A stretch of 64,000 bases of DNA from Candidatus Saccharimonadota bacterium (GTDB lineage: Bacteria > Patescibacteriota > Saccharimonadia > Saccharimonadales > UBA4665). Positions 1-64,000 of this stretch are shown in pieces. Positions within the stretch are counted from its first letter, which is position 1, and every line of letters starts with the position of its first letter. The notes under the pieces are model-generated. The model ran no database searches and was not told the DNA's origin. It was given only the letters and a program-made list of their open reading frames with translations. The translations under genes and the position numbers were made by a program. Location of the stretch: contig JAICKC010000001.1 of assembly GCA_025928155.1 (NCBI GenBank), forward strand, positions 1 through 64,000. Direction: 5' to 3'.

Positions 1-147
1 CTTGATCGTCGGATCGAGCGGGCTCGGCACGATCGTCGTGTTTGACCTGGTCGACGTCGAGCTGGTGGCCCTGGCGGGGATCCGAACCACCTTCGGTGGA
101 CGGTTCCCTGATCGGGGGATGAGCAGGTAGCTGTCGTTGTTTGCCAT
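1..147 (-). CDS. Partial hypothetical protein (N-terminus only)
   Basis: An open frame of 49 codons starts at an ATG at 147 and runs off the left edge without a stop. A GAGAGG sequence lies about 8 nt upstream of the ATG and could act as a ribosome site. The product begins MANNDSYLLIPRSGNR and I do not recognise it. A competing open frame exists on the plus strand over the same bases and ends near 128, so the coding call is weak. The segment is visibly richer in G and C than the A/T-rich bases that follow (180-370). Confidence 0.3.
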   Translation of the reverse strand, partial: MANNDSYLLIPRSGNRPPKVVRIPARATSSTSTRSNTTIVPSPLDPTIK

Positions 148-384
148 GGCGGTGCCCTCTCGGCTAGAGACGAACTGAAAAGTACTACTAATGCTTGTGG
201 AGACCCACTAGACTTATATTATACACTTTTTTCGTGTAAAAGTCTATGAGTTTTGGACAATGATGCGATTCTATAACAGAGGTAGCAAGTATTCCATACT
301 TCTAGCCACTCTTCTCTATGCCCCGTACCATGCCCGCCAGATTTATTCCTAGCCTTTTTATTGGCACTGACGTAGACTAAAGTT

Positions 385-651
385 ATGCTTATTATCACCC
401 ATGTGGTCATTGCGGTTTTGGGTCTCGCGGAGGCTACCTATGGCTTGATCGCGCCATCACGCGGGAAGCTGCGAATCACTTATGCTTTGACGGCAGCGAC
501 ACTCGCAAGTGGCGCTTACCTGGTTTGGAGCCTGCACGCGCCGATTTTGCAGTCATGCCTTAGCGGACTCACCTATCTCAGCCTTATCCTGGCGGCTACA
601 TTGGCTACCCACTATCGTCTGGCCAAGCAGGCCCACACATTAGATATATAG
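385..651 (+). CDS. Small membrane protein, function unknown
   Basis: An 88-residue protein with three hydrophobic segments (roughly residues 1-22, 32-50 and 57-75) and a short polar tail, so it is probably an integral membrane protein. No catalytic motif is visible. The gene has no Shine-Dalgarno; a TAGACT -10-like box at 373-378 ends 6 nt before the ATG, the arrangement seen at many genes here. It converges on the response regulator gene, with 2 bases between the two stops. Family not recognised. Confidence 0.6.
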   Translation: MLIITHVVIAVLGLAEATYGLIAPSRGKLRITYALTAATLASGAYLVWSLHAPILQSCLSGLTYLSLILAATLATHYRLAKQAHTLDI

Positions 652-653
652 AG

Positions 654-1070
654 TTATGCTTGCTGCGCCTGAGGTGCTTCCGGCGGCGCGACTGGAGCTT
701 GCAAGATTTTGTTGACGATTTGGTCTATCTGATCGTCGGTGATGTTTGCTTTTACCAAATAATCCTCTATGCCGAGTTGGCGCAGATTCGGTGCCGCTTC
801 GCTCTCATTGAGGTTTGAGACCACTAGAACCTTGATGTTCTGGCCCCAGTCGCTCTTTCGTATGGTCTCCAGTACTTTGTCTCCCGGAATGTCAGGGATC
901 ATAAGGTCGAGCAGCACCAAATCGGGAATCTCTTTCTGTATGAAATATAGGCCGGTGATACCGTTGTAGCCGATAAAACAGGTGTAACCGAGGAGCTCCA
1001 GCCGCGTCTTGTAGATATCGGCGAGCGCGGCATTGTCCTCGACGATAACGATCTTCTTACTTGTGTCCAT
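654..1070 (-). CDS. Single-domain response regulator (CheY-like receiver)
   Basis: A 138-residue protein made of one receiver domain (about 5-122) and a Pro/Ala/Gln-rich tail of about 15 residues. The acidic pair E11/D12, the phosphoacceptor D55 in LVLLDLMIPD, the Thr/Ser position S85 and the invariant K107 (DYLVKA) are all present, so it should be competent for phosphotransfer. It has no output domain and probably acts by protein-protein contact. No kinase gene is adjacent; the PAS kinase at 53016-54143 is the only kinase in the window. A TAGAAT box (1078-1083) ends 7 nt before the ATG, suggesting a leaderless mRNA. Confidence 0.9.
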   Translation of the reverse strand: MDTSKKIVIVEDNAALADIYKTRLELLGYTCFIGYNGITGLYFIQKEIPDLVLLDLMIPDIPGDKVLETIRKSDWGQNIKVLVVSNLNESEAAPNLRQLGIEDYLVKANITDDQIDQIVNKILQAPVAPPEAPQAQQA

Positions 1071-1116
1071 AGGCCGTATTCTAGACCATGGTAAGCGGGA
1101 TTACTACTCCGGCCGC

Positions 1117-1797
1117 TTACGAGCGGTTGTTGCTGACCAGTCTGCCGTCGTCCAGATGGAAGGTTTTGTCGGTTTTGCCGGCAATTTCCAGGTCGTGCGT
1201 GACCACAATGATAGTTGTCTTTTCTTTGCGGCTTAAGCTGTGTAGCAGGTCAAAAATCATCTTGCCGGTGGTGGCATCCAGGTTGCCGGTGGGTTCGTCC
1301 GCCAAAATGAGCTGGGGCCGGTTGGCCAGCGCGCGGGCGATAGCGACCCGCTGCTGCTGGCCACCGCTGAGGCGTCCAGGTTTGCGGCCCATTTGGTCGT
1401 CCTGCAATCCTACCTCCTGCAACAATGACTTCCCACGCTTAATCCGTTCCGCTTTTGGCGTTTTGGCAAATTCCATGGGCAACATGACGTTTTCGAGCGC
1501 AGTCAAATTCGGTACAAGGTTGTAACTCTGAAATACGAAGCCGATGCTGCGCCCGCGATAGCCAATAAGCTCGTGATCGCGCATCTTAGTGATGTCACGA
1601 TCTCCCACGACAATGCTGCCGCTGGTAGGCAGGTCGAGCGCGCCGAGCAGGCTCAGCAGCGTCGATTTACCCGACCCGCTGCGGCCGACAACACTGGCAA
1701 ACTGGCCATCCGGTACACTGAAGCTGATGTCATTGGCGGCGATCACTGTTGTGTCGCCGCTCCGGAATGTTTTGACGAGATTTTTAACTTCTAACAT
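1117..1797 (-). CDS. ABC transporter ATP-binding protein (MacB/LolD type)
   Basis: A 226-residue ATPase of the MacB/LolD subfamily. Visible motifs: Walker A GRSGSGKST (38-46), Q-loop Q90, signature LSGGQQQR (143-150), Walker B LILADEP (163-169) and H-loop H201. It should power the permease encoded immediately upstream (12-nt gap), forming an exporter or lipoprotein/peptide extrusion complex at the membrane. An AGGAG lies 9 nt before the ATG. The substrate cannot be told from sequence; CPR cells often carry such pairs in place of dedicated secretion systems. Confidence 0.93.
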   Translation of the reverse strand: MLEVKNLVKTFRSGDTTVIAANDISFSVPDGQFASVVGRSGSGKSTLLSLLGALDLPTSGSIVVGDRDITKMRDHELIGYRGRSIGFVFQSYNLVPNLTALENVMLPMEFAKTPKAERIKRGKSLLQEVGLQDDQMGRKPGRLSGGQQQRVAIARALANRPQLILADEPTGNLDATTGKMIFDLLHSLSRKEKTTIIVVTHDLEIAGKTDKTFHLDDGRLVSNNRS

Positions 1798-1809
1798 AGC
1801 GGGTGTCTC

Positions 1810-3240
1810 CTACTCTGCCCTCATTACGGTTGATGGCCGTACTTTGGCGATCAGGCCGGCGCTAAGCGCGCTGCCCAGTATGGCGATGAGCACGGCCGCG
1901 CCAAAACCGTCGAGCAACAAGCCCGGGCCGATCTGAGCTTTGACGTTCCTGAGGCCCTCGACGGCACTGTTGCGCCGAAGCCCGGCGTCGAATCGGCCGC
2001 CAAAGCCACCGTTCGGCTCCGCGTTGGCAGCGAAGGTTCTACCGCCCGGCCTCTGAAATTGTGTACTAGTCGTGGTATTACTAGTACTATTATCCACCAG
2101 CATTTTAGTGACTGGTTGGCCGCCGACCACGCCAATCAGCAGGCCGACCACAGCGCCCAAAACTGCTAGCGTCAGTGACTCTACCATAAATTCACCCATG
2201 ATACGCAGGTTACTACCGCCAATGGCTTTGACGACGCCGATTTCTTTTTTGCGTTCGCGCACCACCATAACCATGACAAGCAGAATGATGACCGCACCGG
2301 CCACAACTGCCCCGACCAAGCTAAACGTGGAAACGGTTTTCACGCTGTTGAGTGGCGCGACGGTGTTGTCAGCCTCTTCCTGTGCACTGACTACGTCGGC
2401 ATTGCTGCCGAGCGTGCTTTTGACAGCCGAAGTCGCATTACCCAAGTTATCGAGCGAGTCTATGGTAGCCACAGCGCTTGTCACGACGCCGCCTTGTGCG
2501 CTTAGCCGCTGCAGTGCTGCTAGTGATACAATCACAGTGTCCTGGGCGGCCTGGTTGTCCGTATTGAATATGCCGGCGACCGTCAGCGCGGCACTGTAAG
2601 CGGTGAATGTATCACCGACTTTCAAGTTGTTTTTGACGGCCATCTGGCTGCTGATGAGGGCATTGTTGGAGTCGGCAGTGCCGCTGATCTGCGCGCCGCG
2701 GGCAATCGTGGCGCTATAGTCGGTGGTCAGATTCGCTGGGTGATTGGTGCCAATGAACGAAACTGGCAAGCTGAAATCCGCCGGCAAGCTGCCGCCCTCT
2801 CCGCCGCTGATAAAGAAGCGTTCCCCGCCCATACCGCCGCCATGAGCGTTGAGCGTAATCGGCGACGTCAGACTGGTACTCGAACCGCCGTCGGAGCCGG
2901 TACCAAACTTCCCGAACGTGGGTGCGGACGAACCGGTGGTTGGCAGTCGGTCGGTCAACGTTTCGGCAACGCTGGTAACGTGCGCGAGTTTCTGTACTTT
3001 GGCCAGATCGTCGCTCGTCAGCGCATTGTTGGCGTCACTGCCCGGTGTAAACCCGGCCGGCGAAATAGTAATGGTGTTGCCAATGCTGCTTTTGACGCTT
3101 TTAATTTTATTTTCCACGGCACGTTGTGCTACGAGCATGGTCAGGCTGAGCCCGATGCTCAGGCCCAAGATAATCACAATTGCTCCGGTGCGGACGCCAT
3201 TACGGAACGCATTGCGGATTCCTCTACCGACTGGATTCAT
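1810..3240 (-). CDS. ABC transporter permease (FtsX/MacB type)
   Basis: A 476-residue permease with one N-terminal membrane helix (about 19-40), a large extracellular MacB-type periplasmic-core-like region rich in Ser/Thr/Gly, and three C-terminal helices typical of the FtsX fold. The chosen ATG at 3240 has AGGAG 9 nt upstream; an in-frame start at 3285 would add 15 residues but has no ribosome site. Between the second and third C-terminal helices lies a low-complexity loop (Asn/Thr/Gly/Arg-rich). It forms an operon with the ATPase downstream. Confidence 0.9.
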   Translation of the reverse strand: MNPVGRGIRNAFRNGVRTGAIVIILGLSIGLSLTMLVAQRAVENKIKSVKSSIGNTITISPAGFTPGSDANNALTSDDLAKVQKLAHVTSVAETLTDRLPTTGSSAPTFGKFGTGSDGGSSTSLTSPITLNAHGGGMGGERFFISGGEGGSLPADFSLPVSFIGTNHPANLTTDYSATIARGAQISGTADSNNALISSQMAVKNNLKVGDTFTAYSAALTVAGIFNTDNQAAQDTVIVSLAALQRLSAQGGVVTSAVATIDSLDNLGNATSAVKSTLGSNADVVSAQEEADNTVAPLNSVKTVSTFSLVGAVVAGAVIILLVMVMVVRERKKEIGVVKAIGGSNLRIMGEFMVESLTLAVLGAVVGLLIGVVGGQPVTKMLVDNSTSNTTTSTQFQRPGGRTFAANAEPNGGFGGRFDAGLRRNSAVEGLRNVKAQIGPGLLLDGFGAAVLIAILGSALSAGLIAKVRPSTVMRAE

Positions 3241-3350
3241 ACCAAGAATCTCCTGTCTTAGATTGCTGTTAATCCGAATTATCAATTGTGTTGCTGTATT
3301 TCCGCCCGATGATAGTACGCTTCATATATACTACTTATAATTAAGCAGCT

Positions 3351-4289
3351 ATGGCGCAGTCAAAATTTCGCACCAAACGAGCACTTGCCTGGCGAGTTGT
3401 ACTTACGACTGTACTGCTCCTGACCGCAGGCTTCCTGCTGGCGCGGCGTTGGAGTGTTGTGACGAGAAGTCTGCGCGTTGCTGGCGGCAGTGACCTCGGC
3501 TGGTTCACACTGGCGCTTGTGTTGATGGCGTCAACGTTTTGTACGGCGGCCATAGTGTACGGCACGCTGGCGCTGCACCGATTACGCTATCGGCAGACGC
3601 TTTTGGTCGAGTTTGCCGGGGCATTCGCGAATCGGCTGCTACCTGCTGGGCTCGGCGGACTAGGATTGAACGGCGTGTATTTATATCGCAAACAACACAC
3701 CCTAGCGGAGGCTACAGCGGTGGTTTCGGTGAATAACTTGCTTGGTATTGCCGCACACCTGTCGCTGCTTGCAGGTTTACTGGTGTGGCGGCCACAGGCG
3801 GCTCGGGCGCTCTTTGCAAGTCGGCAGTGGGCAGTTTCGTGGGTTTGGATAGCTACGGCGCTGTGCTTAATGGCGGTCTTGCTGATGCCGACAGTCCGCA
3901 AGCGGCTGGTAGCATTTGTACACCACCTTTTGCAAAGCGTGCGCATCATTGGCCTTGTTCGCCTGCTGCGCGCCCTGATGCTTTCGGCGTGTATCACCAT
4001 AAGTTACACGCTCATCCTGTTCAGTGCGGCACGGTCAGTGGCTGTCGACCTGGGCTTGGCGCAAATCTTTATTATCTTTTCGATTGGTATGCTGGTCGGC
4101 ACTGCTACCCCAACACCGGGCGGGCTGGTAGGCACCGAGGCGGCCCTGTTTGCCGCGCTAACCGGCTACAAAGTTTCCGACACTGATGCCGGGGCCGTGG
4201 TACTGCTGTTCCGGCTTGTGACCTATTGGTTACCTCTGGTACCGGGTGCGGCGGCGCTCTGGTTGGCCCGAGCGCGGGAGCTCATTTAA
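3351..4289 (+). CDS. Lysylphosphatidylglycerol synthase TM-region (UPF0104/MprF flippase-like) protein
   Basis: A 312-residue polytopic membrane protein matching the LPG-synthase transmembrane family, the flippase half of MprF and of AglD-like proteins. Family features include the conserved segment with FANRLLPAGLGGLGLN (about 86-101) and the late GTATPTPGGLVGTEAAL (about 247-263). No catalytic synthase domain is attached. A protein with that domain is encoded separately at 42407-44065, so the two could form a split MprF (inference). A TATAAT at 3336-3341 ends 9 nt before the ATG and there is no Shine-Dalgarno, so the mRNA is probably leaderless. Confidence 0.85.
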   Translation: MAQSKFRTKRALAWRVVLTTVLLLTAGFLLARRWSVVTRSLRVAGGSDLGWFTLALVLMASTFCTAAIVYGTLALHRLRYRQTLLVEFAGAFANRLLPAGLGGLGLNGVYLYRKQHTLAEATAVVSVNNLLGIAAHLSLLAGLLVWRPQAARALFASRQWAVSWVWIATALCLMAVLLMPTVRKRLVAFVHHLLQSVRIIGLVRLLRALMLSACITISYTLILFSAARSVAVDLGLAQIFIIFSIGMLVGTATPTPGGLVGTEAALFAALTGYKVSDTDAGAVVLLFRLVTYWLPLVPGAAALWLARARELI

Positions 4290-4296
4290 ACAAATC

Positions 4297-4325
4297 TTGC
4301 GGAATGCTGGCCGGTACCGTATAGT
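4297..4325 (+). promoter_or_regulatory. Predicted sigma-70-type promoter of the cohesin/dockerin operon
   Basis: TTGCGG (4297-4302) and TATAGT (4320-4325) are separated by 17 bp. The start site would fall near 4332, some 25 nt before the ATG at 4357; an AAAGGA lies in the short leader. Confidence 0.5.
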
Positions 4326-4356
4326 TCTACCCAAAGGATAAGCAATTAAACCAAGA

Positions 4357-5859
4357 ATGGCAAAGTTACCTGCGAATCGGTTCCCCGCTTTATCACTTTC
4401 TCGAATTGCGACGGTACTTGTTGTGGTGTTGTTTGCCGGCATTGGTACATATATTTTGGGCGTGAGTCATGCCTCCGGCAACGCCACCCTGTCGCTCTCA
4501 CCGAGTAACTCTACCGTTGGTTTAGGTTCCACGCTTACTGTGACGATTATCGAAAACAGCGTCACCGTACCGACGAACGCTGTAGAAGCTGACCTCACCT
4601 ATGACCAGACCAAGCTGCAGTTTGTGAGCATCGATACTACTGCCGCCACTACGCCGTTCAGTATTACGGCGAACGCTACGGGCGGCAACGGTACGGTAAA
4701 TATCGCAGTGGCATCCTCGGCCGCACAGACTGGCTCACAGACAGTTGCCAAGGTCACCTTTACGGCAATTGGGACCGGCAGCGCGCCGGTGGCATTTGCT
4801 AACTCCTCGTCAATTATTCAGTCCAGTGATAGTACTGACATAACGGGTACTATGACGGGTGCCACCTATACGGTCGCCGACCAGGCGGCACCATCAGTGC
4901 CGGCGGGTCTTGCGGCCCCGACGCGCACCGCTACTACTATTGCATTAAGCTGGACCGCCGCCACAGATAACGTCGGCGTAACCGGCTACAAGATTTACCG
5001 TGGCGGTACCCAAGTCGGTACTAGCAGTACTACGAACTATACTGACAGTAATCTCACGCCCAGCAATAACTACTCGTACACCGTGGCGGCATACGACGCG
5101 GCAGGTAATACCTCCGCCCAGTCCAGTACGCTGGCTACTAGTACAACGCCGGACACTGCGGCTCCGAGCGTGCCGTCTGGTTTGTTGCTAAGCACCCACA
5201 CCCTGACGAGTATCAAACTCACCTGGACCGCCGCCACAGATAACGTCGGCGTAACCGGCTACAAGATTTACCGGAACGGCACGCAGGTCGCCACCTCACA
5301 GGCCACCAACTACGACGACACTGGTTTGGCTCCGGGCGTCAGCTACAACTACACCGTGGCCGCATATGATGCTGCCGGCAACACCTCGGCGCAGTCAGGC
5401 GTCAGCTCATTCAGCACCCTCGCCGACACTACTGCTCCTAGTGTGCCAGCTGGCCTCGCATCACCAAGTCAGACGGCTACCAGTATCACTCTGAGTTGGA
5501 CCGCTTCAACCGACGATGTCGCGGTTACTGGCTATAAAGTCTACCGCAACGGCACGATCCTAGTTACGACCACCAACACCACTTACACTGACACTGGCCT
5601 CACACCCGGCACTAACTACAGCTACACAGTGGTAGCCTACGATGGGACCGGTAACAACTCGGCGCAGTCAGCTGTCAAATCGGTGAGCACCACCGTGGTA
5701 CAAGGTGACGTGAACGGCGACGGGCACGTGAATATATCAGATCTGAGCATTCTGGCGTCGAGCTGGCAGAGCCGTACGGACTTGCGGGCGGACTTTAACC
5801 ACGACGGTGTGGTAGCGATTGCAGACCTAAGCATAATGGCAGCAAACTGGGGAAAATAG
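4357..5859 (+). CDS. Surface protein: cohesin-like domain, three fibronectin type III domains, dockerin
   Basis: A 500-residue exported protein. Order: N-terminal anchor helix (about 14-36, ending GIGTYILGVSHA), a cohesin-like beta-sandwich (about 41-172), three Fn3 domains (about 178-265, 268-355, 358-445), and a C-terminal type I dockerin (448-500). The dockerin has two calcium loops: DVNGDGHVNISD and the degenerate DFNHDGVVAIAD. Fn3 domains 1 and 2 share a 51-nt identical stretch (4950-5000 and 5223-5273). The next gene, 1 nt away, carries another cohesin-like domain, so dockerin-cohesin pairing between the two products, or head-to-tail self-assembly, is plausible (inference). Promoter at 4297-4325. 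Confidence 0.88.
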   Translation: MAKLPANRFPALSLSRIATVLVVVLFAGIGTYILGVSHASGNATLSLSPSNSTVGLGSTLTVTIIENSVTVPTNAVEADLTYDQTKLQFVSIDTTAATTPFSITANATGGNGTVNIAVASSAAQTGSQTVAKVTFTAIGTGSAPVAFANSSSIIQSSDSTDITGTMTGATYTVADQAAPSVPAGLAAPTRTATTIALSWTAATDNVGVTGYKIYRGGTQVGTSSTTNYTDSNLTPSNNYSYTVAAYDAAGNTSAQSSTLATSTTPDTAAPSVPSGLLLSTHTLTSIKLTWTAATDNVGVTGYKIYRNGTQVATSQATNYDDTGLAPGVSYNYTVAAYDAAGNTSAQSGVSSFSTLADTTAPSVPAGLASPSQTATSITLSWTASTDDVAVTGYKVYRNGTILVTTTNTTYTDTGLTPGTNYSYTVVAYDGTGNNSAQSAVKSVSTTVVQGDVNGDGHVNISDLSILASSWQSRTDLRADFNHDGVVAIADLSIMAANWGK

Positions 5860-5860
5860 T

Positions 5861-7027
5861 GTGAAGAAACTCGGAAGCATTTTTGGATTACTTGTTAGCA
5901 TGATAGCGTTAGTCGTGGCACCGACTGCCATGGCGGCCGCTGCCCCAGCTTTGTATTTTGAACAGGCCGACGTTTCAGTGGTTGGCGGCAACGTCAGCTT
6001 ACCGGTGCATGTCAACGCCGCCGGCTCGTCACTCGATACGGTACAGATTGTCGTCACCTTCCCGGCTGATAAGCTTACTTTTGTAGGCCTTGATAAATCG
6101 GGCTCGGGCTTTACAGCCTTTGTGCCGGCTGTTCCTACGGATACGAATGGCCAGGTTACATTTGGTGCCGCCAGCTTTTCTACCAAGGCCAAGCCGGTCG
6201 TAGGTGACGTGCTGGTCGGCACATTACTCTTTACCGCCAAAGCTACGAGTGGTGTAGGAGAAGTGAGCCTCAGCGGTTCGCAGGCCCTGCGCAGCGGCGT
6301 GACGCTTACCGGTACGACCACTAGCGTGGCTACGCTACACTTTGGCGCCGGAAGTACCACCGGCGGCGGTCTCGGCCTCGGCAATGTGGCCGCCACTGAT
6401 ATAACTGTCAACAACACTACAATACGCTGGCACACCGATGTTCCTGCCACCAGTGGCGTGGACTATGGCCAAACAAGCTCTTATGGTGCGAGCGTGGGCT
6501 CGCAGGATCTAGTTACTGACCACCGGGTAAAGATTGGCTCAGTACTACCCGGCGGTACCAAGATACACTACCGGGTCTCTTCGGTGGCGGTTGGCGGCGC
6601 GTATCAGGCGTCAGAAGACAAAGCATTCACCACACTCGGCTATACTGTGGCGATAACGGCACGCGACAAGAGCGGACAGCCACTGAGCGGTGCCAGCGTG
6701 CAAGTGGTAGGCGGCCACAAAGCGAAAGCGAATACGAGCGGTGTAGCGATCATAACGAATGTCGGTCCGGGTGCCCAAAAAGTCGTCATTAATGGCGGCA
6801 AGTCGCAGAGCATCCTGGTAAAAAGTGAGGTGGGCGCGGCAGCTACCAAAGTCCAGCAATTTACGCTTGTCGGTGAGCCCGCGGCATTTCCCATTATTTC
6901 CCTTGTTCTGGCGGTGCTCGTGGCTGCAGCGGTGATAGTGGCGCTCGTGATGCTTATGAAACGCCCTAGCGCTCAGCCAAAGCCGCCTATGGCGCCCACG
7001 ACGCCTGCCTCAACGTTTCATATGTAA
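5861..7027 (+). CDS. Membrane-anchored cohesin-domain surface protein
   Basis: A 388-residue protein starting with GTG one base after the preceding stop; GGGG in the end of that gene lies 9 nt upstream, so translation is probably coupled. Order: signal peptide (1-26, ending AMAAAA), cohesin-like domain (about 28-160), a fibronectin-like domain (about 175-260), a carboxypeptidase-regulatory-like beta domain (about 262-335) and a C-terminal membrane helix (about 344-366) followed by a Pro-rich cytoplasmic tail. It probably displays the cohesin on the outer face of the membrane and could hold the dockerin protein of the upstream gene. Confidence 0.85.
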   Translation: MKKLGSIFGLLVSMIALVVAPTAMAAAAPALYFEQADVSVVGGNVSLPVHVNAAGSSLDTVQIVVTFPADKLTFVGLDKSGSGFTAFVPAVPTDTNGQVTFGAASFSTKAKPVVGDVLVGTLLFTAKATSGVGEVSLSGSQALRSGVTLTGTTTSVATLHFGAGSTTGGGLGLGNVAATDITVNNTTIRWHTDVPATSGVDYGQTSSYGASVGSQDLVTDHRVKIGSVLPGGTKIHYRVSSVAVGGAYQASEDKAFTTLGYTVAITARDKSGQPLSGASVQVVGGHKAKANTSGVAIITNVGPGAQKVVINGGKSQSILVKSEVGAAATKVQQFTLVGEPAAFPIISLVLAVLVAAAVIVALVMLMKRPSAQPKPPMAPTTPASTFHM

Positions 7028-7051
7028 GCGTACTGGCGAAGTGTCGTTAAT

Positions 7052-7080
7052 CGGATTAGATAGAGCGTGCCTCTAATCCG
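7052..7080. repeat. Inverted repeat between the cohesin gene and the next gene
   Basis: Perfect 9-bp arms CGGATTAGA (7052-7060) and TCTAATCCG (7072-7080) around an 11-nt loop. It could terminate the cohesin operon, although no T-tract follows, or serve as an operator just upstream of the TATACT at 7094-7099. Confidence 0.5.
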
Positions 7081-7109
7081 GGCGCAGCGCGTGTATACTG
7101 AGCTTGCGT

Positions 7110-7586
7110 ATGAAGCAACCTACGGGCTTTCTCCCGACACCGAATGCATTATCCGGTTGGCTTAAGACCAGCACGTTTGCGCGACCTTTGATCCTGTTGA
7201 CCATAGCGGCAGTCGTTATTGGGGGTATAAGCTTGCGCGGAAACGCAGATAGCGGCACCGCCCACGACCTCTACATCATTCAATCGACACTCACTGATTA
7301 CTATAACCATCAAAATTCACTTCCTGACAACTTGACCCAGCTACACATCAAAGCCCTTACCCATGACGTAAGTGCTTACATATATAACCCTTCCATTGAC
7401 CCAGGCGGCACAACCACAGTTGTTGAGCTCTGCGCCAACTTCACAACCACGAATATTTCAGAAAATGACTACTTGTTTTCAGGTGATAATAATCTGAGCG
7501 TATACCAGCACCATCGTAAAGGCGAACAGTGTTTCTCGAATAAAATTTATAAAAGTCAGTCGCATATCAGCGCTGAGAGGACTTAG
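7110..7586 (+). CDS. Membrane-anchored hypothetical protein, pilin-like layout
   Basis: A 158-residue protein with one hydrophobic segment (about 26-43) followed by an extracellular part with two cysteines that could form a disulfide. The segment DLYIIQSTLTDYYNHQNSLP resembles the alpha-helix and turn after the membrane helix in type IV pilin-like proteins, but no prepilin peptidase site is seen, so I do not call it a pilin. The ATG at 7110 is preferred over a TTG two codons earlier. TATACT (7094-7099) lies 10 nt upstream, suggesting a leaderless transcript. Confidence 0.65.
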   Translation: MKQPTGFLPTPNALSGWLKTSTFARPLILLTIAAVVIGGISLRGNADSGTAHDLYIIQSTLTDYYNHQNSLPDNLTQLHIKALTHDVSAYIYNPSIDPGGTTTVVELCANFTTTNISENDYLFSGDNNLSVYQHHRKGEQCFSNKIYKSQSHISAERT

Positions 7587-7602
7587 GGCGGTGTCGCCTG
7601 CC

Positions 7603-8655
7603 CTAGTGGCGCGTGACGGTAAATGACTGGCCGTCCGAGCCAAGCGCAGACGGCACGGCAAGCGGCTGTTGCGCCGCCGACACCAGGGTGACGGGCTGAG
7701 CGTTACCACTTAGGATGGTCATGCTGTTGCCGTTGTCCGTTGCACCGCCGCCAGTGAACGTCACAGGTGCAAAGACATCGAACGCTACCAGATGGCCAAA
7801 AACATTGCTTGGGTCTTCTTCAATCCACTCAACCGACGAATACGACGAAGTATATGCTAAGGCGGTAGTGAATGAATTGCCGGTCGTGTTGTCGGTTATG
7901 GTAACGTTCCAGTGGTCTGCCGATGTTTCGGCAATGCTCGCCTGCATACTGTCGTCTGGTGAGACTGGTAGGCTGGTAATGGTGTGTGCACTCTGCGGCA
8001 GTAGCTCGTAAAAAGCGAAGGAGGTTTGTTTGCCGCTGGTTGACACGCTGTCTATCGTACCTACCTGGATGAGGTCGTCGCTAGTGACGCCACCGATGCC
8101 GATCCAGGCAGTGTCGGCCGATGTCCTACCGGCTACACCGGTGGCATTTGGTACGTTCCATGAGCCGGAAACCGAGGTGTAGTGGCCGGTGGTTGCCAGG
8201 TACCCTGCCCAGTTGGTGGACAGGTAGCTGGTGGTTGTGGCTGGTGTCGAACCCTGAGTGGAAGTGTTGCCGTCGGTTCCTGTAGTGTCAGTGGTAACGG
8301 GCGGCGGTATGGCATCCACTGGGGTGAGGCCATTAACACTGGCGTTCGGGTCGGGTCTGACCACAGGTGCTGGAGTGGCGCTATGAGGCACTACAGCGAG
8401 CGTTGTCGGTTTAGGCGGTGGGACAGCCGGAATTGACGTCGGCAGGGTTGTCTGCGCCGTGGTTGACGTCGGTGGGGTGCTTGGCGTAGCTGCTACGGAT
8501 TTACGGTTCGAAGCGTTTTGCGTTTGAATGGACGATGTGTGGGGTGGGGTCGAAGCAGCATAGCGTGCACCACCGATCAGTATGCCTGTAACGAGTAAGT
8601 ACGCGAGCAATCGCGGCACACTCAAAACTACTCGGGGGGCTTTATGCTTCATCAT
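7603..8655 (-). CDS. G1-family (eqolisin-like) glutamic peptidase, membrane-anchored
   Basis: A 350-residue protein with an N-terminal membrane helix (about 12-30), a long Pro/Thr/Ser-rich stalk (about 35-142) and a C-terminal domain matching peptidase family G1. Family landmarks: STNWAGY (146-152), SVSGSWNVP, DTAWIGIGG, then DDLIQVGT with the presumed catalytic Q197, and SSVEWIEEDP with the catalytic-glutamate motif at 276-280. Known G1 enzymes are acid-stable and pepstatin-insensitive, mostly from fungi with some bacteria and archaea. The stalk would hold it on the cell surface. It has no operon partner and converges on 7110-7586. Confidence 0.82.
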   Translation of the reverse strand: MMKHKAPRVVLSVPRLLAYLLVTGILIGGARYAASTPPHTSSIQTQNASNRKSVAATPSTPPTSTTAQTTLPTSIPAVPPPKPTTLAVVPHSATPAPVVRPDPNASVNGLTPVDAIPPPVTTDTTGTDGNTSTQGSTPATTTSYLSTNWAGYLATTGHYTSVSGSWNVPNATGVAGRTSADTAWIGIGGVTSDDLIQVGTIDSVSTSGKQTSFAFYELLPQSAHTITSLPVSPDDSMQASIAETSADHWNVTITDNTTGNSFTTALAYTSSYSSVEWIEEDPSNVFGHLVAFDVFAPVTFTGGGATDNGNSMTILSGNAQPVTLVSAAQQPLAVPSALGSDGQSFTVTRH

Positions 8656-8697
8656 ATACCTATCTTATCTGATTATGGTTACGCCTACTACAGTAAA

Positions 8698-8731
8698 CTG
8701 CAGGCTTTCTTATGGTTAGTATAGCCTGCAG
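8698..8731. repeat. Inverted repeat in a divergent promoter region
   Basis: Perfect 9-bp arms CTGCAGGCT (8698-8706) and AGCCTGCAG (8723-8731), 16-nt loop, lying between the divergent starts at 8655 and 8782. TTATGGTTA also occurs twice nearby. It cannot be an end-of-gene terminator here, so an operator or a leader hairpin is more likely. Confidence 0.45.
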
Positions 8732-8781
8732 AATCACGGCCAGTAGTTTATAGTATTGTAAGCGTACGAGGGGAAGATCGC

Positions 8782-9381
8782 ATGAGTGAGAGAATCTCTG
8801 TCCAAGCTGCTGGTGGTCGCCGAGAATGCAAGCGGGCTTTGCTTATGGCGAGAGTCGACGAAGTCCTAAATCGCGGCGCCATCCAAGAGGCTGCTGATGC
8901 CACGCCAGCTTTACAATCTCCCAACGAAATCCGCGACACCGCGGCGAGCGCTTACCTTACTGAGAGAATCGTCTTCAACTCGGTAACGGCAGCCTGTGAT
9001 TTGTGTAAGGGTGGTGTGCGAGTGGATAGAAGTGGCACAGTCAAAGCCTTAGGATGCATCGTTTCAGGATGCTGTGAGCTGTTTTGGGCGGGGAGGTATC
9101 CCGAACACTATCAGGAGGCGGACGGGTCGCTGTCCGTGAGTGAGCTTCCTTGTGCCGGATTGGACTGTACTGCAGTGGTAGCTCTGAGCGAGGCGGACGG
9201 TATCGTGACTCCGGAGGTGGCCCGAGGTGGCTGCACTGTCGTAAGCAAGGGTCTGGGCTGGCGGAAGCGCGGAGAAGATGCGTTTACAGGGGCGCCTACC
9301 GTGAAGCCAGAGGCGGGGATGCCAGCGTTTGACGGTGTAGATGTCGGTGACCCGGCATTTGAGGGTGAGATAGGTTATTAG
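8782..9381 (+). CDS. Hypothetical cysteine-containing soluble protein
   Basis: A 199-residue protein with no signal peptide or membrane segment. Eight cysteines: C16, a CxxC pair at C72/C75, a GCxxxxCC cluster at C92/C97/C98, and C124/C129. The middle could bind a metal, but the spacing matches no zinc ribbon I know. The C-terminus is Gly/Asp/Glu-rich and probably flexible. AGGGGA sits 8 nt before the ATG, and TATAGT (8749-8754) may be the -10. Family not recognised. Confidence 0.6.
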   Translation: MSERISVQAAGGRRECKRALLMARVDEVLNRGAIQEAADATPALQSPNEIRDTAASAYLTERIVFNSVTAACDLCKGGVRVDRSGTVKALGCIVSGCCELFWAGRYPEHYQEADGSLSVSELPCAGLDCTAVVALSEADGIVTPEVARGGCTVVSKGLGWRKRGEDAFTGAPTVKPEAGMPAFDGVDVGDPAFEGEIGY

Positions 9382-9400
9382 TGGTTCGACTTGAGAGAAC

Positions 9401-10336
9401 CTAAGGGTTCAGTGTAGTGATCTGCAGGTCGGTGAAGTCGAAATTGGTGTAGTCGCCGCGTATACCGACGTTGCCGGCAGCGGTAATGGGTGTATAGGAG
9501 GCCGACCGGTAGTGCCCTGGCGTGGTACAGCTTGGCGACCAAGCAGGGTTGGTACCACCCCGGTCGGTACCACTGGCGATCGGCTGGGTAGCGCTCGCGG
9601 CAGTATCGTAAAGGTTGATAGTTACGGACTGGTTAGCATTGGTCTGGATGGTTATGGTGTACTTGCTCCAGACGCCGGGCGTAAAATCGTGCCGGGCGTA
9701 GCTGCCCAGCACGAAGTAGGTGCCGTCGTCGCTGCCGCCGCACGGCACTTTACGCTTGATAACCACTTGGCCGTCTGCGCGATTCAAGCTGACGTAATAG
9801 AGATTGAACGGGTTCTGGTATCTCAGCCAGGCGTGGATACCATACCAGCAGGTGTCGTCTGTATTGCAGCTAGTATTATGAATGTCGATATTCTGTTTGA
9901 GCGAAAGCGACACCTTGATATTGCCCGCGAAACTCTTAACGGTGTTTAGACGAAACACGTCTGAGTCGGTACAGTTGGTACTTAGAGCATTCGGGCCGTC
10001 GCAGGTATCGGGATTGCCGGTCCAGAAGACGTTGCCGTGGGCAAACAGTGAGCCGCTCGTCATGTCCCAGTCAGCTGAAATTACGGCATGGCCGTTGCCG
10101 TGGTTGAAGTGAGCAAACTCATTGGTGATGAGGCCATTTGTTGCGGGTGCGGTGTACGAAGCGAGTATAGCTGAAGTGGTGGGTGGCGGCGTGGCCTTGT
10201 GTTGGCTGGAGTGGTTGCGAGTTTGGGCTGCGGGCTTTGGTCGGTGGTGTATTGAGCTGCCCAGAAGGTAATACAGTAGCAACCCGCATACTACAATAAC
10301 AGCGCCTGCCGTTATAGCCCACCAACGACGCTTCAT
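9401..10336 (-). CDS. Membrane-anchored lectin/glucanase-like (ConA-fold) protein of the EPS operon
   Basis: A 311-residue protein with a membrane helix at about 7-26, a His/Pro/Thr-rich linker (to about 55) and a beta-rich domain with the feel of a concanavalin-like sandwich (segments such as WYGIHAWLRYQNPFNLYYVS and GVWSKYTITIQTNANQ). Six cysteines probably form disulfides outside the cell. Its ATG overlaps the stop of the deacetylase gene as ATGA, making it the third gene of the operon. A role in binding or retaining the secreted polysaccharide is an inference. A catalytic glutamate signature of GH16 is not evident. Confidence 0.7.
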   Translation of the reverse strand: MKRRWWAITAGAVIVVCGLLLYYLLGSSIHHRPKPAAQTRNHSSQHKATPPPTTSAILASYTAPATNGLITNEFAHFNHGNGHAVISADWDMTSGSLFAHGNVFWTGNPDTCDGPNALSTNCTDSDVFRLNTVKSFAGNIKVSLSLKQNIDIHNTSCNTDDTCWYGIHAWLRYQNPFNLYYVSLNRADGQVVIKRKVPCGGSDDGTYFVLGSYARHDFTPGVWSKYTITIQTNANQSVTINLYDTAASATQPIASGTDRGGTNPAWSPSCTTPGHYRSASYTPITAAGNVGIRGDYTNFDFTDLQITTLNP

Positions 10337-12009
10337 GAGGCTACAACACTAATGTCCTGTATGGTAAGGCTTGAAGGGTGTGTGGCGTCGTAGACCGAAA
10401 AGCCTATGCCACCACTTGGTGGCATAGCTGGATCGGTGACTTCGGTCAGCACCTCTCCATTCAGCAGACACTGGATAGTGTGGCCGTGCATGCGCACGCC
10501 AACGGTTTGCGGCTGGTTGACGGCTAAGCCGTCAAGGTCGCTCTCTTGCAGCGTAGTGAACGCACTACCCATGCTGCGGGTAACCGAGAAGTAATTGGCA
10601 CCGAAGTAGCAACCAATGCGATAATCGGCACCTTGTAGGCGCGCCAGCAGTCCGTAGCTGCTCCCTTGATTAAGCGTAACGCGGGCGGTCATAGTGTAGT
10701 CGCTCCAGCCGCTGCTGCCATCGAGTACGGCGCCGGCGCCAGTCTTATCCGTACCACTTGAGCCAATTGTGAGTGTTCCATTTTGTACATCCCCTTTACC
10801 CCAGGCGTACTCCCAGCCGCTGTTGGTCGCTAAGCGATCGTTGTACGGTAGTGGCTTAGCGTCGCCTTGGCCCAAAAATGCTACGAGCCCTTGTCCGTTG
10901 CTCCACAATCCTTGGGTGAGCTGGATGCGATACGCATAGAACTGGTTACTATTATAGTACTCTTGGCTCCGGTCGCGGCCCGGGTAGTACAACATCATGG
11001 CGGCTTTGAACAATCGCTTGGTAGCGGCGGTCAGGACGTTCGGCGCGTTGTGGTAGTTGCTGGAGTCGTTCTCGCCGATGTCGGCGAACGGGAATGCGAA
11101 CAGCGTTGCGGGCTTGCCGGTAAATTGCTCGACCTCGCGCTTGGCGGTCGCCATATCGTTGTAAACGCGGGCGGCGTACTCGGCATCGGTTTCCATGCGG
11201 TGCGAGGCAGACAACCAGAGCTTGTTGGGGTAGAACTCACCCTTCGTGCCATTACTGCTAATGGCGTAGTAGCTGTGGCCGATGTCAGTGTGGGGTTCCA
11301 AATCCCAGTGACCGCTACGCTGCATGGCGTGCAGCTCGATAGCCGATAGGTAGTAGTGTGAACCGGCGAAGTCTTCTATGTTGTATTTCGTGATAACGAA
11401 TTCTGTCGCCCGGAAGCCAAGCGCTGACAACACCGGGTCAACTGGGTAATAACTATCTTTGGTGCCATCGTCAAAAGTAATAAATACCGACTTTGCGGGC
11501 AGCCGTTTCTTGCCCGCGATGAAGTTGGCATAGTCATCGGCTGAGACAGTAGTGTAGCCGGCTTTTTTGAGCGCAAACATCTGGTGCTTGAAGTCGCCAG
11601 GTGTCACATTATATACATCCTTGTCGGTGGCGACGCGGTGATAGAGCAATACCGGCACGGATGTGGCGTAGCCGGCTGGCATCGGTGCAGCCGATACGCG
11701 GTCGGTAAACATGGCATCGCGTACAGCATCGGGACGCGATTCACCGATATAGCGGTTGTAGTCATAGCGGACTCTGTACGTTTCGAAGAAATTGCCGATA
11801 GTTCTGGTGTTATCGAGATTGTAGCTGTAGAGCCAATAGGCGCCGCCGTATATCAGGCCGCAAACGGCCAGTGACAGTGCGACGTAAGCAGCACGGTGCA
11901 CGTACATACGCGTGCGTAAACCGTGCGGCCGCCGGGTGTACAGCCAGCGTGCGCCAAGCTGCAGGTAGGACGGATGGTGGGCGCCAGACGGTACATTCCA
12001 GAGCTTCAT
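10333..12009 (-). CDS. Polysaccharide deacetylase (CE4, PgaB/IcaB-type) with C-terminal lectin-like domain
   Basis: A 558-residue protein. Order: membrane helix (about 39-61), CE4/NodB domain (about 117-370), ConA-like beta domain (about 395-558). In the CE4 domain VPVLLYHRV opens the fold, TFDDG gives the metal/base aspartates D180/D181, and LEPHTDIGHS gives H240 and H245 spaced H-x4-H. That spacing is known from PgaB and IcaB rather than the H-x3-H of chitin deacetylases. The ATG at 12009 overlaps the stop of the glycosyltransferase gene (ATGA). It probably removes acetyl groups from a poly-N-acetylglucosamine-like polymer outside the membrane. Confidence 0.85.
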   Translation of the reverse strand: MKLWNVPSGAHHPSYLQLGARWLYTRRPHGLRTRMYVHRAAYVALSLAVCGLIYGGAYWLYSYNLDNTRTIGNFFETYRVRYDYNRYIGESRPDAVRDAMFTDRVSAAPMPAGYATSVPVLLYHRVATDKDVYNVTPGDFKHQMFALKKAGYTTVSADDYANFIAGKKRLPAKSVFITFDDGTKDSYYPVDPVLSALGFRATEFVITKYNIEDFAGSHYYLSAIELHAMQRSGHWDLEPHTDIGHSYYAISSNGTKGEFYPNKLWLSASHRMETDAEYAARVYNDMATAKREVEQFTGKPATLFAFPFADIGENDSSNYHNAPNVLTAATKRLFKAAMMLYYPGRDRSQEYYNSNQFYAYRIQLTQGLWSNGQGLVAFLGQGDAKPLPYNDRLATNSGWEYAWGKGDVQNGTLTIGSSGTDKTGAGAVLDGSSGWSDYTMTARVTLNQGSSYGLLARLQGADYRIGCYFGANYFSVTRSMGSAFTTLQESDLDGLAVNQPQTVGVRMHGHTIQCLLNGEVLTEVTDPAMPPSGGIGFSVYDATHPSSLTIQDISVVAS

Positions 12010-13391
12010 CGGGTGACCCACTTGCGGTTTTGGATAGTCGCTATGGCATAGAAAAATACAAAAGACAGGAAGATGCTGTTGAACACAGTCCAGAGGAATA
12101 GGTATGGCCAATATTTATTGCTGCGCGAGGAAAATTTGTAAAATACAGTGATGATGGCGGCCAGCAGCAATGCTCCGAACAGATAGTACAGCGGCAGAAT
12201 GTGGCGGACGGCCGGAGAGTACAGCATAGCGCGGACGGCGACGAAGGGCGTGAGCATGCTGACAAGGGTCAGCGGAAAGAAATACGTAAAGGCAATGAAC
12301 GGCCGTTTGCGCCAAATAAATTTACTGGCGAAATAGGCGTTGATGACCCAGCTTTTTTTCCAGCGTGTCTGCTGCTTGAGGAACTGGCGGAGATTGTCGG
12401 GGCAAATGGTATAGGCCTGCACTAAGTCGGTGTAGATGGTCTTGTGGTCAGTCTTGATGAGCCAGTTGGTCAGCGCCCGGTCATCCCCCCAGGTTACTGG
12501 TTGGCCCAGGAAGCGCTCGCCAAGCCAATCATCCATGATAGGCAGGACCGCGCTCTTGCGGTAAGCGGACGAGCAGCCACTGCAACAGAAGACTGACATA
12601 AAGACCGACTCGGCTGCCTTCAGGATGCGGAATGACATAAAGTAGTACGCTGCCTGCATCTTAGTGAGCAGGTTTTGGTCAGCGTTGCTTGGGTCAGCGT
12701 GGGCACAGACGGCGGCGATTTCGGGGTGCGCGAACGGCTTGATGAGGTTGCGGAAGGTGCTCGGTTCGATGTAGCTGTCGCTGTCGAGTTGGATAACGAT
12801 TTCGCCGCGAGCCCGGCGGAAGCCTTCAACCATGCCCGGGCGCTTGCCGCGATTGACTTTCCACGAAACTATCGTCAGGCGCTTCTCGTATTCCTTTTTA
12901 AGTGTACGCACTATGTCTTCGGTGCCGTCGGTGCCACCATCGTTAATGAAGACGACGTCGAGCTTATCGGCCGGATAATCGGCCGCGAAACACATACGTA
13001 TGGTGTTTTCGATGGCCTCCTCCTCGTTCTTACATGGAATCACGAAGGTTACGAGTGGCTCGTACGCCTCCTCTTGTCTTGCTGCCAGGATGTTGTCGGC
13101 GTGTCGCATGACTTTGTTGATGGAGTTGCGGTACAACGTGGCGGCCAGTACGCGGGTGAGCTCAAAAGTAGTGACGAATACCGAATACGCAATCAGCCAC
13201 TGGTTCTCGTGGTTGGCGTAAAGCGTTTTGGCTTTGATGGCGGCTAGGATGAGCAGAAGTGTGATGCCGACTAGGAGGAGGAAACCGTAATAGCTGAAAG
13301 CACTCAAGAAGTTTCGGAAGCGCTCAAAACGACGCAATACGGCATCGTCTGCCGGCTCACTAAGCACATTCTCTGCTGCACCTTGCTGCAC
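12006..13391 (-). CDS. Processive membrane glycosyltransferase GT2 (PgaC/IcaA/NodC-like)
   Basis: A 461-residue polysaccharide synthase. Two N-terminal helices (about 33-53, 66-88), a GT-A domain with VIPCKNEEE (118-125), DGGTDGT, D203/D205 in QLDSDS, GDDRAL (302-307) and the processivity motif QQTRW (340-344), then several C-terminal helices. These features define the cellulose/chitin/hyaluronan/PNAG synthase group. GTG start with AGGAG 7 nt upstream. The translationally overlapping deacetylase downstream points to an N-acetylated hexosamine polymer, hence PNAG- or chitin-like rather than cellulose (inference). Confidence 0.87.
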   Translation of the reverse strand: MQQGAAENVLSEPADDAVLRRFERFRNFLSAFSYYGFLLLVGITLLLILAAIKAKTLYANHENQWLIAYSVFVTTFELTRVLAATLYRNSINKVMRHADNILAARQEEAYEPLVTFVIPCKNEEEAIENTIRMCFAADYPADKLDVVFINDGGTDGTEDIVRTLKKEYEKRLTIVSWKVNRGKRPGMVEGFRRARGEIVIQLDSDSYIEPSTFRNLIKPFAHPEIAAVCAHADPSNADQNLLTKMQAAYYFMSFRILKAAESVFMSVFCCSGCSSAYRKSAVLPIMDDWLGERFLGQPVTWGDDRALTNWLIKTDHKTIYTDLVQAYTICPDNLRQFLKQQTRWKKSWVINAYFASKFIWRKRPFIAFTYFFPLTLVSMLTPFVAVRAMLYSPAVRHILPLYYLFGALLLAAIITVFYKFSSRSNKYWPYLFLWTVFNSIFLSFVFFYAIATIQNRKWVTR

Positions 13392-13432
13392 TGCCCGTCT
13401 CCTGATTTATCTGCCACCCGGTATGATTCAGT

Positions 13433-13459
13433 ATTGTAGACGTACCTTAAGAACGTCTA
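13433..13459 (-). promoter_or_regulatory. Palindromic operator candidate over the EPS operon -10 box
   Basis: A 23-bp imperfect palindrome spans 13437-13459: arms TAGACGT and ACGTCTA are perfect and the centre contains CTTAAG. On the minus strand a TACAAT (13433-13438) overlaps one arm and lies about 40 nt before the GTG start of the synthase. The layout suits a repressor or dimeric regulator of the polysaccharide operon. No good -35 is seen. Confidence 0.45.
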
Positions 13460-13536
13460 TATTATTTGATAGATTACCATAAAAACTACTTAGATGCAAG
13501 TGTTTACTAATCTTTGTCTTTGGCTTTCGCGTGGCT

Positions 13537-14091
13537 CTATCCGGCGAGCAGCGATTCTACCTTTGCGGTAACACGCGGGATCTGGTCCTTCGCCCAGTAG
13601 CTTGTGGCATCTCCACCGCTATCCGCTTCAAGCAGCTCCCGATATTCACTCCATGAAATCCAGCGATACGCTTCAACTTCCTGTCCGTTCGGCTTCGGTT
13701 CTTGATCAGTGAATGCAACGTAGATCGGACAGAATTCATGTTCGATGATCCCCTTGTAAGGTGGCGTCTTGTACACGTATTTGGGCAGCACACATGTCAG
13801 GTTATCGAGTTTTATAATGCCGAGTTCGTACTGGGCACGACGGTGAATTGCTGCTTCTATGGCTTCGCCGGGCATCGGGTGGCCGCAGACGCTATTCGTC
13901 CAAACGTCCGGCCAGACCTTTTTTACGTGCGCTCTTTGCGTTATAAGGAATTGCTTGGTGGCCGAGTTAAAAATGTAGCAAGAAAAGGCCAGGTGCAGCT
14001 TGGTGTCCGCCGTATGGCTGGCGAGCTTCGGGCCGGTCTCACCGGTCGGCTTGCCGTCTTTGTCTACAAAAATAATCTGTTCGTCGTTCAT
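13537..14091 (-). CDS. idi: Isopentenyl-diphosphate delta-isomerase, type I
   Basis: A 184-residue enzyme of usual length that interconverts isopentenyl and dimethylallyl diphosphate. It has the Nudix-like fold with LHLAFSCYIFN (33-43), the catalytic-cysteine segment WTNSVCGHP (64-72) and EHEFCPIY with the catalytic glutamate. TACAAT lies 13 nt before the ATG. No other isoprenoid gene is in the window; in CPR the isomerase can occur without a full MEP or mevalonate pathway, suggesting use of imported precursors (inference). Confidence 0.92.
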   Translation of the reverse strand: MNDEQIIFVDKDGKPTGETGPKLASHTADTKLHLAFSCYIFNSATKQFLITQRAHVKKVWPDVWTNSVCGHPMPGEAIEAAIHRRAQYELGIIKLDNLTCVLPKYVYKTPPYKGIIEHEFCPIYVAFTDQEPKPNGQEVEAYRWISWSEYRELLEADSGGDATSYWAKDQIPRVTAKVESLLAG

Positions 14092-14252
14092 CTCGGTGAA
14101 AACTATTGTATCAAATAAAAAAGAGACTTCTTAAGAGAGGGCTTACTTTGCGCTTGGCTCACTCTGACGTCTCGCGTTGAGGCAGAGACTGGAGAAGCGT
14201 ATGAGTCTAGGAGAGGTTCGGACAGCTACCCCTTAAAGCTAGACAGGAGTAG

Positions 14253-14909
14253 CTATGGCGTATCGGTTAAATGGGACAGTATCTTACCGACCTCAAAAAT
14301 ATCCTTTGCCATAAAGTCAGGCCGTGCTTTCTTGAGACTCTCTATTGTTCCAAACCCGTGGGTAATTGCAATGGTTGCAAGCGCATGGGCGTTTCTCCCA
14401 GCTCCGATGTCAAAAGCGGTATCCCCTATCATGACTGTTTCCTCAGGAGCGGTGTTACATTCACGGCATGCGAGCAAAAAGCCTTCAGGGTCAGGTTTAG
14501 GTTTTGTGATGCGTTCATGATGCACGACGCTTGTGAAGTACTCCGCAAGGCCATGCTGCCTCAGTACGTCGTGTACTTTCGAACCACCGCCTGTGAGTAT
14601 TGCCAATTTCACACCCTGAGACTTCAGGTCTTGCAACAATTCCTCTACACCAGCAAACGCTTCTGAGTTCATGGTGTTGGCAGCTACGAACGTATTATTC
14701 GTTTCGAGCAGTGTCTGTATGTCTTGGTCCGGATAAAAATGCTTGAAAATGTCAGGTAATGCCTTACCTAGCTGCGCGCGCACCTCGCTCGCAGTAGGAA
14801 CCCACAAATCCTGAGTCTCGGCAACATGTTTATATGCGGATACTATCAACTCAAATGTATCAAAGAGGGTACCGTCGGCATCGAATACTACTGCCTCACA
14901 CTTTTGCAT
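14253..14909 (-). CDS. HAD-superfamily phosphatase (phosphoglycolate phosphatase/PpaX-like)
   Basis: A 218-residue HAD hydrolase. Motif I FDADGTLFD (9-17, nucleophile D10, acid D12), motif II around LAILTGGG, motif III lysine in ITKPKPDPEGF, and motif IV GDTAFDIGAG are all present, with a helical cap domain after motif I. Substrate unknown; similar proteins act on phosphoglycolate, pyrophosphate or sugar phosphates. TATACT (14920-14925) is 10 nt before the ATG. This gene and the next (15066-16118) look more A/T-rich than most neighbours. Confidence 0.88.
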   Translation of the reverse strand: MQKCEAVVFDADGTLFDTFELIVSAYKHVAETQDLWVPTASEVRAQLGKALPDIFKHFYPDQDIQTLLETNNTFVAANTMNSEAFAGVEELLQDLKSQGVKLAILTGGGSKVHDVLRQHGLAEYFTSVVHHERITKPKPDPEGFLLACRECNTAPEETVMIGDTAFDIGAGRNAHALATIAITHGFGTIESLKKARPDFMAKDIFEVGKILSHLTDTP

Positions 14910-15065
14910 AACAGTGGAAAGTATATCAAATAAAAGAAAACCCCGGGGGCTCCATACGAATTATGATCCTAATACGACACTTGGGTGAGCTCTGTGGTCT
15001 AGAATCTTTTCGCTGACTATTCGGTAAACTTAATAATACTTTGAGTAATGTGTGATAATTGTGCT

Positions 15066-16118
15066 ATGAAAGTAAAATCGTATGCCGCACCCGCAATAGA
15101 TAAACCGCTTGAGTATTATGAGTTTGATCGCCGTGAACCAACTGCTCATGATGTGGAACTAGCAGTTCAATTCTGCGGTATATGCCATAGTGACATCCAT
15201 ACAGCTCGTGGTGACTGGGGTGAAGTGGAATATCCTTGTGTACCAGGACACGAAATCGTAGGAGTTGTTACTCGTGTCGGTAAGGCTGTCGCTAGGTTTA
15301 AACCCGGTGATCGAGTGGGCGTCGGTTGCATGGTTAATAGCTGCGGTAAATGCGAAGCATGTAAACGGGGCTACGAAAATAGTTGTTTCGAGGAAACCGT
15401 CTGGACGTATAGCTCGAAAGACCCCGTTGATGGCACTGACACGAAAGGTGGCTACTCGACAGTTATGGTTGCGCCAGAGCACTTTGTGCTGCCCTTGCCA
15501 GAATCGTTAGATATGGCATCTGCCGCACCGCTGCTTTGTGCGGGTATAACTACCTATTCGCCGCTGAGACACTGGAACGTCAGTAAAGGTTCAAAGGTGG
15601 GTATAGTCGGGCTTGGTGGCCTTGGACACATGGGTGTCAAGTATGCTAAAGCATTCGGTGCGGAGGTTTGGGTAATAACCTCTTCGTCCGAAAAAATAGA
15701 AACCGCGAAACTTTATGGTGCTGACGGTGTGGTAGTTTCAACGTCCGAAAAAGACATGAAGAACGCCGCACACAAGTTTGACTTTTTACTTGACACAATC
15801 CCCAAGGCGCATGCCCTGACTCCATATATGCAACTTCTCAATGTGCACGGTACTATTTGTCTCGTCGGACCAATTGAACCAATGCCTGGTTTTCATTCCG
15901 GTGTTGTTATCGATGGACAGAAATCCATTGCCGGTTCGGGCATAGGCGGCATAAAAGAAACTCAAGAAATGCTCGAATATAGTGCGGAACATAACATACT
16001 GCCTGAAGTTGAGGTGATTGATATCAAAGATATTAACAAGGCGTGGGATGCATTGCAGCATAAGCAGATGTCTAAGCGTTATGTAATCGACATGAAAAAA
16101 TCTTTCCCGTCAGCATAA
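15066..16118 (+). CDS. Zinc-dependent NAD(P) alcohol dehydrogenase (cinnamyl/YahK type)
   Basis: A 350-residue medium-chain dehydrogenase. Catalytic zinc ligands C40 (GICHSD), H62 (PGHE) and C158 (LLCAG); structural zinc ligands C93, C96, C99, C107; Rossmann motif GLGGLGHMG (182-190). It should oxidise or reduce primary alcohols/aldehydes. The ATG at 15066 is preferred to one at 15048: an extended -10 (TGT plus GATAAT, 15051-15059) ends 6 nt before it and the family N-terminus begins at MKVKSYAA. A terminator follows at 16140-16172. The gene is relatively A/T-rich. Confidence 0.9.
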   Translation: MKVKSYAAPAIDKPLEYYEFDRREPTAHDVELAVQFCGICHSDIHTARGDWGEVEYPCVPGHEIVGVVTRVGKAVARFKPGDRVGVGCMVNSCGKCEACKRGYENSCFEETVWTYSSKDPVDGTDTKGGYSTVMVAPEHFVLPLPESLDMASAAPLLCAGITTYSPLRHWNVSKGSKVGIVGLGGLGHMGVKYAKAFGAEVWVITSSSEKIETAKLYGADGVVVSTSEKDMKNAAHKFDFLLDTIPKAHALTPYMQLLNVHGTICLVGPIEPMPGFHSGVVIDGQKSIAGSGIGGIKETQEMLEYSAEHNILPEVEVIDIKDINKAWDALQHKQMSKRYVIDMKKSFPSA

Positions 16119-16139
16119 CAGGAGGTCATTTTAATATAA

Positions 16140-16172
16140 AAAATCCAGCAGCGTAAATACTTACTGGATTTT
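16140..16172 (+). terminator. Intrinsic terminator after the alcohol dehydrogenase
   Basis: 9-bp stem AAAATCCAG (16140-16148) with CTGGATTTT (16164-16172), 15-nt loop, then GTTTC. Symmetric A/T flanks mean it may also act on transcripts coming from the tRNA side. Confidence 0.7.
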
Positions 16173-16190
16173 GTTTCAACTTTCTGATAT

Positions 16191-16265
16191 TGGCTAGGGC
16201 GGAGGGATTCGAACCCCCGAATGCCAGGACCAAAACCTGGTGCCTTACCGCTTGGCGACGCCCTA
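16191..16265 (-). tRNA. tRNA-Gln (anticodon TTG), CCA encoded
   Basis: Cloverleaf on the minus strand: acceptor stem TAGGGCG with CGCCCTA, D-arm with AGCGGTAAG, anticodon stem CCAGG/CCTGG around loop TTTTGGT giving TTG, T-loop TTCGAAT, discriminator G and a genomic CCA (16191-16193). It closely resembles bacterial tRNA-Gln. It stands alone between two protein genes. Confidence 0.97.
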
Positions 16266-16310
16266 TAGCTTCGCCCGATTATACAAGAGATCCAGCGAAT
16301 ACACCAGGGG

Positions 16311-17093
16311 TCACGGGGCGGCTTTGTAGACGGTACCGCCGGTGACGCCGAAGAAATCTTCGAGGGTTTCGATATCTTGCTGGTGCATCTCGCTGCTCAA
16401 GTCAGTGCCGACGTAGCGGAAGTGCCACGGTTCGTATTCGTAGCCGGTGACAGTGACCTTGTCAGCTGGATAGCGCAAAATGAAGCCGTAGCGGTAGGCG
16501 TTGGCGGCCAGCCACTGCCCTTCCGGTGTGGTGCCGAAGCAGGCTTCGAGCGCGCATTTGCCGCTTGCGGCGCCGATGTCAACCGCTAGGCCCGTCTGGT
16601 GCTCACTGTAGCCGGGGCGGGCACTTTCCTGGTCGGCCGTAGCTTGTCCACTCCTCGTCACATACCGGCTGTAAACGGTTTGTTGGTATGTGTAGCTGCG
16701 GTAGCCGGAAACGACTTCCAGATTAAGCCCGGCCTGTTTGGCGGCAGCGAATAGCTGGGTAACGGCGCTGGCCGTAGCGACGCGCATTTGCATATTGTCG
16801 GCGCCGGGGCTGACGAGTGGTACGCTGGGAACGGTCAGGTCAGCCGGCACGTAGTTGACGGGCTGTAGTGGGTGCTGTTTGTTGGCGACTACCCACAGGC
16901 TGGTGGGGTCAGTCAGCGAGTATTTAGTTTTGTTGAAGCCGTCGCTGTTTTTGGCCGGTGGAGTTGTCGTTGAATTGCTGTTCTGTACGGGGTTGCTCAC
17001 ATAGCTCTGTCGGTGCGCGATACGCCACCAAGTCCCGCCGCCGGCAAGCAGGGCCAAAACAACCACGGATATGGCAACAGCTTTTATACGCAT
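16311..17093 (-). CDS. D-alanyl-D-alanine carboxypeptidase, VanY family
   Basis: A 260-residue enzyme with an N-terminal membrane helix (5-22), a Ser/Thr/Pro linker, and a VanY/peptidase M15 domain (about 88-250). Landmarks: SGYRSY (129-134), zinc ligands H165 and D172 in SEHQTGLAVDI, catalytic E221 and ligand H224 in EPWHFRYVG. It trims the terminal D-Ala from peptidoglycan stem peptides outside the membrane. The ATG at 17093 follows TATACT (17102-17107) by 8 nt. The divergent neighbour starts at 17151. Confidence 0.92.
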   Translation of the reverse strand: MRIKAVAISVVVLALLAGGGTWWRIAHRQSYVSNPVQNSNSTTTPPAKNSDGFNKTKYSLTDPTSLWVVANKQHPLQPVNYVPADLTVPSVPLVSPGADNMQMRVATASAVTQLFAAAKQAGLNLEVVSGYRSYTYQQTVYSRYVTRSGQATADQESARPGYSEHQTGLAVDIGAASGKCALEACFGTTPEGQWLAANAYRYGFILRYPADKVTVTGYEYEPWHFRYVGTDLSSEMHQQDIETLEDFFGVTGGTVYKAAP

Positions 17094-17150
17094 TCTCTTC
17101 CAGTATATCTTGTCGCCTTGCCGCGACCTAACGTATAGTATGTAGTAACC

Positions 17151-18077
17151 ATGACACAAAAACCTGCCGAAGCGGTGGACTACATTCAGCCGCTGTACAT
17201 CAATGGACTCAACGGACGCATGCTGTACTACCCTGCCAGCAAGGCGGGCGCCGGGCGAGAGATTTTACTCATATATGGCCATCACGCCATGCTGGAACGC
17301 TGGTGGGGGTTGGTGGAGAATCTGCATGAATATGGCAATGTGACCATGCCGGACTTGCCGGGCTTTGGCGGCATGGATAGTTTTTATAAAATCGGTCGTC
17401 GACCCACGCTTGATGCCTATGCAGACTACTTAGCCGCGTTTATTAAGATGCGCTACCGCAACCGGCGGGTGACGCTGGTAGGGATATCGTTTGGCTTTTT
17501 AGTCATAACACGCATGCTGCAGCGGTATCCGGAGCTGGCTAAAAAGGTCGATCTGGTAGCGAGCATTGTGGGCTTTATGCACCGCGACGACTTCTCGTTC
17601 CCACCGCGCACACGGCGCTCTTACGCCATTCTTGCCCGTTTTTTTGCTACTTTGCCCGCCGCCCTGATTATCCGCTACGGATTTCTCAGCCGTTGGGTGA
17701 TTAGAAGCCTGTATGTGCGGTTGCCAGCCGGCCGGCGTCGTTTTCTGGCTATGGAACCGGAAGCGTTCGAAGCGATGATTGATTTCGACGTCAAGCTGTG
17801 GCAGCGCAACGATGTGCGCACGCATTGGTTTACCACGAGTGAATTTCTGAATATCGATAACTGCAGAGCCCAGATCCCTCTGCCTATCTGGCACGTGGCC
17901 GCAAAAGTCGATTATTATTTCGATAATTACATCGTAGAACAACATATGCGGGTGGTATACAGCGACTACCATAAATCGGTGATGAATTCGCCGGCACATA
18001 CGCCAAGCCCGTTGAGCGATAAAAAAGAAGCGGCGATTATGATACCCCTCGCCCTGCGCCGCGCATTGCGGAACTAG
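17151..18077 (+). CDS. Alpha/beta-hydrolase
   Basis: A 308-residue alpha/beta-hydrolase. LLIYGHHAMLERWW (38-51) matches the oxyanion-hole strand, DLPGFGG follows, and the nucleophile elbow is GISFG (Ser near residue 107). A candidate acid is in HVAAKVDYYF near 250. The usual catalytic His near the end could be H282 (NSPAHTP). Substrate unknown; lipase, esterase or acyltransferase roles are all possible. TATAGT (17134-17139) is 11 nt before the ATG and no Shine-Dalgarno is seen. Confidence 0.83.
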   Translation: MTQKPAEAVDYIQPLYINGLNGRMLYYPASKAGAGREILLIYGHHAMLERWWGLVENLHEYGNVTMPDLPGFGGMDSFYKIGRRPTLDAYADYLAAFIKMRYRNRRVTLVGISFGFLVITRMLQRYPELAKKVDLVASIVGFMHRDDFSFPPRTRRSYAILARFFATLPAALIIRYGFLSRWVIRSLYVRLPAGRRRFLAMEPEAFEAMIDFDVKLWQRNDVRTHWFTTSEFLNIDNCRAQIPLPIWHVAAKVDYYFDNYIVEQHMRVVYSDYHKSVMNSPAHTPSPLSDKKEAAIMIPLALRRALRN

Positions 18078-18110
18078 CCCAGCCACATCTACCGGTTCCT
18101 TGCGCCGAGA

Positions 18111-19154
18111 TTAGGCCGCTTGGGAAGTTCGTACCGCCTCACTGGTGATAGGGCGGGTCTCTACCTCGATAGCTGATACCAGTTGTGCGGGAGTTAGTAG
18201 CTTGCCAGTGCTCGTGACTCCCTTGATTACTTTGACAACCGTAGAATTGTATGGAGTGCGGGCACCGAGTTCCTGGCCGAGCTGTATAATCTCGCCATTC
18301 AAATGGTCAATGATCGAGCTGCCCTCATGGAGCAGGCTGCTGACAATCAGTTCTGCGACAAATTCTTCACGGCTTATCTTGCTAAGCATGCGGGGGATTA
18401 TGTCGGACACAGGAGAGGGCATGTGCAGGATCGACACAATCTTGTTAACGGGAGGCAGTTCAGGTAGTGACAATAGCTGAATCCCCTTTTGTTGCGTCAG
18501 GTCGGCAGCCTCTTTCATCACGTCTACTGACAGGGCTCGCAGGGTACTGTCTTCGGCTGCCTGAGCTGCAGTTAAGCCTATCGCTGCTGCAAAGCCGTGG
18601 TGCAGTGAGGTTATAAGTCGTGTCCAGTGCGCGCCGCGAATATTATCGACGTACATGGTCGGGATCACACCATTCAATAGTGCAACGATAGATTCTGCGA
18701 TACCGGTTGATTCGAACGGCTCGCCAATAAGCAAGCTGCCGGCGACTGGATAGTTAACATGTCCGGCACTTATGGTTGCACCAAAGAGAACGGCTGCACT
18801 TAAAATGTACTGCTTGCCGAGGACGACAGCGGCGTAGTCTGCAGCCCGCGGGCTGTTCTGCAAGGTCACTATCGGGACATCTCTTAGCAGCGGCTGATAT
18901 GTCGTTAGGGTGGGTACGATCTCACTGATGCCTGTGTTGAGCAAGAGCACATCTGGTCGTTCGGTGAGCTGACGCCCGGCTTGCAGCTTGGCGTTTACCC
19001 TGCCGGCGGCGCTTTCAATCCATAACCCTTGCTCGGTGATGGCACTAATATGTGAGGGGTCATTACTTACGATAAAGACTGATTCGCCGGCTACGGCCAA
19101 TAGGCCGCCAATGAGATTCCCGACGGCCGCATCCCCAAGTATTACTATATGCAT
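18111..19154 (-). CDS. Ketopantoate reductase (PanE/ApbA)-family protein, atypical active site
   Basis: A 347-residue protein with an N-terminal Rossmann fold (MHIVILGDAAVGNLIG) and the helical ApbA C-terminal domain, recognisable from DHLNGEIIQLGQELGARTPYN. Characterised PanE enzymes use a lysine in the segment W-x-K-L; here the aligned segment is HWTRL, so that position is R179, and the following conserved Asn is a Ser. NADPH-dependent reduction of ketopantoate is therefore doubtful; another 2-keto acid or a non-catalytic role is possible. No other pantothenate gene is in the window. Confidence 0.75.
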   Translation of the reverse strand: MHIVILGDAAVGNLIGGLLAVAGESVFIVSNDPSHISAITEQGLWIESAAGRVNAKLQAGRQLTERPDVLLLNTGISEIVPTLTTYQPLLRDVPIVTLQNSPRAADYAAVVLGKQYILSAAVLFGATISAGHVNYPVAGSLLIGEPFESTGIAESIVALLNGVIPTMYVDNIRGAHWTRLITSLHHGFAAAIGLTAAQAAEDSTLRALSVDVMKEAADLTQQKGIQLLSLPELPPVNKIVSILHMPSPVSDIIPRMLSKISREEFVAELIVSSLLHEGSSIIDHLNGEIIQLGQELGARTPYNSTVVKVIKGVTSTGKLLTPAQLVSAIEVETRPITSEAVRTSQAA

Positions 19155-19283
19155 CTGGTGTGCTCTATTGTTTTTTGCTATTCAACCGTTCCAAACCAAA
19201 TTTTACCACGTCCTACAGTCAGTAGATAATAGGGGATGCATTTCCGGAAAGTCATACATCCTATATAATAACCGGTAATCATT

Positions 19284-20417
19284 ATGAAAATTGGACTAGT
19301 TTGCCCGTATAACATTGCCATTGGGGGCGGCGTTCAAGAGATAGTTCGGGCTATGCAGACGGAGCTGGCTCGGCGAGAGCACGATGTAGTTATCATTACG
19401 CCGCAGCCGCGGGTACCGTACGTGGATGAAGGGCGCAAGGTTATCTTTCTGGGGTCGGCGGCCGATGTTAAGACGCCGCTCAATACCACCTCGCAGTTTA
19501 GCGCCAGCGTCCTGACCGACGAAATCGACAGCATGCTGGAGCGCGAACAGTTTGATCTCTTGCACTTCCACGAACCGTGGGTACCGGTACTGAGTCGCCA
19601 AATTTTGAGTCGCAGTAAGGCCGTGAACGTGGCCACGTTCCATGCCATGCTGCCCGATACGCGCGTCGCGCAGACGGTGAGTAAGGTCTTTACGCCGTAC
19701 ACTAAGCCAATGCTCCGACATATAGACGCCTTTACCGCTGTTTCGGAAGGTGCGGCGGAGTATCTGCTAGGCCTGGCTGACGTGCCGGTGGAAATTATTC
19801 CGAACGGGGTCGACTTGAAGCACTATCGGCGCCGCACAGCAGCTAAACCGGCGGCAGACGGCACAAAAACCATCTTTTACGTCGGTCGGCTGGAGGGTCG
19901 CAAAGGGGTGAAATACCTGATACGTGCCTTCGCCCAGCTGCAAGCCCGCGAGCCGCATATGCGCCTGAAGATAGCCGGCGCTGGCCCTGACCGCGAAAAA
20001 CTTGAGCAAGAAGTAGCAACTCTGGGTTGCAAACATGTTGAGTTTCTAGGCTTGATAGACGATGCCACAAAAGTGCGGCTGCTGCACGAAGCCGACCTGT
20101 TCTGCGCGCCGTCACCCTATGGCGAAAGCTTCGGTCTAGTGCTGCTAGAGGCTATGGCCGCTGGGCTAGTAACTGTAGCGGGCGACAACCCCGGTTACGA
20201 GGCGGTAATGCAGGGTCTGGGTCGGCTATCGTTGGTCAACCCCGAAGACATCACCCTATTTGCGCACCGCTTGCAACTCCTGCTGTTTGATGAAGACCTA
20301 CGTGGCCTCTGGCAAAAGTGGGCGAAAGACTACGTGCGTCAGTTCGACTATCCGAAGGTCGTTGATCGTTACGAAGCAGTCTACAACGCGGCGCTGACTG
20401 CGGCTAAACGGACATAG
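19284..20417 (+). CDS. Glycosyltransferase family 4 (PimA-like)
   Basis: A 377-residue GT-B enzyme. GGGVQEIVRAM near the N-terminus, HFHEPW, the donor-site region FYVGRLEGRKGVKYLIRAF and the EX7E motif in YGESFGLVLLEAMAAG place it in GT4, close to phosphatidylinositol mannosyltransferases. It probably glycosylates a membrane lipid on the cytoplasmic face. TATAAT (19264-19269) lies 14 nt upstream. The gene is followed after 5 nt by a second GT4 gene, so the two may act in sequence on one acceptor. Confidence 0.88.
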   Translation: MKIGLVCPYNIAIGGGVQEIVRAMQTELARREHDVVIITPQPRVPYVDEGRKVIFLGSAADVKTPLNTTSQFSASVLTDEIDSMLEREQFDLLHFHEPWVPVLSRQILSRSKAVNVATFHAMLPDTRVAQTVSKVFTPYTKPMLRHIDAFTAVSEGAAEYLLGLADVPVEIIPNGVDLKHYRRRTAAKPAADGTKTIFYVGRLEGRKGVKYLIRAFAQLQAREPHMRLKIAGAGPDREKLEQEVATLGCKHVEFLGLIDDATKVRLLHEADLFCAPSPYGESFGLVLLEAMAAGLVTVAGDNPGYEAVMQGLGRLSLVNPEDITLFAHRLQLLLFDEDLRGLWQKWAKDYVRQFDYPKVVDRYEAVYNAALTAAKRT

Positions 20418-20422
20418 CACTC

Positions 20423-21547
20423 ATGAAAGTCGCCCTGGTGCTGGACGATACGCTCGACACTCCCGACGGCGTGCAGCAGTATGTGCTTGGCGTGGGTGGG
20501 TGGCTGACCGAGCAAGGCCACGAAGTGCACTACTTGGTTGGCCAAACGGCTCGTACCGAAGTTCCAAATGTGCATGTGCTCAGCCGCAATGTGCACGTCA
20601 AGTTTAATGGCAATCGTATGTCGATGCCCCTGCCCGTTTCACGGCGTCGCCTCAGAGCGTTTTTGGCCGAAGAGCAGTTCGATGTATTGCACGTGCAGGT
20701 ACCCTACAGCCCCTTTATGGCCGGCCGGCTGATTAATGCCGCACCGGCGGGTACTGCCGTGGTCGGGACGTTCCATATCTTGCCTTATTCGAGTATGGTG
20801 ACGTTCGCTAACCATGCGCTGGCACTATTGAATCGCCGCTCGGGCAAGCGGTTTGACCGCATGCTGGCGGTGTCGGCTCCGGCGCGTACCTTTGCTGAGA
20901 AGACGTACGGCTACCGGGCTGAGGTGCTGCCTAATCCAGTGCGTCTCGCACAATTTACTGATATTGAAAGCGCTAGCGCTACAACTAATATCGTGTTTTT
21001 GGGACGGCTGGTGGCGCGCAAGGGTGCGCTGCAGCTACTGCAGGCCGTAGCGTACATGCGTTCAAAGCAGCTGTACGATGGTGAATTCAAGGTATATATC
21101 GGAGGCAAGGGCGAGTTGCAACCGACGCTGGCAGATTATATTCAGGCCAATGGGCTGACCGATATCGTGGCACTGCAGGGGTTTGTAGATGAAGCCGACA
21201 AACCGGCGTTCTTGGCTGCTGCTGATATTGCCATGTATCCTTCGCTGGCCGGCGAAAGCTTCGGTATTGTGCTGCTGGAAGCTATGGCGGCGGCGCGTGG
21301 CGTAGTGTTAGCCGGCAATAACCCCGGCTATGCCGCGGTTATGCAGCCTTACCCTGACCAGCTATGCAATCCGCTCGATACGCGGGGCTTTGCCGAACAG
21401 CTGGCTTGGTGGCTCGACCATGCAGCGGCGCGGGCCCGGGCATCGGAGCTGCAGCATGAATACGTTCGGCGGTTTGATATTAACACCGTAGGTACGCATC
21501 TGCTTGCAATTTACCAACACGCTTTGCAAAGTCGGAAGCAATCGTGA
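20423..21547 (+). CDS. Glycosyltransferase family 4, second of a pair
   Basis: A 374-residue GT-B enzyme paralogous to the preceding one: GVQQYVLGVGGWL at the acceptor side, LHVQVPYSPF, FLGRLVARKGALQLL and AGESFGIVLLEAMAAARG with both EX7E glutamates. It starts 5 nt after the stop of the upstream GT4 gene. The pair resembles consecutive glycolipid mannosyl/glucosyl transferases. Sugar and lipid are not identifiable from sequence. Confidence 0.87.
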   Translation: MKVALVLDDTLDTPDGVQQYVLGVGGWLTEQGHEVHYLVGQTARTEVPNVHVLSRNVHVKFNGNRMSMPLPVSRRRLRAFLAEEQFDVLHVQVPYSPFMAGRLINAAPAGTAVVGTFHILPYSSMVTFANHALALLNRRSGKRFDRMLAVSAPARTFAEKTYGYRAEVLPNPVRLAQFTDIESASATTNIVFLGRLVARKGALQLLQAVAYMRSKQLYDGEFKVYIGGKGELQPTLADYIQANGLTDIVALQGFVDEADKPAFLAAADIAMYPSLAGESFGIVLLEAMAAARGVVLAGNNPGYAAVMQPYPDQLCNPLDTRGFAEQLAWWLDHAAARARASELQHEYVRRFDINTVGTHLLAIYQHALQSRKQS

Positions 21548-21562
21548 GATACTGGTAACGAT

Positions 21563-22672
21563 ATGGCGCGTTCCACTGAGGGCAGTGAAGTAGAAGTTAC
21601 CGTCTCGAATCGGACTATCTTACGGATAGCTATTGCCGTTATTCTGGCGGTGATATTTTTTGCCGCGGTGCGCCAGAGCGTGCACTCGCTGACACTGATA
21701 GGCGTGGCGTTGTTTTTGGGCTTGGCGCTCGACGCGCCCGTGCACTGGCTGGCCGAACACTTGCCAGGACCGGTTAAAGGCAGCCGCGGTTTTGCTACCG
21801 GTGTGTCGATCGTAATCGTACTGGCCTTGCTAGGGGCCTTCTTATGGGCAATCGTACCGCCGCTCGTGCAGCAGACATCTAACTTCTTACGTGATGTACC
21901 CGGCTTGGTTGAACAGGTGCGTGATCAGAACTCACCGCTCGGGACGTTTGTACGCGAACACCATCTCGAGGGTGAGGTAAACAAGCTGTCAGAACAGCTT
22001 TCGTCACGTGTCGATAACATCGGCGGTGCGGCTGTAAGCACACTGGCGCATATTGGCAGCAGCCTGTTTTCGACCCTCGCAGTTATTGCTCTTACAGTCA
22101 TGATGTTGGCCGAAGGCCCGCATTGGCGAAACATCCTCGAACAGCTCATCCCCAATAAGCACAGCGCACGCACCAGACGTCTGACGCACGACATGCAGCG
22201 GGTTATCCGCGGCTATGTGAACGGTCAGGTGTTACTGGCGGCCATTGCATCGGGGTTGATTGTACCCATGCTGTTCATCTTGCATATCTCCAATCCGTTA
22301 GCGTTGATGGTTATCGTATTTGTTTGCGGCTTGATCCCGATGGTCGGACATACCATCGGCGCTCTTATTGTGACTACTGTGGCGCTGTTCCATTCGGTGA
22401 CTGCCGCGGTTATTATTTTGGCGTACTACATTTTGTATCAGCAAATTGAAAACTACGTGGTGCAGCCGCGCATCCAGGCTAACGCCACTAATATGTCGGC
22501 GCTTCTGGTGTTTATATCAGTGCTGCTCGGCGCTAACTTCGGTGGTCTGCTCGGGGCACTGGTGGCGATACCGGTCATGGGCTGTATTCGTGTAGCCGTA
22601 CTCGATTACCTCGAAAGTCGTGATATCTTAAGCCACAAAACAGTCACAGCCGAAGAAACGCTCGGCGACTAA
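21563..22672 (+). CDS. AI-2E family transporter (PerM/YdiK-like membrane protein)
   Basis: A 369-residue polytopic protein with the family layout: two early helices (about 18-55), a third helix (about 70-100), an extended soluble region (to about 160), then five more helices and the conserved late segment VVQPRIQANATNMSALLVF. Members export autoinducer-2, ions or other small solutes; the substrate is unknown. It probably belongs to the GT4 operon (16-nt gap). Its stop abuts the cysS stop on the opposite strand. Confidence 0.88.
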   Translation: MARSTEGSEVEVTVSNRTILRIAIAVILAVIFFAAVRQSVHSLTLIGVALFLGLALDAPVHWLAEHLPGPVKGSRGFATGVSIVIVLALLGAFLWAIVPPLVQQTSNFLRDVPGLVEQVRDQNSPLGTFVREHHLEGEVNKLSEQLSSRVDNIGGAAVSTLAHIGSSLFSTLAVIALTVMMLAEGPHWRNILEQLIPNKHSARTRRLTHDMQRVIRGYVNGQVLLAAIASGLIVPMLFILHISNPLALMVIVFVCGLIPMVGHTIGALIVTTVALFHSVTAAVIILAYYILYQQIENYVVQPRIQANATNMSALLVFISVLLGANFGGLLGALVAIPVMGCIRVAVLDYLESRDILSHKTVTAEETLGD

Positions 22673-24079
22673 TTATAGTCGGTACCACTGAGCGCCGTAC
22701 GGCTTATCGCGTAAGCCTAGACCTTGATTGGCCAGCTCGTCGCGCAGCTCGTCGCTTTTTGCCCAGTCTTTGTTAGCACGAGCTTCCTCCCGGGCTTTTA
22801 TCAGCGTCTTCTGCTCGTCGGTGATGTCTGGACGGTTTGCGACTTGGAGGCCAAGCAGGTCTTGGACCAATCCTAGGGTGCCATCGGTGTATTTGCCGTC
22901 GACGCCTGGAATCGGAATGTTCGACATGTAGCTCATGAGCTTACCGAGCGCAACCAGGGCATTCGGCGTGTTGAGGTCATCCTGCAGTGCGTCCAGAAGT
23001 TCTTGGCGCATGGCTTTGAATGCCTGGTCCAGCTTCTCCGGCATGTGGTCGTCGCTGGTTTGGTAACGTAGATCTGCCCAGGCGTAGATATCATTCAAGC
23101 GGTTCTGAGCAGCCTCCAGGCTTTCCCAACTGAACTTGCTTTGCGAACGGTAGTGGCTCTCCAGTACGTGCAAGCGCAGTACTTCCAAGTTGTAGCCCTT
23201 GGCTTCGATGTCTTCGAGTGTAATTCCATTGCCGAGGCTTTTGCTGATTTTCTCACCTTCGATGGTGATATGATTGCTATGCATCCAGTGTCGAGCGAGC
23301 TGCTTACCGGTGACAGCTTCGCTCTGGGCAATTTCATTGGTGTGGTGCACCGGCACATGGTCAATGCCGCCGGCGTGAATGTCCAGCGTCTCGCCCAGAT
23401 ATTTCATGCTCATGGCCGAACACTCAATGTGCCAGCCCGGAAACCCGATCCCCCATGGGCTATCCCACTCCATGTCACGTTTGTGGTCTGTGGGGCTGAA
23501 TTTCCAAAGCGCGAAATCGCCGATGCCGCGCTTTTCACGGTTGAACTCTACGCGTTTGCCGGCCTCCTGCTCGTCCAGGTCAAGCCGCGCGAAATCGGCG
23601 TATGTCGGGAATTTGCTTGTATCAAAATAAACGCCGTCGGAAGTTTTGTATGTAAAGCCTTTTTCTTCCAGCTTCTGGATGAGTTCAATCTGCTCCGTGA
23701 TGTGCTCGGTCGCTCGCGGCAGGTAGTCTGGTTGCAGGATTTTCAGTCGCTTCAGGCTTTTCTCGAAATAGTCAGTATAGAACTGCGCCACGTCCCAGGC
23801 GGTCTTGCCTTCGCGCCTTGCTCCTTTCTCGAGCTTGTCTTCCCCTTCGTCGGCGTCACTTACCAAGTGGCCGACGTCGGTAATATTCATGACCCATTTA
23901 GGTTCGAGTCCGCTAGCTTTTAGAGTGCGTATCAAAATGTCTTCGCGAATGTAGGTGAACCAGTTACCGATGTGCAGGTAGTCGTACACGGTCGGGCCGC
24001 AGGTATAGACCGTGACTTCGGGAGCGTTTAATGGCTTGAGTTCTTCGACCTTACGGGTTAGGGTGTTATAGAGTTTCAT
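22673..24079 (-). CDS. cysS: Cysteinyl-tRNA synthetase
   Basis: A 468-residue class I synthetase of typical length. HIGN (36-39), KISKS in GEKISKSLGNG, zinc ligands beginning with C27 (YTCGPTVYD) and continuing with the Cys of HIECSAMS and the His/Glu of HHTNEIAQSEA. C-terminal DALR-type helical domain and a tail ending GLRDKPYGAQWYRL typical of CysRS. AGGAG precedes the ATG and TATACT lies further upstream. It charges tRNA-Cys in the cytoplasm. Confidence 0.97.
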   Translation of the reverse strand: MKLYNTLTRKVEELKPLNAPEVTVYTCGPTVYDYLHIGNWFTYIREDILIRTLKASGLEPKWVMNITDVGHLVSDADEGEDKLEKGARREGKTAWDVAQFYTDYFEKSLKRLKILQPDYLPRATEHITEQIELIQKLEEKGFTYKTSDGVYFDTSKFPTYADFARLDLDEQEAGKRVEFNREKRGIGDFALWKFSPTDHKRDMEWDSPWGIGFPGWHIECSAMSMKYLGETLDIHAGGIDHVPVHHTNEIAQSEAVTGKQLARHWMHSNHITIEGEKISKSLGNGITLEDIEAKGYNLEVLRLHVLESHYRSQSKFSWESLEAAQNRLNDIYAWADLRYQTSDDHMPEKLDQAFKAMRQELLDALQDDLNTPNALVALGKLMSYMSNIPIPGVDGKYTDGTLGLVQDLLGLQVANRPDITDEQKTLIKAREEARANKDWAKSDELRDELANQGLGLRDKPYGAQWYRL

Positions 24080-24118
24080 ACTGCTCCTATCTTATGCTCT
24101 AGTATAGCGTATCTGAAC

Positions 24119-24652
24119 TTATTGACCGGCCACCCAGAATTCGACCGAACTAGCTGAAGACAGGGTTGGGTGGATACGATGGTGAGTATATGATATCGCT
24201 GGAAGCAACTCTGGCGGCTGGTGCGCTTCAGCGGCTGGCAGTGTTTCCTCTGGTGCAGCGTCAGCGAGCCATAGGCCCTGCCTACCGATCGTCCCATGTG
24301 CTGCGAGCACGCTGATCGGTTGATTGGAAGCCGTCGCTGTCCAGAAGGCGGCCAGCATAATGGCTCTCGCCGCTATGTGGTGGGCTTGCTCGGTCGACAG
24401 CTGTTCCGGACTGACTATGATGCGTATGCCGAGTTTTGTAGCCCATCGGGCTAACCCCGGTGCTAGCTCGCGGGCTTGAGCTTCGCTTGTCGACGACTCT
24501 GCAGCGAGTGTGAGCCTTGCGAGGTGCTGCACCGGATGGCTTGCTTGCTGTGCGGCATGTCGAAGATTGTGCTGAGCGAAGTTGTCGCCTGGGAGTATAT
24601 CTACCTCGCCGATAACGACATCGCCTGCGAGTAGTTCTTTTATGTGTTTCAT
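24119..24652 (-). CDS. Hypothetical protein
   Basis: A 177-residue Ala/His-rich soluble protein (many HH and EAH/QAH pairs) without membrane segments or a recognised motif. AGGA lies 7 nt before the ATG. It sits between the DHH operon terminator and cysS on the same strand. Predicted to be largely helical at 25-70 and 85-110. Family not recognised. Confidence 0.55.
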   Translation of the reverse strand: MKHIKELLAGDVVIGEVDILPGDNFAQHNLRHAAQQASHPVQHLARLTLAAESSTSEAQARELAPGLARWATKLGIRIIVSPEQLSTEQAHHIAARAIMLAAFWTATASNQPISVLAAHGTIGRQGLWLADAAPEETLPAAEAHQPPELLPAISYTHHRIHPTLSSASSVEFWVAGQ

Positions 24653-24679
24653 GAGCTAATCCTGTTTGTAAACAAATAA

Positions 24680-24702
24680 AAACGAGCCGGTGAGGCTCGT
24701 TT
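24680..24702 (-). terminator. Intrinsic terminator of the recR/DHH gene group
   Basis: Perfect 9-bp stem AAACGAGCC (24680-24688) with GGCTCGTTT (24694-24702), 5-nt loop. Read on the minus strand it ends in a T-rich tract (TTTTTATTTGTTT). Confidence 0.85.
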
Positions 24703-24727
24703 GTTCGCAGTACAGAACTAGCCTCAC

Positions 24728-24793
24728 CTATGTACAAGTGGGGCAGCAGCAGGTTTTGGTAATGCGCTTCTGTGTTGTCACGATGAGTGTCAT
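24728..24793 (-). CDS. Possible 21-residue cysteine-rich peptide
   Basis: The DHH gene stop (TAG, 24795-24797) is followed after one base by an ATG (24793) opening a 22-codon frame: MTLIVTTQKRITKTCCCPTC then Thr and TAG. The C-terminal CCCPTC is striking. It could be translated by re-initiation and ends before the terminator at 24680-24702. The frame is short enough to occur by chance, so this is a candidate only. Confidence 0.25.
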   Translation of the reverse strand: MTLIVTTQKRITKTCCCPTCT

Positions 24794-24794
24794 T

Positions 24795-25811
24795 CTAATT
24801 GGCTTCGATAGTCTGGTCAAGGCCTTGCAGTAGTTCCGTAGCATGGCGTAAGCATTCGGTTTTTACGTCGGCATACGATCGTCCGTCTTCTATTTTGAAG
24901 CCGGCAGCGTAGGCGTGGCCGCCACCGCCCATGTGTTCGGCCAGCTTGCCGGCGATAGGCGAACCATTGTTGCTGCGAATGGCCGCAGTTACGCGGCCGT
25001 TATCATACGTCTTGAACACCAGGCTCAGACGGACGCCTTGTATTTGTAGCATGTCGAACTGGACGAGCGGCCCAGGGTTGTAGAGCGGGCTGTATTCATT
25101 GATTTCCTCTTGCGGTACGGTCACGAATGCAATAGTTCCGTCGGCCGCCAGCTCGGTTCGCTCAATGAGCCTGCCCCGGTAACGGTAGATAATCTCAGGC
25201 ATGCGGCCGTATTCGCGGCGCTGTTCTTCCAGCTTGGCCCGGTTGGCGCCGAGCTCGGTTAGATCGGCCATGGCGCGGTAGGTGCTGGGTTGCGTGAGGT
25301 CGTTCATGAGCCCCTGGGTGTCACCCAGAATAGACGTCATGATATGCTCGGCAGCCTCTGGGCTAATGCGCCAGTCGACCTGTCGGGCGATGCGGAAAAT
25401 CAGCTGGCCGGTCGAGGCGACGTCTCTGTCGTCTACTACCGATATTGTGGCGAAGTCGAGCGGGTTTTGAGCGGTGCCGTGGTGGTCGAGTACAACACAT
25501 GGCTTACCTTTGACCCAGCCCCAATGGCCGGTTTTTTCCAGTTGGTCAAACAGCGTGTAAGTACTAGCATCGACGATAAAACTCAGATCGAAATTACTCG
25601 GCAGCTTATTCAGTACCCGATCCCAGCCGTTCATGTAGCGTAAGTAGGTCGGGATGTCGACGCCGCAGTACATGTACACGTCTTTGCCAAGGTCGCCCAA
25701 AATATGTTCGAGTGCCAAGCTGCTGCCCAAACTATCGGCGTCAGGGTTGTCAGCCTGGATCACCAGAATACGCTGCGCTGCGCCGACGAGCTGCTTGATT
25801 TTTTGTGCCAT
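24795..25811 (-). CDS. DHH/DHHA1 phosphoesterase (NrnA-like oligoribonuclease/pAp phosphatase)
   Basis: A 338-residue enzyme. DHH motifs: DNPDADSLGS (21-30), D81 (FIVDAS), DHHGT (109-113) and D127/D128; the C-terminal DHHA1 domain has GGGGHAYAAGF near residue 305. Family members degrade nano-RNA, pAp or cyclic dinucleotide products with Mn. The ATG at 25811 is preferred to an upstream frame opening at 25865 because AAGG lies 5 nt upstream and the longer form would overlap recR. Downstream of recR and ybaB on the same strand. Confidence 0.88.
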   Translation of the reverse strand: MAQKIKQLVGAAQRILVIQADNPDADSLGSSLALEHILGDLGKDVYMYCGVDIPTYLRYMNGWDRVLNKLPSNFDLSFIVDASTYTLFDQLEKTGHWGWVKGKPCVVLDHHGTAQNPLDFATISVVDDRDVASTGQLIFRIARQVDWRISPEAAEHIMTSILGDTQGLMNDLTQPSTYRAMADLTELGANRAKLEEQRREYGRMPEIIYRYRGRLIERTELAADGTIAFVTVPQEEINEYSPLYNPGPLVQFDMLQIQGVRLSLVFKTYDNGRVTAAIRSNNGSPIAGKLAEHMGGGGHAYAAGFKIEDGRSYADVKTECLRHATELLQGLDQTIEAN

Positions 25812-25842
25812 AATTACCTTATTGTACGGTGTATAAGGGGAT

Positions 25843-26439
25843 TTATAAAGCCTGCCGGCCTTCAAGGGCCCGGCTCAAAGTAATCTGGTCGGCGTATTCT
25901 AGGTCGACGCCTATGGGGAGGCCGCGCGCGAGCCGAGTGACTTTAACTTCTCTGTCACCAATCTGTTGCTGAATATACAATGATGTAGACTCGCCTTCGA
26001 CACTGGCGTTGGTGGCTAGAATGACCTCTTCCACTTCGTCATCGTCGATGCGCTGAACAAGCTCGTGGATGTGCAGCTGCTCCGGTCCGACACCGTCAAT
26101 CGGGCTGACCAGGCCGCCCAGCACGTGATAGGTGCCGTGAAAACCGTTAGTCTTTTCGAGCGCCACGATATCGAGCGGCTCAGCTACCACTGCCACGAGT
26201 TTGCGGTCGCGCCGCGGGTCGCTGTATAGCGGCGATACGTCATGGTCGGCGGCAATCAGCGCGAATGTTTTAGGACAGTATTTGATGCCGCTGTGCAGAC
26301 CGGTGAGCGCAGCCGCCAACTGTTCAGCCTTTGCCGGTTCGCGCCGTACTAAATAGTACGCGTACCGCTCGGCGGTGCGCGGACCTACTCCGGGCAAATT
26401 GCCCAGAGCGTCAATCAGCTTGGTTAATGCTGGTGGCAA
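25843..26439 (-). CDS. recR: Recombination mediator RecR, zinc-finger cysteines lost
   Basis: A protein of about 198-202 residues acting with RecO/RecF in gap repair. Helix-hairpin-helix LGNLPGVGPRTAERYAYYL at the N-terminus, Toprim region (VAEPLDIVALEKT, GLVSPIDGVGP, EEVILATNASVEGE) and the conserved end RLARGLPIGVDLEYAD. The usual four-cysteine zinc finger is degenerate: only C55 remains (KYCPKTFA...SPLYSDPRRD). Start problem: the first standard start in good alignment is a TTG at 26439 without a ribosome site, but an AUA at 26451, four codons earlier, has AGGAG 6 nt upstream. Confidence 0.93.
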   Translation of the reverse strand: MPPALTKLIDALGNLPGVGPRTAERYAYYLVRREPAKAEQLAAALTGLHSGIKYCPKTFALIAADHDVSPLYSDPRRDRKLVAVVAEPLDIVALEKTNGFHGTYHVLGGLVSPIDGVGPEQLHIHELVQRIDDDEVEEVILATNASVEGESTSLYIQQQIGDREVKVTRLARGLPIGVDLEYADQITLSRALEGRQAL

Positions 26440-26472
26440 CAGTTCGGCTATGGTTTTCTCCTAGGGGTGAGT

Positions 26473-26766
26473 TTACAGACCGAGATTACCCAGAGCACCC
26501 ATCATGGGCTGCATTTTTTCGGCAGCGACCTTTTGGCTTTGCTGGATAGCGTCACGTACGGCATCCTCAATCCAGCGCTCCAGTTGGGCGATGTCGTCAA
26601 GATCGACCGAGTCGGGGTCGATGTGCACTTTCTTGATCTTCTGCTCACCGGTAATTTCTACCCGCACAGCACCGTCGCCCTGCTCCACGGTTATTACCTG
26701 CTTCTGCAGTTCTTTCTGGATTTTTTTAACTTGCAGCAGCATTTTGGCCTGGTCAAATCGTGACAT
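26473..26766 (-). CDS. YbaB/EbfC nucleoid-associated protein
   Basis: A 97-residue DNA-binding protein of standard size with an N-terminal helix (FDQAKMLLQVKKIQKELQKQ), the conserved VRVEITGEQKIKKVHIDPD strand region and a Met/Gly-rich tail. In many bacteria it is encoded between dnaX and recR; here recR follows 21 nt downstream while dnaX is 3.7 kb upstream, separated by dnaB and a membrane protein gene. Confidence 0.94.
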   Translation of the reverse strand: MSRFDQAKMLLQVKKIQKELQKQVITVEQGDGAVRVEITGEQKIKKVHIDPDSVDLDDIAQLERWIEDAVRDAIQQSQKVAAEKMQPMMGALGNLGL

Positions 26767-26816
26767 AAAACTCTCCTTTGTTCAGATTATATTGTAACAG
26801 ATTAGCTACGAGGCGC

Positions 26817-28001
26817 TTACGGGGCTGGATGGTCGAAAGCTGCACGAGTAGCCGGCGCATGCGGCCAGGCCACGTAGTAGGTCCGTACTTGGTAAAACAC
26901 CGAAAACGTGACCATCACGCAGACGACGCCGACGCCCGACAATCGTGCGATAGGATTGCGCGGAAACACGGTGAACCAGCGGCTCAGGAGGTGGTCGATA
27001 CCAATGGCGATAAAAAGATACAAGATCGGCACCAGACAGGCGAACGTCACTTCTCCGCCTAGGCTCGCTAACACTAGGCCAATCGCCATTGAGCCAAACA
27101 GAAACGTGCGGCGTACCGAGCTTTGGCGAAATACATAATAGGCGCCGAGCAATCCGGCCACTACCTCAATCGCGTTCAGTAGCGGCGCGTGACCCACCCA
27201 ATACAGCGAGCTGCCGTTGCTATGTACGGTTATGGCAAGCGCCAGGCTGAGTAAATTGCTGCCAAAGTGCTTCAGGGTGCTTAAATGCGGCGGTAGGCCA
27301 GCGAGCTGCAACAATATGTGTGGATTACTGCTGCTGGCAATAATCAATGGCGCTAGGAGCAGCAGAAACAGCACCAGCATGCCGGCCAGGTGGAAGTTGT
27401 TGGTGCGCCGGGCTTGACCTCGGATGGTGCCCTTTAGCGGCCAAAGTCCAAATAACTCAAACCAGAACATGCCGGGTATGTACCATATCACTACAAACAT
27501 GGCGATGAGCAGGTAACCGATAATCATCCGGTGGTTGCGCTGTTTGCGGTACCACAGTACGACGGCCAGGAGTGCGAGGATGCACATCTGTAATACTTCG
27601 CCGGTGCCGAGGCGTGCAAAGTGTAAGAGTCCGGCTGAAGTCGCAAACATCACCGTGGCAAAAAACGCTACGCGGTAGCTGCACCAAGCACGGACTACCA
27701 CAAAGAATAAAAGCGCACCCAACAGGCCAATGACGGCAGTGATGATCCGGTTAGCTAAAATGCCGTGGTGCAGCATGGCGGTGCTTAGCCAGTCAAAAGA
27801 CTTATACGGTGCGTTGACCGGATTGGCGGCAATGGTGTGCCAGTTGCTGGCGCCGGTTAGTGCTTGCAGTTCGGAAGTGCTGTAGCCCGGCAGTAGGCTC
27901 CCCAAGCGCTGAAAATACAACAGATAGGCGATAAGCGTCAGGCTGAACGCCAACACGAAACCCCGCCATGAACGGAGGTAGAGTTGTCTAATAGTGTCCA
28001 T
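26817..28001 (-). CDS. Polytopic membrane protein, PMT/ArnT-like glycosyltransferase (GT-C) candidate
   Basis: A 394-residue protein with about ten membrane helices and a first extracellular loop containing paired acidic/polar positions (STSELQALTG), the layout of dolichyl/undecaprenyl-phosphate sugar transferases. The exact DE motif of ArnT/PMT enzymes is not clear, so function is tentative: transfer of a sugar from a lipid carrier to a surface acceptor. TATACT lies 15 nt upstream of the ATG. It lies on the same strand between dnaB and ybaB. Confidence 0.7.
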   Translation of the reverse strand: MDTIRQLYLRSWRGFVLAFSLTLIAYLLYFQRLGSLLPGYSTSELQALTGASNWHTIAANPVNAPYKSFDWLSTAMLHHGILANRIITAVIGLLGALLFFVVVRAWCSYRVAFFATVMFATSAGLLHFARLGTGEVLQMCILALLAVVLWYRKQRNHRMIIGYLLIAMFVVIWYIPGMFWFELFGLWPLKGTIRGQARRTNNFHLAGMLVLFLLLLAPLIIASSSNPHILLQLAGLPPHLSTLKHFGSNLLSLALAITVHSNGSSLYWVGHAPLLNAIEVVAGLLGAYYVFRQSSVRRTFLFGSMAIGLVLASLGGEVTFACLVPILYLFIAIGIDHLLSRWFTVFPRNPIARLSGVGVVCVMVTFSVFYQVRTYYVAWPHAPATRAAFDHPAP

Positions 28002-28055
28002 AAGCTCTTAGTAGTTAGTATAGCAGAGTCTTCCGGGTGCTCAGTGGGCGTCTCA

Positions 28056-30461
28056 TCACTCTCCAAACGGCGCGGAGTGCTGCGTGTCGATGGAGCGAAT
28101 GCGCTGTTTTTCGCGGTCAAAATAGAGTTCTACGCCGCCGGTGGGGCCGTTACGGTGCTTCTTGATGAGTACGTCCATGAGGTTTTGGCGCTCAGACTCA
28201 GGGTTGTAGTAATCTTCGCGGTACAGAAAAGCTACGACGTCGGCATCCTGCTCGATACTTCCCGATTCGCGGAGGTCGGCCAGCTGCGGGATTTGCGGGC
28301 TGCGGTTTTCGACCGAACGGCTGAGCTGACTCAGCGCAATGAGCGGCACGTTGAGCTCGCGGGCGACACCCTTGAGCCCGCGAGAAATTTCGCTGATTTC
28401 CTGCACTCGGTTGCCCTCACTGGCATAACGGCCACCACCGCTCATGAGTTGCAGGTAGTCGACGATGACGAGTCCGAGCCTCTGGGTGTGAGCCTCGCGC
28501 CGGGCCTTGGTGCGCAGGTCGCTTACGGTAATACCGGGCGTGTCATCGATGTAAATTTTAGCCTCGCTGAGCGTGCCCATGGCTTCAGCCAACTTCTCAA
28601 AGTCGTTATCAGTCAGATTGCCGGTGCGCAGCGCCCAGGCATCGACACCCGACTCCATGGCGAGCAGGCGGTCAACCAATTGCTCCTTGCTCATTTCCAG
28701 GCTGAAGATCAGTACCGGCTCTTTGGCCTGGGTGGCGACCTTGTGCGCCAGGTTAAGCACGAAGGCAGTGTTATGGGTCACGATAAAGTCGTTGGTAATG
28801 TACAGCTGCGAGGCGTGCGACACAGAGATGCATTGGGTTTCGGTTTTGCGGGTCGGGGTAATTGATGTAAACGTTAGCCGTTTACTGCGCGTGAAAGTAC
28901 GGGTGCGAGCGCGTTTCTCTGGTAATGAGAACAGCGTGTGAGGCTGCGGATGCGCAATGCAGACGACGTACGAGGGCTGGCCGATCTTGCGCATACCGCG
29001 GTATGTGAAGCTGGTTTGCTTGGGATTCACGCTGCACCAGGCGCCCAGCGACCGGGCAAGCGTGACGACATCGCGGGCGAGCTGTTCGCTGGAGGTAGCA
29101 AAGCGGACGGTGCCAAAGGTTTCAGCCCAGCCGTCAGCGTCGAGCAGGCCTTGGAGCAGGTTCAGCCGACTATCGTAGTCCGCTTCCAGATACTGCTTGG
29201 GTATGAATTTTTCAGTGCTGTGCTTGCCCCATAACCCTAGTGTCCTGAGTTGTGCGCGTAACGGGCTGAGCAGAGTTCCGGCCACGCCATGCCGCACCGA
29301 AGGGGCCGTCTGCACTACACGGTGGTCGTAGCTGCCGGCGTGATTGAGCGTATAGTCTGGGTCTAGTTCTGTATCCAGCCGTTCCAGCATATGCGGGCTG
29401 GCAGTCGAAAAGCGCACACCATTTAGATCACCTTTGCCGATCAAAGCGCCGAGTGCCCACGGAGCAATCGGTAGGTTATAGTGGTTCTCTGTCTTGCCAC
29501 CAAACACGCCACCAAACATGTCAATCCATAGGCGGCCCTGGTAGGCTTTCTTGGTCAGCATCTCGGCTACCCTATTGGTGGTTAGAACCCGCGGCTTGTC
29601 CCATGCTCGGTAGTAGACAGTCCACAAATGCTCGGCGCTGAATTCGCCGCTGCGGCCGTCGGAAAAGCTGACGCGGTAGACTTGCTCGACACCTTGTGGA
29701 AAGACACCGGTCACCCTTGATGGTTTACTGTCTACGGAGGCGAGCGTATCGCCGACCTTGAGTTTGCCCATGTGTTTCCAGCCCGCAGCGGTCAGGACCT
29801 GAGCGTCGAGTGGCTGCGCCTTGCCCATCGCCGGGCGGGCGGCCAAGATGAACAGATCGCTGCGCTGCAAGCCGGCCAGCATGTTATCGAGGTCTTTGTA
29901 ACCGGTAGGTATGCCGCGTAACTTCGCCTTGTCCTTGTGCAGGTCATCGAGCCGCTCGAAACTCTCGGCCAAAATGTTTTCGAGGCTTACGACATCTTGC
30001 TTGACATGCTGCTGGCTGACCTCGAATAGCCGGGTTTCCGCTTCCTCGATCAACTCTTTGAGCGACTTGGATTCATCTTGCCCAAGTATCGCCATATCGC
30101 CGGCGGCGGCAATCAGGCGGCGGCGCAGCGCCTTTTGGGCGACGATGTCGGCGTACTGCTCCACGTGTGCAGCGGTTGGCACGTAGTTGGTAAGCTCGGT
30201 TAAGTATGCCGGGCCGCCGACCATGTCTAAAAAACCCGTGCCTTTGAGCTGGTCGGCCAGGGTTAATACGTCGATTTGGGAGCGCTTTTCGTAGAGTGCG
30301 ACCAGGGCCTCGTAAATACGGGCGTGACGTTGGTCGTAGAAATCCTGGACACTAAGGGCGTCGGCAATTTTTACAATAGCGTCGGTGTCGATCAGGATTG
30401 CGCCAAGTAGGGACGCTTCGGCGTCGGTGTTTTGCGGTGGGGCTGCGACGTGCTGTGCCAT
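28056..30461 (-). CDS. dnaB: Replicative DNA helicase DnaB interrupted by an in-frame intein
   Basis: An 801-residue precursor. The N-extein (1-214) has the helical DnaB N-terminal domain and ends in the first part of Walker A (ARPAMGK); the C-extein (565-801) resumes at TAFVLNLAHK and carries Walker B (LVIVDYLQLM) and SQLSRSVENR. Removing the 350-residue intein gives a 451-residue helicase of normal length. Because the insertion splits the P-loop lysine from its Thr, the unspliced form cannot bind ATP properly. The ATG follows the dnaX stop by 5 nt. Confidence 0.96.
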   Translation of the reverse strand: MAQHVAAPPQNTDAEASLLGAILIDTDAIVKIADALSVQDFYDQRHARIYEALVALYEKRSQIDVLTLADQLKGTGFLDMVGGPAYLTELTNYVPTAAHVEQYADIVAQKALRRRLIAAAGDMAILGQDESKSLKELIEEAETRLFEVSQQHVKQDVVSLENILAESFERLDDLHKDKAKLRGIPTGYKDLDNMLAGLQRSDLFILAARPAMGKAQPLDAQVLTAAGWKHMGKLKVGDTLASVDSKPSRVTGVFPQGVEQVYRVSFSDGRSGEFSAEHLWTVYYRAWDKPRVLTTNRVAEMLTKKAYQGRLWIDMFGGVFGGKTENHYNLPIAPWALGALIGKGDLNGVRFSTASPHMLERLDTELDPDYTLNHAGSYDHRVVQTAPSVRHGVAGTLLSPLRAQLRTLGLWGKHSTEKFIPKQYLEADYDSRLNLLQGLLDADGWAETFGTVRFATSSEQLARDVVTLARSLGAWCSVNPKQTSFTYRGMRKIGQPSYVVCIAHPQPHTLFSLPEKRARTRTFTRSKRLTFTSITPTRKTETQCISVSHASQLYITNDFIVTHNTAFVLNLAHKVATQAKEPVLIFSLEMSKEQLVDRLLAMESGVDAWALRTGNLTDNDFEKLAEAMGTLSEAKIYIDDTPGITVSDLRTKARREAHTQRLGLVIVDYLQLMSGGGRYASEGNRVQEISEISRGLKGVARELNVPLIALSQLSRSVENRSPQIPQLADLRESGSIEQDADVVAFLYREDYYNPESERQNLMDVLIKKHRNGPTGGVELYFDREKQRIRSIDTQHSAPFGE
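28770..29819 (-). mobile_element. Class 3-type DnaB intein with LAGLIDADG endonuclease domain
   Basis: Residues 215-564 of the precursor, between GK and T of Walker A. The first residue is Ala215, not Cys or Ser. The W-C-T set that defines class 3 inteins is present: W280 (EHLWTV, block B), C544 (TQCISV, block F) and T562 of the terminal VTHN; the +1 extein residue is Thr. The endonuclease insert has two dodecapeptide-like motifs, ALGALIGKGD (336-345) and LLQGLLDADGW (435-445). D441 and D443 are intact in the second; the first has GKGD where GDG is usual. Confidence 0.92.
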
Positions 30462-30466
30462 AGTAT

Positions 30467-31960
30467 TTACGAGTTTAGCAGTTCGGCGCCGCCGAAGATA
30501 TTGCTAATGGCAGCTACGTCGGGTTTGACGGCTGTTGGCTCGGTTTCGGCCACTACGCACACAATTTCGACCGGCTGACCACTTAGCTGTTCGACGATGT
30601 CGGCGAGCAGTTTGCGGTTTTTGGCTTCATTCACCCGCTTTTGATGAAAGGTGAACTTGAACGCCAGAATGAGCCGCTGGCCGTCAAACTCAGGGTGCGC
30701 CATGCGGGCTATGCCGTAGAGTGTGTTGTACTGCTTTTTGATGGTTTCCAGGACCTGGTTCCAGAGGTCGGCGGCGTCCACTTCGCCCGCTAACGGCGCT
30801 GGTGTGTCGTCCGTGGGATTAGCGAGGGGAGCGTTGCCGGGCTCAGCAGTTACCTCTGCTTGAATGGCGGTAGGATTTTCCTCGGGCCTACCTGGGCTCG
30901 GTGCTTCGCTCGCGTCCGGAGTGCTGGAAGAAGTGGACTCTGGAGCGAGAGCTTTGGGAACCGTCGTACGCGTTACCGGTGCCCGGGCAGCCATAGGTGC
31001 GGATGCGGCAGGAAGAGCCGCCTGCAGCAGGGTTATCTCGAGCAGCTGGCGCGGGTTCCGGCTGGACGGTACATCGATAAGTTTCTGTAAAAGCTGCAGG
31101 CTACTGTGAGCGTCGGTGGCACGGCCCTCCAGCACGGCTCCACGAACCGTAGCGCTGAGTTGCTGAGCGACCATAGCCGGTTCAAAACCCTGGACGTACA
31201 GCTCGGCTAGGGTGGCCACAAGACCGACACTATCGCCGCTGGAGATCGTCGCATTGAGGCGCGCAATATACTCGTCGGGCGCCAAGCCTAAGATGCGCTC
31301 AATGTCGCCACGAGTGACATGTTCGGCGACCGAGCTGGCCTGGTCAAGCAGACTGATACTGTCGCGGAAACTGCCTTCGCCGTGTTTGGCGACGAGCTCT
31401 AGGGCGTCATCATCTATCGTGATGTTTTCGCCATCGGCGATTTCGCGCAGCCGCCGCGTGACGAGTTCGAACGGTACCGGTCGCAAGGTGTAGTGCTGCG
31501 TGCGGCTCAAGATTGTTTCGGGCAGCTTGTGGGCCTCGGTGGTGGCTAGTATGAACACCACATGTGCTGGTGGTTCCTCTAGGGTTTTAAGGAGCGCATT
31601 GAACGCCTCCTTAGTGAGCATGTGTACCTCATCTATGATATACACTTTGTATTTGGCGTGTGCGGGTGCGGTGTTCACGCGCTCACGTAACTCCCGGATT
31701 TCATCGATACGGCGGTTACTGGCGGCGTCGATTTCGATGATGTCCAGATGGGCTTCGTCGTTATAAGACAAACCATTGATCTCGTGCGCCAAGATGCGGG
31801 CAATGCTGGTTTTACCCACGCCGCGCGGCCCGCTTAGGAGGTAAGCGTGGCTAATCCGCCCCTGTTTCAGTGCATTCGTAAGCGTAGTGGTGACGTGATC
31901 CTGTCCCACAGTGTCGCCTAATGTTTTCGTCCGGTATTTCCGGTATAGCGCCTGCCCCAT
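30467..31960 (-). CDS. dnaX: DNA polymerase III subunit gamma/tau, without the zinc module
   Basis: A 497-residue clamp-loader ATPase. Walker A SGPRGVGKTS (43-52), Walker B VYIIDEVHML, sensor ATTEAHKLPETILSRTQ, three-domain ATPase up to about 330, then a Pro/Ser/Thr-rich linker and a C-terminal domain (about 395-480) as in tau. The four-cysteine zinc module usually inserted after Walker A is absent: ILAHEINGLSYNDEAHLDII runs straight through. The ATG at 31960 is chosen because TATAAT (31971-31976) overlaps the alternative ATG at 31972 and GGAAAG precedes 31960. Confidence 0.96.
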   Translation of the reverse strand: MGQALYRKYRTKTLGDTVGQDHVTTTLTNALKQGRISHAYLLSGPRGVGKTSIARILAHEINGLSYNDEAHLDIIEIDAASNRRIDEIRELRERVNTAPAHAKYKVYIIDEVHMLTKEAFNALLKTLEEPPAHVVFILATTEAHKLPETILSRTQHYTLRPVPFELVTRRLREIADGENITIDDDALELVAKHGEGSFRDSISLLDQASSVAEHVTRGDIERILGLAPDEYIARLNATISSGDSVGLVATLAELYVQGFEPAMVAQQLSATVRGAVLEGRATDAHSSLQLLQKLIDVPSSRNPRQLLEITLLQAALPAASAPMAARAPVTRTTVPKALAPESTSSSTPDASEAPSPGRPEENPTAIQAEVTAEPGNAPLANPTDDTPAPLAGEVDAADLWNQVLETIKKQYNTLYGIARMAHPEFDGQRLILAFKFTFHQKRVNEAKNRKLLADIVEQLSGQPVEIVCVVAETEPTAVKPDVAAISNIFGGAELLNS

Positions 31961-32024
31961 CGTTCTTTCCATTATACCGCTTGAGAGAGGCAGAGGCTGT
32001 TGTGTTTATCGCCGCGCTAGCCTT

Positions 32025-32876
32025 CTAGGACATTGGTTTCTGTGCTTCGACCAGATTGTACTGAATGACGTCCTCACCCCCTGCATGCAAGCTATATATT
32101 TCCGCAGCTGAGTAGGTGTTGATAAAATGCCGCTCTAGGTGCAGCCGCTTGATGAGCTTGTTAGGGGTTCTGGCTTTACGATAAAAATATTCGAGGGTAG
32201 GCATAAAGTTCGGTGTAATGTCGGTGACATGTATCTGACGAAAGCCGACCGACGCAAGCAATGCGGGAAACGCGCCGGTAGTAAAATCTTCTAGGGCGGG
32301 CATGTGACTGTAGGTGTTCATTGTGGTGACGACTTTGGCGGCGTGGGCACTCAGCCTGTCACGCGGTGTCATAGAGTATTCGCAAAACACTAGTTTACCG
32401 CCCGGTTCCAGCACTCGGTAGAGTTCACCGAAGAGCTTAGTGGTATCTGGGGCGTGCACCAAAGTTTCCATCGCATAAATGGCTGCAAAGCTATGGGGCG
32501 TAAAAGGTAGGCGCATGTAGTCACCTACTTGAAATAGAGCGCCAGTGTTGAGTCTGGCGGCGGTTTTAGTGGCGCGGGCTACGTTGCGCGGCAGTAGGTC
32601 AATGCCCGTAACCTTCAGCCCGTAGGCTTGGGCGATAAAATTAGCAGCGCTGCCCTCGCCACAGCCGCACTCAAGTATTTTAGCGCCCGGTTTTACCCCC
32701 AGACGGTGCGCCACTAGATCGTCTTCGGCCAGCTGAGCTTCAGCAAGGGTCAGTGGATGGGCCGGGTCGGGGTGGTAGCCGAAGTGTTTGACGCCTTGCG
32801 TCATCAGACGGTAGCCGACAATAGACTCTAGCGAGTGATAGTATGCTTTAACCTGCCTGGTGTGGGCTTTGGCCAT
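32025..32876 (-). CDS. SAM-dependent methyltransferase (UbiE/sterol-methyltransferase-like)
   Basis: A 283-residue class I methyltransferase. Motif I ILECGCGEGSAANF (67-80), acidic residue in VTGIDLLPRN, motif post-I VGDYMRLPF, motif III LEPGGKLVFCEYS. The N-terminal YYHSLESIVGYRLMTQGVKHFGYHP resembles sterol/tocopherol-type enzymes acting on lipids, but the substrate is unknown. Its ATG lies 4 nt after the stop of the 169-residue gene, so the two form an operon. Confidence 0.85.
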   Translation of the reverse strand: MAKAHTRQVKAYYHSLESIVGYRLMTQGVKHFGYHPDPAHPLTLAEAQLAEDDLVAHRLGVKPGAKILECGCGEGSAANFIAQAYGLKVTGIDLLPRNVARATKTAARLNTGALFQVGDYMRLPFTPHSFAAIYAMETLVHAPDTTKLFGELYRVLEPGGKLVFCEYSMTPRDRLSAHAAKVVTTMNTYSHMPALEDFTTGAFPALLASVGFRQIHVTDITPNFMPTLEYFYRKARTPNKLIKRLHLERHFINTYSAAEIYSLHAGGEDVIQYNLVEAQKPMS

Positions 32877-32880
32877 CGGT

Positions 32881-33390
32881 CTACAATGCTGCTTCGAGCG
32901 CGGCCCACTCAGCGTTGGAATCGTCTTCAGGGACGTTCACGCTCACCTGATCGCCGGGCTTAGCCTTGAAGTAGGTGACGCTGGCAAGCAATACGCGAAA
33001 ATCTCGGCTGCCAACTGTCACGTAGTAGTGGCCGCCCTCTAACTTGAGTGTGCCTACGACCTGTTTGCGGGCAATGGGTCCAATTTGCTTATATAGGAAC
33101 GCGCCGTCGTCGGCGATGGTCAGTTTGAGAATGTCGCCCTGCACCAGCTTGGATTTACTGGCGTAGTTGGCGGGTACTGGGTAGGTCTTGCCGTCGCTGC
33201 CGACCATGTTCTGGCCATCAAATACGCCTTCAATCACCTTACCGAGTACATCATCAGTAACTTTTGCCTGGACCTTTTCGTCGTCTCCCACTAAGCTAAC
33301 TAACAGCTCGTTGGCGGCTGCAAGGTTAGTTTCTGCTTCCTGAATCAGAGCCCGGAGCCGTTTCACTTGTTTCTCTGGTACGTCTGCCAT
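32881..33390 (-). CDS. Conserved protein with N-terminal coiled coil and beta-rich core
   Basis: A 169-residue soluble protein: helical coiled coil (about 5-35), then a beta-rich domain containing MVGSDGKTYPVPANYASKSK and KQVVGTLKLEGGHYYVTVGS, ending in an acidic EDDSNAEWAALEAAL tail. From memory, similar proteins occur widely in CPR genomes without assigned function; I cannot verify that here. The tail and OB-like repeats suggest nucleic-acid or RNA polymerase contact, which is only a guess. A possible promoter (TTGACT, 17 bp, TACGGT) lies in the pyrimidine-rich 33391-33552 gap. Confidence 0.7.
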   Translation of the reverse strand: MADVPEKQVKRLRALIQEAETNLAAANELLVSLVGDDEKVQAKVTDDVLGKVIEGVFDGQNMVGSDGKTYPVPANYASKSKLVQGDILKLTIADDGAFLYKQIGPIARKQVVGTLKLEGGHYYVTVGSRDFRVLLASVTYFKAKPGDQVSVNVPEDDSNAEWAALEAAL

Positions 33391-33552
33391 GGTCTATTTT
33401 CCTAACTCTACCGTTTTCTACTTCCCTGTTTCTATCTCACACCCTGTATATTTCTATACCTCACCCTAACCGTACCACACTCACAATTTCAAGTCAAAAA
33501 TCGTGGTTAATTCTGAAGAATCTGTGGATAACGACTCAGCATCCCGGACACG

Positions 33553-35088
33553 TTATTCAGCTACCCCTTCTTGCTTGGCACGCTCGTAGTCAATGTTCCA
33601 AACGTAGTCGTTCTTTACTTTTTGGTGGGCAGTGTCAAAGATGCCTCCAATCGGTTTGTAGACTCGTAGTTCCGGCTTGTACTTAGCCATGTTGTAGCCG
33701 GCTTTGAAGTCGAGATTCAGAATGAAGAGCTGGTTGACGATAATCTCGAGTAGTTTTTGCTTATCGGCAGCATCTATGTGTGTACCGGGCGTTAGCTCCA
33801 GAGCGAACAGTAAGTGTTTTTGGTGGTCGTGATCTTCATAGCTAATGAGCCGGAAGTTGGCGACCTTTTTCTTGTAGTCTTCGTTGGCGTTAATAATCTG
33901 CCTGATTTCCTCGGGCCCGACCACCCCGCCGTAGTAGTCGACCGAAAGGTCGCTGCGTCCGTAGTAAAACAGCACGCCAAAATCCAGTTCCGCCTTGGCG
34001 AGTAAGTCGCCGCGTCCCAGCTGTTTGAGCTTCTTTTTGAACACATAAAAATCTTCGGAATGTCCTAAATCGTGAATATTGTAGCGAACCCGAGGGCTTA
34101 AATTCTGCAGGCGGCAGATCGTTACGAGCAGTTCACCCTTGTCGTTGGTCTCAAACAGATAGTCGTACGGGTTATACTGGAAGATCATGGGTATGATGCC
34201 GCGGTTTTGTTTGAGCAACGCGCCGCGTAGTTGCTCGTCTTCGATCAGCGCCTGGCGCAGGGCTACTGTGAAGTCTGTCTCGTGGGCGATATTGATTTCT
34301 AGATCTGATGCGCCATATGAACCGGTGACGCTGCTAAATACTTGGAGGAGTGACTGACGCATTGGTTCACTGATGCCTTCACCACCATAAATAGCGGCGA
34401 TGTTATATTTTTTCCAGTCTACCCGCTGATCATCGGCAATCTGCTTTAAGAATGGTGGATAGCCAGCAAGTACGTAATCAAACTCTGGACCAAGCTCAAG
34501 CAACGTGTCGATCACCTTGGTAAGATCAGGACCGGTAGACTTAACGCGCGTAATTTCCAGCAGGCTGAGCGAGGTATTAAAGCCGGTTGACCATGCGCCC
34601 ATAGCAAAAGTATTTATAACAACGACGTTATCTTGTGCAAAGATGTGTCGGAAGGCCACCTGGATAATGTGTCGGGTAAAACGACGTTCCTTGGCGCCGC
34701 GCGCCCAGCTGGTCGGGTGGCCGCTGCTACCCGATGATTCATCCAACATAACGCCACTTCTCGGCAGTTTGCCGTCCCACAGTTTCTCGGTTAGGAAGTA
34801 CTTCTTAACGTAGGACGTTTTATCCATTTCGGGTACCGCGCCTAGACTCGCCCCGCGTGCGGTTACCCTAGGCCCCCGGAAGCTACGCTGACTCAGATAG
34901 TCGCGGTAGGCAGGCACGCGCCGGCGGGCGTGTCGGTATACCCGCACGGCGCGTATGCGCCCAAAGAAGACACGAAAATTACCGAGCTCAGGGCTCAGGA
35001 ACAGCTTGTGGACCGATGGACTGACGTCGACCGTCCAGATTATGCGATCGAGCAACGCGACGATGCCGGTGTATAAAAGCTCAAGCAT
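33553..35088 (-). CDS. Adenylate-forming enzyme, PaaK/CapK (phenylacetate-CoA ligase)-like
   Basis: A 511-residue member of the ANL superfamily. The P-loop-like motif is MLDESSGSSGHPTSWARG (around 114-131), followed by FNTSLSLLEITRVKSTGPDL, the GGEGISEPMRQ segment and YGASDLEI in the acyl-binding core, and RVRYNIHDLGH toward the hinge. Such enzymes activate a carboxylate as its AMP ester. The start overlaps the nitroreductase stop by one base (TAATG), so the two are co-translated and probably act together. Substrate unknown; coenzyme F390 synthetase-like and CapK-like roles are alternatives. Confidence 0.8.
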   Translation of the reverse strand: MLELLYTGIVALLDRIIWTVDVSPSVHKLFLSPELGNFRVFFGRIRAVRVYRHARRRVPAYRDYLSQRSFRGPRVTARGASLGAVPEMDKTSYVKKYFLTEKLWDGKLPRSGVMLDESSGSSGHPTSWARGAKERRFTRHIIQVAFRHIFAQDNVVVINTFAMGAWSTGFNTSLSLLEITRVKSTGPDLTKVIDTLLELGPEFDYVLAGYPPFLKQIADDQRVDWKKYNIAAIYGGEGISEPMRQSLLQVFSSVTGSYGASDLEINIAHETDFTVALRQALIEDEQLRGALLKQNRGIIPMIFQYNPYDYLFETNDKGELLVTICRLQNLSPRVRYNIHDLGHSEDFYVFKKKLKQLGRGDLLAKAELDFGVLFYYGRSDLSVDYYGGVVGPEEIRQIINANEDYKKKVANFRLISYEDHDHQKHLLFALELTPGTHIDAADKQKLLEIIVNQLFILNLDFKAGYNMAKYKPELRVYKPIGGIFDTAHQKVKNDYVWNIDYERAKQEGVAE

Positions 35089-36110
35089 TAGTTCATCTCC
35101 AAATGCTCTTTAACGGGGATACGCAGGCTGGCGTTCGGCTTTATTGACTTGCCGGCGCGGTAAATGAATACCATAAAGTTTTTGGTTTTGTCCTCGTGGT
35201 CGATATGTGCCAGTTTTAAAAAATCACGGTGGGCGTCGTCGTTGCTCATAATCGTACCGAATGGATGCAGGTAATAGCCTTCGGTCGCGATCGCTTGCCA
35301 TATCTGCATAACCGCGATGCCGACTTCGTAGGCCTGCTGCTCGGTGCTGAACGGTGCTAGCATATAAAATACATCACTGTTGTCGCTCATGGTTCGCAAG
35401 TAGTATTCGCGGAGGATTTGGCCGATGCCGGGCGCGCGCAGCAGCTTGTAATGGCGGACCATGAATTTCATGAGGTGACCATTTAACTCCATACAGTCGT
35501 AGGACAGACCGTCGTGCTTCTGTTCCTTTTCAGCGTTGCTGTAGCGCAACCAGTGATCAAGTTCATGGCGAACGGCTTCATCGAACATGTCGTCGAAAAC
35601 GGCTCGCTGATTCAGCCAGATGGCGTGTTTTGTAGCACCACTGCCCATCTTCACTAGCTGCTGCTTGTGCTTGGCGGCGATGGCAATGGTCGCGTTCGAA
35701 AGCGCTTCGCTTATGCCCTCGAAATATTTCTTACGCGACGTCTGTCGAGACAGTAGTGTCTCGCGGAGCTTCATATTTGGCTGAGCTACGTTAAAGCTAA
35801 CCGTACTGGATGCAAACTTCAGCAATGGCTTGTGCTTGAGATCTTCTACGGTTGGTAAGGTTGGTTGCATTTCGCAATGATGGCCGAGCGCTTGCGCGCA
35901 CAGTGCCAGATGGGCAGCAAAAACACCCATGGTAACGAAACTAAAAAGAAACGATACCTCCGCGGCCTGTAGGCCCCGGCTGGTTTCGAAATATAGCTCA
36001 AGAGTGCTTTCTCCGGTGCGTTTTGCTCGTATGGGCTGACCGTTGTGTGGTGAGGGGTAATGGTTGGCAAGTTCAAGAAGCTCGGTGAAGTTTTGCTGCG
36101 TAGCGTCCAT
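35088..36110 (-). CDS. Nitroreductase-like flavoprotein (Acg family)
   Basis: A 340-residue protein with two nitroreductase-like halves. YPSPHNGQPIRAKR (20-33) and the RQTSRKKYF motif resemble Acg-type FMN proteins, which have a lid covering the flavin. Oxidoreductase activity on the product of the adjacent adenylating enzyme is a reasonable inference. The ATG at 36110 follows TATACT (36118-36123) by 7 nt, so the transcript is probably leaderless; a TTG eight codons upstream lacks support. Confidence 0.75.
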   Translation of the reverse strand: MDATQQNFTELLELANHYPSPHNGQPIRAKRTGESTLELYFETSRGLQAAEVSFLFSFVTMGVFAAHLALCAQALGHHCEMQPTLPTVEDLKHKPLLKFASSTVSFNVAQPNMKLRETLLSRQTSRKKYFEGISEALSNATIAIAAKHKQQLVKMGSGATKHAIWLNQRAVFDDMFDEAVRHELDHWLRYSNAEKEQKHDGLSYDCMELNGHLMKFMVRHYKLLRAPGIGQILREYYLRTMSDNSDVFYMLAPFSTEQQAYEVGIAVMQIWQAIATEGYYLHPFGTIMSNDDAHRDFLKLAHIDHEDKTKNFMVFIYRAGKSIKPNASLRIPVKEHLEMN

Positions 36111-36136
36111 GCGCCCAAGTATATCGTATTTCAATT

Positions 36137-36170
36137 AAAACACCCCCCGCCGTTTGACAGGGGATGTTTT
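36137..36170 (-). terminator. Intrinsic terminator after rplL
   Basis: Stem AAAACACCCCC (36137-36147) with GGGGATGTTTT (36160-36170), one C/A mismatch, 12-nt loop. On the minus strand it ends GTGTTTTAATT. Confidence 0.75.
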
Positions 36171-36191
36171 GGGGTATCGAAAACTCTAGAA

Positions 36192-36572
36192 TTAGACCAG
36201 TTCGACGGTAGCACCAGCCTCTTCAAGGGCTTTCTTGGCAGCTTCAGCGTCTTCCTTCTTGGCCTTCTCGAGGACGACCTTCGGAGCGCCGTCAACCAGG
36301 GCCTTGGCTTCGCCTAACCCTAAGCCGGTCAGTTCCTTAACAGCCTTAATGACTGCAACTTTCTGAGCGCCAGCGTCTTTCAGACTAACATCGTATTCGC
36401 TCTTGCCTTCGTCAGCGGCAGCGCCGTTGTCACCAGCAGGAGCAGCAGCGACAGCTACAGCTGCAGTAGCCGGCTCAATGCCGTACTCATCCTTCAGGAT
36501 GGTCTTTAGTTCGTTTACTTCGAGGACAGTCAGCTTGGTCAGCTCTTCTGCCAATTTCTTTACATCAGCCAT
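36192..36572 (-). CDS. rplL: Ribosomal protein bL12 (L7/L12)
   Basis: A 126-residue stalk protein: N-terminal dimerisation helices (about 1-33), Ala/Gly-rich hinge (about 36-55), and the C-terminal domain with [28 protein letters not shown] that contacts translation factors. AAAGGA lies 8 nt before the ATG. Second gene of the rplJ-rplL operon. Confidence 0.98.
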
Positions 36573-36597
36573 GCGGTTGATCCTTTCTTAAATTAAA

Positions 36598-37122
36598 TTA
36601 GGCCGTAGCCTTTGCTTCTACGCCATCAAGCAGGGCGTGCAGGTTACCGCTGAGGGCGTTGGTAACGTCGTTGACCGGAGACAACAGCGTTGCAACCACT
36701 TGGGCAATAAGCTCATTCTTGCTCGGCAGATTAGCCAGGGCTTTGACATCATCGCTACCGATGAATTTGCCTTCGCCTGTGAGGGCGCCCACGAACTCGA
36801 GAGTCGGGTTCGTTTTGGCAAATTGGTTCAGAATCTGAGCCGGAGCGACTTCGTCGTCAGCGTTAAAGGCGTACAGAAGCATCCCCTCCAGCGCACTTGT
36901 GTCCACGCTTTTCAGTGTGTCGTTAGCTTGGACAGCCTTGATGACAAGACGGTTCTTGATCACCTTGACCTTGGTGCCGTTTGTACGGGCATCGCGGCGA
37001 AGCTGCTGCAGGGCTTTTACCGTGGTGCCTTGGTACTTGGCGACCACAGTCATTTTAGAAGCCTTCAATAGATCAGAAACCTCTGATACTACCTCATCCT
37101 TCTGGGTTTTGCTTAATGCCAT
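36598..37122 (-). CDS. rplJ: Ribosomal protein uL10
   Basis: A 174-residue stalk base protein starting MALSKTQKDEVV, with the rRNA/L11-side globular domain (VVAKYQGTTVKALQQLRRDAR, KVIKNRLVIKA) and the C-terminal helix that binds L12 dimers. The ATG at 37122 has AAAGGA 8-9 nt upstream; an earlier in-frame start at 37191 would place the leader hairpin inside the coding region and is rejected. Expression is probably controlled by the leader described at 37190-37220. Confidence 0.97.
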   Translation of the reverse strand: MALSKTQKDEVVSEVSDLLKASKMTVVAKYQGTTVKALQQLRRDARTNGTKVKVIKNRLVIKAVQANDTLKSVDTSALEGMLLYAFNADDEVAPAQILNQFAKTNPTLEFVGALTGEGKFIGSDDVKALANLPSKNELIAQVVATLLSPVNDVTNALSGNLHALLDGVEAKATA

Positions 37123-37189
37123 GTTTAAATTCCTTTGGAATTTAGATTTGTTACGGCAGGACAATCGACCGATCCGTACCGAGTTACGC

Positions 37190-37220
37190 AAAAAGACCTT
37201 TGGATTACCAAAGGTCTTTT
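37190..37220 (-). promoter_or_regulatory. Attenuator hairpin in the rplJ leader
   Basis: In the roughly 210-nt leader between the promoter and rplJ lies a perfect 13-bp stem (AAAAGACCTTTGG, 4-nt loop TAAT on the minus strand, CCAAAGGTCTTTT) ending in five T residues. It has every feature of an intrinsic terminator, placed before the operon. Upstream leader sequence (37221-37332) could form an alternative fold binding L10-L12, as in known L10 leaders. Confidence 0.75.
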
Positions 37221-37338
37221 CTCAAGAGATTTGCGCTTCTGTTATGCAAAAAGTTTTCCAGAAGTCGCTAGCCTCGGTGGCATTCTTAAAACAAATTGTT
37301 TACCAGTTTGTTCGCCACTGTCTTTGGTAACTCGTTAC

Positions 37339-37367
37339 AGTATATCAAACAGAGGCGAAAGCGTCAA
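37339..37367 (-). promoter_or_regulatory. Promoter of rplJ-rplL
   Basis: TTGACG (37362-37367) and TATACT (37339-37344) with an exact 17-bp spacer. It overlaps the 3' end of the M20 peptidase gene. Start site expected near 37332. Confidence 0.8.
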
Positions 37368-38508
37368 CCAACAGCTGTTCCGATACAAGTGTTTTTTGCA
37401 TAAACGCACGCATGGTTTCGAGATAGTTATGGAACGCTTCGAGCGTTATGTGCTCGTCGTCGCCATGCTGCTGTTTGCCTGCAATGCCGAACTCGCAGGC
37501 CTGACCACCAGTTTGGGTGTAGAAGCGGGCGTCGCCGGAGCCATTACGCCGCACGAACTTAAATTCACTCTGCTCGATTTGTTCGGCAGCGGCCTTTAGC
37601 TCAAGCAGCCACGGGTTGTGAGGGCTGGCATATATGGGTAGGCCGTGGGTTAGAAACTTCGTGATCTTTGCGTTCGCGTCGACGCTATGGAGGTAGTTGG
37701 TAATCGCTGCGGGGCTTTCGAAACGCGGGTCATCCGGCGCATAGCGACAGTCGAGTCTTACACTGGCGCAGTCCGGAGTTTGATTATGGGCAACACCGCC
37801 GGCCGACATACCGGTCACGGTGAAGGTTGTCTCACTGGTCGCCTGCTTGGGCACGGGAAATTCCTGGTACAGTTTGCGTATAAAATCCGCTGCCTTCAGG
37901 GCGGCGTTGTCACCTCGCCAGGGGTAGGCTCCGTGCGTGGCAGTGCCGTCAAAGCGCAGTTCCAGTGCGGCGACACCTTTGGCCTCATTGGCTATTTCGT
38001 ACGTGCCGGTGGCGCGACCGCATTCGCCGCACAGAACGAAGTCGGCTCGTACCCCCTGTTCTAGCTGGTACTGCGTGCCTCGCTCACCAGCGTGCTCTTC
38101 GTCAGTCACAATCTGTAGGCCCAGTGCATACGGCACTTTGTCAACATATTCGCAAAACACCTGCGCTAGAACAATTGCCGCCGCCTTCATGTCATAGGCA
38201 CCGCGGCCGTATAGTTTACCGTCTTGGATGCGAGCAGCAAACTGCTCCGGTTTGCCCGGGACGACGTCCAAATGAGCATTGAAGATGACCTGAAAACGCT
38301 CAGGCCGGTCTTGGCCGTGGTAGGCGAGAAGGCTGGGCTTGTCGTCATACTCAAACTCTTCGATAGTGATAGTCTTGCCACTTGCTTGAATGAATTGACG
38401 CATGTATTCGTAGGCAGCTCGAAGCCCTGCCGGATTAGCGGCGGTTGATTCTATAGCGATAAGCTCGTGGGCCGCAGTTAACAGGGCGGCGTCACTTGAT
38501 AGTTGCAT
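37345..38508 (-). CDS. M20-family metallopeptidase/deacylase (ArgE/DapE-like)
   Basis: A 387-residue zinc enzyme with the M20 ligand set: H79 and D81 (NAHLDVVPG), bridging D106 (YGRGAYDMKA), E137/E138 (TDEEHAG), E162 (CGECG) and a late His in QQHGDDEHI. A dimerisation lid domain lies at about 178-295. It removes an acyl or amino-acid group from a small substrate such as acetylornithine, succinyl-diaminopimelate or a dipeptide. No arginine or lysine pathway genes are near, so dipeptidase action is likely in a nutrient-scavenging cell (inference). AAGGA precedes the ATG by 8 nt. Confidence 0.87.
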   Translation of the reverse strand: MQLSSDAALLTAAHELIAIESTAANPAGLRAAYEYMRQFIQASGKTITIEEFEYDDKPSLLAYHGQDRPERFQVIFNAHLDVVPGKPEQFAARIQDGKLYGRGAYDMKAAAIVLAQVFCEYVDKVPYALGLQIVTDEEHAGERGTQYQLEQGVRADFVLCGECGRATGTYEIANEAKGVAALELRFDGTATHGAYPWRGDNAALKAADFIRKLYQEFPVPKQATSETTFTVTGMSAGGVAHNQTPDCASVRLDCRYAPDDPRFESPAAITNYLHSVDANAKITKFLTHGLPIYASPHNPWLLELKAAAEQIEQSEFKFVRRNGSGDARFYTQTGGQACEFGIAGKQQHGDDEHITLEAFHNYLETMRAFMQKTLVSEQLLVDAFASV

Positions 38509-38528
38509 GTGTAGTATCCTTCACACTA

Positions 38529-38549
38529 AAACCGGGCGCAGCCCGGTTT
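38529..38549 (-). terminator. Hairpin after the 123-residue hypothetical gene
   Basis: Perfect 9-bp stem AAACCGGGC (38529-38537) and GCCCGGTTT (38541-38549) with a 3-nt loop. On the minus strand it is followed by TTAG, a weak T-tract. Confidence 0.6.
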
Positions 38550-38571
38550 ATAAGCTGTTATTTTACGTCTT

Positions 38572-38943
38572 TTACTGCTTACGGTCAATAACTACGCCTA
38601 CGCCGCCCATGGCCACGGTTCCTACAGAGCGTTCGGGTGGGAGTACGATTGCCTCGACTGGCAGTATACGATCGTCCCCTTCGTCGCCGCGCGCCACATG
38701 CGTTGCTACGAACCGTCCGACAGCGGCGCGGCGACTTGTGCCACCGGGCCGGCTCATTCTTCGTATGTTAGTTTCCACAATGGCGGCGGCTTCTTCTGCG
38801 TTCCCGAGTACTTCATCGAAGTCCGGATCGGCGGAGCGCATTCCATCATAAAGTGCGCGGGACGTTACTAGTTCTGCTGCACCGGCCCGAGCGGCCATCG
38901 TATGTCCGTGCTGGGGGCGCGGTTTTAATCTTTGTCGTGACAT
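38572..38943 (-). CDS. Hypothetical small basic protein
   Basis: A 123-residue soluble protein rich in Arg, Ala and Gly. The N-terminus (SRQRLKPRPQHGHTMAARAG) is basic; the end (TVAMGGVGVVIDRKQ) is beta-like. No motif recognised. It lies on the same strand as the Tmk-ThyX gene but behind that gene's terminator, so it is probably its own unit, with a hairpin terminator at 38529-38549. Confidence 0.55.
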   Translation of the reverse strand: MSRQRLKPRPQHGHTMAARAGAAELVTSRALYDGMRSADPDFDEVLGNAEEAAAIVETNIRRMSRPGGTSRRAAVGRFVATHVARGDEGDDRILPVEAIVLPPERSVGTVAMGGVGVVIDRKQ

Positions 38944-38969
38944 AGGCTGAAAGTTCTCTCTTAAACAAA

Positions 38970-38994
38970 AGTAGGCTTCTGGTGGAAGCCTACT
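38970..38994 (-). terminator. Intrinsic terminator of the dcd/tmk-thyX operon
   Basis: Perfect 10-bp stem AGTAGGCTTC (38970-38979) and GAAGCCTACT (38985-38994), 5-nt loop; minus-strand tail TTTGTTTAAG. Confidence 0.85.
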
Positions 38995-39004
38995 TGAGGT
39001 TGAG

Positions 39005-39059
39005 GGCTGTGTTTCTGCGACTTACCGTCGCGAGGCTTCAACCGGAGCGAAGCACAGCC
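39005..39059 (-). ncRNA. Candidate structured RNA or 3' UTR element
   Basis: Between the Tmk-ThyX stop and its terminator the sequence can form a multibranch fold: a 7-bp closing stem (39005-39011 with 39053-39059), a 5-bp hairpin (39017-39021 with 39027-39031) and a 4-bp hairpin (39036-39039 with 39049-39052). It may be part of the mRNA 3' UTR, a stable processed RNA, or chance. No known RNA family recognised. Confidence 0.3.
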
Positions 39060-39117
39060 TGCGAAGGCCGAGGAGAATTGTAAGCTGCTTCACTAAAGTT
39101 TTCACTAAGCTCTTATG

Positions 39118-41562
39118 TTACTCGTTCGAAATAACGCTGTCAAGTTTGGTGAGCTTGTACTGGGTGTAACGCTCGGCAGCTAAGCGGGCCAGTTCTGGAT
39201 CTTCACCTTGATTGACGAAGCGCATCGCCTCAGCAAGCAGCGGGTGAACCTCAGCGACCGTGGCGTGCATCTGCTGGACTAGCTTGCGGTAGCTGGGGTG
39301 GCCTTGTGGGCTGCTGCGGAGTTCGTGCAGATGGAAGGCCTCGCGGGCGTTGTAGGTGACCTTCCAGCGCATTTTGTGGCCGAGCAGCGTGGCATACTGA
39401 GCCTCCAGTAGTAAGCCGCCGGCCTGGAGGGCACTGTATAGCTGGAGGCTCAAGTCGAAGCACTGCTCGAAAGCGTTAGTGGCACCAGCTTCCTCTACTA
39501 ATTTTGGCACGTCGTAGCCGAGGCGTGGGCTCAGAGCCTGCCACTCCAGGTCATCCACCATACGATGGCGCTGCAAGTCTCGGAATGTGCCGTAGTCGGA
39601 TACAAGGTCAAAGCTGTAGTGAATTTTCTCGAGCGCACGGCCGGGTTTGTGTCTGCGGTTGAGCCGCTCACCAACGTAGGCTGTTAAAATATCGACCTTG
39701 CGTTGATAGGACCAGCTCACCACTTCTCGTTGTAAGTACTGCAATGGTAGGTCACTGTGCTCATACAGAATGTCGGCGACAATGTCGAGTTCGTTGTGCG
39801 GCGTGTAGCCTACGAGTGTCACCGCCTTGGTCTCGAATGTGTGGTTGGCCGGCAATAGTTCCTCGGCGAGTTTCTTGACGTTGGCGTAGGTGTTGGCCCG
39901 ATACGCAATAGTGGCCCCGCCACGGTCGGGCTTGTCGGCTCGCTCCAGAAACACTGGCGCGACTTTGCGTGCTTCGTCAAGAACCTGCTGGCCGACCACG
40001 CGGGCCTCCGGGAGCTCATCGCCGAGCAAGTGCATGATGAGGCTTTCAAGCGCCTGCCCGGAAGCGTAGATGCCCACAGTCGTCTTCGTGGCGACAGGCA
40101 GCAGTGGCCGAATGGCGTCGCGGGCCTGGGCCTTGGTAGCGCTGCGCCAGGCGGCGTCGCGCTCCTTTGCGGGCGTGGACGACGCGGCGCGGACATGGGT
40201 CGTAAGGTCGATGACCAACTTAGAATAAATGTCGAAAATTTGGTTCATGGTGCGGATGTATTGGCTGCGCAGTTTGCCTTTGAGCTCGGACGGTATGTAG
40301 TAGCGGTAGTGGCCGTCCACATCTTTCTGATCGAAGTAGATGTAGCGCGTCGACTGCTCCAGATAAGCGGCCAAGCGGCCCCACTCGAGCTTTTTGCTGA
40401 GCAGCTGGCTGGCATTCTCAACTACCATGTACTGGCCCGTAAGCTGCTGCACGGAATCGTCCCCAAAGGCGGTGATAACTCGGTGGAGCAGCTGCGCGTC
40501 CTTATCGACCTTACCGACGAATTCATCAAGCAGGGTTACGCGCATGTCATCGCCGCGGCGACTGAGGCGGGCCATGGCGGCGGCCACGGTAACGGGCGAA
40601 ATAGCGTCGGTAAACCCATAGACTGAGCCGTCGGTATTGGTGACATACTTGAGGAGTTCGGCTTTGCCTGCTGACGTGACGCTCATAGAACCGTTGTCGT
40701 GCTTCTGGGTCCATGCCTCTATATTTTGCGGCTCTTTTCCCTTGTCTACTTCGGCGGAAGCGGGAGGAGTTTCTTTGGTCTGACGGGAAGGCTTCTCAGT
40801 TTCCCTCTGAGCTTTGGTCGGACCGACGAGGGTTGTTGCTACGATGGGCGGCTCCGTCGCGGCCACCTTGGTCGGGGGGTTGGCAGCCAGAACTTCAGCG
40901 ACCGACTGGGGCTGCGAAGCTCCGGGCTGCTCGCGGCCACCTAGCGTCGCGGCCACCTGTTCCCATATACGTTTGAATACGGTGTCGATATCCTCGTTGG
41001 CGTACACAACGGGCAGATTGCGCTGCTTAGCCTCCCAGAGGTAACCAGCGCGGACGCGCTCGTAAAAACCGTCGTCGAGCTCACCGAAACGACCATGGCT
41101 ATTCGTACGGCCGGCTAAGCGTTCGCGGAGTACTGGTACCGGGGCGTCGAGGACGATCATGAGGTCGGGCCGCATGTCGCCAACGGCGAAGTCGATGATT
41201 TCGTTGATTTTGGTGTAGTCCTGCACATCGCCACGGCCATAGTACTGGTTGGCGAGTGTGGTGAGATAGCTGCGGTCAACGAGGCAATGTACTCCGTTTG
41301 CGGTGGCCTGGCGAATGACTTCGAGTGACTGCGAGCGAGCGGCATTGAACAGCAGTACTTCGGTGCGCGTGGTGGTTGGGTAGCTGGGGTCGCGGGTGAG
41401 ACGGCGAATAACCCGGGCGGTCAGATCGTTTTGGCTATCTGGCTCGCGCATGACCCGCACCGGTAAGCCCTGGGTACGCAGCTGGTCGGCGACTTTATGT
41501 ACCATGGTGGTTTTGCCCACACCTTCGGCGCCTTCGATGACGATGTACTTACCTTTAGTCAT
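39118..41562 (-). CDS. Thymidylate kinase fused to two ThyX-like domains
   Basis: An 814-residue protein. Residues 1-207 are thymidylate kinase: P-loop GAEGVGKTT (11-19), DR(S) motif in LVDRSYLTT, lid with RLAGRTNSHGRFGE. A disordered Pro/Thr/Lys linker (about 208-285) follows. Residues about 290-535 and 550-800 are two ThyX-like halves; the second has the RHR signature (665-667) followed by LSPRLGY, although the usual serine right after RHR is replaced. The protein could make dTMP from dUMP with flavin and phosphorylate it to dTDP. Its start overlaps the dcd stop by 8 nt. Confidence 0.85.
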   Translation of the reverse strand: MTKGKYIVIEGAEGVGKTTMVHKVADQLRTQGLPVRVMREPDSQNDLTARVIRRLTRDPSYPTTTRTEVLLFNAARSQSLEVIRQATANGVHCLVDRSYLTTLANQYYGRGDVQDYTKINEIIDFAVGDMRPDLMIVLDAPVPVLRERLAGRTNSHGRFGELDDGFYERVRAGYLWEAKQRNLPVVYANEDIDTVFKRIWEQVAATLGGREQPGASQPQSVAEVLAANPPTKVAATEPPIVATTLVGPTKAQRETEKPSRQTKETPPASAEVDKGKEPQNIEAWTQKHDNGSMSVTSAGKAELLKYVTNTDGSVYGFTDAISPVTVAAAMARLSRRGDDMRVTLLDEFVGKVDKDAQLLHRVITAFGDDSVQQLTGQYMVVENASQLLSKKLEWGRLAAYLEQSTRYIYFDQKDVDGHYRYYIPSELKGKLRSQYIRTMNQIFDIYSKLVIDLTTHVRAASSTPAKERDAAWRSATKAQARDAIRPLLPVATKTTVGIYASGQALESLIMHLLGDELPEARVVGQQVLDEARKVAPVFLERADKPDRGGATIAYRANTYANVKKLAEELLPANHTFETKAVTLVGYTPHNELDIVADILYEHSDLPLQYLQREVVSWSYQRKVDILTAYVGERLNRRHKPGRALEKIHYSFDLVSDYGTFRDLQRHRMVDDLEWQALSPRLGYDVPKLVEEAGATNAFEQCFDLSLQLYSALQAGGLLLEAQYATLLGHKMRWKVTYNAREAFHLHELRSSPQGHPSYRKLVQQMHATVAEVHPLLAEAMRFVNQGEDPELARLAAERYTQYKLTKLDSVISNE

Positions 41563-42268
41563 AGCTCATCCCTTCAATTTTCACCGGTAGCTGACGCTGG
41601 TCGCGGTAAGCCTGCGGCAACATCAGGCTGGGCGACCAAGCCTTAATGAGGGTGTCGAGATCGCTGCCCTGCTGGTATTTGCCGCTAAAGCCACTGTCAC
41701 GCCCCTCGCCGTAGCTGCCTTCTATCTCACCGGTCTCGTGAAAAACGGCTTGGGCGATGCGCTCGCCGACCGGCAGGAGCATCATCTCGCGGTGATTGAG
41801 GTTGTAAATCTCGAGCGTCAGCCGGTTGATATAGCCGGGGTCAATCCAGCCAGCGTCGAAACAGACTGCGATTCCATTGCGCCCCCATGACGACCGGCTT
41901 CTTAGTTCGCAAGCACCGGGTGGCGTAATACCGAAGAATTCGTGGGTGTGCGCCAAGATACGTTCACCGGGTTTGAGGGCGATAACAGGATGATCTTCAG
42001 GGATACCGGCAATGGGCTTAAAGCCATTCAGGGCACACCATTGACTATGTGGCATAGCTTTGTATGGGCCGTCAAAATAACGTTCTACATCTTCCCGATC
42101 GAACGGATTATAAATAGTGCGCTCGTCAGCCGGCTCAATACGGTAATAATAATAGCCCAGCGTAACATCCAGACTGGCCTCGCTCACATAACTGGGGTTG
42201 AACGGGTGACAGACGATGTGATTATCCGCGATGGCTTGTCGGACCTGCTTGTTACTATAGACGCCCAT
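41555..42268 (-). CDS. dcd: dCTP deaminase (Dcd/dUTPase superfamily)
   Basis: A 237-residue trimeric-fold enzyme. The nucleotide-binding motif ELRSRSSWGRNGI (118-130), DAGWIDPGYINRLTLEIYN with the catalytic region, and LLPVGERIAQAVF are conserved; the C-terminal GKYQQGSD closes the site. It converts dCTP to dUTP, or to dUMP if bifunctional, feeding the thymidylate synthase encoded by the overlapping downstream gene. Confidence 0.92.
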   Translation of the reverse strand: MGVYSNKQVRQAIADNHIVCHPFNPSYVSEASLDVTLGYYYYRIEPADERTIYNPFDREDVERYFDGPYKAMPHSQWCALNGFKPIAGIPEDHPVIALKPGERILAHTHEFFGITPPGACELRSRSSWGRNGIAVCFDAGWIDPGYINRLTLEIYNLNHREMMLLPVGERIAQAVFHETGEIEGSYGEGRDSGFSGKYQQGSDLDTLIKAWSPSLMLPQAYRDQRQLPVKIEGMSYD

Positions 42269-42406
42269 AAGTAAGCGTTGCTACCCTCCATGTTTAAGCG
42301 CCCGACCCGCTGCTGGTGCTTATTGTACGGTTATGGTTCCGGCGTGCGCAAGTCTTACAACACAATTTTACAACTGTGCAAACCGCGTATGCTTTACAAT
42401 AAGCCT

Positions 42407-44065
42407 ATGCAAGCCTCTCGTTCCACCTTACTGCTGACCCGCTTGGTGGCATACACGGTGTTGGCGTATGGTGTTGCCATTATCGCTGACGTGCTACTTA
42501 GACAATTACGGGTACATCATGGGCATAAGCTGGATTTGCTGCTCATAACGGTGCCGCAGATTACAGGTCTGGGGTTTATGTACCTGGGCACACTGCTGCT
42601 TAGGCGTAAATATAATGCCTGGCTGGTGGCGCTCGGACTGGCCGGCGCATCGTTTGTGCTTGATGTGTGGCATGGCGCAGTGCAGTCGCACATCTATGGT
42701 GATACGGGCAAGTTTGTTCGTCCGCTCATCACCCTCCTGCTTATATTGGTGTTGTGGCTGACCCGAGGCGCGTTTCGAGTAAAAAGCGACGTGCGTACTT
42801 TTACGCAGGCGCTATGGGTAAGTGCGCTAGTGTTCATAGTGGCGTTTTTGTATGGAATGGGTGGTTTTACGTTGCTTGATGAGCGCGATTTTCATCATGA
42901 GATCAGCCCGATTACTGCCGCGCACCAGACTATTGACCAGTTTGGGCTGACAGATGACCACCCGGTAGCGTATACACGCCGGGCACGGTTATTTCTGGAT
43001 TCGTTATCGGTCATTAGCATCTCGGCAGTGGGCTACGCGGCGATCTCATTTTTTGAGCCGATCCGGGTGCGCCTAACGAGCCAGACCGTGCAGCGCGCCA
43101 AAACTTCGCGCTTACTTGACACTTATCCGAGCGATCTCGACGACTACTTTAAGCTGTGGCCACACGACAAGCTGTATTACTTTGATGCCACGGGCGAGGC
43201 GGGTCTGGCCTATCACGTAACACGCGGCGTGGCGCTCGTGGCCGGCAATCCCTTCGGCAACCCGATACATTTTGTATCATTGTTACGTCAGTTTATGGAG
43301 CTGTGCTTTGTAAATGACTGGCTGCCGTCATTCATCCACGTGAGCGGGCAACATCGGGAGCTGTACGAAACACAGGGTTTTCGGCTGCAAAAGATTGGTG
43401 AGGAAGCAGTGCTGGATCTAATGGCGTTTGAGACGGCGCGGCGCGATAAATATTTCCGGCAAATCGGTAACAGATTTACTAAGCTCGGCTATAGCGTAGA
43501 GGTAATGCAGCCGCCGCACGATACAGCCTTACTCGCCCGTTTGCAGGAAGTTTCGGATGAGTGGTTGACACGTCCGGGGCGCGAAGAACGCGGTTTCATG
43601 CTGGGTTACTTTGACGAGGCGTATCTGCAGCAATGTCCGCTCGTGCTGCTGCGCGGCGCCGATAAACGTATCCAGGGCTTTATCAACCTGGTGCCGACAT
43701 TCGAAGTTCACGCGGCTAACTACGACCTACTGCGGTGCAGCGGGGACGCGCCGGGCAATGCCAACGATTTTCTGATGCTCGGTGCTATCGGCTATCTGCA
43801 CGGAAGCGGTTTGCAGACGCTCAATCTGGGACTCTGCCCACTTTCTGGAGTGGATGCGCCGGATAGCGACGAAAAGACAATCATCGACCAGGCGTTGCGC
43901 TTTGTGTATGCCAATGGCGACCGGCTGTATAGCTTCAGCGGACTCAAGCGTTTCAAAGCCAAATACCAGCCGGAGTGGCGGCCGCGCTACGTTGCCTATC
44001 CTGGTGGCGTACGCAACTTTACGCGCGTGCTTACGGCACTTAACCGAGCTATGCGGGTCAAGTAG
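42407..44065 (+). CDS. Phosphatidylglycerol lysyltransferase-like protein (MprF synthase domain, DUF2156)
   Basis: A 552-residue membrane protein: about six helices in residues 1-210, then a tandem GNAT-fold DUF2156 domain (about 220-550) with LYYFDATGEAGLAYHV, FRLQKIGEEAVLDL, RFTKLGYSVEV and NLGLCPLSGV, as in MprF. It would transfer an amino acid from aminoacyl-tRNA to phosphatidylglycerol, lowering surface negative charge. The frame opens at 42278, but the ATG at 42407 is chosen: TACAAT (42395-42400) ends 6 nt before it and the preceding residues look unlike a protein N-terminus. Confidence 0.85.
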   Translation: MQASRSTLLLTRLVAYTVLAYGVAIIADVLLRQLRVHHGHKLDLLLITVPQITGLGFMYLGTLLLRRKYNAWLVALGLAGASFVLDVWHGAVQSHIYGDTGKFVRPLITLLLILVLWLTRGAFRVKSDVRTFTQALWVSALVFIVAFLYGMGGFTLLDERDFHHEISPITAAHQTIDQFGLTDDHPVAYTRRARLFLDSLSVISISAVGYAAISFFEPIRVRLTSQTVQRAKTSRLLDTYPSDLDDYFKLWPHDKLYYFDATGEAGLAYHVTRGVALVAGNPFGNPIHFVSLLRQFMELCFVNDWLPSFIHVSGQHRELYETQGFRLQKIGEEAVLDLMAFETARRDKYFRQIGNRFTKLGYSVEVMQPPHDTALLARLQEVSDEWLTRPGREERGFMLGYFDEAYLQQCPLVLLRGADKRIQGFINLVPTFEVHAANYDLLRCSGDAPGNANDFLMLGAIGYLHGSGLQTLNLGLCPLSGVDAPDSDEKTIIDQALRFVYANGDRLYSFSGLKRFKAKYQPEWRPRYVAYPGGVRNFTRVLTALNRAMRVK

Positions 44066-44101
44066 TCAGGGTGGCTGCCCGTAGCTCTGTAACGCATCTG
44101 C

Positions 44102-44130
44102 TTGACAGCAGCCGTGTAATGCCGAATAAT
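44102..44130 (+). promoter_or_regulatory. Promoter of surface protein paralog 1
   Basis: TTGACA (44102-44107), 17-bp spacer, AATAAT (44125-44130) followed by C. Confidence 0.7.
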
Positions 44131-44163
44131 CTCGGACAATACAGAAAAGTCAGAGAGGAATGT

Positions 44164-45075
44164 ATGAAGTTATCTATTCGTGTGCGTCTGTTGTTACCGG
44201 TGCTTGCCCTGGTGGCGGTTGCTGGCATCGGGGCTCGTTTTCCTAAAACGAGCTATGCGGCTACTACTGCACAGACAACCTGCCGTGTGTACAGTTTTTC
44301 CGCATCGGGAACGACGAACCATGGCGGCACTAACATATCGACATCTGGATGTGTAAAGTATATCCAGCAGATCGTAAACGGTGCCTATCAGGTGTCTAAA
44401 ACTCAAGACAAGGGTACGCATACGCCCATCGGCAACTACGCTAAAATCGCTGATCAGTATGCTAAAGCGGACAGAGTGCCAGCAGGGTTATTAGCTGTCG
44501 ACGGCAAGTTCGGCACGGTTACCGCCAGCCGTGTCCGGGCATTCCAGGCAACGTTCCAGTACTATAGCGCACCTACCGGACAGTATATAGACTTGACCTC
44601 TGATGGGGTTATCGGCGGCCAGTCATGGGGTGCACTGTGCGGTTTGGCGTTGCGATTTCCTGATCCCCACGTGGATGCAGATTATCAAACAAATACTACG
44701 GCGCAATCCGCCAACAATGCCGCACACAAGATGGCATCCGGCTGCAATGTAAAGGACCCAAATAATGGCATCAGAGCACACGCCCATGTGCAGTCCTATG
44801 TTACCGCTAAGCCTAAGGTCGCCGTGGCCTACTCTTGTGCTAACGTCGGCAAATTTGCAGCCGCTGTAGAAGGCAAACTCGGCGACAGTAAATATTCCGG
44901 TGTGCCGGAACAGCAGGCATTTCCCAAGTGCTTCGGCATACACAACCAGCCATCCGCAACCTATGCCTGCTCGAACGTCGCTAACTATGAGAGTTTCGCC
45001 TACTCGGCGTACGGCCCGGTAAGTTACGCTAAGCTAATTCCGGTCATTAAGGCCTACTTCCCGGCTTGCTCCTAG
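44164..45075 (+). CDS. Exported peptidoglycan-binding-like surface protein, paralog 1
   Basis: A 303-residue protein with a signal/anchor helix (LLLPVLALVAVAGIG, ending TSYAA), then a PGBD-1-like domain: CVKYIQQIVNGAY, LAVDGKFGTVTASRVRAFQATF and DGVIGGQSWGALCGL. The C-terminal third has two repeated short units, each with VAYSCANVGKFAA/ATYACSNVANYES and a closing PKCF/FPACS, so it has internal repeats with paired cysteines. ATG at 44164 has AGAGGA upstream. Two paralogs follow directly. Confidence 0.8.
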   Translation: MKLSIRVRLLLPVLALVAVAGIGARFPKTSYAATTAQTTCRVYSFSASGTTNHGGTNISTSGCVKYIQQIVNGAYQVSKTQDKGTHTPIGNYAKIADQYAKADRVPAGLLAVDGKFGTVTASRVRAFQATFQYYSAPTGQYIDLTSDGVIGGQSWGALCGLALRFPDPHVDADYQTNTTAQSANNAAHKMASGCNVKDPNNGIRAHAHVQSYVTAKPKVAVAYSCANVGKFAAAVEGKLGDSKYSGVPEQQAFPKCFGIHNQPSATYACSNVANYESFAYSAYGPVSYAKLIPVIKAYFPACS

Positions 45076-45093
45076 AGGGTGACCGTGCTTTGC

Positions 45094-45123
45094 TTGACAG
45101 GGACAATTGATTTAATCGATAAT
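45094..45123 (+). promoter_or_regulatory. Promoter of surface protein paralog 2
   Basis: TTGACA (45094-45099), 18-bp spacer, GATAAT (45118-45123) followed by C. Confidence 0.7.
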
Positions 45124-45167
45124 CACAAGCAATATCAGGCAGCGTTTTGCGGCGCAGAAAAGGAGAT

Positions 45168-46595
45168 GTGAAGCTGCTTCCTCCACGCCAACCGACCGAG
45201 CATGGGTTTAGCTTACACTTTGTGCTGCCTATTATCGCAATCGTGGGCGCGGCTGCCATCGGTACCTACTTAATTAGGGGGACGCATGCGGCGACGACGG
45301 GCTGTGTGTCCTATGCATATGACTTCAAAGCTCAGACCCTGACCCTCCCGGAGTCGTCGACCCCGACGAAAGACGTCAAGGCTACCAACAGCAACTTTGG
45401 TCCATGCCTCGGCTACATCGAGCGTATGCTAAATATTGCCTATGCGACGAACTATGCAGGTTTTGCGGTGTACGCTGACGGATTTAAGGACACGGCGCCT
45501 GCAACCGTCACGGTTAAAGGTTATATCGGTCTCTCGAGTCCCTCTGTGTACAGCCTGAGCGTGGATGGTAAATATAGCGCTAACCTATTGAACCGAGTGC
45601 ATGCGTTCCAGAATTTCTTTGCGTACGGCGCGACAGACGCCGCGATTGACAGCCGTCTGGCGCCGTACAAGAGTGGAACAACGTGGAGTCCGTCTACGGC
45701 GCAGCTCGCATTGTGCGGCATTGCCGAGCACACCACCAGCACTATGAACAACATGGCCAGCGATGCAGTCGGCCTGGCGTTGCACTATGGCTGCCCGACG
45801 GGAGTCGGTTTGCCGACCTGGCGGTCGAATATAAAGTCGGTTGAAAAGCCGCCGGTAGTGTCGACGACTCTAGCGTGTGCCGCTAATGGTACAGGGGGCG
45901 TTAAATTTAGTTTTAGCGACCCCAATGGTGTCACCACCGCGCAGTTGACTGTTACCTACGCTTCGGGAGTATCACCTGCGACGGCGACAACAAGCTATAG
46001 TGCACCCAGCTCTGCGCTGGCGACGAATACGGTATCGATTGCTGCAGCCAAAGTGGCCGGAACATGGAGCGCCAAACTCGTCGCTGCCGACTTGTGGGGT
46101 ACGCAAACCAAGTCAGTGACGACGAGCCATGCGACATGCAAGCCTGCCACAATACCATCAGTCAGCGGAGGAAGTACTGGCGGCAGTAGTAGTTCCGGTG
46201 TCGCTGCCGGGTGTGCCGACATATCAGACTCGAGCTGTTTTCCGAGCTACCAAGACCCCTGTACTGCGGATCCATCGTCCTGTGCCTCTGACCCGGATCA
46301 GTACGACACGATCTGCGATACTAGCTGCTACGATACTAGCAGCGACGGTAGTAGCCTTTTTTCATCTGACGGATCAGATTCTTCCGACCTCAGCGGCCTT
46401 GGCTCGGGCTGTACCGATACGTGTGAGGGGTCATCAACTACGGACAGCAGCGGATCGGGCGACAGTACGGGAACGGCCGGCGGCAACAGCGCCCTCCCGA
46501 GGAGTGGCAAAGTCTCAAGTTCCGAAAAGAAATCTGCCAACATCGTAGCGCGCTTCTTCCGTGGCGTCCGGTCGGCACTCGACAAGCTCTTCTAG
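45168..46595 (+). CDS. Exported peptidoglycan-binding-like surface protein, paralog 2
   Basis: A 475-residue protein: anchor helix (VLPIIAIVGAAAIGTYLIRG, then THAA), PGBD-1-like region (CLGYIERMLNIAY, LSVDGKYSANLLNRVHAFQNFF), a beta-sandwich (about 225-325), then a Ser/Asp/Cys-rich low-complexity tail (about 330-445) with many cysteines and a basic, Phe/Arg-containing end. The GTG at 45168 is chosen because the Gly-Phe before the helix then sits at residues 13-14, exactly as in paralog 3; a TTG at 45147 would add seven residues. Confidence 0.78.
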   Translation: MKLLPPRQPTEHGFSLHFVLPIIAIVGAAAIGTYLIRGTHAATTGCVSYAYDFKAQTLTLPESSTPTKDVKATNSNFGPCLGYIERMLNIAYATNYAGFAVYADGFKDTAPATVTVKGYIGLSSPSVYSLSVDGKYSANLLNRVHAFQNFFAYGATDAAIDSRLAPYKSGTTWSPSTAQLALCGIAEHTTSTMNNMASDAVGLALHYGCPTGVGLPTWRSNIKSVEKPPVVSTTLACAANGTGGVKFSFSDPNGVTTAQLTVTYASGVSPATATTSYSAPSSALATNTVSIAAAKVAGTWSAKLVAADLWGTQTKSVTTSHATCKPATIPSVSGGSTGGSSSSGVAAGCADISDSSCFPSYQDPCTADPSSCASDPDQYDTICDTSCYDTSSDGSSLFSSDGSDSSDLSGLGSGCTDTCEGSSTTDSSGSGDSTGTAGGNSALPRSGKVSSSEKKSANIVARFFRGVRSALDKLF

Positions 46596-46633
46596 GCGTT
46601 CGACATTTGTTGCGTTATGCACAGCATTTTCAC

Positions 46634-46662
46634 TTGACGTTACCTGTCGATTCCCGAATAAT
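46634..46662 (+). promoter_or_regulatory. Promoter of surface protein paralog 3
   Basis: TTGACG (46634-46639), 17-bp spacer, AATAAT (46657-46662) followed by C. Confidence 0.7.
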
Positions 46663-46697
46663 CATAAACACTATCAGGGTAACCACGAAAGGAATAT

Positions 46698-47717
46698 ATG
46701 GGGTTATTCAAACTAAGGAGACTGGACCAAACTGGGTTTCACGTCCATCTGCTGTTGCCGGTGTTGGCCATAATAGCGGTTGGCGGAATTGGCAGCTACC
46801 TGCTGAGCCAGAGTCACGCTGACTCACTGCCGACCACCACGTGCCGGGACTACAAGTTCGCTACTAGTGGTGTGACGGGTAAGGCAAGCGGCAAGAACAC
46901 CATAGCTACTAGCGCCTGTGTTGGCTACATACAGACTATGCTGAATGGTGCCTATCAGGCCGCAGCAGACACGAAGGACAACACAAACTTGGGTGGTTAC
47001 GCTGCCGTCGCAAACACCTACGCCAAGGTGAACGGTGTCGTGAACGGTACCTTAAGGGTCGACAACTCGTTCGGTTCTGCAACGGCCAGCCGTGTGCGGG
47101 CGTTCCAAGCGACCTACCAGTACTACAACACAAGCACCAAGAAGTATGTAGATTTGCCTATAAACGGGACCGTGGACACGAACACTTGGGCTGCGCTCTG
47201 TGGCCTTTCTTTGCGGCTGAATAAGGCAGATAAAGGCTACAAGAATCACTCGACAGCTCAGCAAGCTCTGAATGATGCCAATAAAACCGTATTGGGTTGC
47301 CGGGTGAAAGGCAATGCTAACGTAAAAGTCCACCCTCACGTTCCTGCATCTGTTGTAAGCGCGGCTAAGGGCGGTAGTACTACAACAACCGCGGGTGGTG
47401 GCCGAGGTGCCGGCGGAGGTGGGGTGTCCGCAGTAGCATCGGTAAGTATGGCAGCAAGTCCGCAGACGATTACCCAAGGACAGTCTACCCGCCTCTCTTG
47501 GGTAGTGCAGAATGCCAGTCTGTGTCAGATGACTGGAGGGGCTGGTTGGAGTGGCACGATGAGGGTCGACACTATGCTCAAGGGTAGCGGCATACAAGAT
47601 GTTACACCGTCGAGTACAACCACTTTCCGCCTTACATGTAATGGGCTCGGCTCGGATGGAACTAAGACTACGACCGCTTCGGTTACTGTAACGGTCGTAC
47701 CACACGGCGCTTTATAG
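46698..47717 (+). CDS. Exported peptidoglycan-binding-like surface protein, paralog 3
   Basis: A 339-residue protein: anchor helix (HLLLPVLAIIAVGGIG, then SYLLSQSHAD), PGBD-1-like domain (CVGYIQTMLNGAYQAA, LRVDNSFGSATASRVRAFQATY, GTVDTNTWAALCGLSLRL), a Gly-rich hinge (about 225-245) and a C-terminal Ig-like domain (SMAASPQTITQGQSTRLSWVV). Closest to paralog 1 in the binding region. AAGGA precedes the ATG by 4-5 nt. Confidence 0.8.
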   Translation: MGLFKLRRLDQTGFHVHLLLPVLAIIAVGGIGSYLLSQSHADSLPTTTCRDYKFATSGVTGKASGKNTIATSACVGYIQTMLNGAYQAAADTKDNTNLGGYAAVANTYAKVNGVVNGTLRVDNSFGSATASRVRAFQATYQYYNTSTKKYVDLPINGTVDTNTWAALCGLSLRLNKADKGYKNHSTAQQALNDANKTVLGCRVKGNANVKVHPHVPASVVSAAKGGSTTTTAGGGRGAGGGGVSAVASVSMAASPQTITQGQSTRLSWVVQNASLCQMTGGAGWSGTMRVDTMLKGSGIQDVTPSSTTTFRLTCNGLGSDGTKTTTASVTVTVVPHGAL

Positions 47718-47732
47718 CGGTACGATGGAAAG

Positions 47733-47758
47733 AAAAGAGCGCTTGAAGGCGCTCTTTT
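47733..47758. terminator. Bidirectional intrinsic terminator
   Basis: Perfect 10-bp stem AAAAGAGCGC (47733-47742) and GCGCTCTTTT (47749-47758), 6-nt loop, between convergent genes ending at 47717 (+) and 47778 (-). Confidence 0.88.
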
Positions 47759-47777
47759 CTCGGTTGCGAACCAGATG

Positions 47778-48308
47778 TCACGACAACTTTTTAAGCTGAG
47801 CGTGTTTGATAAGAAGAAATATAGCAGCGGCAAGCGCAAAGCCACCTTGTAGCGGCGGAACGGAGCGTTTAGTCACAAAAAATTCCACGACGCTTAAAGC
47901 TATTATACTTGCGCAGAACCCAACACTGGTCGTCATCGCTTTGAGGGCGCGGGTATGGTCGGGTGCGGCTGCCTGAATCTGTATGCCGCAGAGCACCACG
48001 CCACCAGCCAGCAGGGCATCAACTGCGGTAATAACCAGTCGTGGCAGCTTCTGTGTCACGGTGCCCGGATTAGTTGCAGCAACGGCCAGGGTGGCCAGCA
48101 GCACGACTACCAAAAGAACACCAAGCCACAGCACTGGTTTAGCACCATGCTCAACTCCTTCGGCAGCAAGCTCTAGCTCGGAGACAGGCGGCTCCGTCGA
48201 GGCGTAAGTGTTCGGCTGAGGCTGGGTGTAGCTGGCTGGCGCAGGCGTAGCTGGTGCCTGTCCGTTGCTTGGGGACGGAGAGGGCTGGAACCACTCGTTC
48301 GGGTTCAT
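47778..48308 (-). CDS. Hypothetical membrane protein with Pro-rich N-terminus
   Basis: A 176-residue protein: a Pro/Gln/Ser/Ala-rich N-terminal region (about 1-55) without a signal peptide, so probably cytoplasmic, then four membrane helices (about 57-78, 88-108, 122-142, 150-168). Such Pro-rich tails often bind partner proteins. Family not recognised. Confidence 0.65.
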   Translation of the reverse strand: MNPNEWFQPSPSPSNGQAPATPAPASYTQPQPNTYASTEPPVSELELAAEGVEHGAKPVLWLGVLLVVVLLATLAVAATNPGTVTQKLPRLVITAVDALLAGGVVLCGIQIQAAAPDHTRALKAMTTSVGFCASIIALSVVEFFVTKRSVPPLQGGFALAAAIFLLIKHAQLKKLS

Positions 48309-48362
48309 GCTGGTAGTCCTTATCTTAATAGTTTAGTTTTTAGTATACAGGTTGAGGCAATT

Positions 48363-48392
48363 AAAAAGAGCACCTCAAGAAGTGCTCTTTTT
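48363..48392 (-). terminator. Intrinsic terminator after rplA
   Basis: Perfect 11-bp stem AAAAAGAGCAC (48363-48373) and GTGCTCTTTTT (48382-48392), 8-nt loop; ends in a T-run on the minus strand. Confidence 0.9.
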
Positions 48393-48410
48393 AATAGTAG
48401 CGACAAAAAC

Positions 48411-49358
48411 CTACTCGCTAGGAGAGACGGTGATGCTCGGCCCCATTGTGGTGGTGATGTGAACAGCCTTAACGTAGTTGCCCTTCACGCTGGCTGGCTT
48501 AGCGGCCTTGATGCTGCTGAGGACGGCTTGAGCGTTTTCGAGCAGCTTTGTGCCGCCAAAGCTGCATTTGCCAATGGCCAAATGAACGATACCGGTGCTG
48601 TCCACACGGTACTCTACGCGGCCAGCCTTGGCCTCGGCTACTGCCTTCGCGACGTCTTGTGTAACGGTGCCACTCTTGGGGTTCGGCATGAGGCCGCGCG
48701 GGCCAAGTAAGCGTGCGTACTTACCAAGCTTGGCCATGTTAGCCGGGGTGGCGATAAGGATGTCGAAGTTGATTGAGCCCTTTTCGAGATCCTTGGTGAT
48801 GTCTTCCACCCCGCTCAGGTCGGCACCCTCTACAGTGTCGTCGGCAAAAACGGCAACGCGGACCTTTTTACCAGTACCCTGTGGCAACACGAGGTTGGCG
48901 CGGATGTTCTGGTCGGCTTGGCGCGGGTCAACGCCAAGGTTCACGTGCAACTCGACGCTGGCGTCAAACTTGACGCTGCTAGTCTTAGTAGCGAGCTCCA
49001 ACGCTTCAGCCAGGCTGTACACTTTGCCCTTTTCGATGAGCTCCGCTCCCTTGCGGTAGCCCTTACTGCGGCGCTCGAGCCGGGAGCGGGTTGGCGTAAC
49101 TGGCTGTTTTGGCTTTTCGGCCTGCTCGGTTTCCTCTTCGGCACGGTGTTGCTGGTGTTCGATCTTCTCGGCCTTGGCCTCGGCTTCGGCCACACCCTTG
49201 ACGCTCCGTTTGCCGGCTTTAGCTGTCTTCGATTCGGCTATTTCTTGGTCACTGCTGCTTTCACTGCCAGCTTCAATGCCTTCTTCAATAATCCCATTCG
49301 TTTGCTCCTTTACTTCGGCTTCTGCCGGAATATCAGTTGTTTTTTTGGCTGCTGCCAT
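48411..49358 (-). CDS. rplA: Ribosomal protein uL1 with long acidic N-terminal extension
   Basis: A 315-residue protein. Residues from about 96 are normal L1 ([59 protein letters not shown]), while residues 1-95 are a Glu/Ala/Lys-rich, probably disordered or helical extension absent from typical 230-residue L1. Start supported by AAGGAG 7 nt upstream. L1 forms the mobile stalk at the ribosomal E site and in other bacteria represses its own operon. Confidence 0.96.
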
Positions 49359-49413
49359 GTGATTTCTCCTTTCGTGGTGCTGGCGGCTATTTTCGAGCCT
49401 CCCACGTATTTAG

Positions 49414-49665
49414 TTAACTTAGAAATTCCGGATCGTCAGCGAGCCGGGCGGCGTAATCTGGAAAAAGGCCGCTCCACTCCCTGAGTAGACGTAAGCCGGT
49501 CTCCAAGCTGATGTAATCGCCCTCAGCCACTCCGACGGTCTCCTGTTTGTGCAAAGCTAGCACAGTGTTTTTAAAATGCATGTACGATACGTCGTCGGTG
49601 CTTAACGCTTGGGTAGGCCCTGAATGCGCCTTCCCCACCCCGGTAACTGCTACCGGACTGGTCAC
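49414..49665 (-). CDS. Hypothetical small protein between rplK and rplA
   Basis: An 83-residue soluble protein, GTG start, with GAAGG 8 nt upstream inside the end of rplK, so it is probably translated with it. The C-terminal half (SLETGLRLLREWSGLFPDYAARLADDPEFLS) looks helical. rplK and rplA are normally adjacent, so this is an insertion into a conserved operon. Family not recognised. Confidence 0.55.
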   Translation of the reverse strand: MTSPVAVTGVGKAHSGPTQALSTDDVSYMHFKNTVLALHKQETVGVAEGDYISLETGLRLLREWSGLFPDYAARLADDPEFLS

Positions 49666-49669
49666 GGTT

Positions 49670-50098
49670 TTAGCCTTCGACCTCGACGCCCATGCTGCGG
49701 GCAGTGCCGGCGACCATTTTTTTGACGGCCTCGACGTCGTCGGTGTTCATATCGTGGGCCTTCCCTTCTGCTATTTGCTGCAGCTGAGCCTGGCTCATTT
49801 TTTTGCTGACCTTCTCGCTGTTCGGCTTGCCGCTGCCCTTTTGGATGCCGAGAGCGGCGCGGATACGGTCGTCGGTGGGTTCGCCTACGACGCGGAAGGC
49901 CATCGTGCGGTCATCATAAATGGTGATATGTGCAGTAACGATTTTGCCCATCATGTCCTTGGTGGCGTCGTTGAACGGCTGGATGAAATCCATCATGTTT
50001 ACACCGTACTGGCCAAGCGTGCTACCGACTGGCGGTGCCGCACTGGCCTGACCGGCCTTGATCTTCATTTTGAGGTTTGCTTTGACGACTTTTGCCAT
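49670..50098 (-). CDS. rplK: Ribosomal protein uL11
   Basis: A 142-residue protein of normal length: VKANLKMKIKAGQASAAPPVG with the conserved proline pair of the N-terminal domain, GQYGVNMMDFIQPFN, and the rRNA-binding C-terminal domain ending GTARSMGVEVEG. AAGGAG precedes the ATG. It has its own promoter at 50199-50227 and a leader of about 95 nt. Confidence 0.98.
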   Translation of the reverse strand: MAKVVKANLKMKIKAGQASAAPPVGSTLGQYGVNMMDFIQPFNDATKDMMGKIVTAHITIYDDRTMAFRVVGEPTDDRIRAALGIQKGSGKPNSEKVSKKMSQAQLQQIAEGKAHDMNTDDVEAVKKMVAGTARSMGVEVEG

Positions 50099-50198
50099 TC
50101 TGAGTCTCCTTGATTACGAACGTTCACCGACCCGGCGAGCGCCGGTTTGAAGCGTGGTTACTTGTCCTCCTACCTTTTCAGTAGTGCGTAACAGGGTA

Positions 50199-50227
50199 AT
50201 TATACCGTAAAAGATAGCCAAACACAA
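50199..50227 (-). promoter_or_regulatory. Promoter of rplK
   Basis: TTGTGT (50222-50227), 17-bp spacer, TATAAT (50199-50204). The leader that follows has a small GC hairpin (CCGGCG/CGCCGG) and an AGGAGG without a start codon after it. Confidence 0.75.
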
Positions 50228-50239
50228 TGAGGGGGAAGG

Positions 50240-50404
50240 CTATAGCTTTTCAAGAGGGCGTCGCTCCTCATAATCTGTAGGCGGCTCTTCGGCGCAATAA
50301 CCTAGCCCCTCCGTAATCTGGCCGGCTACAATGCCCATGACGGCGGTGCAGCCAATAGCATTACAGGGTGTAGCCTTGCGCCCGTTCATGCCGTTGTCGC
50401 TCAT
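50240..50404 (-). CDS. Small hypothetical protein with cysteine motif, between nusG and rplK
   Basis: A 54-residue protein starting MSDNGMNGRKATP, with AGGAG 8 nt before the ATG. It contains CNAIGC and a third cysteine in GLGYCAEEPP, and ends with a charged tail (DYEERRPLEKL). The central TAVMGIVAGQITEGLG is mildly hydrophobic. A metal-binding role is possible but unproven. Like the gene at 49414-49665, it interrupts an otherwise conserved operon. Confidence 0.55.
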   Translation of the reverse strand: MSDNGMNGRKATPCNAIGCTAVMGIVAGQITEGLGYCAEEPPTDYEERRPLEKL

Positions 50405-50457
50405 ACTTATCTCTCCTGAGATGAGCCTGCGTGTATACCCTAACCGACAGAACTCCA

Positions 50458-51003
50458 TTAGACGCGTTTGACTTGCAGACTATCCAGCTCGACCGGTGTT
50501 TCGCGGCCGAACATGTTCACGAGTACCTTCAACTTGCCCTTCTGGGCGTCGATTTCGCTGATGGACCCGTCGAAGCCCTTGAATGGGCCGTCGGTGATGT
50601 TCACGACCTCTCCAATAGCGAAGTCAATCCTGTGTTTAACTTCGGTGAGACCCATGCGCTTCTGGATTTTCTCAATTTCCTCAGGGTCAACGGGGGTCGG
50701 TTCGGTACCGCTGCCCACAAAGCCAGTGACAGATGGGGTGTTGCGCACGATGTACCATGCGTCTTCGCTCATCTTCATCTGTACCAGGACATAGCCCTGG
50801 AAGATACGCTTTTCGACGACACGGCGTTTGCCGTTTTTGATCTCGATCTGCTTTTCTTTGGGTACGAGCGCTTGGAAGATTTTGTCCTTCATGTCGAGCG
50901 AGTCGGCACGCTGACGGATGCTCTCAGCTACTTTCTCCTCGTAGCCGCTGTAAGTATGGATGGCGTACCACTGTTTGCTGGTATCGTAACGCTTCGTTGC
51001 CAT
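50458..51003 (-). CDS. nusG: Transcription termination/antitermination factor NusG
   Basis: A 181-residue protein of normal length. NGN domain: WYAIHTYSGYEEKVAESI, then IFQGYVLVQMKMSEDAWYIVRNTPSVTGFVG. KOW domain: FAIGEVVNITDGPFKGFDGSISEI and ELDSLQVKRV at the end. It binds RNA polymerase and couples transcription to termination or to the ribosome. Encoded 18 nt after secE. Confidence 0.98.
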   Translation of the reverse strand: MATKRYDTSKQWYAIHTYSGYEEKVAESIRQRADSLDMKDKIFQALVPKEKQIEIKNGKRRVVEKRIFQGYVLVQMKMSEDAWYIVRNTPSVTGFVGSGTEPTPVDPEEIEKIQKRMGLTEVKHRIDFAIGEVVNITDGPFKGFDGSISEIDAQKGKLKVLVNMFGRETPVELDSLQVKRV

Positions 51004-51021
51004 AGGTAGTTCTCTAGCTCC

Positions 51022-51447
51022 TTATTTCAAAAGTATTTGCTTAAATGCTTTGTCCAGACCATAGTCCACGCCGGCCATAATGGCGGCAAATATCACGGCG
51101 AAAATGATAACGGCGGACGTCAGGCGGGTGCCCTCGCGCTTCGTCGGCCAGGTAACGAACTTAAGCTCCTGCCAGCTGGAGCCCACAAACCGCAGGCCGG
51201 TAATGCGGCCGAGGAACCGGACTGGCTTCAACCGGAAGAACCAGCGGATAGCGTGGCCAATCTGCTTGAGCGGCGGCCGGTGACCAATCCACGCCAAGCC
51301 TCGTCCGATAAAGCGTGCGGGCCAGAAAAAGCCGCGGAAAAATACGCGCACCAGGCTTTCGTTGTCGCTGTCTTGTTTAGGAGCTGCTTGGAGCTGTCGT
51401 GCCACTTCTTTGTCACCTCTGGCCGTCTGTAAGCCGTTATTCGCCAA
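51022..51447 (-). CDS. secE: Preprotein translocase subunit SecE with N-terminal extension
   Basis: A 141-residue protein. The SecE core is at the C-terminus: SWQELKFVTWPTKREGTRLTS followed by one helix (about 112-130). The first 80 residues are an extension with basic and amphipathic stretches (FFRGFFWPARFIGRGLAW), longer than the usual 60-70-residue SecE. The start is a TTG at 51447, lying directly after a terminator-like hairpin (51450-51473). Confidence 0.93.
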   Translation of the reverse strand: MANNGLQTARGDKEVARQLQAAPKQDSDNESLVRVFFRGFFWPARFIGRGLAWIGHRPPLKQIGHAIRWFFRLKPVRFLGRITGLRFVGSSWQELKFVTWPTKREGTRLTSAVIIFAVIFAAIMAGVDYGLDKAFKQILLK

Positions 51448-51449
51448 TT

Positions 51450-51473
51450 AAAAAGCCTACGATATTTGTAGGC
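51450..51473 (-). promoter_or_regulatory. Terminator-like hairpin in the secE-nusG leader
   Basis: On the minus strand GCCTAC, 7-nt loop, GTAGGC, then five T residues and the TTG start. Placed between the promoter at 51485-51513 and secE, with no gene upstream on that strand, so it would act as an attenuator. Confidence 0.65.
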
Positions 51474-51484
51474 GATACAAGTCA

Positions 51485-51513
51485 AGCATACCGTACCATA
51501 CCTCGTGCGTCAA
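51485..51513 (-). promoter_or_regulatory. Promoter of secE-nusG
   Basis: TTGACG (51508-51513), 17-bp spacer, TATGCT (51485-51490). It overlaps the divergent TATAGT promoter region of the gene at 51533. Confidence 0.7.
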
Positions 51514-51532
51514 GATGGTATAGTATAGCTAT

Positions 51533-53050
51533 ATGTTGTGGCTTATTGGCCTGCTGGCACTGGAAACAGTGCTTGAGGGGCTCCTGTGTGGCCTGAACGC
51601 TGGCACGAATGCACGCCAGCGGAAGGCAATGTCTGTTATCTGTATTACAACACTCGCGGTTGTGACGGTACTGCTAAGCACACGGCTATGGCGTGTATGG
51701 CTCTGGAGCGTACCATTTGCAGCGTACCGTATCGTAAACTTACTACGAGTGTACACGGCGCGATTGCCGCAAGCCCGCCTGAAGGCGGTGGCCTGGGGAG
51801 CGTTCTTTTGGCTCACCCTTGTCCAGTTGTCGCTGCTACTGGTTACGTGGGGAACGCACGAATTGCATCAGGGGCGACTGTTATTGAATACCACCATGGC
51901 CTTGCAGCTACTGGGCGCCGTATTACTGCTACGCTCTACCCTACACACCTGGCAGCATGCCGCGCTGCAGCGTAGCGAAAAACCACTGAGCGATCGCCAG
52001 CTGCCGTCTTTAAGTGTATTGGTGCCAGCCCGCAACGAAACTGCTGCGCTGCGAACATGTCTTGAGGCGTTAGTGGCGAGTGACTACCCTAAGCTCGAGA
52101 TATTGGTGCTCGACGACTGCTCGGTCACACGGCGCACGCCGGAAATCATCCGCGACTTTGCCCATAACGGTGTACGGTTTATACAAGGTAAGCTGCCGGA
52201 TGAAACGCGCTGGCTCGCTAAAAACTATGCCTACGAAGAACTGGCGGAAGCCGCCAGCGGTGACCTTTTCCTGTTTTGCGGCGTCGACACGATATTCGAA
52301 CCGCATACTATTCGCCGTCTGGTGAACATATTGGAAGACCGCGGCAAGAATATGCTCAGTGTTATGCCGCTTAGGCAGCACGTCAGCCGTGGTGGCAACT
52401 CTCTGTTCCAAACGATGCGCTACTACTGGGAACTGTGCTTGCCGCGGCGGGTTTTTAAACGGCCGCCGGTTCTCAGTACCTGTTGGCTGATCCGGCGCGA
52501 GGCACTTACCAAAATGGGTGGATTTGCCGCCGTAAGTCATAGTATTAGTCCGGAAGCGACCTTTGCCCGCGAGGCCGTTACCACTGATAGCTATAGCTTT
52601 ATACGCAGCGACGACTCTTTGGGCATGTATAGCAACAAACCCGCTGGCGAGCAGTACGATACCTCGGTGCGCGTGCGCTATCCACAGCTCCACCGCCGGC
52701 TTGAACTGGCGGCCCTGATGAGCATAGCGGAGCTGGTGTTTTTGCTGGGGCCGTTCGTGGGGCTGTTGCTGGCCGGCGAGCTGCCGCGTACCCTCGCGTA
52801 TGTGCTGGTCTGGAGCCTGACACTTGTCTTCTTGTTTGTTACTTACGGCTTTGCGTCGGTTGGCGCCCGGCTGGCTAACCCGTGGTACGGCTGGCTGCTG
52901 ATGCCGGCGGCGTTTGCGTTGGATCTTATGGTGCTGCACATCTCGCTGTGGAAGTATGAATTTGGCACGGTTGACTGGAAGGGTCGCAATGTATGCCTGC
53001 CGGTGATGCAGTTGACTAGTGCTGAGCCTGCGGCAAGTTCGGAACGGTGA
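51533..53050 (+). CDS. Membrane-bound glycosyltransferase family 2
   Basis: A 505-residue protein: about four N-terminal helices, a GT-A domain (about 155-400) with VLVPARNETAAL, LVLDDCS, FCGVDTIFEPHT (D-x-D replaced by VDT) and LIRREALTKMGGF, then three to four C-terminal helices. It resembles ceramide-glucosyltransferase/HpnB-type enzymes; there is no clear QxxRW, so it probably adds single sugars to a lipid. TATAGT (51519-51524) is 8 nt before the ATG. Its last 35 bases overlap the 3' end of the convergent kinase gene. Confidence 0.82.
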   Translation: MLWLIGLLALETVLEGLLCGLNAGTNARQRKAMSVICITTLAVVTVLLSTRLWRVWLWSVPFAAYRIVNLLRVYTARLPQARLKAVAWGAFFWLTLVQLSLLLVTWGTHELHQGRLLLNTTMALQLLGAVLLLRSTLHTWQHAALQRSEKPLSDRQLPSLSVLVPARNETAALRTCLEALVASDYPKLEILVLDDCSVTRRTPEIIRDFAHNGVRFIQGKLPDETRWLAKNYAYEELAEAASGDLFLFCGVDTIFEPHTIRRLVNILEDRGKNMLSVMPLRQHVSRGGNSLFQTMRYYWELCLPRRVFKRPPVLSTCWLIRREALTKMGGFAAVSHSISPEATFAREAVTTDSYSFIRSDDSLGMYSNKPAGEQYDTSVRVRYPQLHRRLELAALMSIAELVFLLGPFVGLLLAGELPRTLAYVLVWSLTLVFLFVTYGFASVGARLANPWYGWLLMPAAFALDLMVLHISLWKYEFGTVDWKGRNVCLPVMQLTSAEPAASSER

Positions 53051-54143
53051 GCGTGAACGTAGAACCGTGATTGAGTTCGCTGGTGACGTCTATGTTGGCT
53101 TGCAATAGTGTGGCGAGCTTTTGAGTGATATAGAGCCCCAGGCCAGTGCCGTTGCTGGCGCGGGTGCGGTAATCTTCGCTGCGGAAAAACTTGCGGAAAA
53201 TCTTTTGCTGATCGGAGCGGCTCATGCCGATGCCGGTGTCTTGAATGCTAAAACGTATGCCGTTTTCGGCCATGTGCGCGCCGACGGTAACGCTGCCCTG
53301 CTGAGTGTATTTAATGGAATTGGTAATAAAGTTATGCAGAATCTCGCGGATATATAGGTTGCTGCTGTGTAACGTTTCGAGCGACGGGTCGAGATCGGTT
53401 TTGATCTCCAGCCCTTTAGCTTTCGCCTGGTCACGGTAGCCAGCGGCGAGTTCTTCGACGAGCTGGTGTGGGTTGATGGCGTCCACCGTCATCTGTAGCG
53501 CGCCGCGCTCGGCCCGGCTCAAAGTGGAGAGGTCGTTGACCAAGCCGCTCAAAAACAATACCTGGCCGTAGGCGGCGTCGAGTGCCTTTTGTACTTCGGT
53601 GATGTTGCCGGATTTTCGGGCGATAAACTGGGCGTTACTGATGTTACCCTCGGTTATGGCAATGGGCGTGCGCAGCTCATGACTGACCACGCTGATGAAC
53701 TCATCACGCTCTTCTTCGAGCGACTTTTCGCGTGTAATATCGCGCAGCACGAGCACATAGCCACAATCGCTACTTTCACCGTAGCCGAGGTAGACTGGCG
53801 CAATGGACAGATAGAGGTTGGCGGTGCTGCCATCGCTGTAGCGTAGGAGGTAGTCACGGCTACTGACGGGCGTTTTGGCACCGCCGATAAGGGTGTGCAC
53901 GCTCACCGCAGCACCGTCTTTGTCGTAGAGCCGTAAGATGCTACTTAGGGATTTACCGGCAATGTCCCCGTTTTTGTCGAGCAGGTCAAGCGCAGCACCG
54001 TTGTAGAGTTCGATGTTACCGGCCGCATCCACAGCCAGCACGCCGTCGGCCATACTGCCGATGAGGCTGACGAGCCATTCGCGCTCGGGTATGCTCGGAT
54101 TATCCTGCTGCTTTCTACTACCATGTACCGTACTGGCGTCCAT
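53016..54143 (-). CDS. Soluble PAS-domain sensor histidine kinase
   Basis: A 375-residue kinase without membrane helices: PAS domain (about 22-138), HisKA with SHELRTPI (phosphoacceptor His about 154), and HATPase with N-box NFITNSIKYT, DTGIGM, and G2-box GTGLGLYIT. It senses a cytoplasmic signal and would phosphorylate a response regulator; the only one in the window is the receiver protein at 654-1070 (pairing is inference). A CATAAT box ends 8 nt before the ATG. Confidence 0.92.
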   Translation of the reverse strand: MDASTVHGSRKQQDNPSIPEREWLVSLIGSMADGVLAVDAAGNIELYNGAALDLLDKNGDIAGKSLSSILRLYDKDGAAVSVHTLIGGAKTPVSSRDYLLRYSDGSTANLYLSIAPVYLGYGESSDCGYVLVLRDITREKSLEEERDEFISVVSHELRTPIAITEGNISNAQFIARKSGNITEVQKALDAAYGQVLFLSGLVNDLSTLSRAERGALQMTVDAINPHQLVEELAAGYRDQAKAKGLEIKTDLDPSLETLHSSNLYIREILHNFITNSIKYTQQGSVTVGAHMAENGIRFSIQDTGIGMSRSDQQKIFRKFFRSEDYRTRASNGTGLGLYITQKLATLLQANIDVTSELNHGSTFTLTVPNLPQAQH

Positions 54144-54225
54144 TACCCACTATTATGCCATAAGGGGGATGGAGGCGGTAGGAGACTATCCAACTTGGGA
54201 AGTAGTTATCGTGTAGCCGCCCTCG

Positions 54226-55911
54226 TTACTGTTCGAGCGCGGTAGCGGCGAGCGTGGTCAGGGTCGTGTGGTTCTTCTGTCCGTTCAAGACAGTACTGAG
54301 CGGCTGCAGGTCGATTGGCTGATGCTTATTGATCGTGTTGATACCGAAGACGACGCGGTCGCTCGGTTGTGTTTTGTAGCCAAGTCCATTGCTCTCGTTG
54401 CCAGCAAAGAGGACACGGGTAGCTCCACTGGTCACCAGCTGGTAGTTGACGTTTACAAAATGGTTATTGCTGATGTCTGCGCCGTTGGTGCTGTCGTATA
54501 GATACACCCCACGTTTGCCGCCGTAGAAGGTGTTGTTTTCAACGTAATTCTGGATCGAGCCGGCATTAATACGAACTTGGCTGCCGCGAGGATTGTAACC
54601 ACGGTTATTCTGCACTGTGTTGAGGCTCGAGCCGTATATGACGAAATTGTCCTGGTTACCAATCGCTATGTTGTTTTTGAATATGTTGTAGTCTGAGTTG
54701 TCGTGCAGCATGAAGCCGTGATATTTGTTGTCGATGGAGATGTTGTTTTCGATGATGTTATAGTCGCAGCGCTTGGAGACAATGAAGCCATGTTTACCGT
54801 TGGCGACGAAGCGGTTGTACTCAATCGTAGCATTGTTGCTGTCGTCATGGGGGTCGAGGCCGTAGATGCGGTTGGCGGTAAACAGGTTGCTGGTCCACAT
54901 CATACCTTGCGCACCGAAGGTGAAAGCTCCAATGTTGTTATGGCTGAACGTACTGTTCTGTACCCAGCCGGTCACGATGTTCTCCCCGAACGAACCGGTC
55001 GCGATCCGCCAAGATACACCGTAGACACCGCCTTGGGCTGCAAATGGTACCTTGGCAATGACATCCTTGCTCCTAATCTGCTCGATAGTCATACCGAGAT
55101 ATGAGGCGGTAGCGTTGAGCATGTCCATGCGGCCATTGTCATACGCACGGACAAAACTGCGGCCATCTGAAATGTTAGTGTCAGGCTGACCGGTGGTCGG
55201 GTCGTAGCTGCTGATGTGTACGCCGTTAAAGAGTGTCTCAGCGTTTTGAAAGGTCAATGTCGTGATGCTGTAGTTCGGCTGGCTTCGCAGGTAGAGAGTG
55301 CTGACCGTGTCGCTGGTGACGTCGACTTGGATATTGTCCTGGATGTACAGTGGGATATTAATCATGTACGTTTTGGGCCCCAGCTGCGTAATGCCGTTGT
55401 ATGGCTGCACCATCCTCATGAGATCGGGAATGGTTAGATGTGCTTCCGGGTTTACGAATCGGTTGTTAACGTAGATGACACCCTGTCTTTCAGTGACGGT
55501 GGCGGCGGAAGCAGTGTCGGCGCTTGCCGGAAATGGAGCGAGCGGATGTTCGACCGGGGGTACTTTAATGGTGGTGCCCCACACCACCTGGCCTGGGTTG
55601 AGCTGCTGCAGTTCCGCAAGGCTTACACTGAAGTGCGCGGCAGCCCAGGCGAGGTCTTGCCCTTCCTGTAGCTTGTAGTACGCGAACTTGGTGCCGTACG
55701 TCGGCCGAGCTGCTGTCATGGTTGCTTCGGCTGATTGCCAGCCGTCGGTCACCAGGCGAGCGTTACCGCGATTAGCTAGCTGGGTCATGAGCTCAGGCCC
55801 GAAAGTGAGGTAGAGGGTGGCAACGCCGATAACGAGCGGTATGACGACAACGAGCGCTCGTATTGGCGGCCTAAGGTGTTTGGTAGGGTGTGTCGTCGAT
55901 CGCCTTTTCAT
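54226..55911 (-). CDS. AlgG-like C5-epimerase (parallel beta-helix) with N-terminal LysM-like segment
   Basis: A 561-residue exported protein: membrane helix (about 17-37), a LysM-like segment (79-118: YKLQEGQDLAWAAAHFSVSL...LNPGQVVWGTTIKVP), then a right-handed parallel beta-helix (about 200-510) of N-rich coils. GLDPHDDSNN (351-360) contains the DPHD motif, which in mannuronan C5-epimerase AlgG forms the catalytic centre; HGFIVSKRCDYNII follows as in AlgG. It probably converts uronate residues in a polymer outside the membrane. The ATG overlaps the synthase stop (ATGA). Confidence 0.83.
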   Translation of the reverse strand: MKRRSTTHPTKHLRPPIRALVVVIPLVIGVATLYLTFGPELMTQLANRGNARLVTDGWQSAEATMTAARPTYGTKFAYYKLQEGQDLAWAAAHFSVSLAELQQLNPGQVVWGTTIKVPPVEHPLAPFPASADTASAATVTERQGVIYVNNRFVNPEAHLTIPDLMRMVQPYNGITQLGPKTYMINIPLYIQDNIQVDVTSDTVSTLYLRSQPNYSITTLTFQNAETLFNGVHISSYDPTTGQPDTNISDGRSFVRAYDNGRMDMLNATASYLGMTIEQIRSKDVIAKVPFAAQGGVYGVSWRIATGSFGENIVTGWVQNSTFSHNNIGAFTFGAQGMMWTSNLFTANRIYGLDPHDDSNNATIEYNRFVANGKHGFIVSKRCDYNIIENNISIDNKYHGFMLHDNSDYNIFKNNIAIGNQDNFVIYGSSLNTVQNNRGYNPRGSQVRINAGSIQNYVENNTFYGGKRGVYLYDSTNGADISNNHFVNVNYQLVTSGATRVLFAGNESNGLGYKTQPSDRVVFGINTINKHQPIDLQPLSTVLNGQKNHTTLTTLAATALEQ

Positions 55912-57515
55912 TGCCTGCTCCCAGTTGGTTGGATGTAGTACACCAGAGTTTGTCCGACGAGTATCCTCGAAGGACTTGTAATACCGTTCAGTTTTTTCAG
56001 CGTCGTTTCATCCATGCCAAGTTGCGCGGCGATTCCGGTCAGCGTGTCTCCCTGTTGGATAGTGTAAGTCTTTACGTCGCTCGCAAAGATAGCATCGGGC
56101 AAGATCCTCGGCTGCGTCGGTACGTTGGCGGTTAAGGATGTCGATACGTCAAACTCGCCAGGACGTACTGGCGTCGGTATTGGTATGACGACGGCCGCCT
56201 GCTTGTTTGCCTGGTCGATGAAGCGAGCGGTCAAGAAAAAGATGGCAGCAATGCCGAGTACACCGACCAGTACAGTGGCCCAGCGGCGGATGAGACGGCG
56301 GCGCATGCGACTTTTGTGCCACCGTGTTGCCCAGGAGTTCTCAAGGATGGTAGCGAGAGCATACACCTTCACGATGGCGTTTGTGTAGGTATATACGACC
56401 CAGGCTGGCAGATAAATCAGACGCTTTGGGTAGTGTCTGAAGTAGCTGAATAGGCGAACGGTACGGCTGATGAGCCACCAACAGACCAATACACTTACCA
56501 GTATCCAGCGGTGCTGGATGGCGCCGATTACTGCGGCGGTGGGGCCGAGAAGCATAAAGAATGGCTGCACAAATCTATCAAGCATGAAGTAGGCCAGTAC
56601 CGGATAGCGAAAGACCCAGCCGCGCCGGATGGCCCGCAAGTCAGCTCGCCAAGAGTTGCGTGTCCAGCGCAGGCGCTGCTTCATAAATTTCTTGAAATGG
56701 CCGAGACCCTGGGTGTAGACAACGGTATTCGGGGAGTAGCCGACTTTCCAGCCCTGCTCTAAGATGAGGTGCGACAAACGCTTGTCGTCGCCGGAAATAG
56801 CGCGAGCATTCATAAAGAATTCATGCATGAGGTCGTGCACGTTGTCATAGTGTTCGTTGATGAGCGCTTCGCGGCGATAAATAGCGGTGCGTCCAGACAG
56901 GGTGTTGTAGGCCTTGCCGAGGCCGAGCAGGAATGGCACCTCCTCGCGGTAGCGATTCCAGAGGAGCATGTCGAAGAGAACGTTGCTGATCGTATCCGGA
57001 TTGCTGACGCGCTGAGGTACGGTGACGCCGCCCATCTTTGGGTCGGTGAAGTACGGCAGCGTACTCTCTCGTACGTTGTCTGCCCAGAGAGTATCGGAGT
57101 CGACTAGCGCGACTAAATCACCGGTGGCCCGTTCAATACCGTCGCAAAGCGCGGCACGTTTGCCGGGTTTGGGGGTGACGATCAGGCGACACTTGACATC
57201 TTTGCGCGGTACGTAGTGCTTTTCAAAATTGAGGATGTGGTGTGTGTTGCTCTTGTCGATAACGGCGACAATTTCGTCGACGCCGTTTTTAATCCAAGAT
57301 GTAAGTGCCTCCTCAAATAGCTGTTCGTCTTCGTTATAGACCGGCGTAACGATACTTGTCGTGAGTTTTTGCGTTTCGGGGTCAATGGGTTGCTTGGCGA
57401 ACTGTGCTGCCTCACGGCGATATAGTGTAGCGCCCAGCTGACGTACGAGCCAGTAGGACCAACGCCATAAACCAATGAACGAGAGTGGGATGTACAGGAG
57501 GAGAGTTTGGAGCAT
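55908..57515 (-). CDS. Processive polysaccharide synthase GT2 with C-terminal LysM (Alg8/HasA-like)
   Basis: A 535-residue membrane enzyme: N-terminal helix, GT-A domain with VTPVYNEDE (56-64), TPKPGKRAAL, D139/D141 in ALVDSDT, SGDDKRL (241-247) and QRLRW (280-284), then about five helices, a further helix (415-430) and an extracellular LysM domain (483-527, YTIQQGDTLTGIAAQLG). The motif set fits hyaluronan/alginate-type synthases. The LysM could tie the synthase to peptidoglycan, a fusion not found in classical Alg8. It starts 2 nt after the dehydrogenase stop. Confidence 0.87.
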   Translation of the reverse strand: MLQTLLLYIPLSFIGLWRWSYWLVRQLGATLYRREAAQFAKQPIDPETQKLTTSIVTPVYNEDEQLFEEALTSWIKNGVDEIVAVIDKSNTHHILNFEKHYVPRKDVKCRLIVTPKPGKRAALCDGIERATGDLVALVDSDTLWADNVRESTLPYFTDPKMGGVTVPQRVSNPDTISNVLFDMLLWNRYREEVPFLLGLGKAYNTLSGRTAIYRREALINEHYDNVHDLMHEFFMNARAISGDDKRLSHLILEQGWKVGYSPNTVVYTQGLGHFKKFMKQRLRWTRNSWRADLRAIRRGWVFRYPVLAYFMLDRFVQPFFMLLGPTAAVIGAIQHRWILVSVLVCWWLISRTVRLFSYFRHYPKRLIYLPAWVVYTYTNAIVKVYALATILENSWATRWHKSRMRRRLIRRWATVLVGVLGIAAIFFLTARFIDQANKQAAVVIPIPTPVRPGEFDVSTSLTANVPTQPRILPDAIFASDVKTYTIQQGDTLTGIAAQLGMDETTLKKLNGITSPSRILVGQTLVYYIQPTGSRQ

Positions 57516-57517
57516 AA

Positions 57518-58420
57518 CTAGGCTGCTTCTACGGTAGCAAGGTGGTTGATACTGACTTTCTGGTTTTGGCCCAGGAGTTTCTCGTGGCGGAGGTTTTCGG
57601 TAATGACACTGCGGAGTATACCGAAGTCAAAGCCGTTTGTCTCTCCCCACTCAAGTAGTGCGCGAGTGTCTTTTGGCAGGCATGAGCCGTCAAACGGGCC
57701 ATAGTCACGAATGCCATATACCGGATTCCACATGCCTTCACAGCTTTCGGCGGTGGCGCGGAAGACTTTGTCGGCGTCCCATCCCTTCTCTTTGATAGCA
57801 ATGCGCATCTCGTTGAAGAAGGCGATTTTAACAGCATTGTACACATTGTGTACATACTTCTGGATCTCAGCTTCTTCGATAGAGCAGTGCTCGATAGGGG
57901 CGTTAAAAGGCCGGTATAGCTTGTCCACGGTTTTGCCGGAGCGTTCATCGAGTTCGCCGATAAGTACAAACCACGGGCGCTCGAAGTCCTGGGCTGCAGT
58001 TACTTCACGGAGATATTCGGGCTGCATGACGACACCGAAGCCCTTGCCGGCCTTTTTGCCGGACAATTTTTCAACGTACTTGATCATCTCACGGGTGGTT
58101 TGCGGTGGCACCGTTGAGCGGATAACCATGACATGGTATGCCTTGTGTAGCTTGAGACGGTTAGCAAAGTCGGTTATGGCTGACTTTAGAATATCGAGCT
58201 GAATGTGTTTTGCCTTGGTGGGCGTCGGCACACAAAACAGCGTGACGTCCGTGTCTATTTTCGTATACTCTGAGGCTACTTCAGCTCGATAACCTGCTTC
58301 GCGCAGCTTTGCCACCTTGGCTTCGTCAACATCTACAAATGTGACCTCATTTTTATGCTTGCTTAACCCACGCCCTGTTGCTTCACCTACAAATCCAGCA
58401 CCAACCACTGCTACTTTCAC
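57518..58420 (-). CDS. Nucleotide-sugar dehydrogenase (UDP-glucose/GDP-mannose type), short form
   Basis: A 300-residue enzyme. Rossmann motif GAGFVGEATG (7-16), FCVPTPT (62-68), the sugar-side segment QPEYLREVTAAQDFERP, VKIAFFNE (197-204) and the catalytic cysteine C247 in GSCLPKDTRA. It should oxidise an NDP-hexose to the uronate, supplying the synthase downstream. The C-terminal nucleotide-binding domain of about 120 residues found in AlgD and Ugd is missing; the gene ends cleanly 2 nt before the synthase. GTG start with AGGAGG upstream. Confidence 0.88.
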   Translation of the reverse strand: MKVAVVGAGFVGEATGRGLSKHKNEVTFVDVDEAKVAKLREAGYRAEVASEYTKIDTDVTLFCVPTPTKAKHIQLDILKSAITDFANRLKLHKAYHVMVIRSTVPPQTTREMIKYVEKLSGKKAGKGFGVVMQPEYLREVTAAQDFERPWFVLIGELDERSGKTVDKLYRPFNAPIEHCSIEEAEIQKYVHNVYNAVKIAFFNEMRIAIKEKGWDADKVFRATAESCEGMWNPVYGIRDYGPFDGSCLPKDTRALLEWGETNGFDFGILRSVITENLRHEKLLGQNQKVSINHLATVEAA

Positions 58421-58593
58421 AGAACCTCCTGCATCTTCGACCGTTACGGAAATACGGCATTATCTCTAGTATGTATCTGGTAAAAGTAATACAAGATGGC
58501 AATTTATGCAATAAGGTAGCCTACTTTGTGTTATAAATTACAATTTTCTGACATTGTTGGGGAGCGTTCGGTGATGGGCTAGAATAGATGGGT

Positions 58594-59568
58594 ATGCAGG
58601 AATTTTTCGGTAAGGTGGTGCGTAAGGTAAGACTACCCGGCTGGCCGGGTAACAAGTTCTTTGCGCTGCTCGCACGGCGCCCCAATCTTAGGCTAGCGGT
58701 GCTCGGTACGCTGCTTGCTTGCGTGGTGGCAATCCTAGTGTTTGCGTACCTTTCCCTTTTTACCTACCACCCATCAACCGGGAGTAAGGAGTTAAATCCA
58801 GCTGGAACAAAGCGGTCGGCGTCCGTTAGCCTGAAGTCGAATACTATTCAAACTCAGCCCCGATCCAATCCACCTAGTACCGCGAGTAAGCCGCCGTCGT
58901 CGAGTACCGCAAACTTTCCTGCAGATGTGCTTAGCCTGACCCAGTGGAAGCTGACGCTACCAACCGGGCCGAGTCATGATGCAACCGAGATCCAACAGCC
59001 GCAGCTGGCCAGTTTTGAACTTGCACCGTACTTCCAGCTCAATGCCGCGAAAGATGGCGTTCAGTTCGAGGCCCCAGTCAACGGTTCAACAACCTCAGGA
59101 TCGCAGTACCCGCGGTCCGAACTCCGAGAGATGACGGATAACGGTCGGCAGGAAGCCAGCTGGTCGACGACAGACGGTACAAATACTATGACGGTCCGCG
59201 AGGCGATAACCCACCTGCCTGCCTCTCGATCTCAGGTGGTTGCTGCACAAATCCATGGATCGTCGGCGTACGTTATGCTTATTCGCCTGAACGGTTCTGA
59301 TCTGTTTGTCGAGGGGGACAACGGTAAGAATATGGGTAACCTGGACACGAACTACCGGCTCGGTACGGCGTACACTGTCCAGATCACGGCTATGAACGGG
59401 CGGATCATTGTTTCGTACAATGGAATAGAAAAAGCTAATTTTCCCAACGAGACTTCAGGGGATTACTTCAAGGCGGGCTGCTATACGCAGGCTAATATGA
59501 GTAATGGCGGAAGTGCGAGCGACTACGGGCAGGTCATTGTATATGGTCTGAGTGTGCAGCATTCGTGA
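58594..59568 (+). CDS. Alginate lyase, polysaccharide lyase family 7, membrane-anchored
   Basis: A 324-residue protein with a membrane helix (about 35-56), a Ser/Pro/Thr linker (to about 108) and a PL7 domain. PL7 motifs: YPRSELREM (172-180), QIH (219-221) and YFKAGCYTQAN (291-301), which carry the catalytic Arg, Gln, His and Tyr. It cleaves mannuronate/guluronate polymers by beta-elimination. Divergent from the polymer operon. TAGAAT (58580-58585) ends 8 nt before this ATG, making it a better start than the ATG at 58588. Confidence 0.9.
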   Translation: MQEFFGKVVRKVRLPGWPGNKFFALLARRPNLRLAVLGTLLACVVAILVFAYLSLFTYHPSTGSKELNPAGTKRSASVSLKSNTIQTQPRSNPPSTASKPPSSSTANFPADVLSLTQWKLTLPTGPSHDATEIQQPQLASFELAPYFQLNAAKDGVQFEAPVNGSTTSGSQYPRSELREMTDNGRQEASWSTTDGTNTMTVREAITHLPASRSQVVAAQIHGSSAYVMLIRLNGSDLFVEGDNGKNMGNLDTNYRLGTAYTVQITAMNGRIIVSYNGIEKANFPNETSGDYFKAGCYTQANMSNGGSASDYGQVIVYGLSVQHS

Positions 59569-59595
59569 GCGGGAACTGCGGTACGGCACCCGTGT

Positions 59596-60306
59596 TTAAT
59601 GCCAGGTGCCGATAGCCGGCCGGTGCCGGTGTATTTGCTCAGCCAGGTCACGGGCGCGCGGCTGCATACTTTTAAGCTCACGCCAAAAGGCCTCACCGTG
59701 GTTCATTTGTAGCGTGTGAGCCAGTTCGTGCAAGAGGACGTAATCGACGTATTCCCAGGGCAGCTCCATTAGGAACAGGTTGAGCACAATGTTCTGATGG
59801 CTATCGCAGCTACCCCATCGGCGTTTGAGCTGCTTGATGCTGACGCTTCTGTACTGTTTGCCATGCTTGGCGGCGAGCCCGGCAACTCGGGGCGGCAATA
59901 GACGCTCGGCTTCCCGCTTGAGGGCCCGGATAGCAGCCTTCCCTGCCCGTTCTTGGACAGTCAGATTGTCGATAGTCTCGTCAGGGCGCATTTTAACGAT
60001 TATCTCGGTGCCGGTGACGCGGCTGGCAGTGGATTGGCTCGCTGGCACATGCTCAAACCGCATATGGTGCATTTTACCAATGGATTGTCCTTGGACGAGT
60101 TGCGGGCCGCTCTGTTTGGCCAGCTCTTTGGCAATCCATTCAATGTGTTTGTGTGCAAATGCCTGGCCGGTGCTGAACGGCGTCCACTTAGGCATACTCA
60201 CGCGTACTCCTGTGGGCGTGACCGTGAGGCGGATACTCCGATTACCGGCACGCTTTACTAACGTCACGGGCCCTACGCCCGCAAGCTCAATGATTTTTGT
60301 AGCCAT
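59596..60306 (-). CDS. YgjP/DUF45-family zinc metallopeptidase
   Basis: A 236-residue protein with the UPF0073/YgjP fold: VSIKQLKRRWGSCDSHQNIVLN and the zinc motif HELAHTLQMNHGEAFW (HExxH plus a distal His). It is probably a cytoplasmic protease or peptidase; substrates are not known for most members. The ATG at 60306 lies 4 nt after the stop of the P-loop kinase gene, so the two are co-transcribed. Confidence 0.88.
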   Translation of the reverse strand: MATKIIELAGVGPVTLVKRAGNRSIRLTVTPTGVRVSMPKWTPFSTGQAFAHKHIEWIAKELAKQSGPQLVQGQSIGKMHHMRFEHVPASQSTASRVTGTEIIVKMRPDETIDNLTVQERAGKAAIRALKREAERLLPPRVAGLAAKHGKQYRSVSIKQLKRRWGSCDSHQNIVLNLFLMELPWEYVDYVLLHELAHTLQMNHGEAFWRELKSMQPRARDLAEQIHRHRPAIGTWH

Positions 60307-60310
60307 AAGC

Positions 60311-60973
60311 TTAGCGGATAATGATATTGCGGCGAGATAAATCAACGCGGCCTGCGGCAGGGTTCGGTACGAGGTTTACCAAGCCCGGTTTGCCCATCTG
60401 GCCGGCATTGGGGTCGAGGTTGATCAGGCCGCGGTCGAGCAAGTGGCGCAGCATGGCGCTCCTCTGTGTAGCAAAGATGTGTTTACCACTGATTACCAGG
60501 TAGCGTTCAGTTTGATCAGGATTCTGCATGCCGCTGGCTAGCGTTTCAAACGTGCTCCTATCGAGCGGACTGGAGTATTTGTCGTCGGCCTTGCGGTGGT
60601 CGCGCTGGGCGGAGCGAGTCAAGGCGGTTTCGGCGTCTATCTGCAACCATATCAGGATGGTTTCGGCGCCGGTCTTGGAGGCCATATTGCGTAAGGCTCG
60701 GCGTTGAGCTACGCGCATGGCGTTGGTGTCGTATACCACGCTGACGCCGGCCTGTAGGAACTCGCCGGTCATGTATTGCATGAGGCTATTGATAATGTGG
60801 TTTTCTTCTTTACTGTAGGTCGGTTTTTCGAAGAGTTCAGCGCGCATGCGGTCGCCGTGGACATGGGTGGCAACCAACTGCTCACACAGTTGGCGGGCAA
60901 AAAACGTCTTGCCCGCACCGGGAAAGCCGTACAGTAGCACCAAGAGGGGTTTGGCGGGAACTATCTTTGCCAT
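60311..60973 (-). CDS. P-loop kinase/AAA ATPase (zeta-toxin/gluconate-kinase-like)
   Basis: A 220-residue protein with Walker A YGFPGAGKTFFA (15-26), HGDRMRAELF, and VVYDTNAMRVAQRRALR, the arrangement of small-molecule or zeta-type kinases that phosphorylate sugars or nucleotide-sugars. RSAQRDHRKADD supplies arginine fingers. Substrate unknown; no antitoxin-like partner is adjacent, so a toxin role is not supported. TATACA lies 8 nt before the ATG at 60973, making that start better than an upstream in-frame one. Confidence 0.8.
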   Translation of the reverse strand: MAKIVPAKPLLVLLYGFPGAGKTFFARQLCEQLVATHVHGDRMRAELFEKPTYSKEENHIINSLMQYMTGEFLQAGVSVVYDTNAMRVAQRRALRNMASKTGAETILIWLQIDAETALTRSAQRDHRKADDKYSSPLDRSTFETLASGMQNPDQTERYLVISGKHIFATQRSAMLRHLLDRGLINLDPNAGQMGKPGLVNLVPNPAAGRVDLSRRNIIIR

Positions 60974-61048
60974 GCCTATTATGTATAGCAGAATTACCCT
61001 GTATACGCAACGCGCTAACAGATTGAACTTGTGGTTTTTAAGCACGCA

Positions 61049-61909
61049 TTATAATTGGTCTGTATCCAAGCTCTCGTCAAAGCCGTCGCCGAAAGAAGCA
61101 AGTATCGCTTCGGCAGACATTGGATTGACTCCCGGATCTGAACCGTCAATCATGAACCACAGGTGTGCTCCTCGCTGGTTACGTAATACATGTCCAATCC
61201 ACTGCGCAGCCTTCGTTCTTGGAGTGTCGCTTACCCATTCAATGCCGCTTCCAATAGCAAGGGCACCCATGAGAGCTTTGCCTCTACCTGATTCGCCCGA
61301 TCCTTCGCCACCCTGTTTGCCTTGGCTCAGCCTTCTGTAGCGCGCATTTCTACCCCATTTTGTTCTGGGCTGTCCGAGTGCCTTCTTAAAACCTTTGAAG
61401 GTTTTTTGCGAAATCGGATCGAAACAGAGATAGTCCAGCCCTAGAATCATCTTCCCGTCTTCGTCGTGCTGTGTCAGTACAAACCATCGGTCGCTGTAGT
61501 CGCTGACGTTCTCCATGTAGTTGTCTATGACTTCAGAAAGTATAACTTCGGCGTTACGTCCTGCATCGCCAAGCGATCGAAGCAGACGATTCAGCCGGTC
61601 GCGGCCATTAAATCGGTCAGGAAGATCGGTGTACTGCCCGGTTTTGTCTTCGTTCGCACTAATAAAGACGCGGTAGTCTACCGGATTGTACACGGCAAGT
61701 ACTCGCTTGCCAGTACTGCGTTCCGGCCACCTGCTCGGTATCTCTCCACTGTCAGTACTCCCTGGTCCGGTGAAGAAATAGTTGCCGCCGGTCTGCTCCC
61801 GTATATCCAGCGGTATAGGGTATACGAGCTGCATACGGTTTTTCTTAACAATCCACGACTCTACGGCTGGGTCGCCTTCTGCTGGCGTGGGGATTTGTTC
61901 GTTAGTCAT
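61049..61909 (-). CDS. Hypothetical protein of unknown function
   Basis: A 286-residue soluble acidic protein without recognisable motifs. The middle is basic and glycine-rich (GRNARYRRLSQGKQGGEGSG). N- and C-terminal parts look globular (NRMQLVYPIPLDIRE, AQWIGHVLRNQRGAHLWFMIDG). It has its own promoter and a terminator-like hairpin in its leader (61923-61940), so expression seems tightly controlled. Confidence 0.65.
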   Translation of the reverse strand: MTNEQIPTPAEGDPAVESWIVKKNRMQLVYPIPLDIREQTGGNYFFTGPGSTDSGEIPSRWPERSTGKRVLAVYNPVDYRVFISANEDKTGQYTDLPDRFNGRDRLNRLLRSLGDAGRNAEVILSEVIDNYMENVSDYSDRWFVLTQHDEDGKMILGLDYLCFDPISQKTFKGFKKALGQPRTKWGRNARYRRLSQGKQGGEGSGESGRGKALMGALAIGSGIEWVSDTPRTKAAQWIGHVLRNQRGAHLWFMIDGSDPGVNPMSAEAILASFGDGFDESLDTDQL

Positions 61910-61922
61910 ACAAAATTAAAAT

Positions 61923-61940
61923 AAAGCCGATAGCGGCTTT
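61923..61940 (-). promoter_or_regulatory. Terminator-like hairpin in the leader of the 61049-61909 gene
   Basis: Perfect 7-bp stem AAAGCCG (61923-61929) and CGGCTTT (61934-61940), 4-nt loop; on the minus strand it is followed by ATTTTAATTTTG and then the ATG at 61909. The upstream gene is divergent, so it lies in this gene's own leader. Confidence 0.6.
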
Positions 61941-61964
61941 CGTTTAACGTATTGAAACAACAGA

Positions 61965-61993
61965 ATACTACCATAAAATCAAAATTATTGCAA
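61965..61993 (-). promoter_or_regulatory. Promoter of the 61049-61909 gene
   Basis: TTGCAA (61988-61993), 17-bp spacer, TAGTAT (61965-61970). Start site expected near 61958, giving a leader of about 48 nt. Confidence 0.6.
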
Positions 61994-62013
61994 ACAGGTA
62001 CAATAAAGCATGC

Positions 62014-63126
62014 ATGAAGATTACACGGATGGAGATTCGCAAGCTTAAACTACCGTTACAACGGAGCTTTGCGATGAGCTTTGGCGAGATGAATCGCAAA
62101 GAAACGGTTATCGTTAGCCTGCATACGGCCGATGGGCTAACCGGCTACGGCGAATCTTCCTCATTTTCGGCACCAATGTATACGCACGAAACGAATGATA
62201 CCTGTATGTACATACAGGAACATTTTATTGCCCCGCGCCTTGTTGGTCGGGAGTTTGATACGGTAGAAGAATTCTGCTCTGCTTATCGCAGTGTGGTCGG
62301 TAACCGGATGGCTCGCACTGGGACAGAGTGCGCCTTTTGGCATCTGCTGGCGCAGCGGGATGCCGTTTCATTAAAGCACCTGGTCGGTGGCACGAGAAGT
62401 ACGATTCCCGTGGGCGAAAGTATTGGCATCAAGCAAACCATGGCCGAGACTCTCGAGGAAATAGAGCAGCGGCTGGACGAAGGCTACGTGCGCATTAAGG
62501 TAAAGATTGCGCCCGACTGGGACACCCAGCTGCTGGCGGCAATTCGGGAGCGCTGGCCCGGCATTGATCTTACGGCAGATGCTAACGCGGCCTACCAGTT
62601 TACACAGCATCATAAAACGCTTGAAGCCCTGGATGCATTTAATCTGTCCATGCTTGAGCAGCCTTTCGGTGCTGACGATATGATCGAACACGCCAAACTC
62701 CAAGCCAAGCTCAAAACGTCGATTTGTTTGGATGAGAGCATTGAAAGTTTGGCCGATATCAAGACGGCTGATGCTCTGAGTGCAGGACGGATTGTTAATA
62801 TCAAGCCCGGACGAGTCGGCGGCCTGGTTGAAAGCATAAAAATCCATAATTATGCAGTGGCTCACCATCTTGGGGTGATGTGCGGTGGTACGTTCGAGAC
62901 TGGTATCGGGCGGGCCTTTAATATTGCCCTCGCTTCCCTGCCCGGTTTTATATATCCGGCTGATATGTCACCTTACCAACTTTATTTTGCCGAAGACATT
63001 GTGGAGCCAAGCTACACTGTTAAACTGGATGGTCACATTGACGTGCCAGATACGCCGGGGCTTGGTTTTGCGGTGCGCGAAGATCTGATCGAGCAGTTTA
63101 CTACTCAGAAGGTTGTTGTGCGCTAA
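62014..63126 (+). CDS. Enolase-superfamily enzyme (o-succinylbenzoate synthase / N-acylamino acid racemase-like)
   Basis: A 370-residue enzyme with an N-terminal capping domain and a TIM barrel. Catalytic KxK in RIKVKI, metal ligands in DANAAY, LEQPF and LDESI, second lysine in NIKPGRVGG, and GGTFETGIGRAFN near the end, as in the MenC/NSAAR subgroup. No menaquinone gene is present, so racemisation of an N-acyl amino acid or a dipeptide is more likely than succinylbenzoate synthesis (inference). TACAAT (61999-62004) ends 9 nt before the ATG. The last 26 bases overlap the convergent phosphatase gene. Confidence 0.85.
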   Translation: MKITRMEIRKLKLPLQRSFAMSFGEMNRKETVIVSLHTADGLTGYGESSSFSAPMYTHETNDTCMYIQEHFIAPRLVGREFDTVEEFCSAYRSVVGNRMARTGTECAFWHLLAQRDAVSLKHLVGGTRSTIPVGESIGIKQTMAETLEEIEQRLDEGYVRIKVKIAPDWDTQLLAAIRERWPGIDLTADANAAYQFTQHHKTLEALDAFNLSMLEQPFGADDMIEHAKLQAKLKTSICLDESIESLADIKTADALSAGRIVNIKPGRVGGLVESIKIHNYAVAHHLGVMCGGTFETGIGRAFNIALASLPGFIYPADMSPYQLYFAEDIVEPSYTVKLDGHIDVPDTPGLGFAVREDLIEQFTTQKVVVR

Positions 63127-63646
63127 TATATTCTACTGCCTCGAGTAGCGACGGCAGCGTGGCAGTCGCTTTGTCGCATTCTACGGTCGGTACGCCCGTC
63201 CGCACCAAGATAGTCCTGGTGTCAGCATTAACACCGGTCATGACATCGGACGGGCGGTCACCTATCATCCAGGAGCAGGAGAGGTCGAGACTGTACTCGC
63301 GAGCGGCGTCCAATAGTAGTTTGGGTTTGGGTTTGCGACATTCACAACCGTCGTGCTCGCCGTGCGGGCAGACATAGGTTTTCAGGATTTGGATGCCGGT
63401 CGGGGCTATGAGCTGCAGTGCTTTGTCGTTAATCTGGTTAAACTCGTCCCAGCTGATAAGTCCTTCGGCAAGCCCGGCCTGGTTGGTTGCAAAGAAGATC
63501 AGGTAATCTAAGTTGGCTAGCAGTTTTAACGCTTCCAAGGTGTTGGGCAACAGCTGAACTTTATCGAGGCTGTCGACGCGTTCGTACGTCGGCGTGCCGA
63601 CAATGACGGTGCCGTCGCGGTCAAGGAAGACTGCGCATTTGGACAT
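63101..63646 (-). CDS. HAD phosphatase, GmhB/HisB-N type (heptose-1,7-bisphosphate phosphatase-like)
   Basis: A 181-residue HAD-IIIA enzyme: motif I FLDRDGTVI (7-15), FFATNQAG, the zinc loop CPHGEHDGCECRKPKP (92-107), and SWMIGDRPSDVMTG. This is the layout of GmhB, which dephosphorylates D-glycero-D-manno-heptose bisphosphate, and of histidinol phosphatase. No other heptose or histidine genes are here, so substrate remains open. Confidence 0.88.
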   Translation of the reverse strand: MSKCAVFLDRDGTVIVGTPTYERVDSLDKVQLLPNTLEALKLLANLDYLIFFATNQAGLAEGLISWDEFNQINDKALQLIAPTGIQILKTYVCPHGEHDGCECRKPKPKLLLDAAREYSLDLSCSWMIGDRPSDVMTGVNADTRTILVRTGVPTVECDKATATLPSLLEAVEYISAQQPSE

Positions 63647-63705
63647 GCCTCTACTTTATATCAAAAGATCCTCAAAAATTAGCCAAATATCTGTTATAGG
63701 TACCC

Positions 63706-64000
63706 TTAAGTATGTTTCATACAGTAGAAAATCAACCCTATGGGATTGTGGGCATAAACCACAAAACGCGGTGCGTGCCGCAAAAGTTCCTCGGTCAATT
63801 CAGGCTCAAGCAAGCGATTCACAGAGAAGCCTGCGTCAATAAGCGCGTTAAAGTAGTCGGATATCGGACGCTGGTAATGCTCCACTTCAAACTCTTTACC
63901 ATATTTCTCTTTCAATTCAGGGCTCGTCTTACTGCCTGCTCCCATCAAGAATTTAGCGGGCCCGCGTCTGAAGTAGCCACCTACTCCTTTTACTTTCGTC
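63706..64000 (-). CDS. Partial protein, C-terminus of a probable SAM methyltransferase
   Basis: The frame stays open to the right edge, giving about 97 C-terminal residues; the internal ATG near 63945 is not a convincing start. The segment HYQRPISDYFNALIDAGFSV followed by NRLLEPEL and ending LIFYCMK resembles the end of UbiE/Methyltransf_11-type enzymes, where such a loop precedes the last strands. The catalytic part lies outside the window. Confidence 0.6.
   Translation of the reverse strand, partial: TKVKGVGGYFRRGPAKFLMGAGSKTSPELKEKYGKEFEVEHYQRPISDYFNALIDAGFSVNRLLEPELTEELLRHAPRFVVYAHNPIGLIFYCMKHT

Follow-up and report, generated by a model that had tools for sequence, protein, structure and literature searches.

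The 64,000-nucleotide window analysed here, which opens contig JAICKC010000001.1 of a Candidatus Saccharimonadota bacterium, carries on its minus strand three genes joined head to tail by ATGA overlaps. The first (12006..13391, 461 aa, GTG start) encodes a processive membrane GT2 polysaccharide synthase that we assign to the HAS/NodC class, the second (10333..12009, 558 aa, ATG start) a PgaB-type CE4 polysaccharide N-deacetylase with a C-terminal lectin-like domain, and the third (9401..10336, 311 aa) a membrane-anchored lectin-like protein. As a preliminary description of this DNA had reported, the stop of the synthase overlaps the start of the deacetylase (12006..12009), and the stop of the deacetylase overlaps the start of the third gene (10333..10336). 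Promoter and terminator scans gave no excess over shuffled sequences. The same description had interpreted the genes as a polysaccharide operon with a PNAG-like synthase, a PgaB/IcaB-type deacetylase carrying an added lectin-like domain, and a lectin-like membrane protein; all of this stands except the nature of the synthase.

The synthase matches Pfam family PF00535 at 96.6 bits, and a hydropathy scan found a hydrophobic segment at the N-terminus and three more towards the C-terminus. Among the NCBIfam models the highest score was that of NodC (TIGR04242), 157 bits against a cut-off of 550, which leaves the protein under the NodC family threshold; the PgaC/IcaA model gave 112.5 bits against a cut-off of 422.3, indicating that it is not of the PgaC/IcaA type. 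In the PDB it is closest to hyaluronan synthases (99.8 bits); cellulose synthase reached 23 bits and was rejected as an identity. The residues D203 and D205 and the QQTRW motif, already pointed out in the first reading, are indeed present, and D203, S204, D205, Q340, Q341, R343 and W344 do not vary across an alignment of five sequences. Where PgaC and IcaA carry TEDIDIS-type and QRLRW motifs, the window synthase has DSD, GDDRALTN and QQTRW (340-344), the HAS-type catalytic motifs within a single membrane GT2. In a tree including PgaC, IcaA, NodC and HAS, which has long branches and represents HAS by just two sequences taken from PDB alignments, PgaC and IcaA (100/99) fell outside the group formed by the cassette synthases, NodC and HAS (97/87). 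The window synthase lies within an 18-row CPR clade (100/100), its nearest relative being that of the related locus L077, and HAS pairs with NodC (99/91), so the window protein stands outside the HAS clade. No grouping with cellulose synthases, the outcome that the preliminary description had held to be incompatible with its reading, was seen. Tree and motifs lead us to reject a PNAG-type synthase and, judged by sequence, the enzyme is of the hyaluronan/NodC type.

The deacetylase scores 57 bits against PF01522 (cut-off 23.1; catalytic core at 11071..11508) and has the catalytic residues, placing it in the CE4 (Polysacc_deac_1) family. Its top PDB relatives are BpsB and PgaB, and it reaches 78.7 bits with the PgaB model TIGR03938, below the full-length equivalog cut-off of 321.9. 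A TFDDG motif is followed by HTDIGH, giving H-x4-H at 240/245 (558-aa numbering), the spacing of PgaB and IcaB that had been noted before and that differs from the H-x3-H of NodB. In the same numbering D180 would be the base and D181, H240 and H245 the metal ligands; the fifth active-site residue, H124, falls a little before the start of the Pfam stretch. Residues H55, D114, D115, H184 and H189 of E. coli PgaB have one-to-one counterparts in the window enzyme, so that the metal site, whose absence from a model had been set against the first reading, is intact at the level of residue mapping. Across the cassette enzymes the equivalents of the first four are conserved in 28/28 and that of the last in 26/28. 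A hairpin of the PgaB type is also kept (NKLWLSASHRMETDAEY versus NRAYFTDHARYETAAEY in PgaB). A NodB-type CE4 was rejected on a 100/99 split, for which the NodB rows were only about a third filled. The enzyme is thus predicted to be a deacetylase of the PgaB/IcaB type with the D-D-H-H site and H-x4-H intact. A probable N-terminal membrane anchor was recognised by eye at about residues 38-61; a simple hydropathy scan missed it. The ConA-like domain that had been proposed as an addition to the deacetylase corresponds to a tail (10393..10824) matching PF06439 at 30.5 bits, above the cut-off of 26.8, a family with a ConA-like fold that is matched by 4 of 28 cassette members at E <= 0.01. Since PF06439 is named for an enzyme, the tail may not be solely a binding module.

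Taken with the pgaABCD and icaADBC operons, these features could indicate a genuine PNAG (beta-1,6-GlcNAc) system with a divergent PgaC, as first proposed. Both those operons and the window combine a membrane GT2 with a CE4 enzyme that has the same active-site residues, H-x4-H and the PgaB hairpin, and the deacetylase most resembles PgaB/BpsB. However, the window synthase comes from another GT2 branch, on the HAS/NodC side by tree and motifs. Within the operon, where the genes overlap and no ORF lies between them, there is no GH153 domain and no PgaD/IcaD-, PgaA- or IcaC-like gene; lectin-like domains are present instead. We consider a PNAG system improbable. Divergent PgaB clades with domain fusions have been described (PMC7112194); searched by word, the main text of that paper names neither CPR nor Saccharibacteria nor archaea.

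The third protein has a transmembrane segment at about residues 6-26, a Pro/Thr-rich linker and a beta-sandwich at residues 126-311 (9404..9961). The window protein had no Pfam matches, there were scattered single weak ones among 23 members of the family, and a PDB sequence search gave no convincing match, placing the protein outside the named lectin or CBM sequence families. We aligned 24 homologues. An AF2 model built on a 23-sequence alignment (m8e349a4714f6) had a usable core, with a mean pLDDT of 61 that was higher in 126-311, compared with 33 for a single-sequence model. The model matched CBM66 (4azz) at Z 13.7 over 135 residues with an rmsd of 2.5, and galectins at Z about 12. As modelled, the third protein adopts a ConA/galectin-like beta-sandwich, which together with the N-terminal segment bears out the lectin-like membrane protein of the preliminary description. 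Profile comparison with the CE4 tail gave a weak match (27.5% probability), and we therefore claim no common descent between the two.

Related loci were sought with a 3-sequence alignment, which retrieved 70 loci; a single protein as query retrieved none. The cassette was found at 43 loci, mostly of CPR bacteria (about 40 related genomes) with a few DPANN archaea. A processive-type GT2 is paired with the CE4 gene at 41 of the 43 loci, directly before it in 36 of these 41, and the third gene follows the CE4 gene at 23 loci. Among CE4 relatives lacking the tail, used as a control, this GT2 was adjacent in 0/27, so the 43 recurrences argue that the gene set is more than chance. Of the 93 genomes in the GTDB family to which the window belongs, this is the only one in which the CE4 protein was found. 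The strict pairing also bears on whether any exopolysaccharide is made. The CE4 and lectin-like proteins might instead remodel the cell's own peptidoglycan or host glycans, with the GT2 producing a short primer or a glycolipid; peptidoglycan deacetylases do occur among CE4 enzymes, and CPR cells are usually host-attached. The constancy with which a processive-type GT2 accompanies the deacetylase, and the affinity of the latter to PgaB/IcaB and not NodB, make this explanation very improbable.

The neighbours of the sister cassettes suggest which sugars may be involved. In 12 of 30 related cassettes, including L077, the gene immediately upstream encodes a nucleotide-sugar dehydrogenase, and 9 of these 12 enzymes carry the GGHC signature, a motif that marks UDP-HexNAc dehydrogenases (PMC4794789). 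The window cassette has no dehydrogenase beside it; two are encoded elsewhere in the genome. Three related cassettes contain uronate lyases, namely heparinase II/III in L046 and L078 and a PL14 domain fused to CE4 in L089, and the GT2 of these lyase-bearing cassettes belongs to a different subfamily with FATDR in place of GDDR. These uronic-acid enzymes point to a glycosaminoglycan-like polymer, which the preliminary description had not considered. The arrangement recalls the class I hyaluronan synthase system (hasAB) in its DSD, GDDR-LTN and QQTRW motifs, its self-contained membrane GT2 and, in those 12 relatives, the adjacent dehydrogenase. Unlike hasAB, the window cassette has no linked gene for UDP-GlcA supply and adds a deacetylase, and the dehydrogenases of most relatives are of the UDP-HexNAc and not the UDP-Glc type.

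GH18 genes suggest GlcNAc-GlcNAc linkages instead: one occurs in L070, one is fused to CE4 in L077, and one adjoins GT2 and CE4 in Paenibacillus. The last is a plasmid cluster of Paenibacillus cellulositrophicus (CE4, GT2, CE4, GH18) whose GT2 is 39.5% identical to the window synthase over 335 aa, with CE4 adjacent; it differs in having GH18 where no lectin tail or third gene was identified, and its second CE4 has FEDG for FDDG. The window cassette could accordingly make a chitin-like beta-1,4-GlcNAc homopolymer that CE4 converts to chitosan, as a polymeric analogue of NodC/NodB, a reading favoured by the NodC score and by the missing dehydrogenase. We find it rather unlikely, given the dehydrogenases of the sister cassettes, among them that of the nearest synthase, and a deacetylase that is PgaB-type and not NodB-type. 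The window differs from the NodC/NodB chitooligosaccharide system in a synthase that scores far under the NodC cut-off, a CE4 enzyme unlike NodB and an operon that has no nodA. As to the amino-sugar donor, GlmS directly following the CE4 gene in L049 and GlmU-like genes in L048 and L081 were recognised by eye. In the window genome neither GlmS nor a full GlmU was found above cut-off, and the presence of a MurA-like gene indicates that the organism probably uses UDP-GlcNAc.

We propose, with a probability of roughly 0.6, that the three genes form one operon for a synthase-dependent surface polysaccharide system of CPR bacteria and some DPANN archaea that polymerises, deacetylates and retains its product, plausibly as a coat for adhesion. 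The GT2 would polymerise UDP-GlcNAc, some family members also using UDP-HexNAcA or UDP-GlcA as donor of a uronic acid, and extrude the chain by a channel that it forms itself in the membrane, as HAS-class synthases do (PMC10939387), so that a PgaD/IcaD-like partner would not be needed. Outside the membrane, the anchored CE4 enzyme would strip N-acetyl groups while its lectin-like tail grips the chain, and the third protein would keep the polymer at the surface. The resulting partly de-N-acetylated coat would be cationic, or zwitterionic if uronate is present. What the family makes is probably a polymer of amino sugars that is N-deacetylated and, in some members, also contains uronic acid; it would resemble PNAG less than it does glycosaminoglycan or chitosan. 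A more specific version, which we offer tentatively and at somewhat less than even odds, is that CPR and DPANN share a dedicated glycosaminoglycan-like polymer system comprising a HAS-class synthase acting on UDP-GlcNAc and UDP-uronate, an N-deacetylase, optional heparinase-like or PL14 trimming lyases, and membrane-anchored lectins of a family not named before, which would hold the polymer; N-deacetylation would then parallel the step with which heparan sulphate maturation begins.

The cells of CPR bacteria and DPANN archaea are ultra-small, most of them depend on other cells, and little is known of their surface chemistry. The literature searched holds no description of this cassette in either group, nor of its union of synthesis of the hyaluronan/NodC type with deacetylation of the PNAG type, each of which is known from an established system. 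The lectin-like family represented by its third gene has no Pfam entry. Being common to many CPR lineages and some archaea, the cassette points to specific genes behind a surface polymer with a possible role in attachment.

The three genes of the cassette lie on the minus strand and overlap by ATGA at both junctions, as the preliminary description had it: the GT2 synthase (12006-13391), the CE4 protein (10333-12009) and the third gene (9401-10336). The catalytic and motif residues named there were all found in the window sequence. A Peptidase A4 (glutamic peptidase; PF01828, 107 bits) adjoins the operon on the same strand at 7603-8655. At 4357-7027 lie two neighbouring secreted proteins, the first with three fn3 domains and a type I dockerin and the second with a C-terminal TM segment and a possibly cohesin-like N-terminus, which may form a cohesin-dockerin pair in a CPR bacterium.

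The window CE4 protein is most similar to PgaB and BpsB, and PgaB H55, D114, D115, H184 and H189 correspond to H124, D180, D181, H240 and H245 of the window enzyme (558-aa numbering), which sustains the proposed PgaB/IcaB-type deacetylase. In PgaB, His55, Asp114 and Asp115 are active-site residues and H189 lies in the metal pocket (PMC7112194). The equivalents of H124, D180, D181 and H240 are kept in 28/28 cassette enzymes, that of H245 in 26/28. A hairpin segment of PgaB, which the aligned IcaB lacks, is kept too. The C-terminal tail scores above the PF06439 cut-off, in keeping with the added ConA-like (lectin-like) domain. The third protein consists of an N-terminal TM segment, a Pro/Thr-rich linker and a core; it matches no Pfam family, and its homologues give scattered single weak matches at most. 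In an AlphaFold model built from 23 sequences the core (residues 126-311) resembles CBM66 (Z 13.7, 2.5 Å, 135 residues) and also galectins (Z about 12), and with the TM segment this predicted fold favours the lectin-like membrane protein proposed earlier. By sequence, the nearest relative of the third protein comes from a Micromonosporaceae MAG of GC 0.68 (91 bits; the next one 30), which suggests a possible exchange with Actinobacteria. The locus of that homologue (L067 1-3669) also comprises a 531-aa protein without a Pfam match and a CE4-tail protein. A second homologue of the third protein in the window genome (L045 5641-6798, 31% identity) is possibly a lipoprotein; polysaccharide genes were not seen among the neighbouring ORFs viewed.

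The synthase had been described as PNAG-like, and here the analysis leads elsewhere. By NCBIfam the window GT2 scores higher as NodC (157 bits) than as PgaC/IcaA (112.5 bits), both far under cut-off, and its top PDB matches are hyaluronan synthases (HAS). In a 52-row GT2 tree PgaC and IcaA form their own branch (100/99), outside a group that joins all cassette synthases with NodC and HAS (97/87); the window GT2 belongs to an 18-row CPR clade (100/100). Several long reference branches (BcsA, HAS, one Thermomicrobium row) leave the inner order of this tree unsure; nonetheless, the motifs agree with it. DSD, G[DE]DR-LT and QQ-RW are common to the window, cassette, HAS and NodC sequences, except subfamily C, whereas PgaC/IcaA have DGD/DAD, TED and QR-RW.

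An alignment-based scan found the CE4-tail protein at 43 loci. Most are CPR, a few belong to DPANN (Woesearchaeota, Diapherotrites), and individual MAGs carry the labels Actinomycetota and Chloroflexota. GT2 was found at 41 of the 43, with CE4 directly after it in 36/41 and the third gene next at 23 loci; as a control, none of 27 further CE4 matches without the tail had such a GT2 nearby. The distribution is patchy, since within the window's GTDB family the CE4 protein was found in the window genome only (1/93). Errors in MAG binning might make individual labels wrong but would leave the overall pattern intact. We found no description of the cassette in CPR or DPANN, which is weak evidence given that most subscription papers and all preprints were out of scope.

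Sister loci bear on the polymer. Genes for UDP-GlcNAc supply, read by eye, occur in three cassettes (GlmS in L049, GlmU-like in L048 and L081). In 12 of the 30 loci with enough sequence, the gene immediately upstream of GT2 encodes a nucleotide-sugar dehydrogenase, and 9 of these 12 enzymes carry the GGHC signature, invariant in UDP-ManNAc dehydrogenases (PMC4794789). Four dehydrogenases, including one from contig C5 of the window genome, scored higher by NCBIfam as UDP-HexNAc than as UDP-Glc enzymes. Lyases of uronic-acid-polymer families occur in three related clusters, each with an upstream dehydrogenase and a GT2 of the separate subfamily C (FATDR motif): heparinase II/III is fused to CE4 in L046 and placed between GT2 and CE4 in L078, and PL14 is fused to CE4 in L089. 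GH18 is present in L070, fused in L077 and found in a Paenibacillus cluster. Supply genes, dehydrogenases, lyases and GH18 thus point to a family that handles an amino-sugar polymer, in part with uronic acid. The L046 cluster (839-7756, another Patescibacteria genome) is tight, with a UDP-HexNAc-type dehydrogenase, GT2, the heparinase II/III-CE4 fusion and a third-protein homologue.

No nucleotide-sugar dehydrogenase adjoins the window cassette, and a uronate-containing product there is possible, if somewhat doubtful. Elsewhere in the genome, dehydrogenases lie on contig C5 and at 57.5-58.4 kb of the window, beside an alginate-like cluster. On C5 (L047 6465-9306) a second HAS/NodC-like synthase is directly followed by the UDP-HexNAc-type dehydrogenase, a pair that resembles hasAB and recurs in the genus relative G029 (L039 463-3023). 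The alginate-like cluster (54226-59568), read by eye, holds an epimerase-like beta-helix protein that has a LysM-like segment (54226-55911), a GT2 with a LysM-like C-terminus (55908-57515), the dehydrogenase (57518-58420) and a PL7 alginate-lyase-like protein (58588-59568). In the window genome (Patescibacteriota; 1.30 Mb, 33 contigs, 98% complete) neither GlmS nor full-length GlmU scored above curated cut-offs; a MurA-like gene is present.

Class I HAS performs synthesis and extrusion with one enzyme (PMC10939387). We infer the sugar, its linkage and its binding, and put the general mechanism at roughly 60%: the GT2 would polymerise and extrude the chain as in Class I HAS, the CE4 enzyme would de-N-acetylate it outside the membrane, and the two lectin-like modules would retain it.
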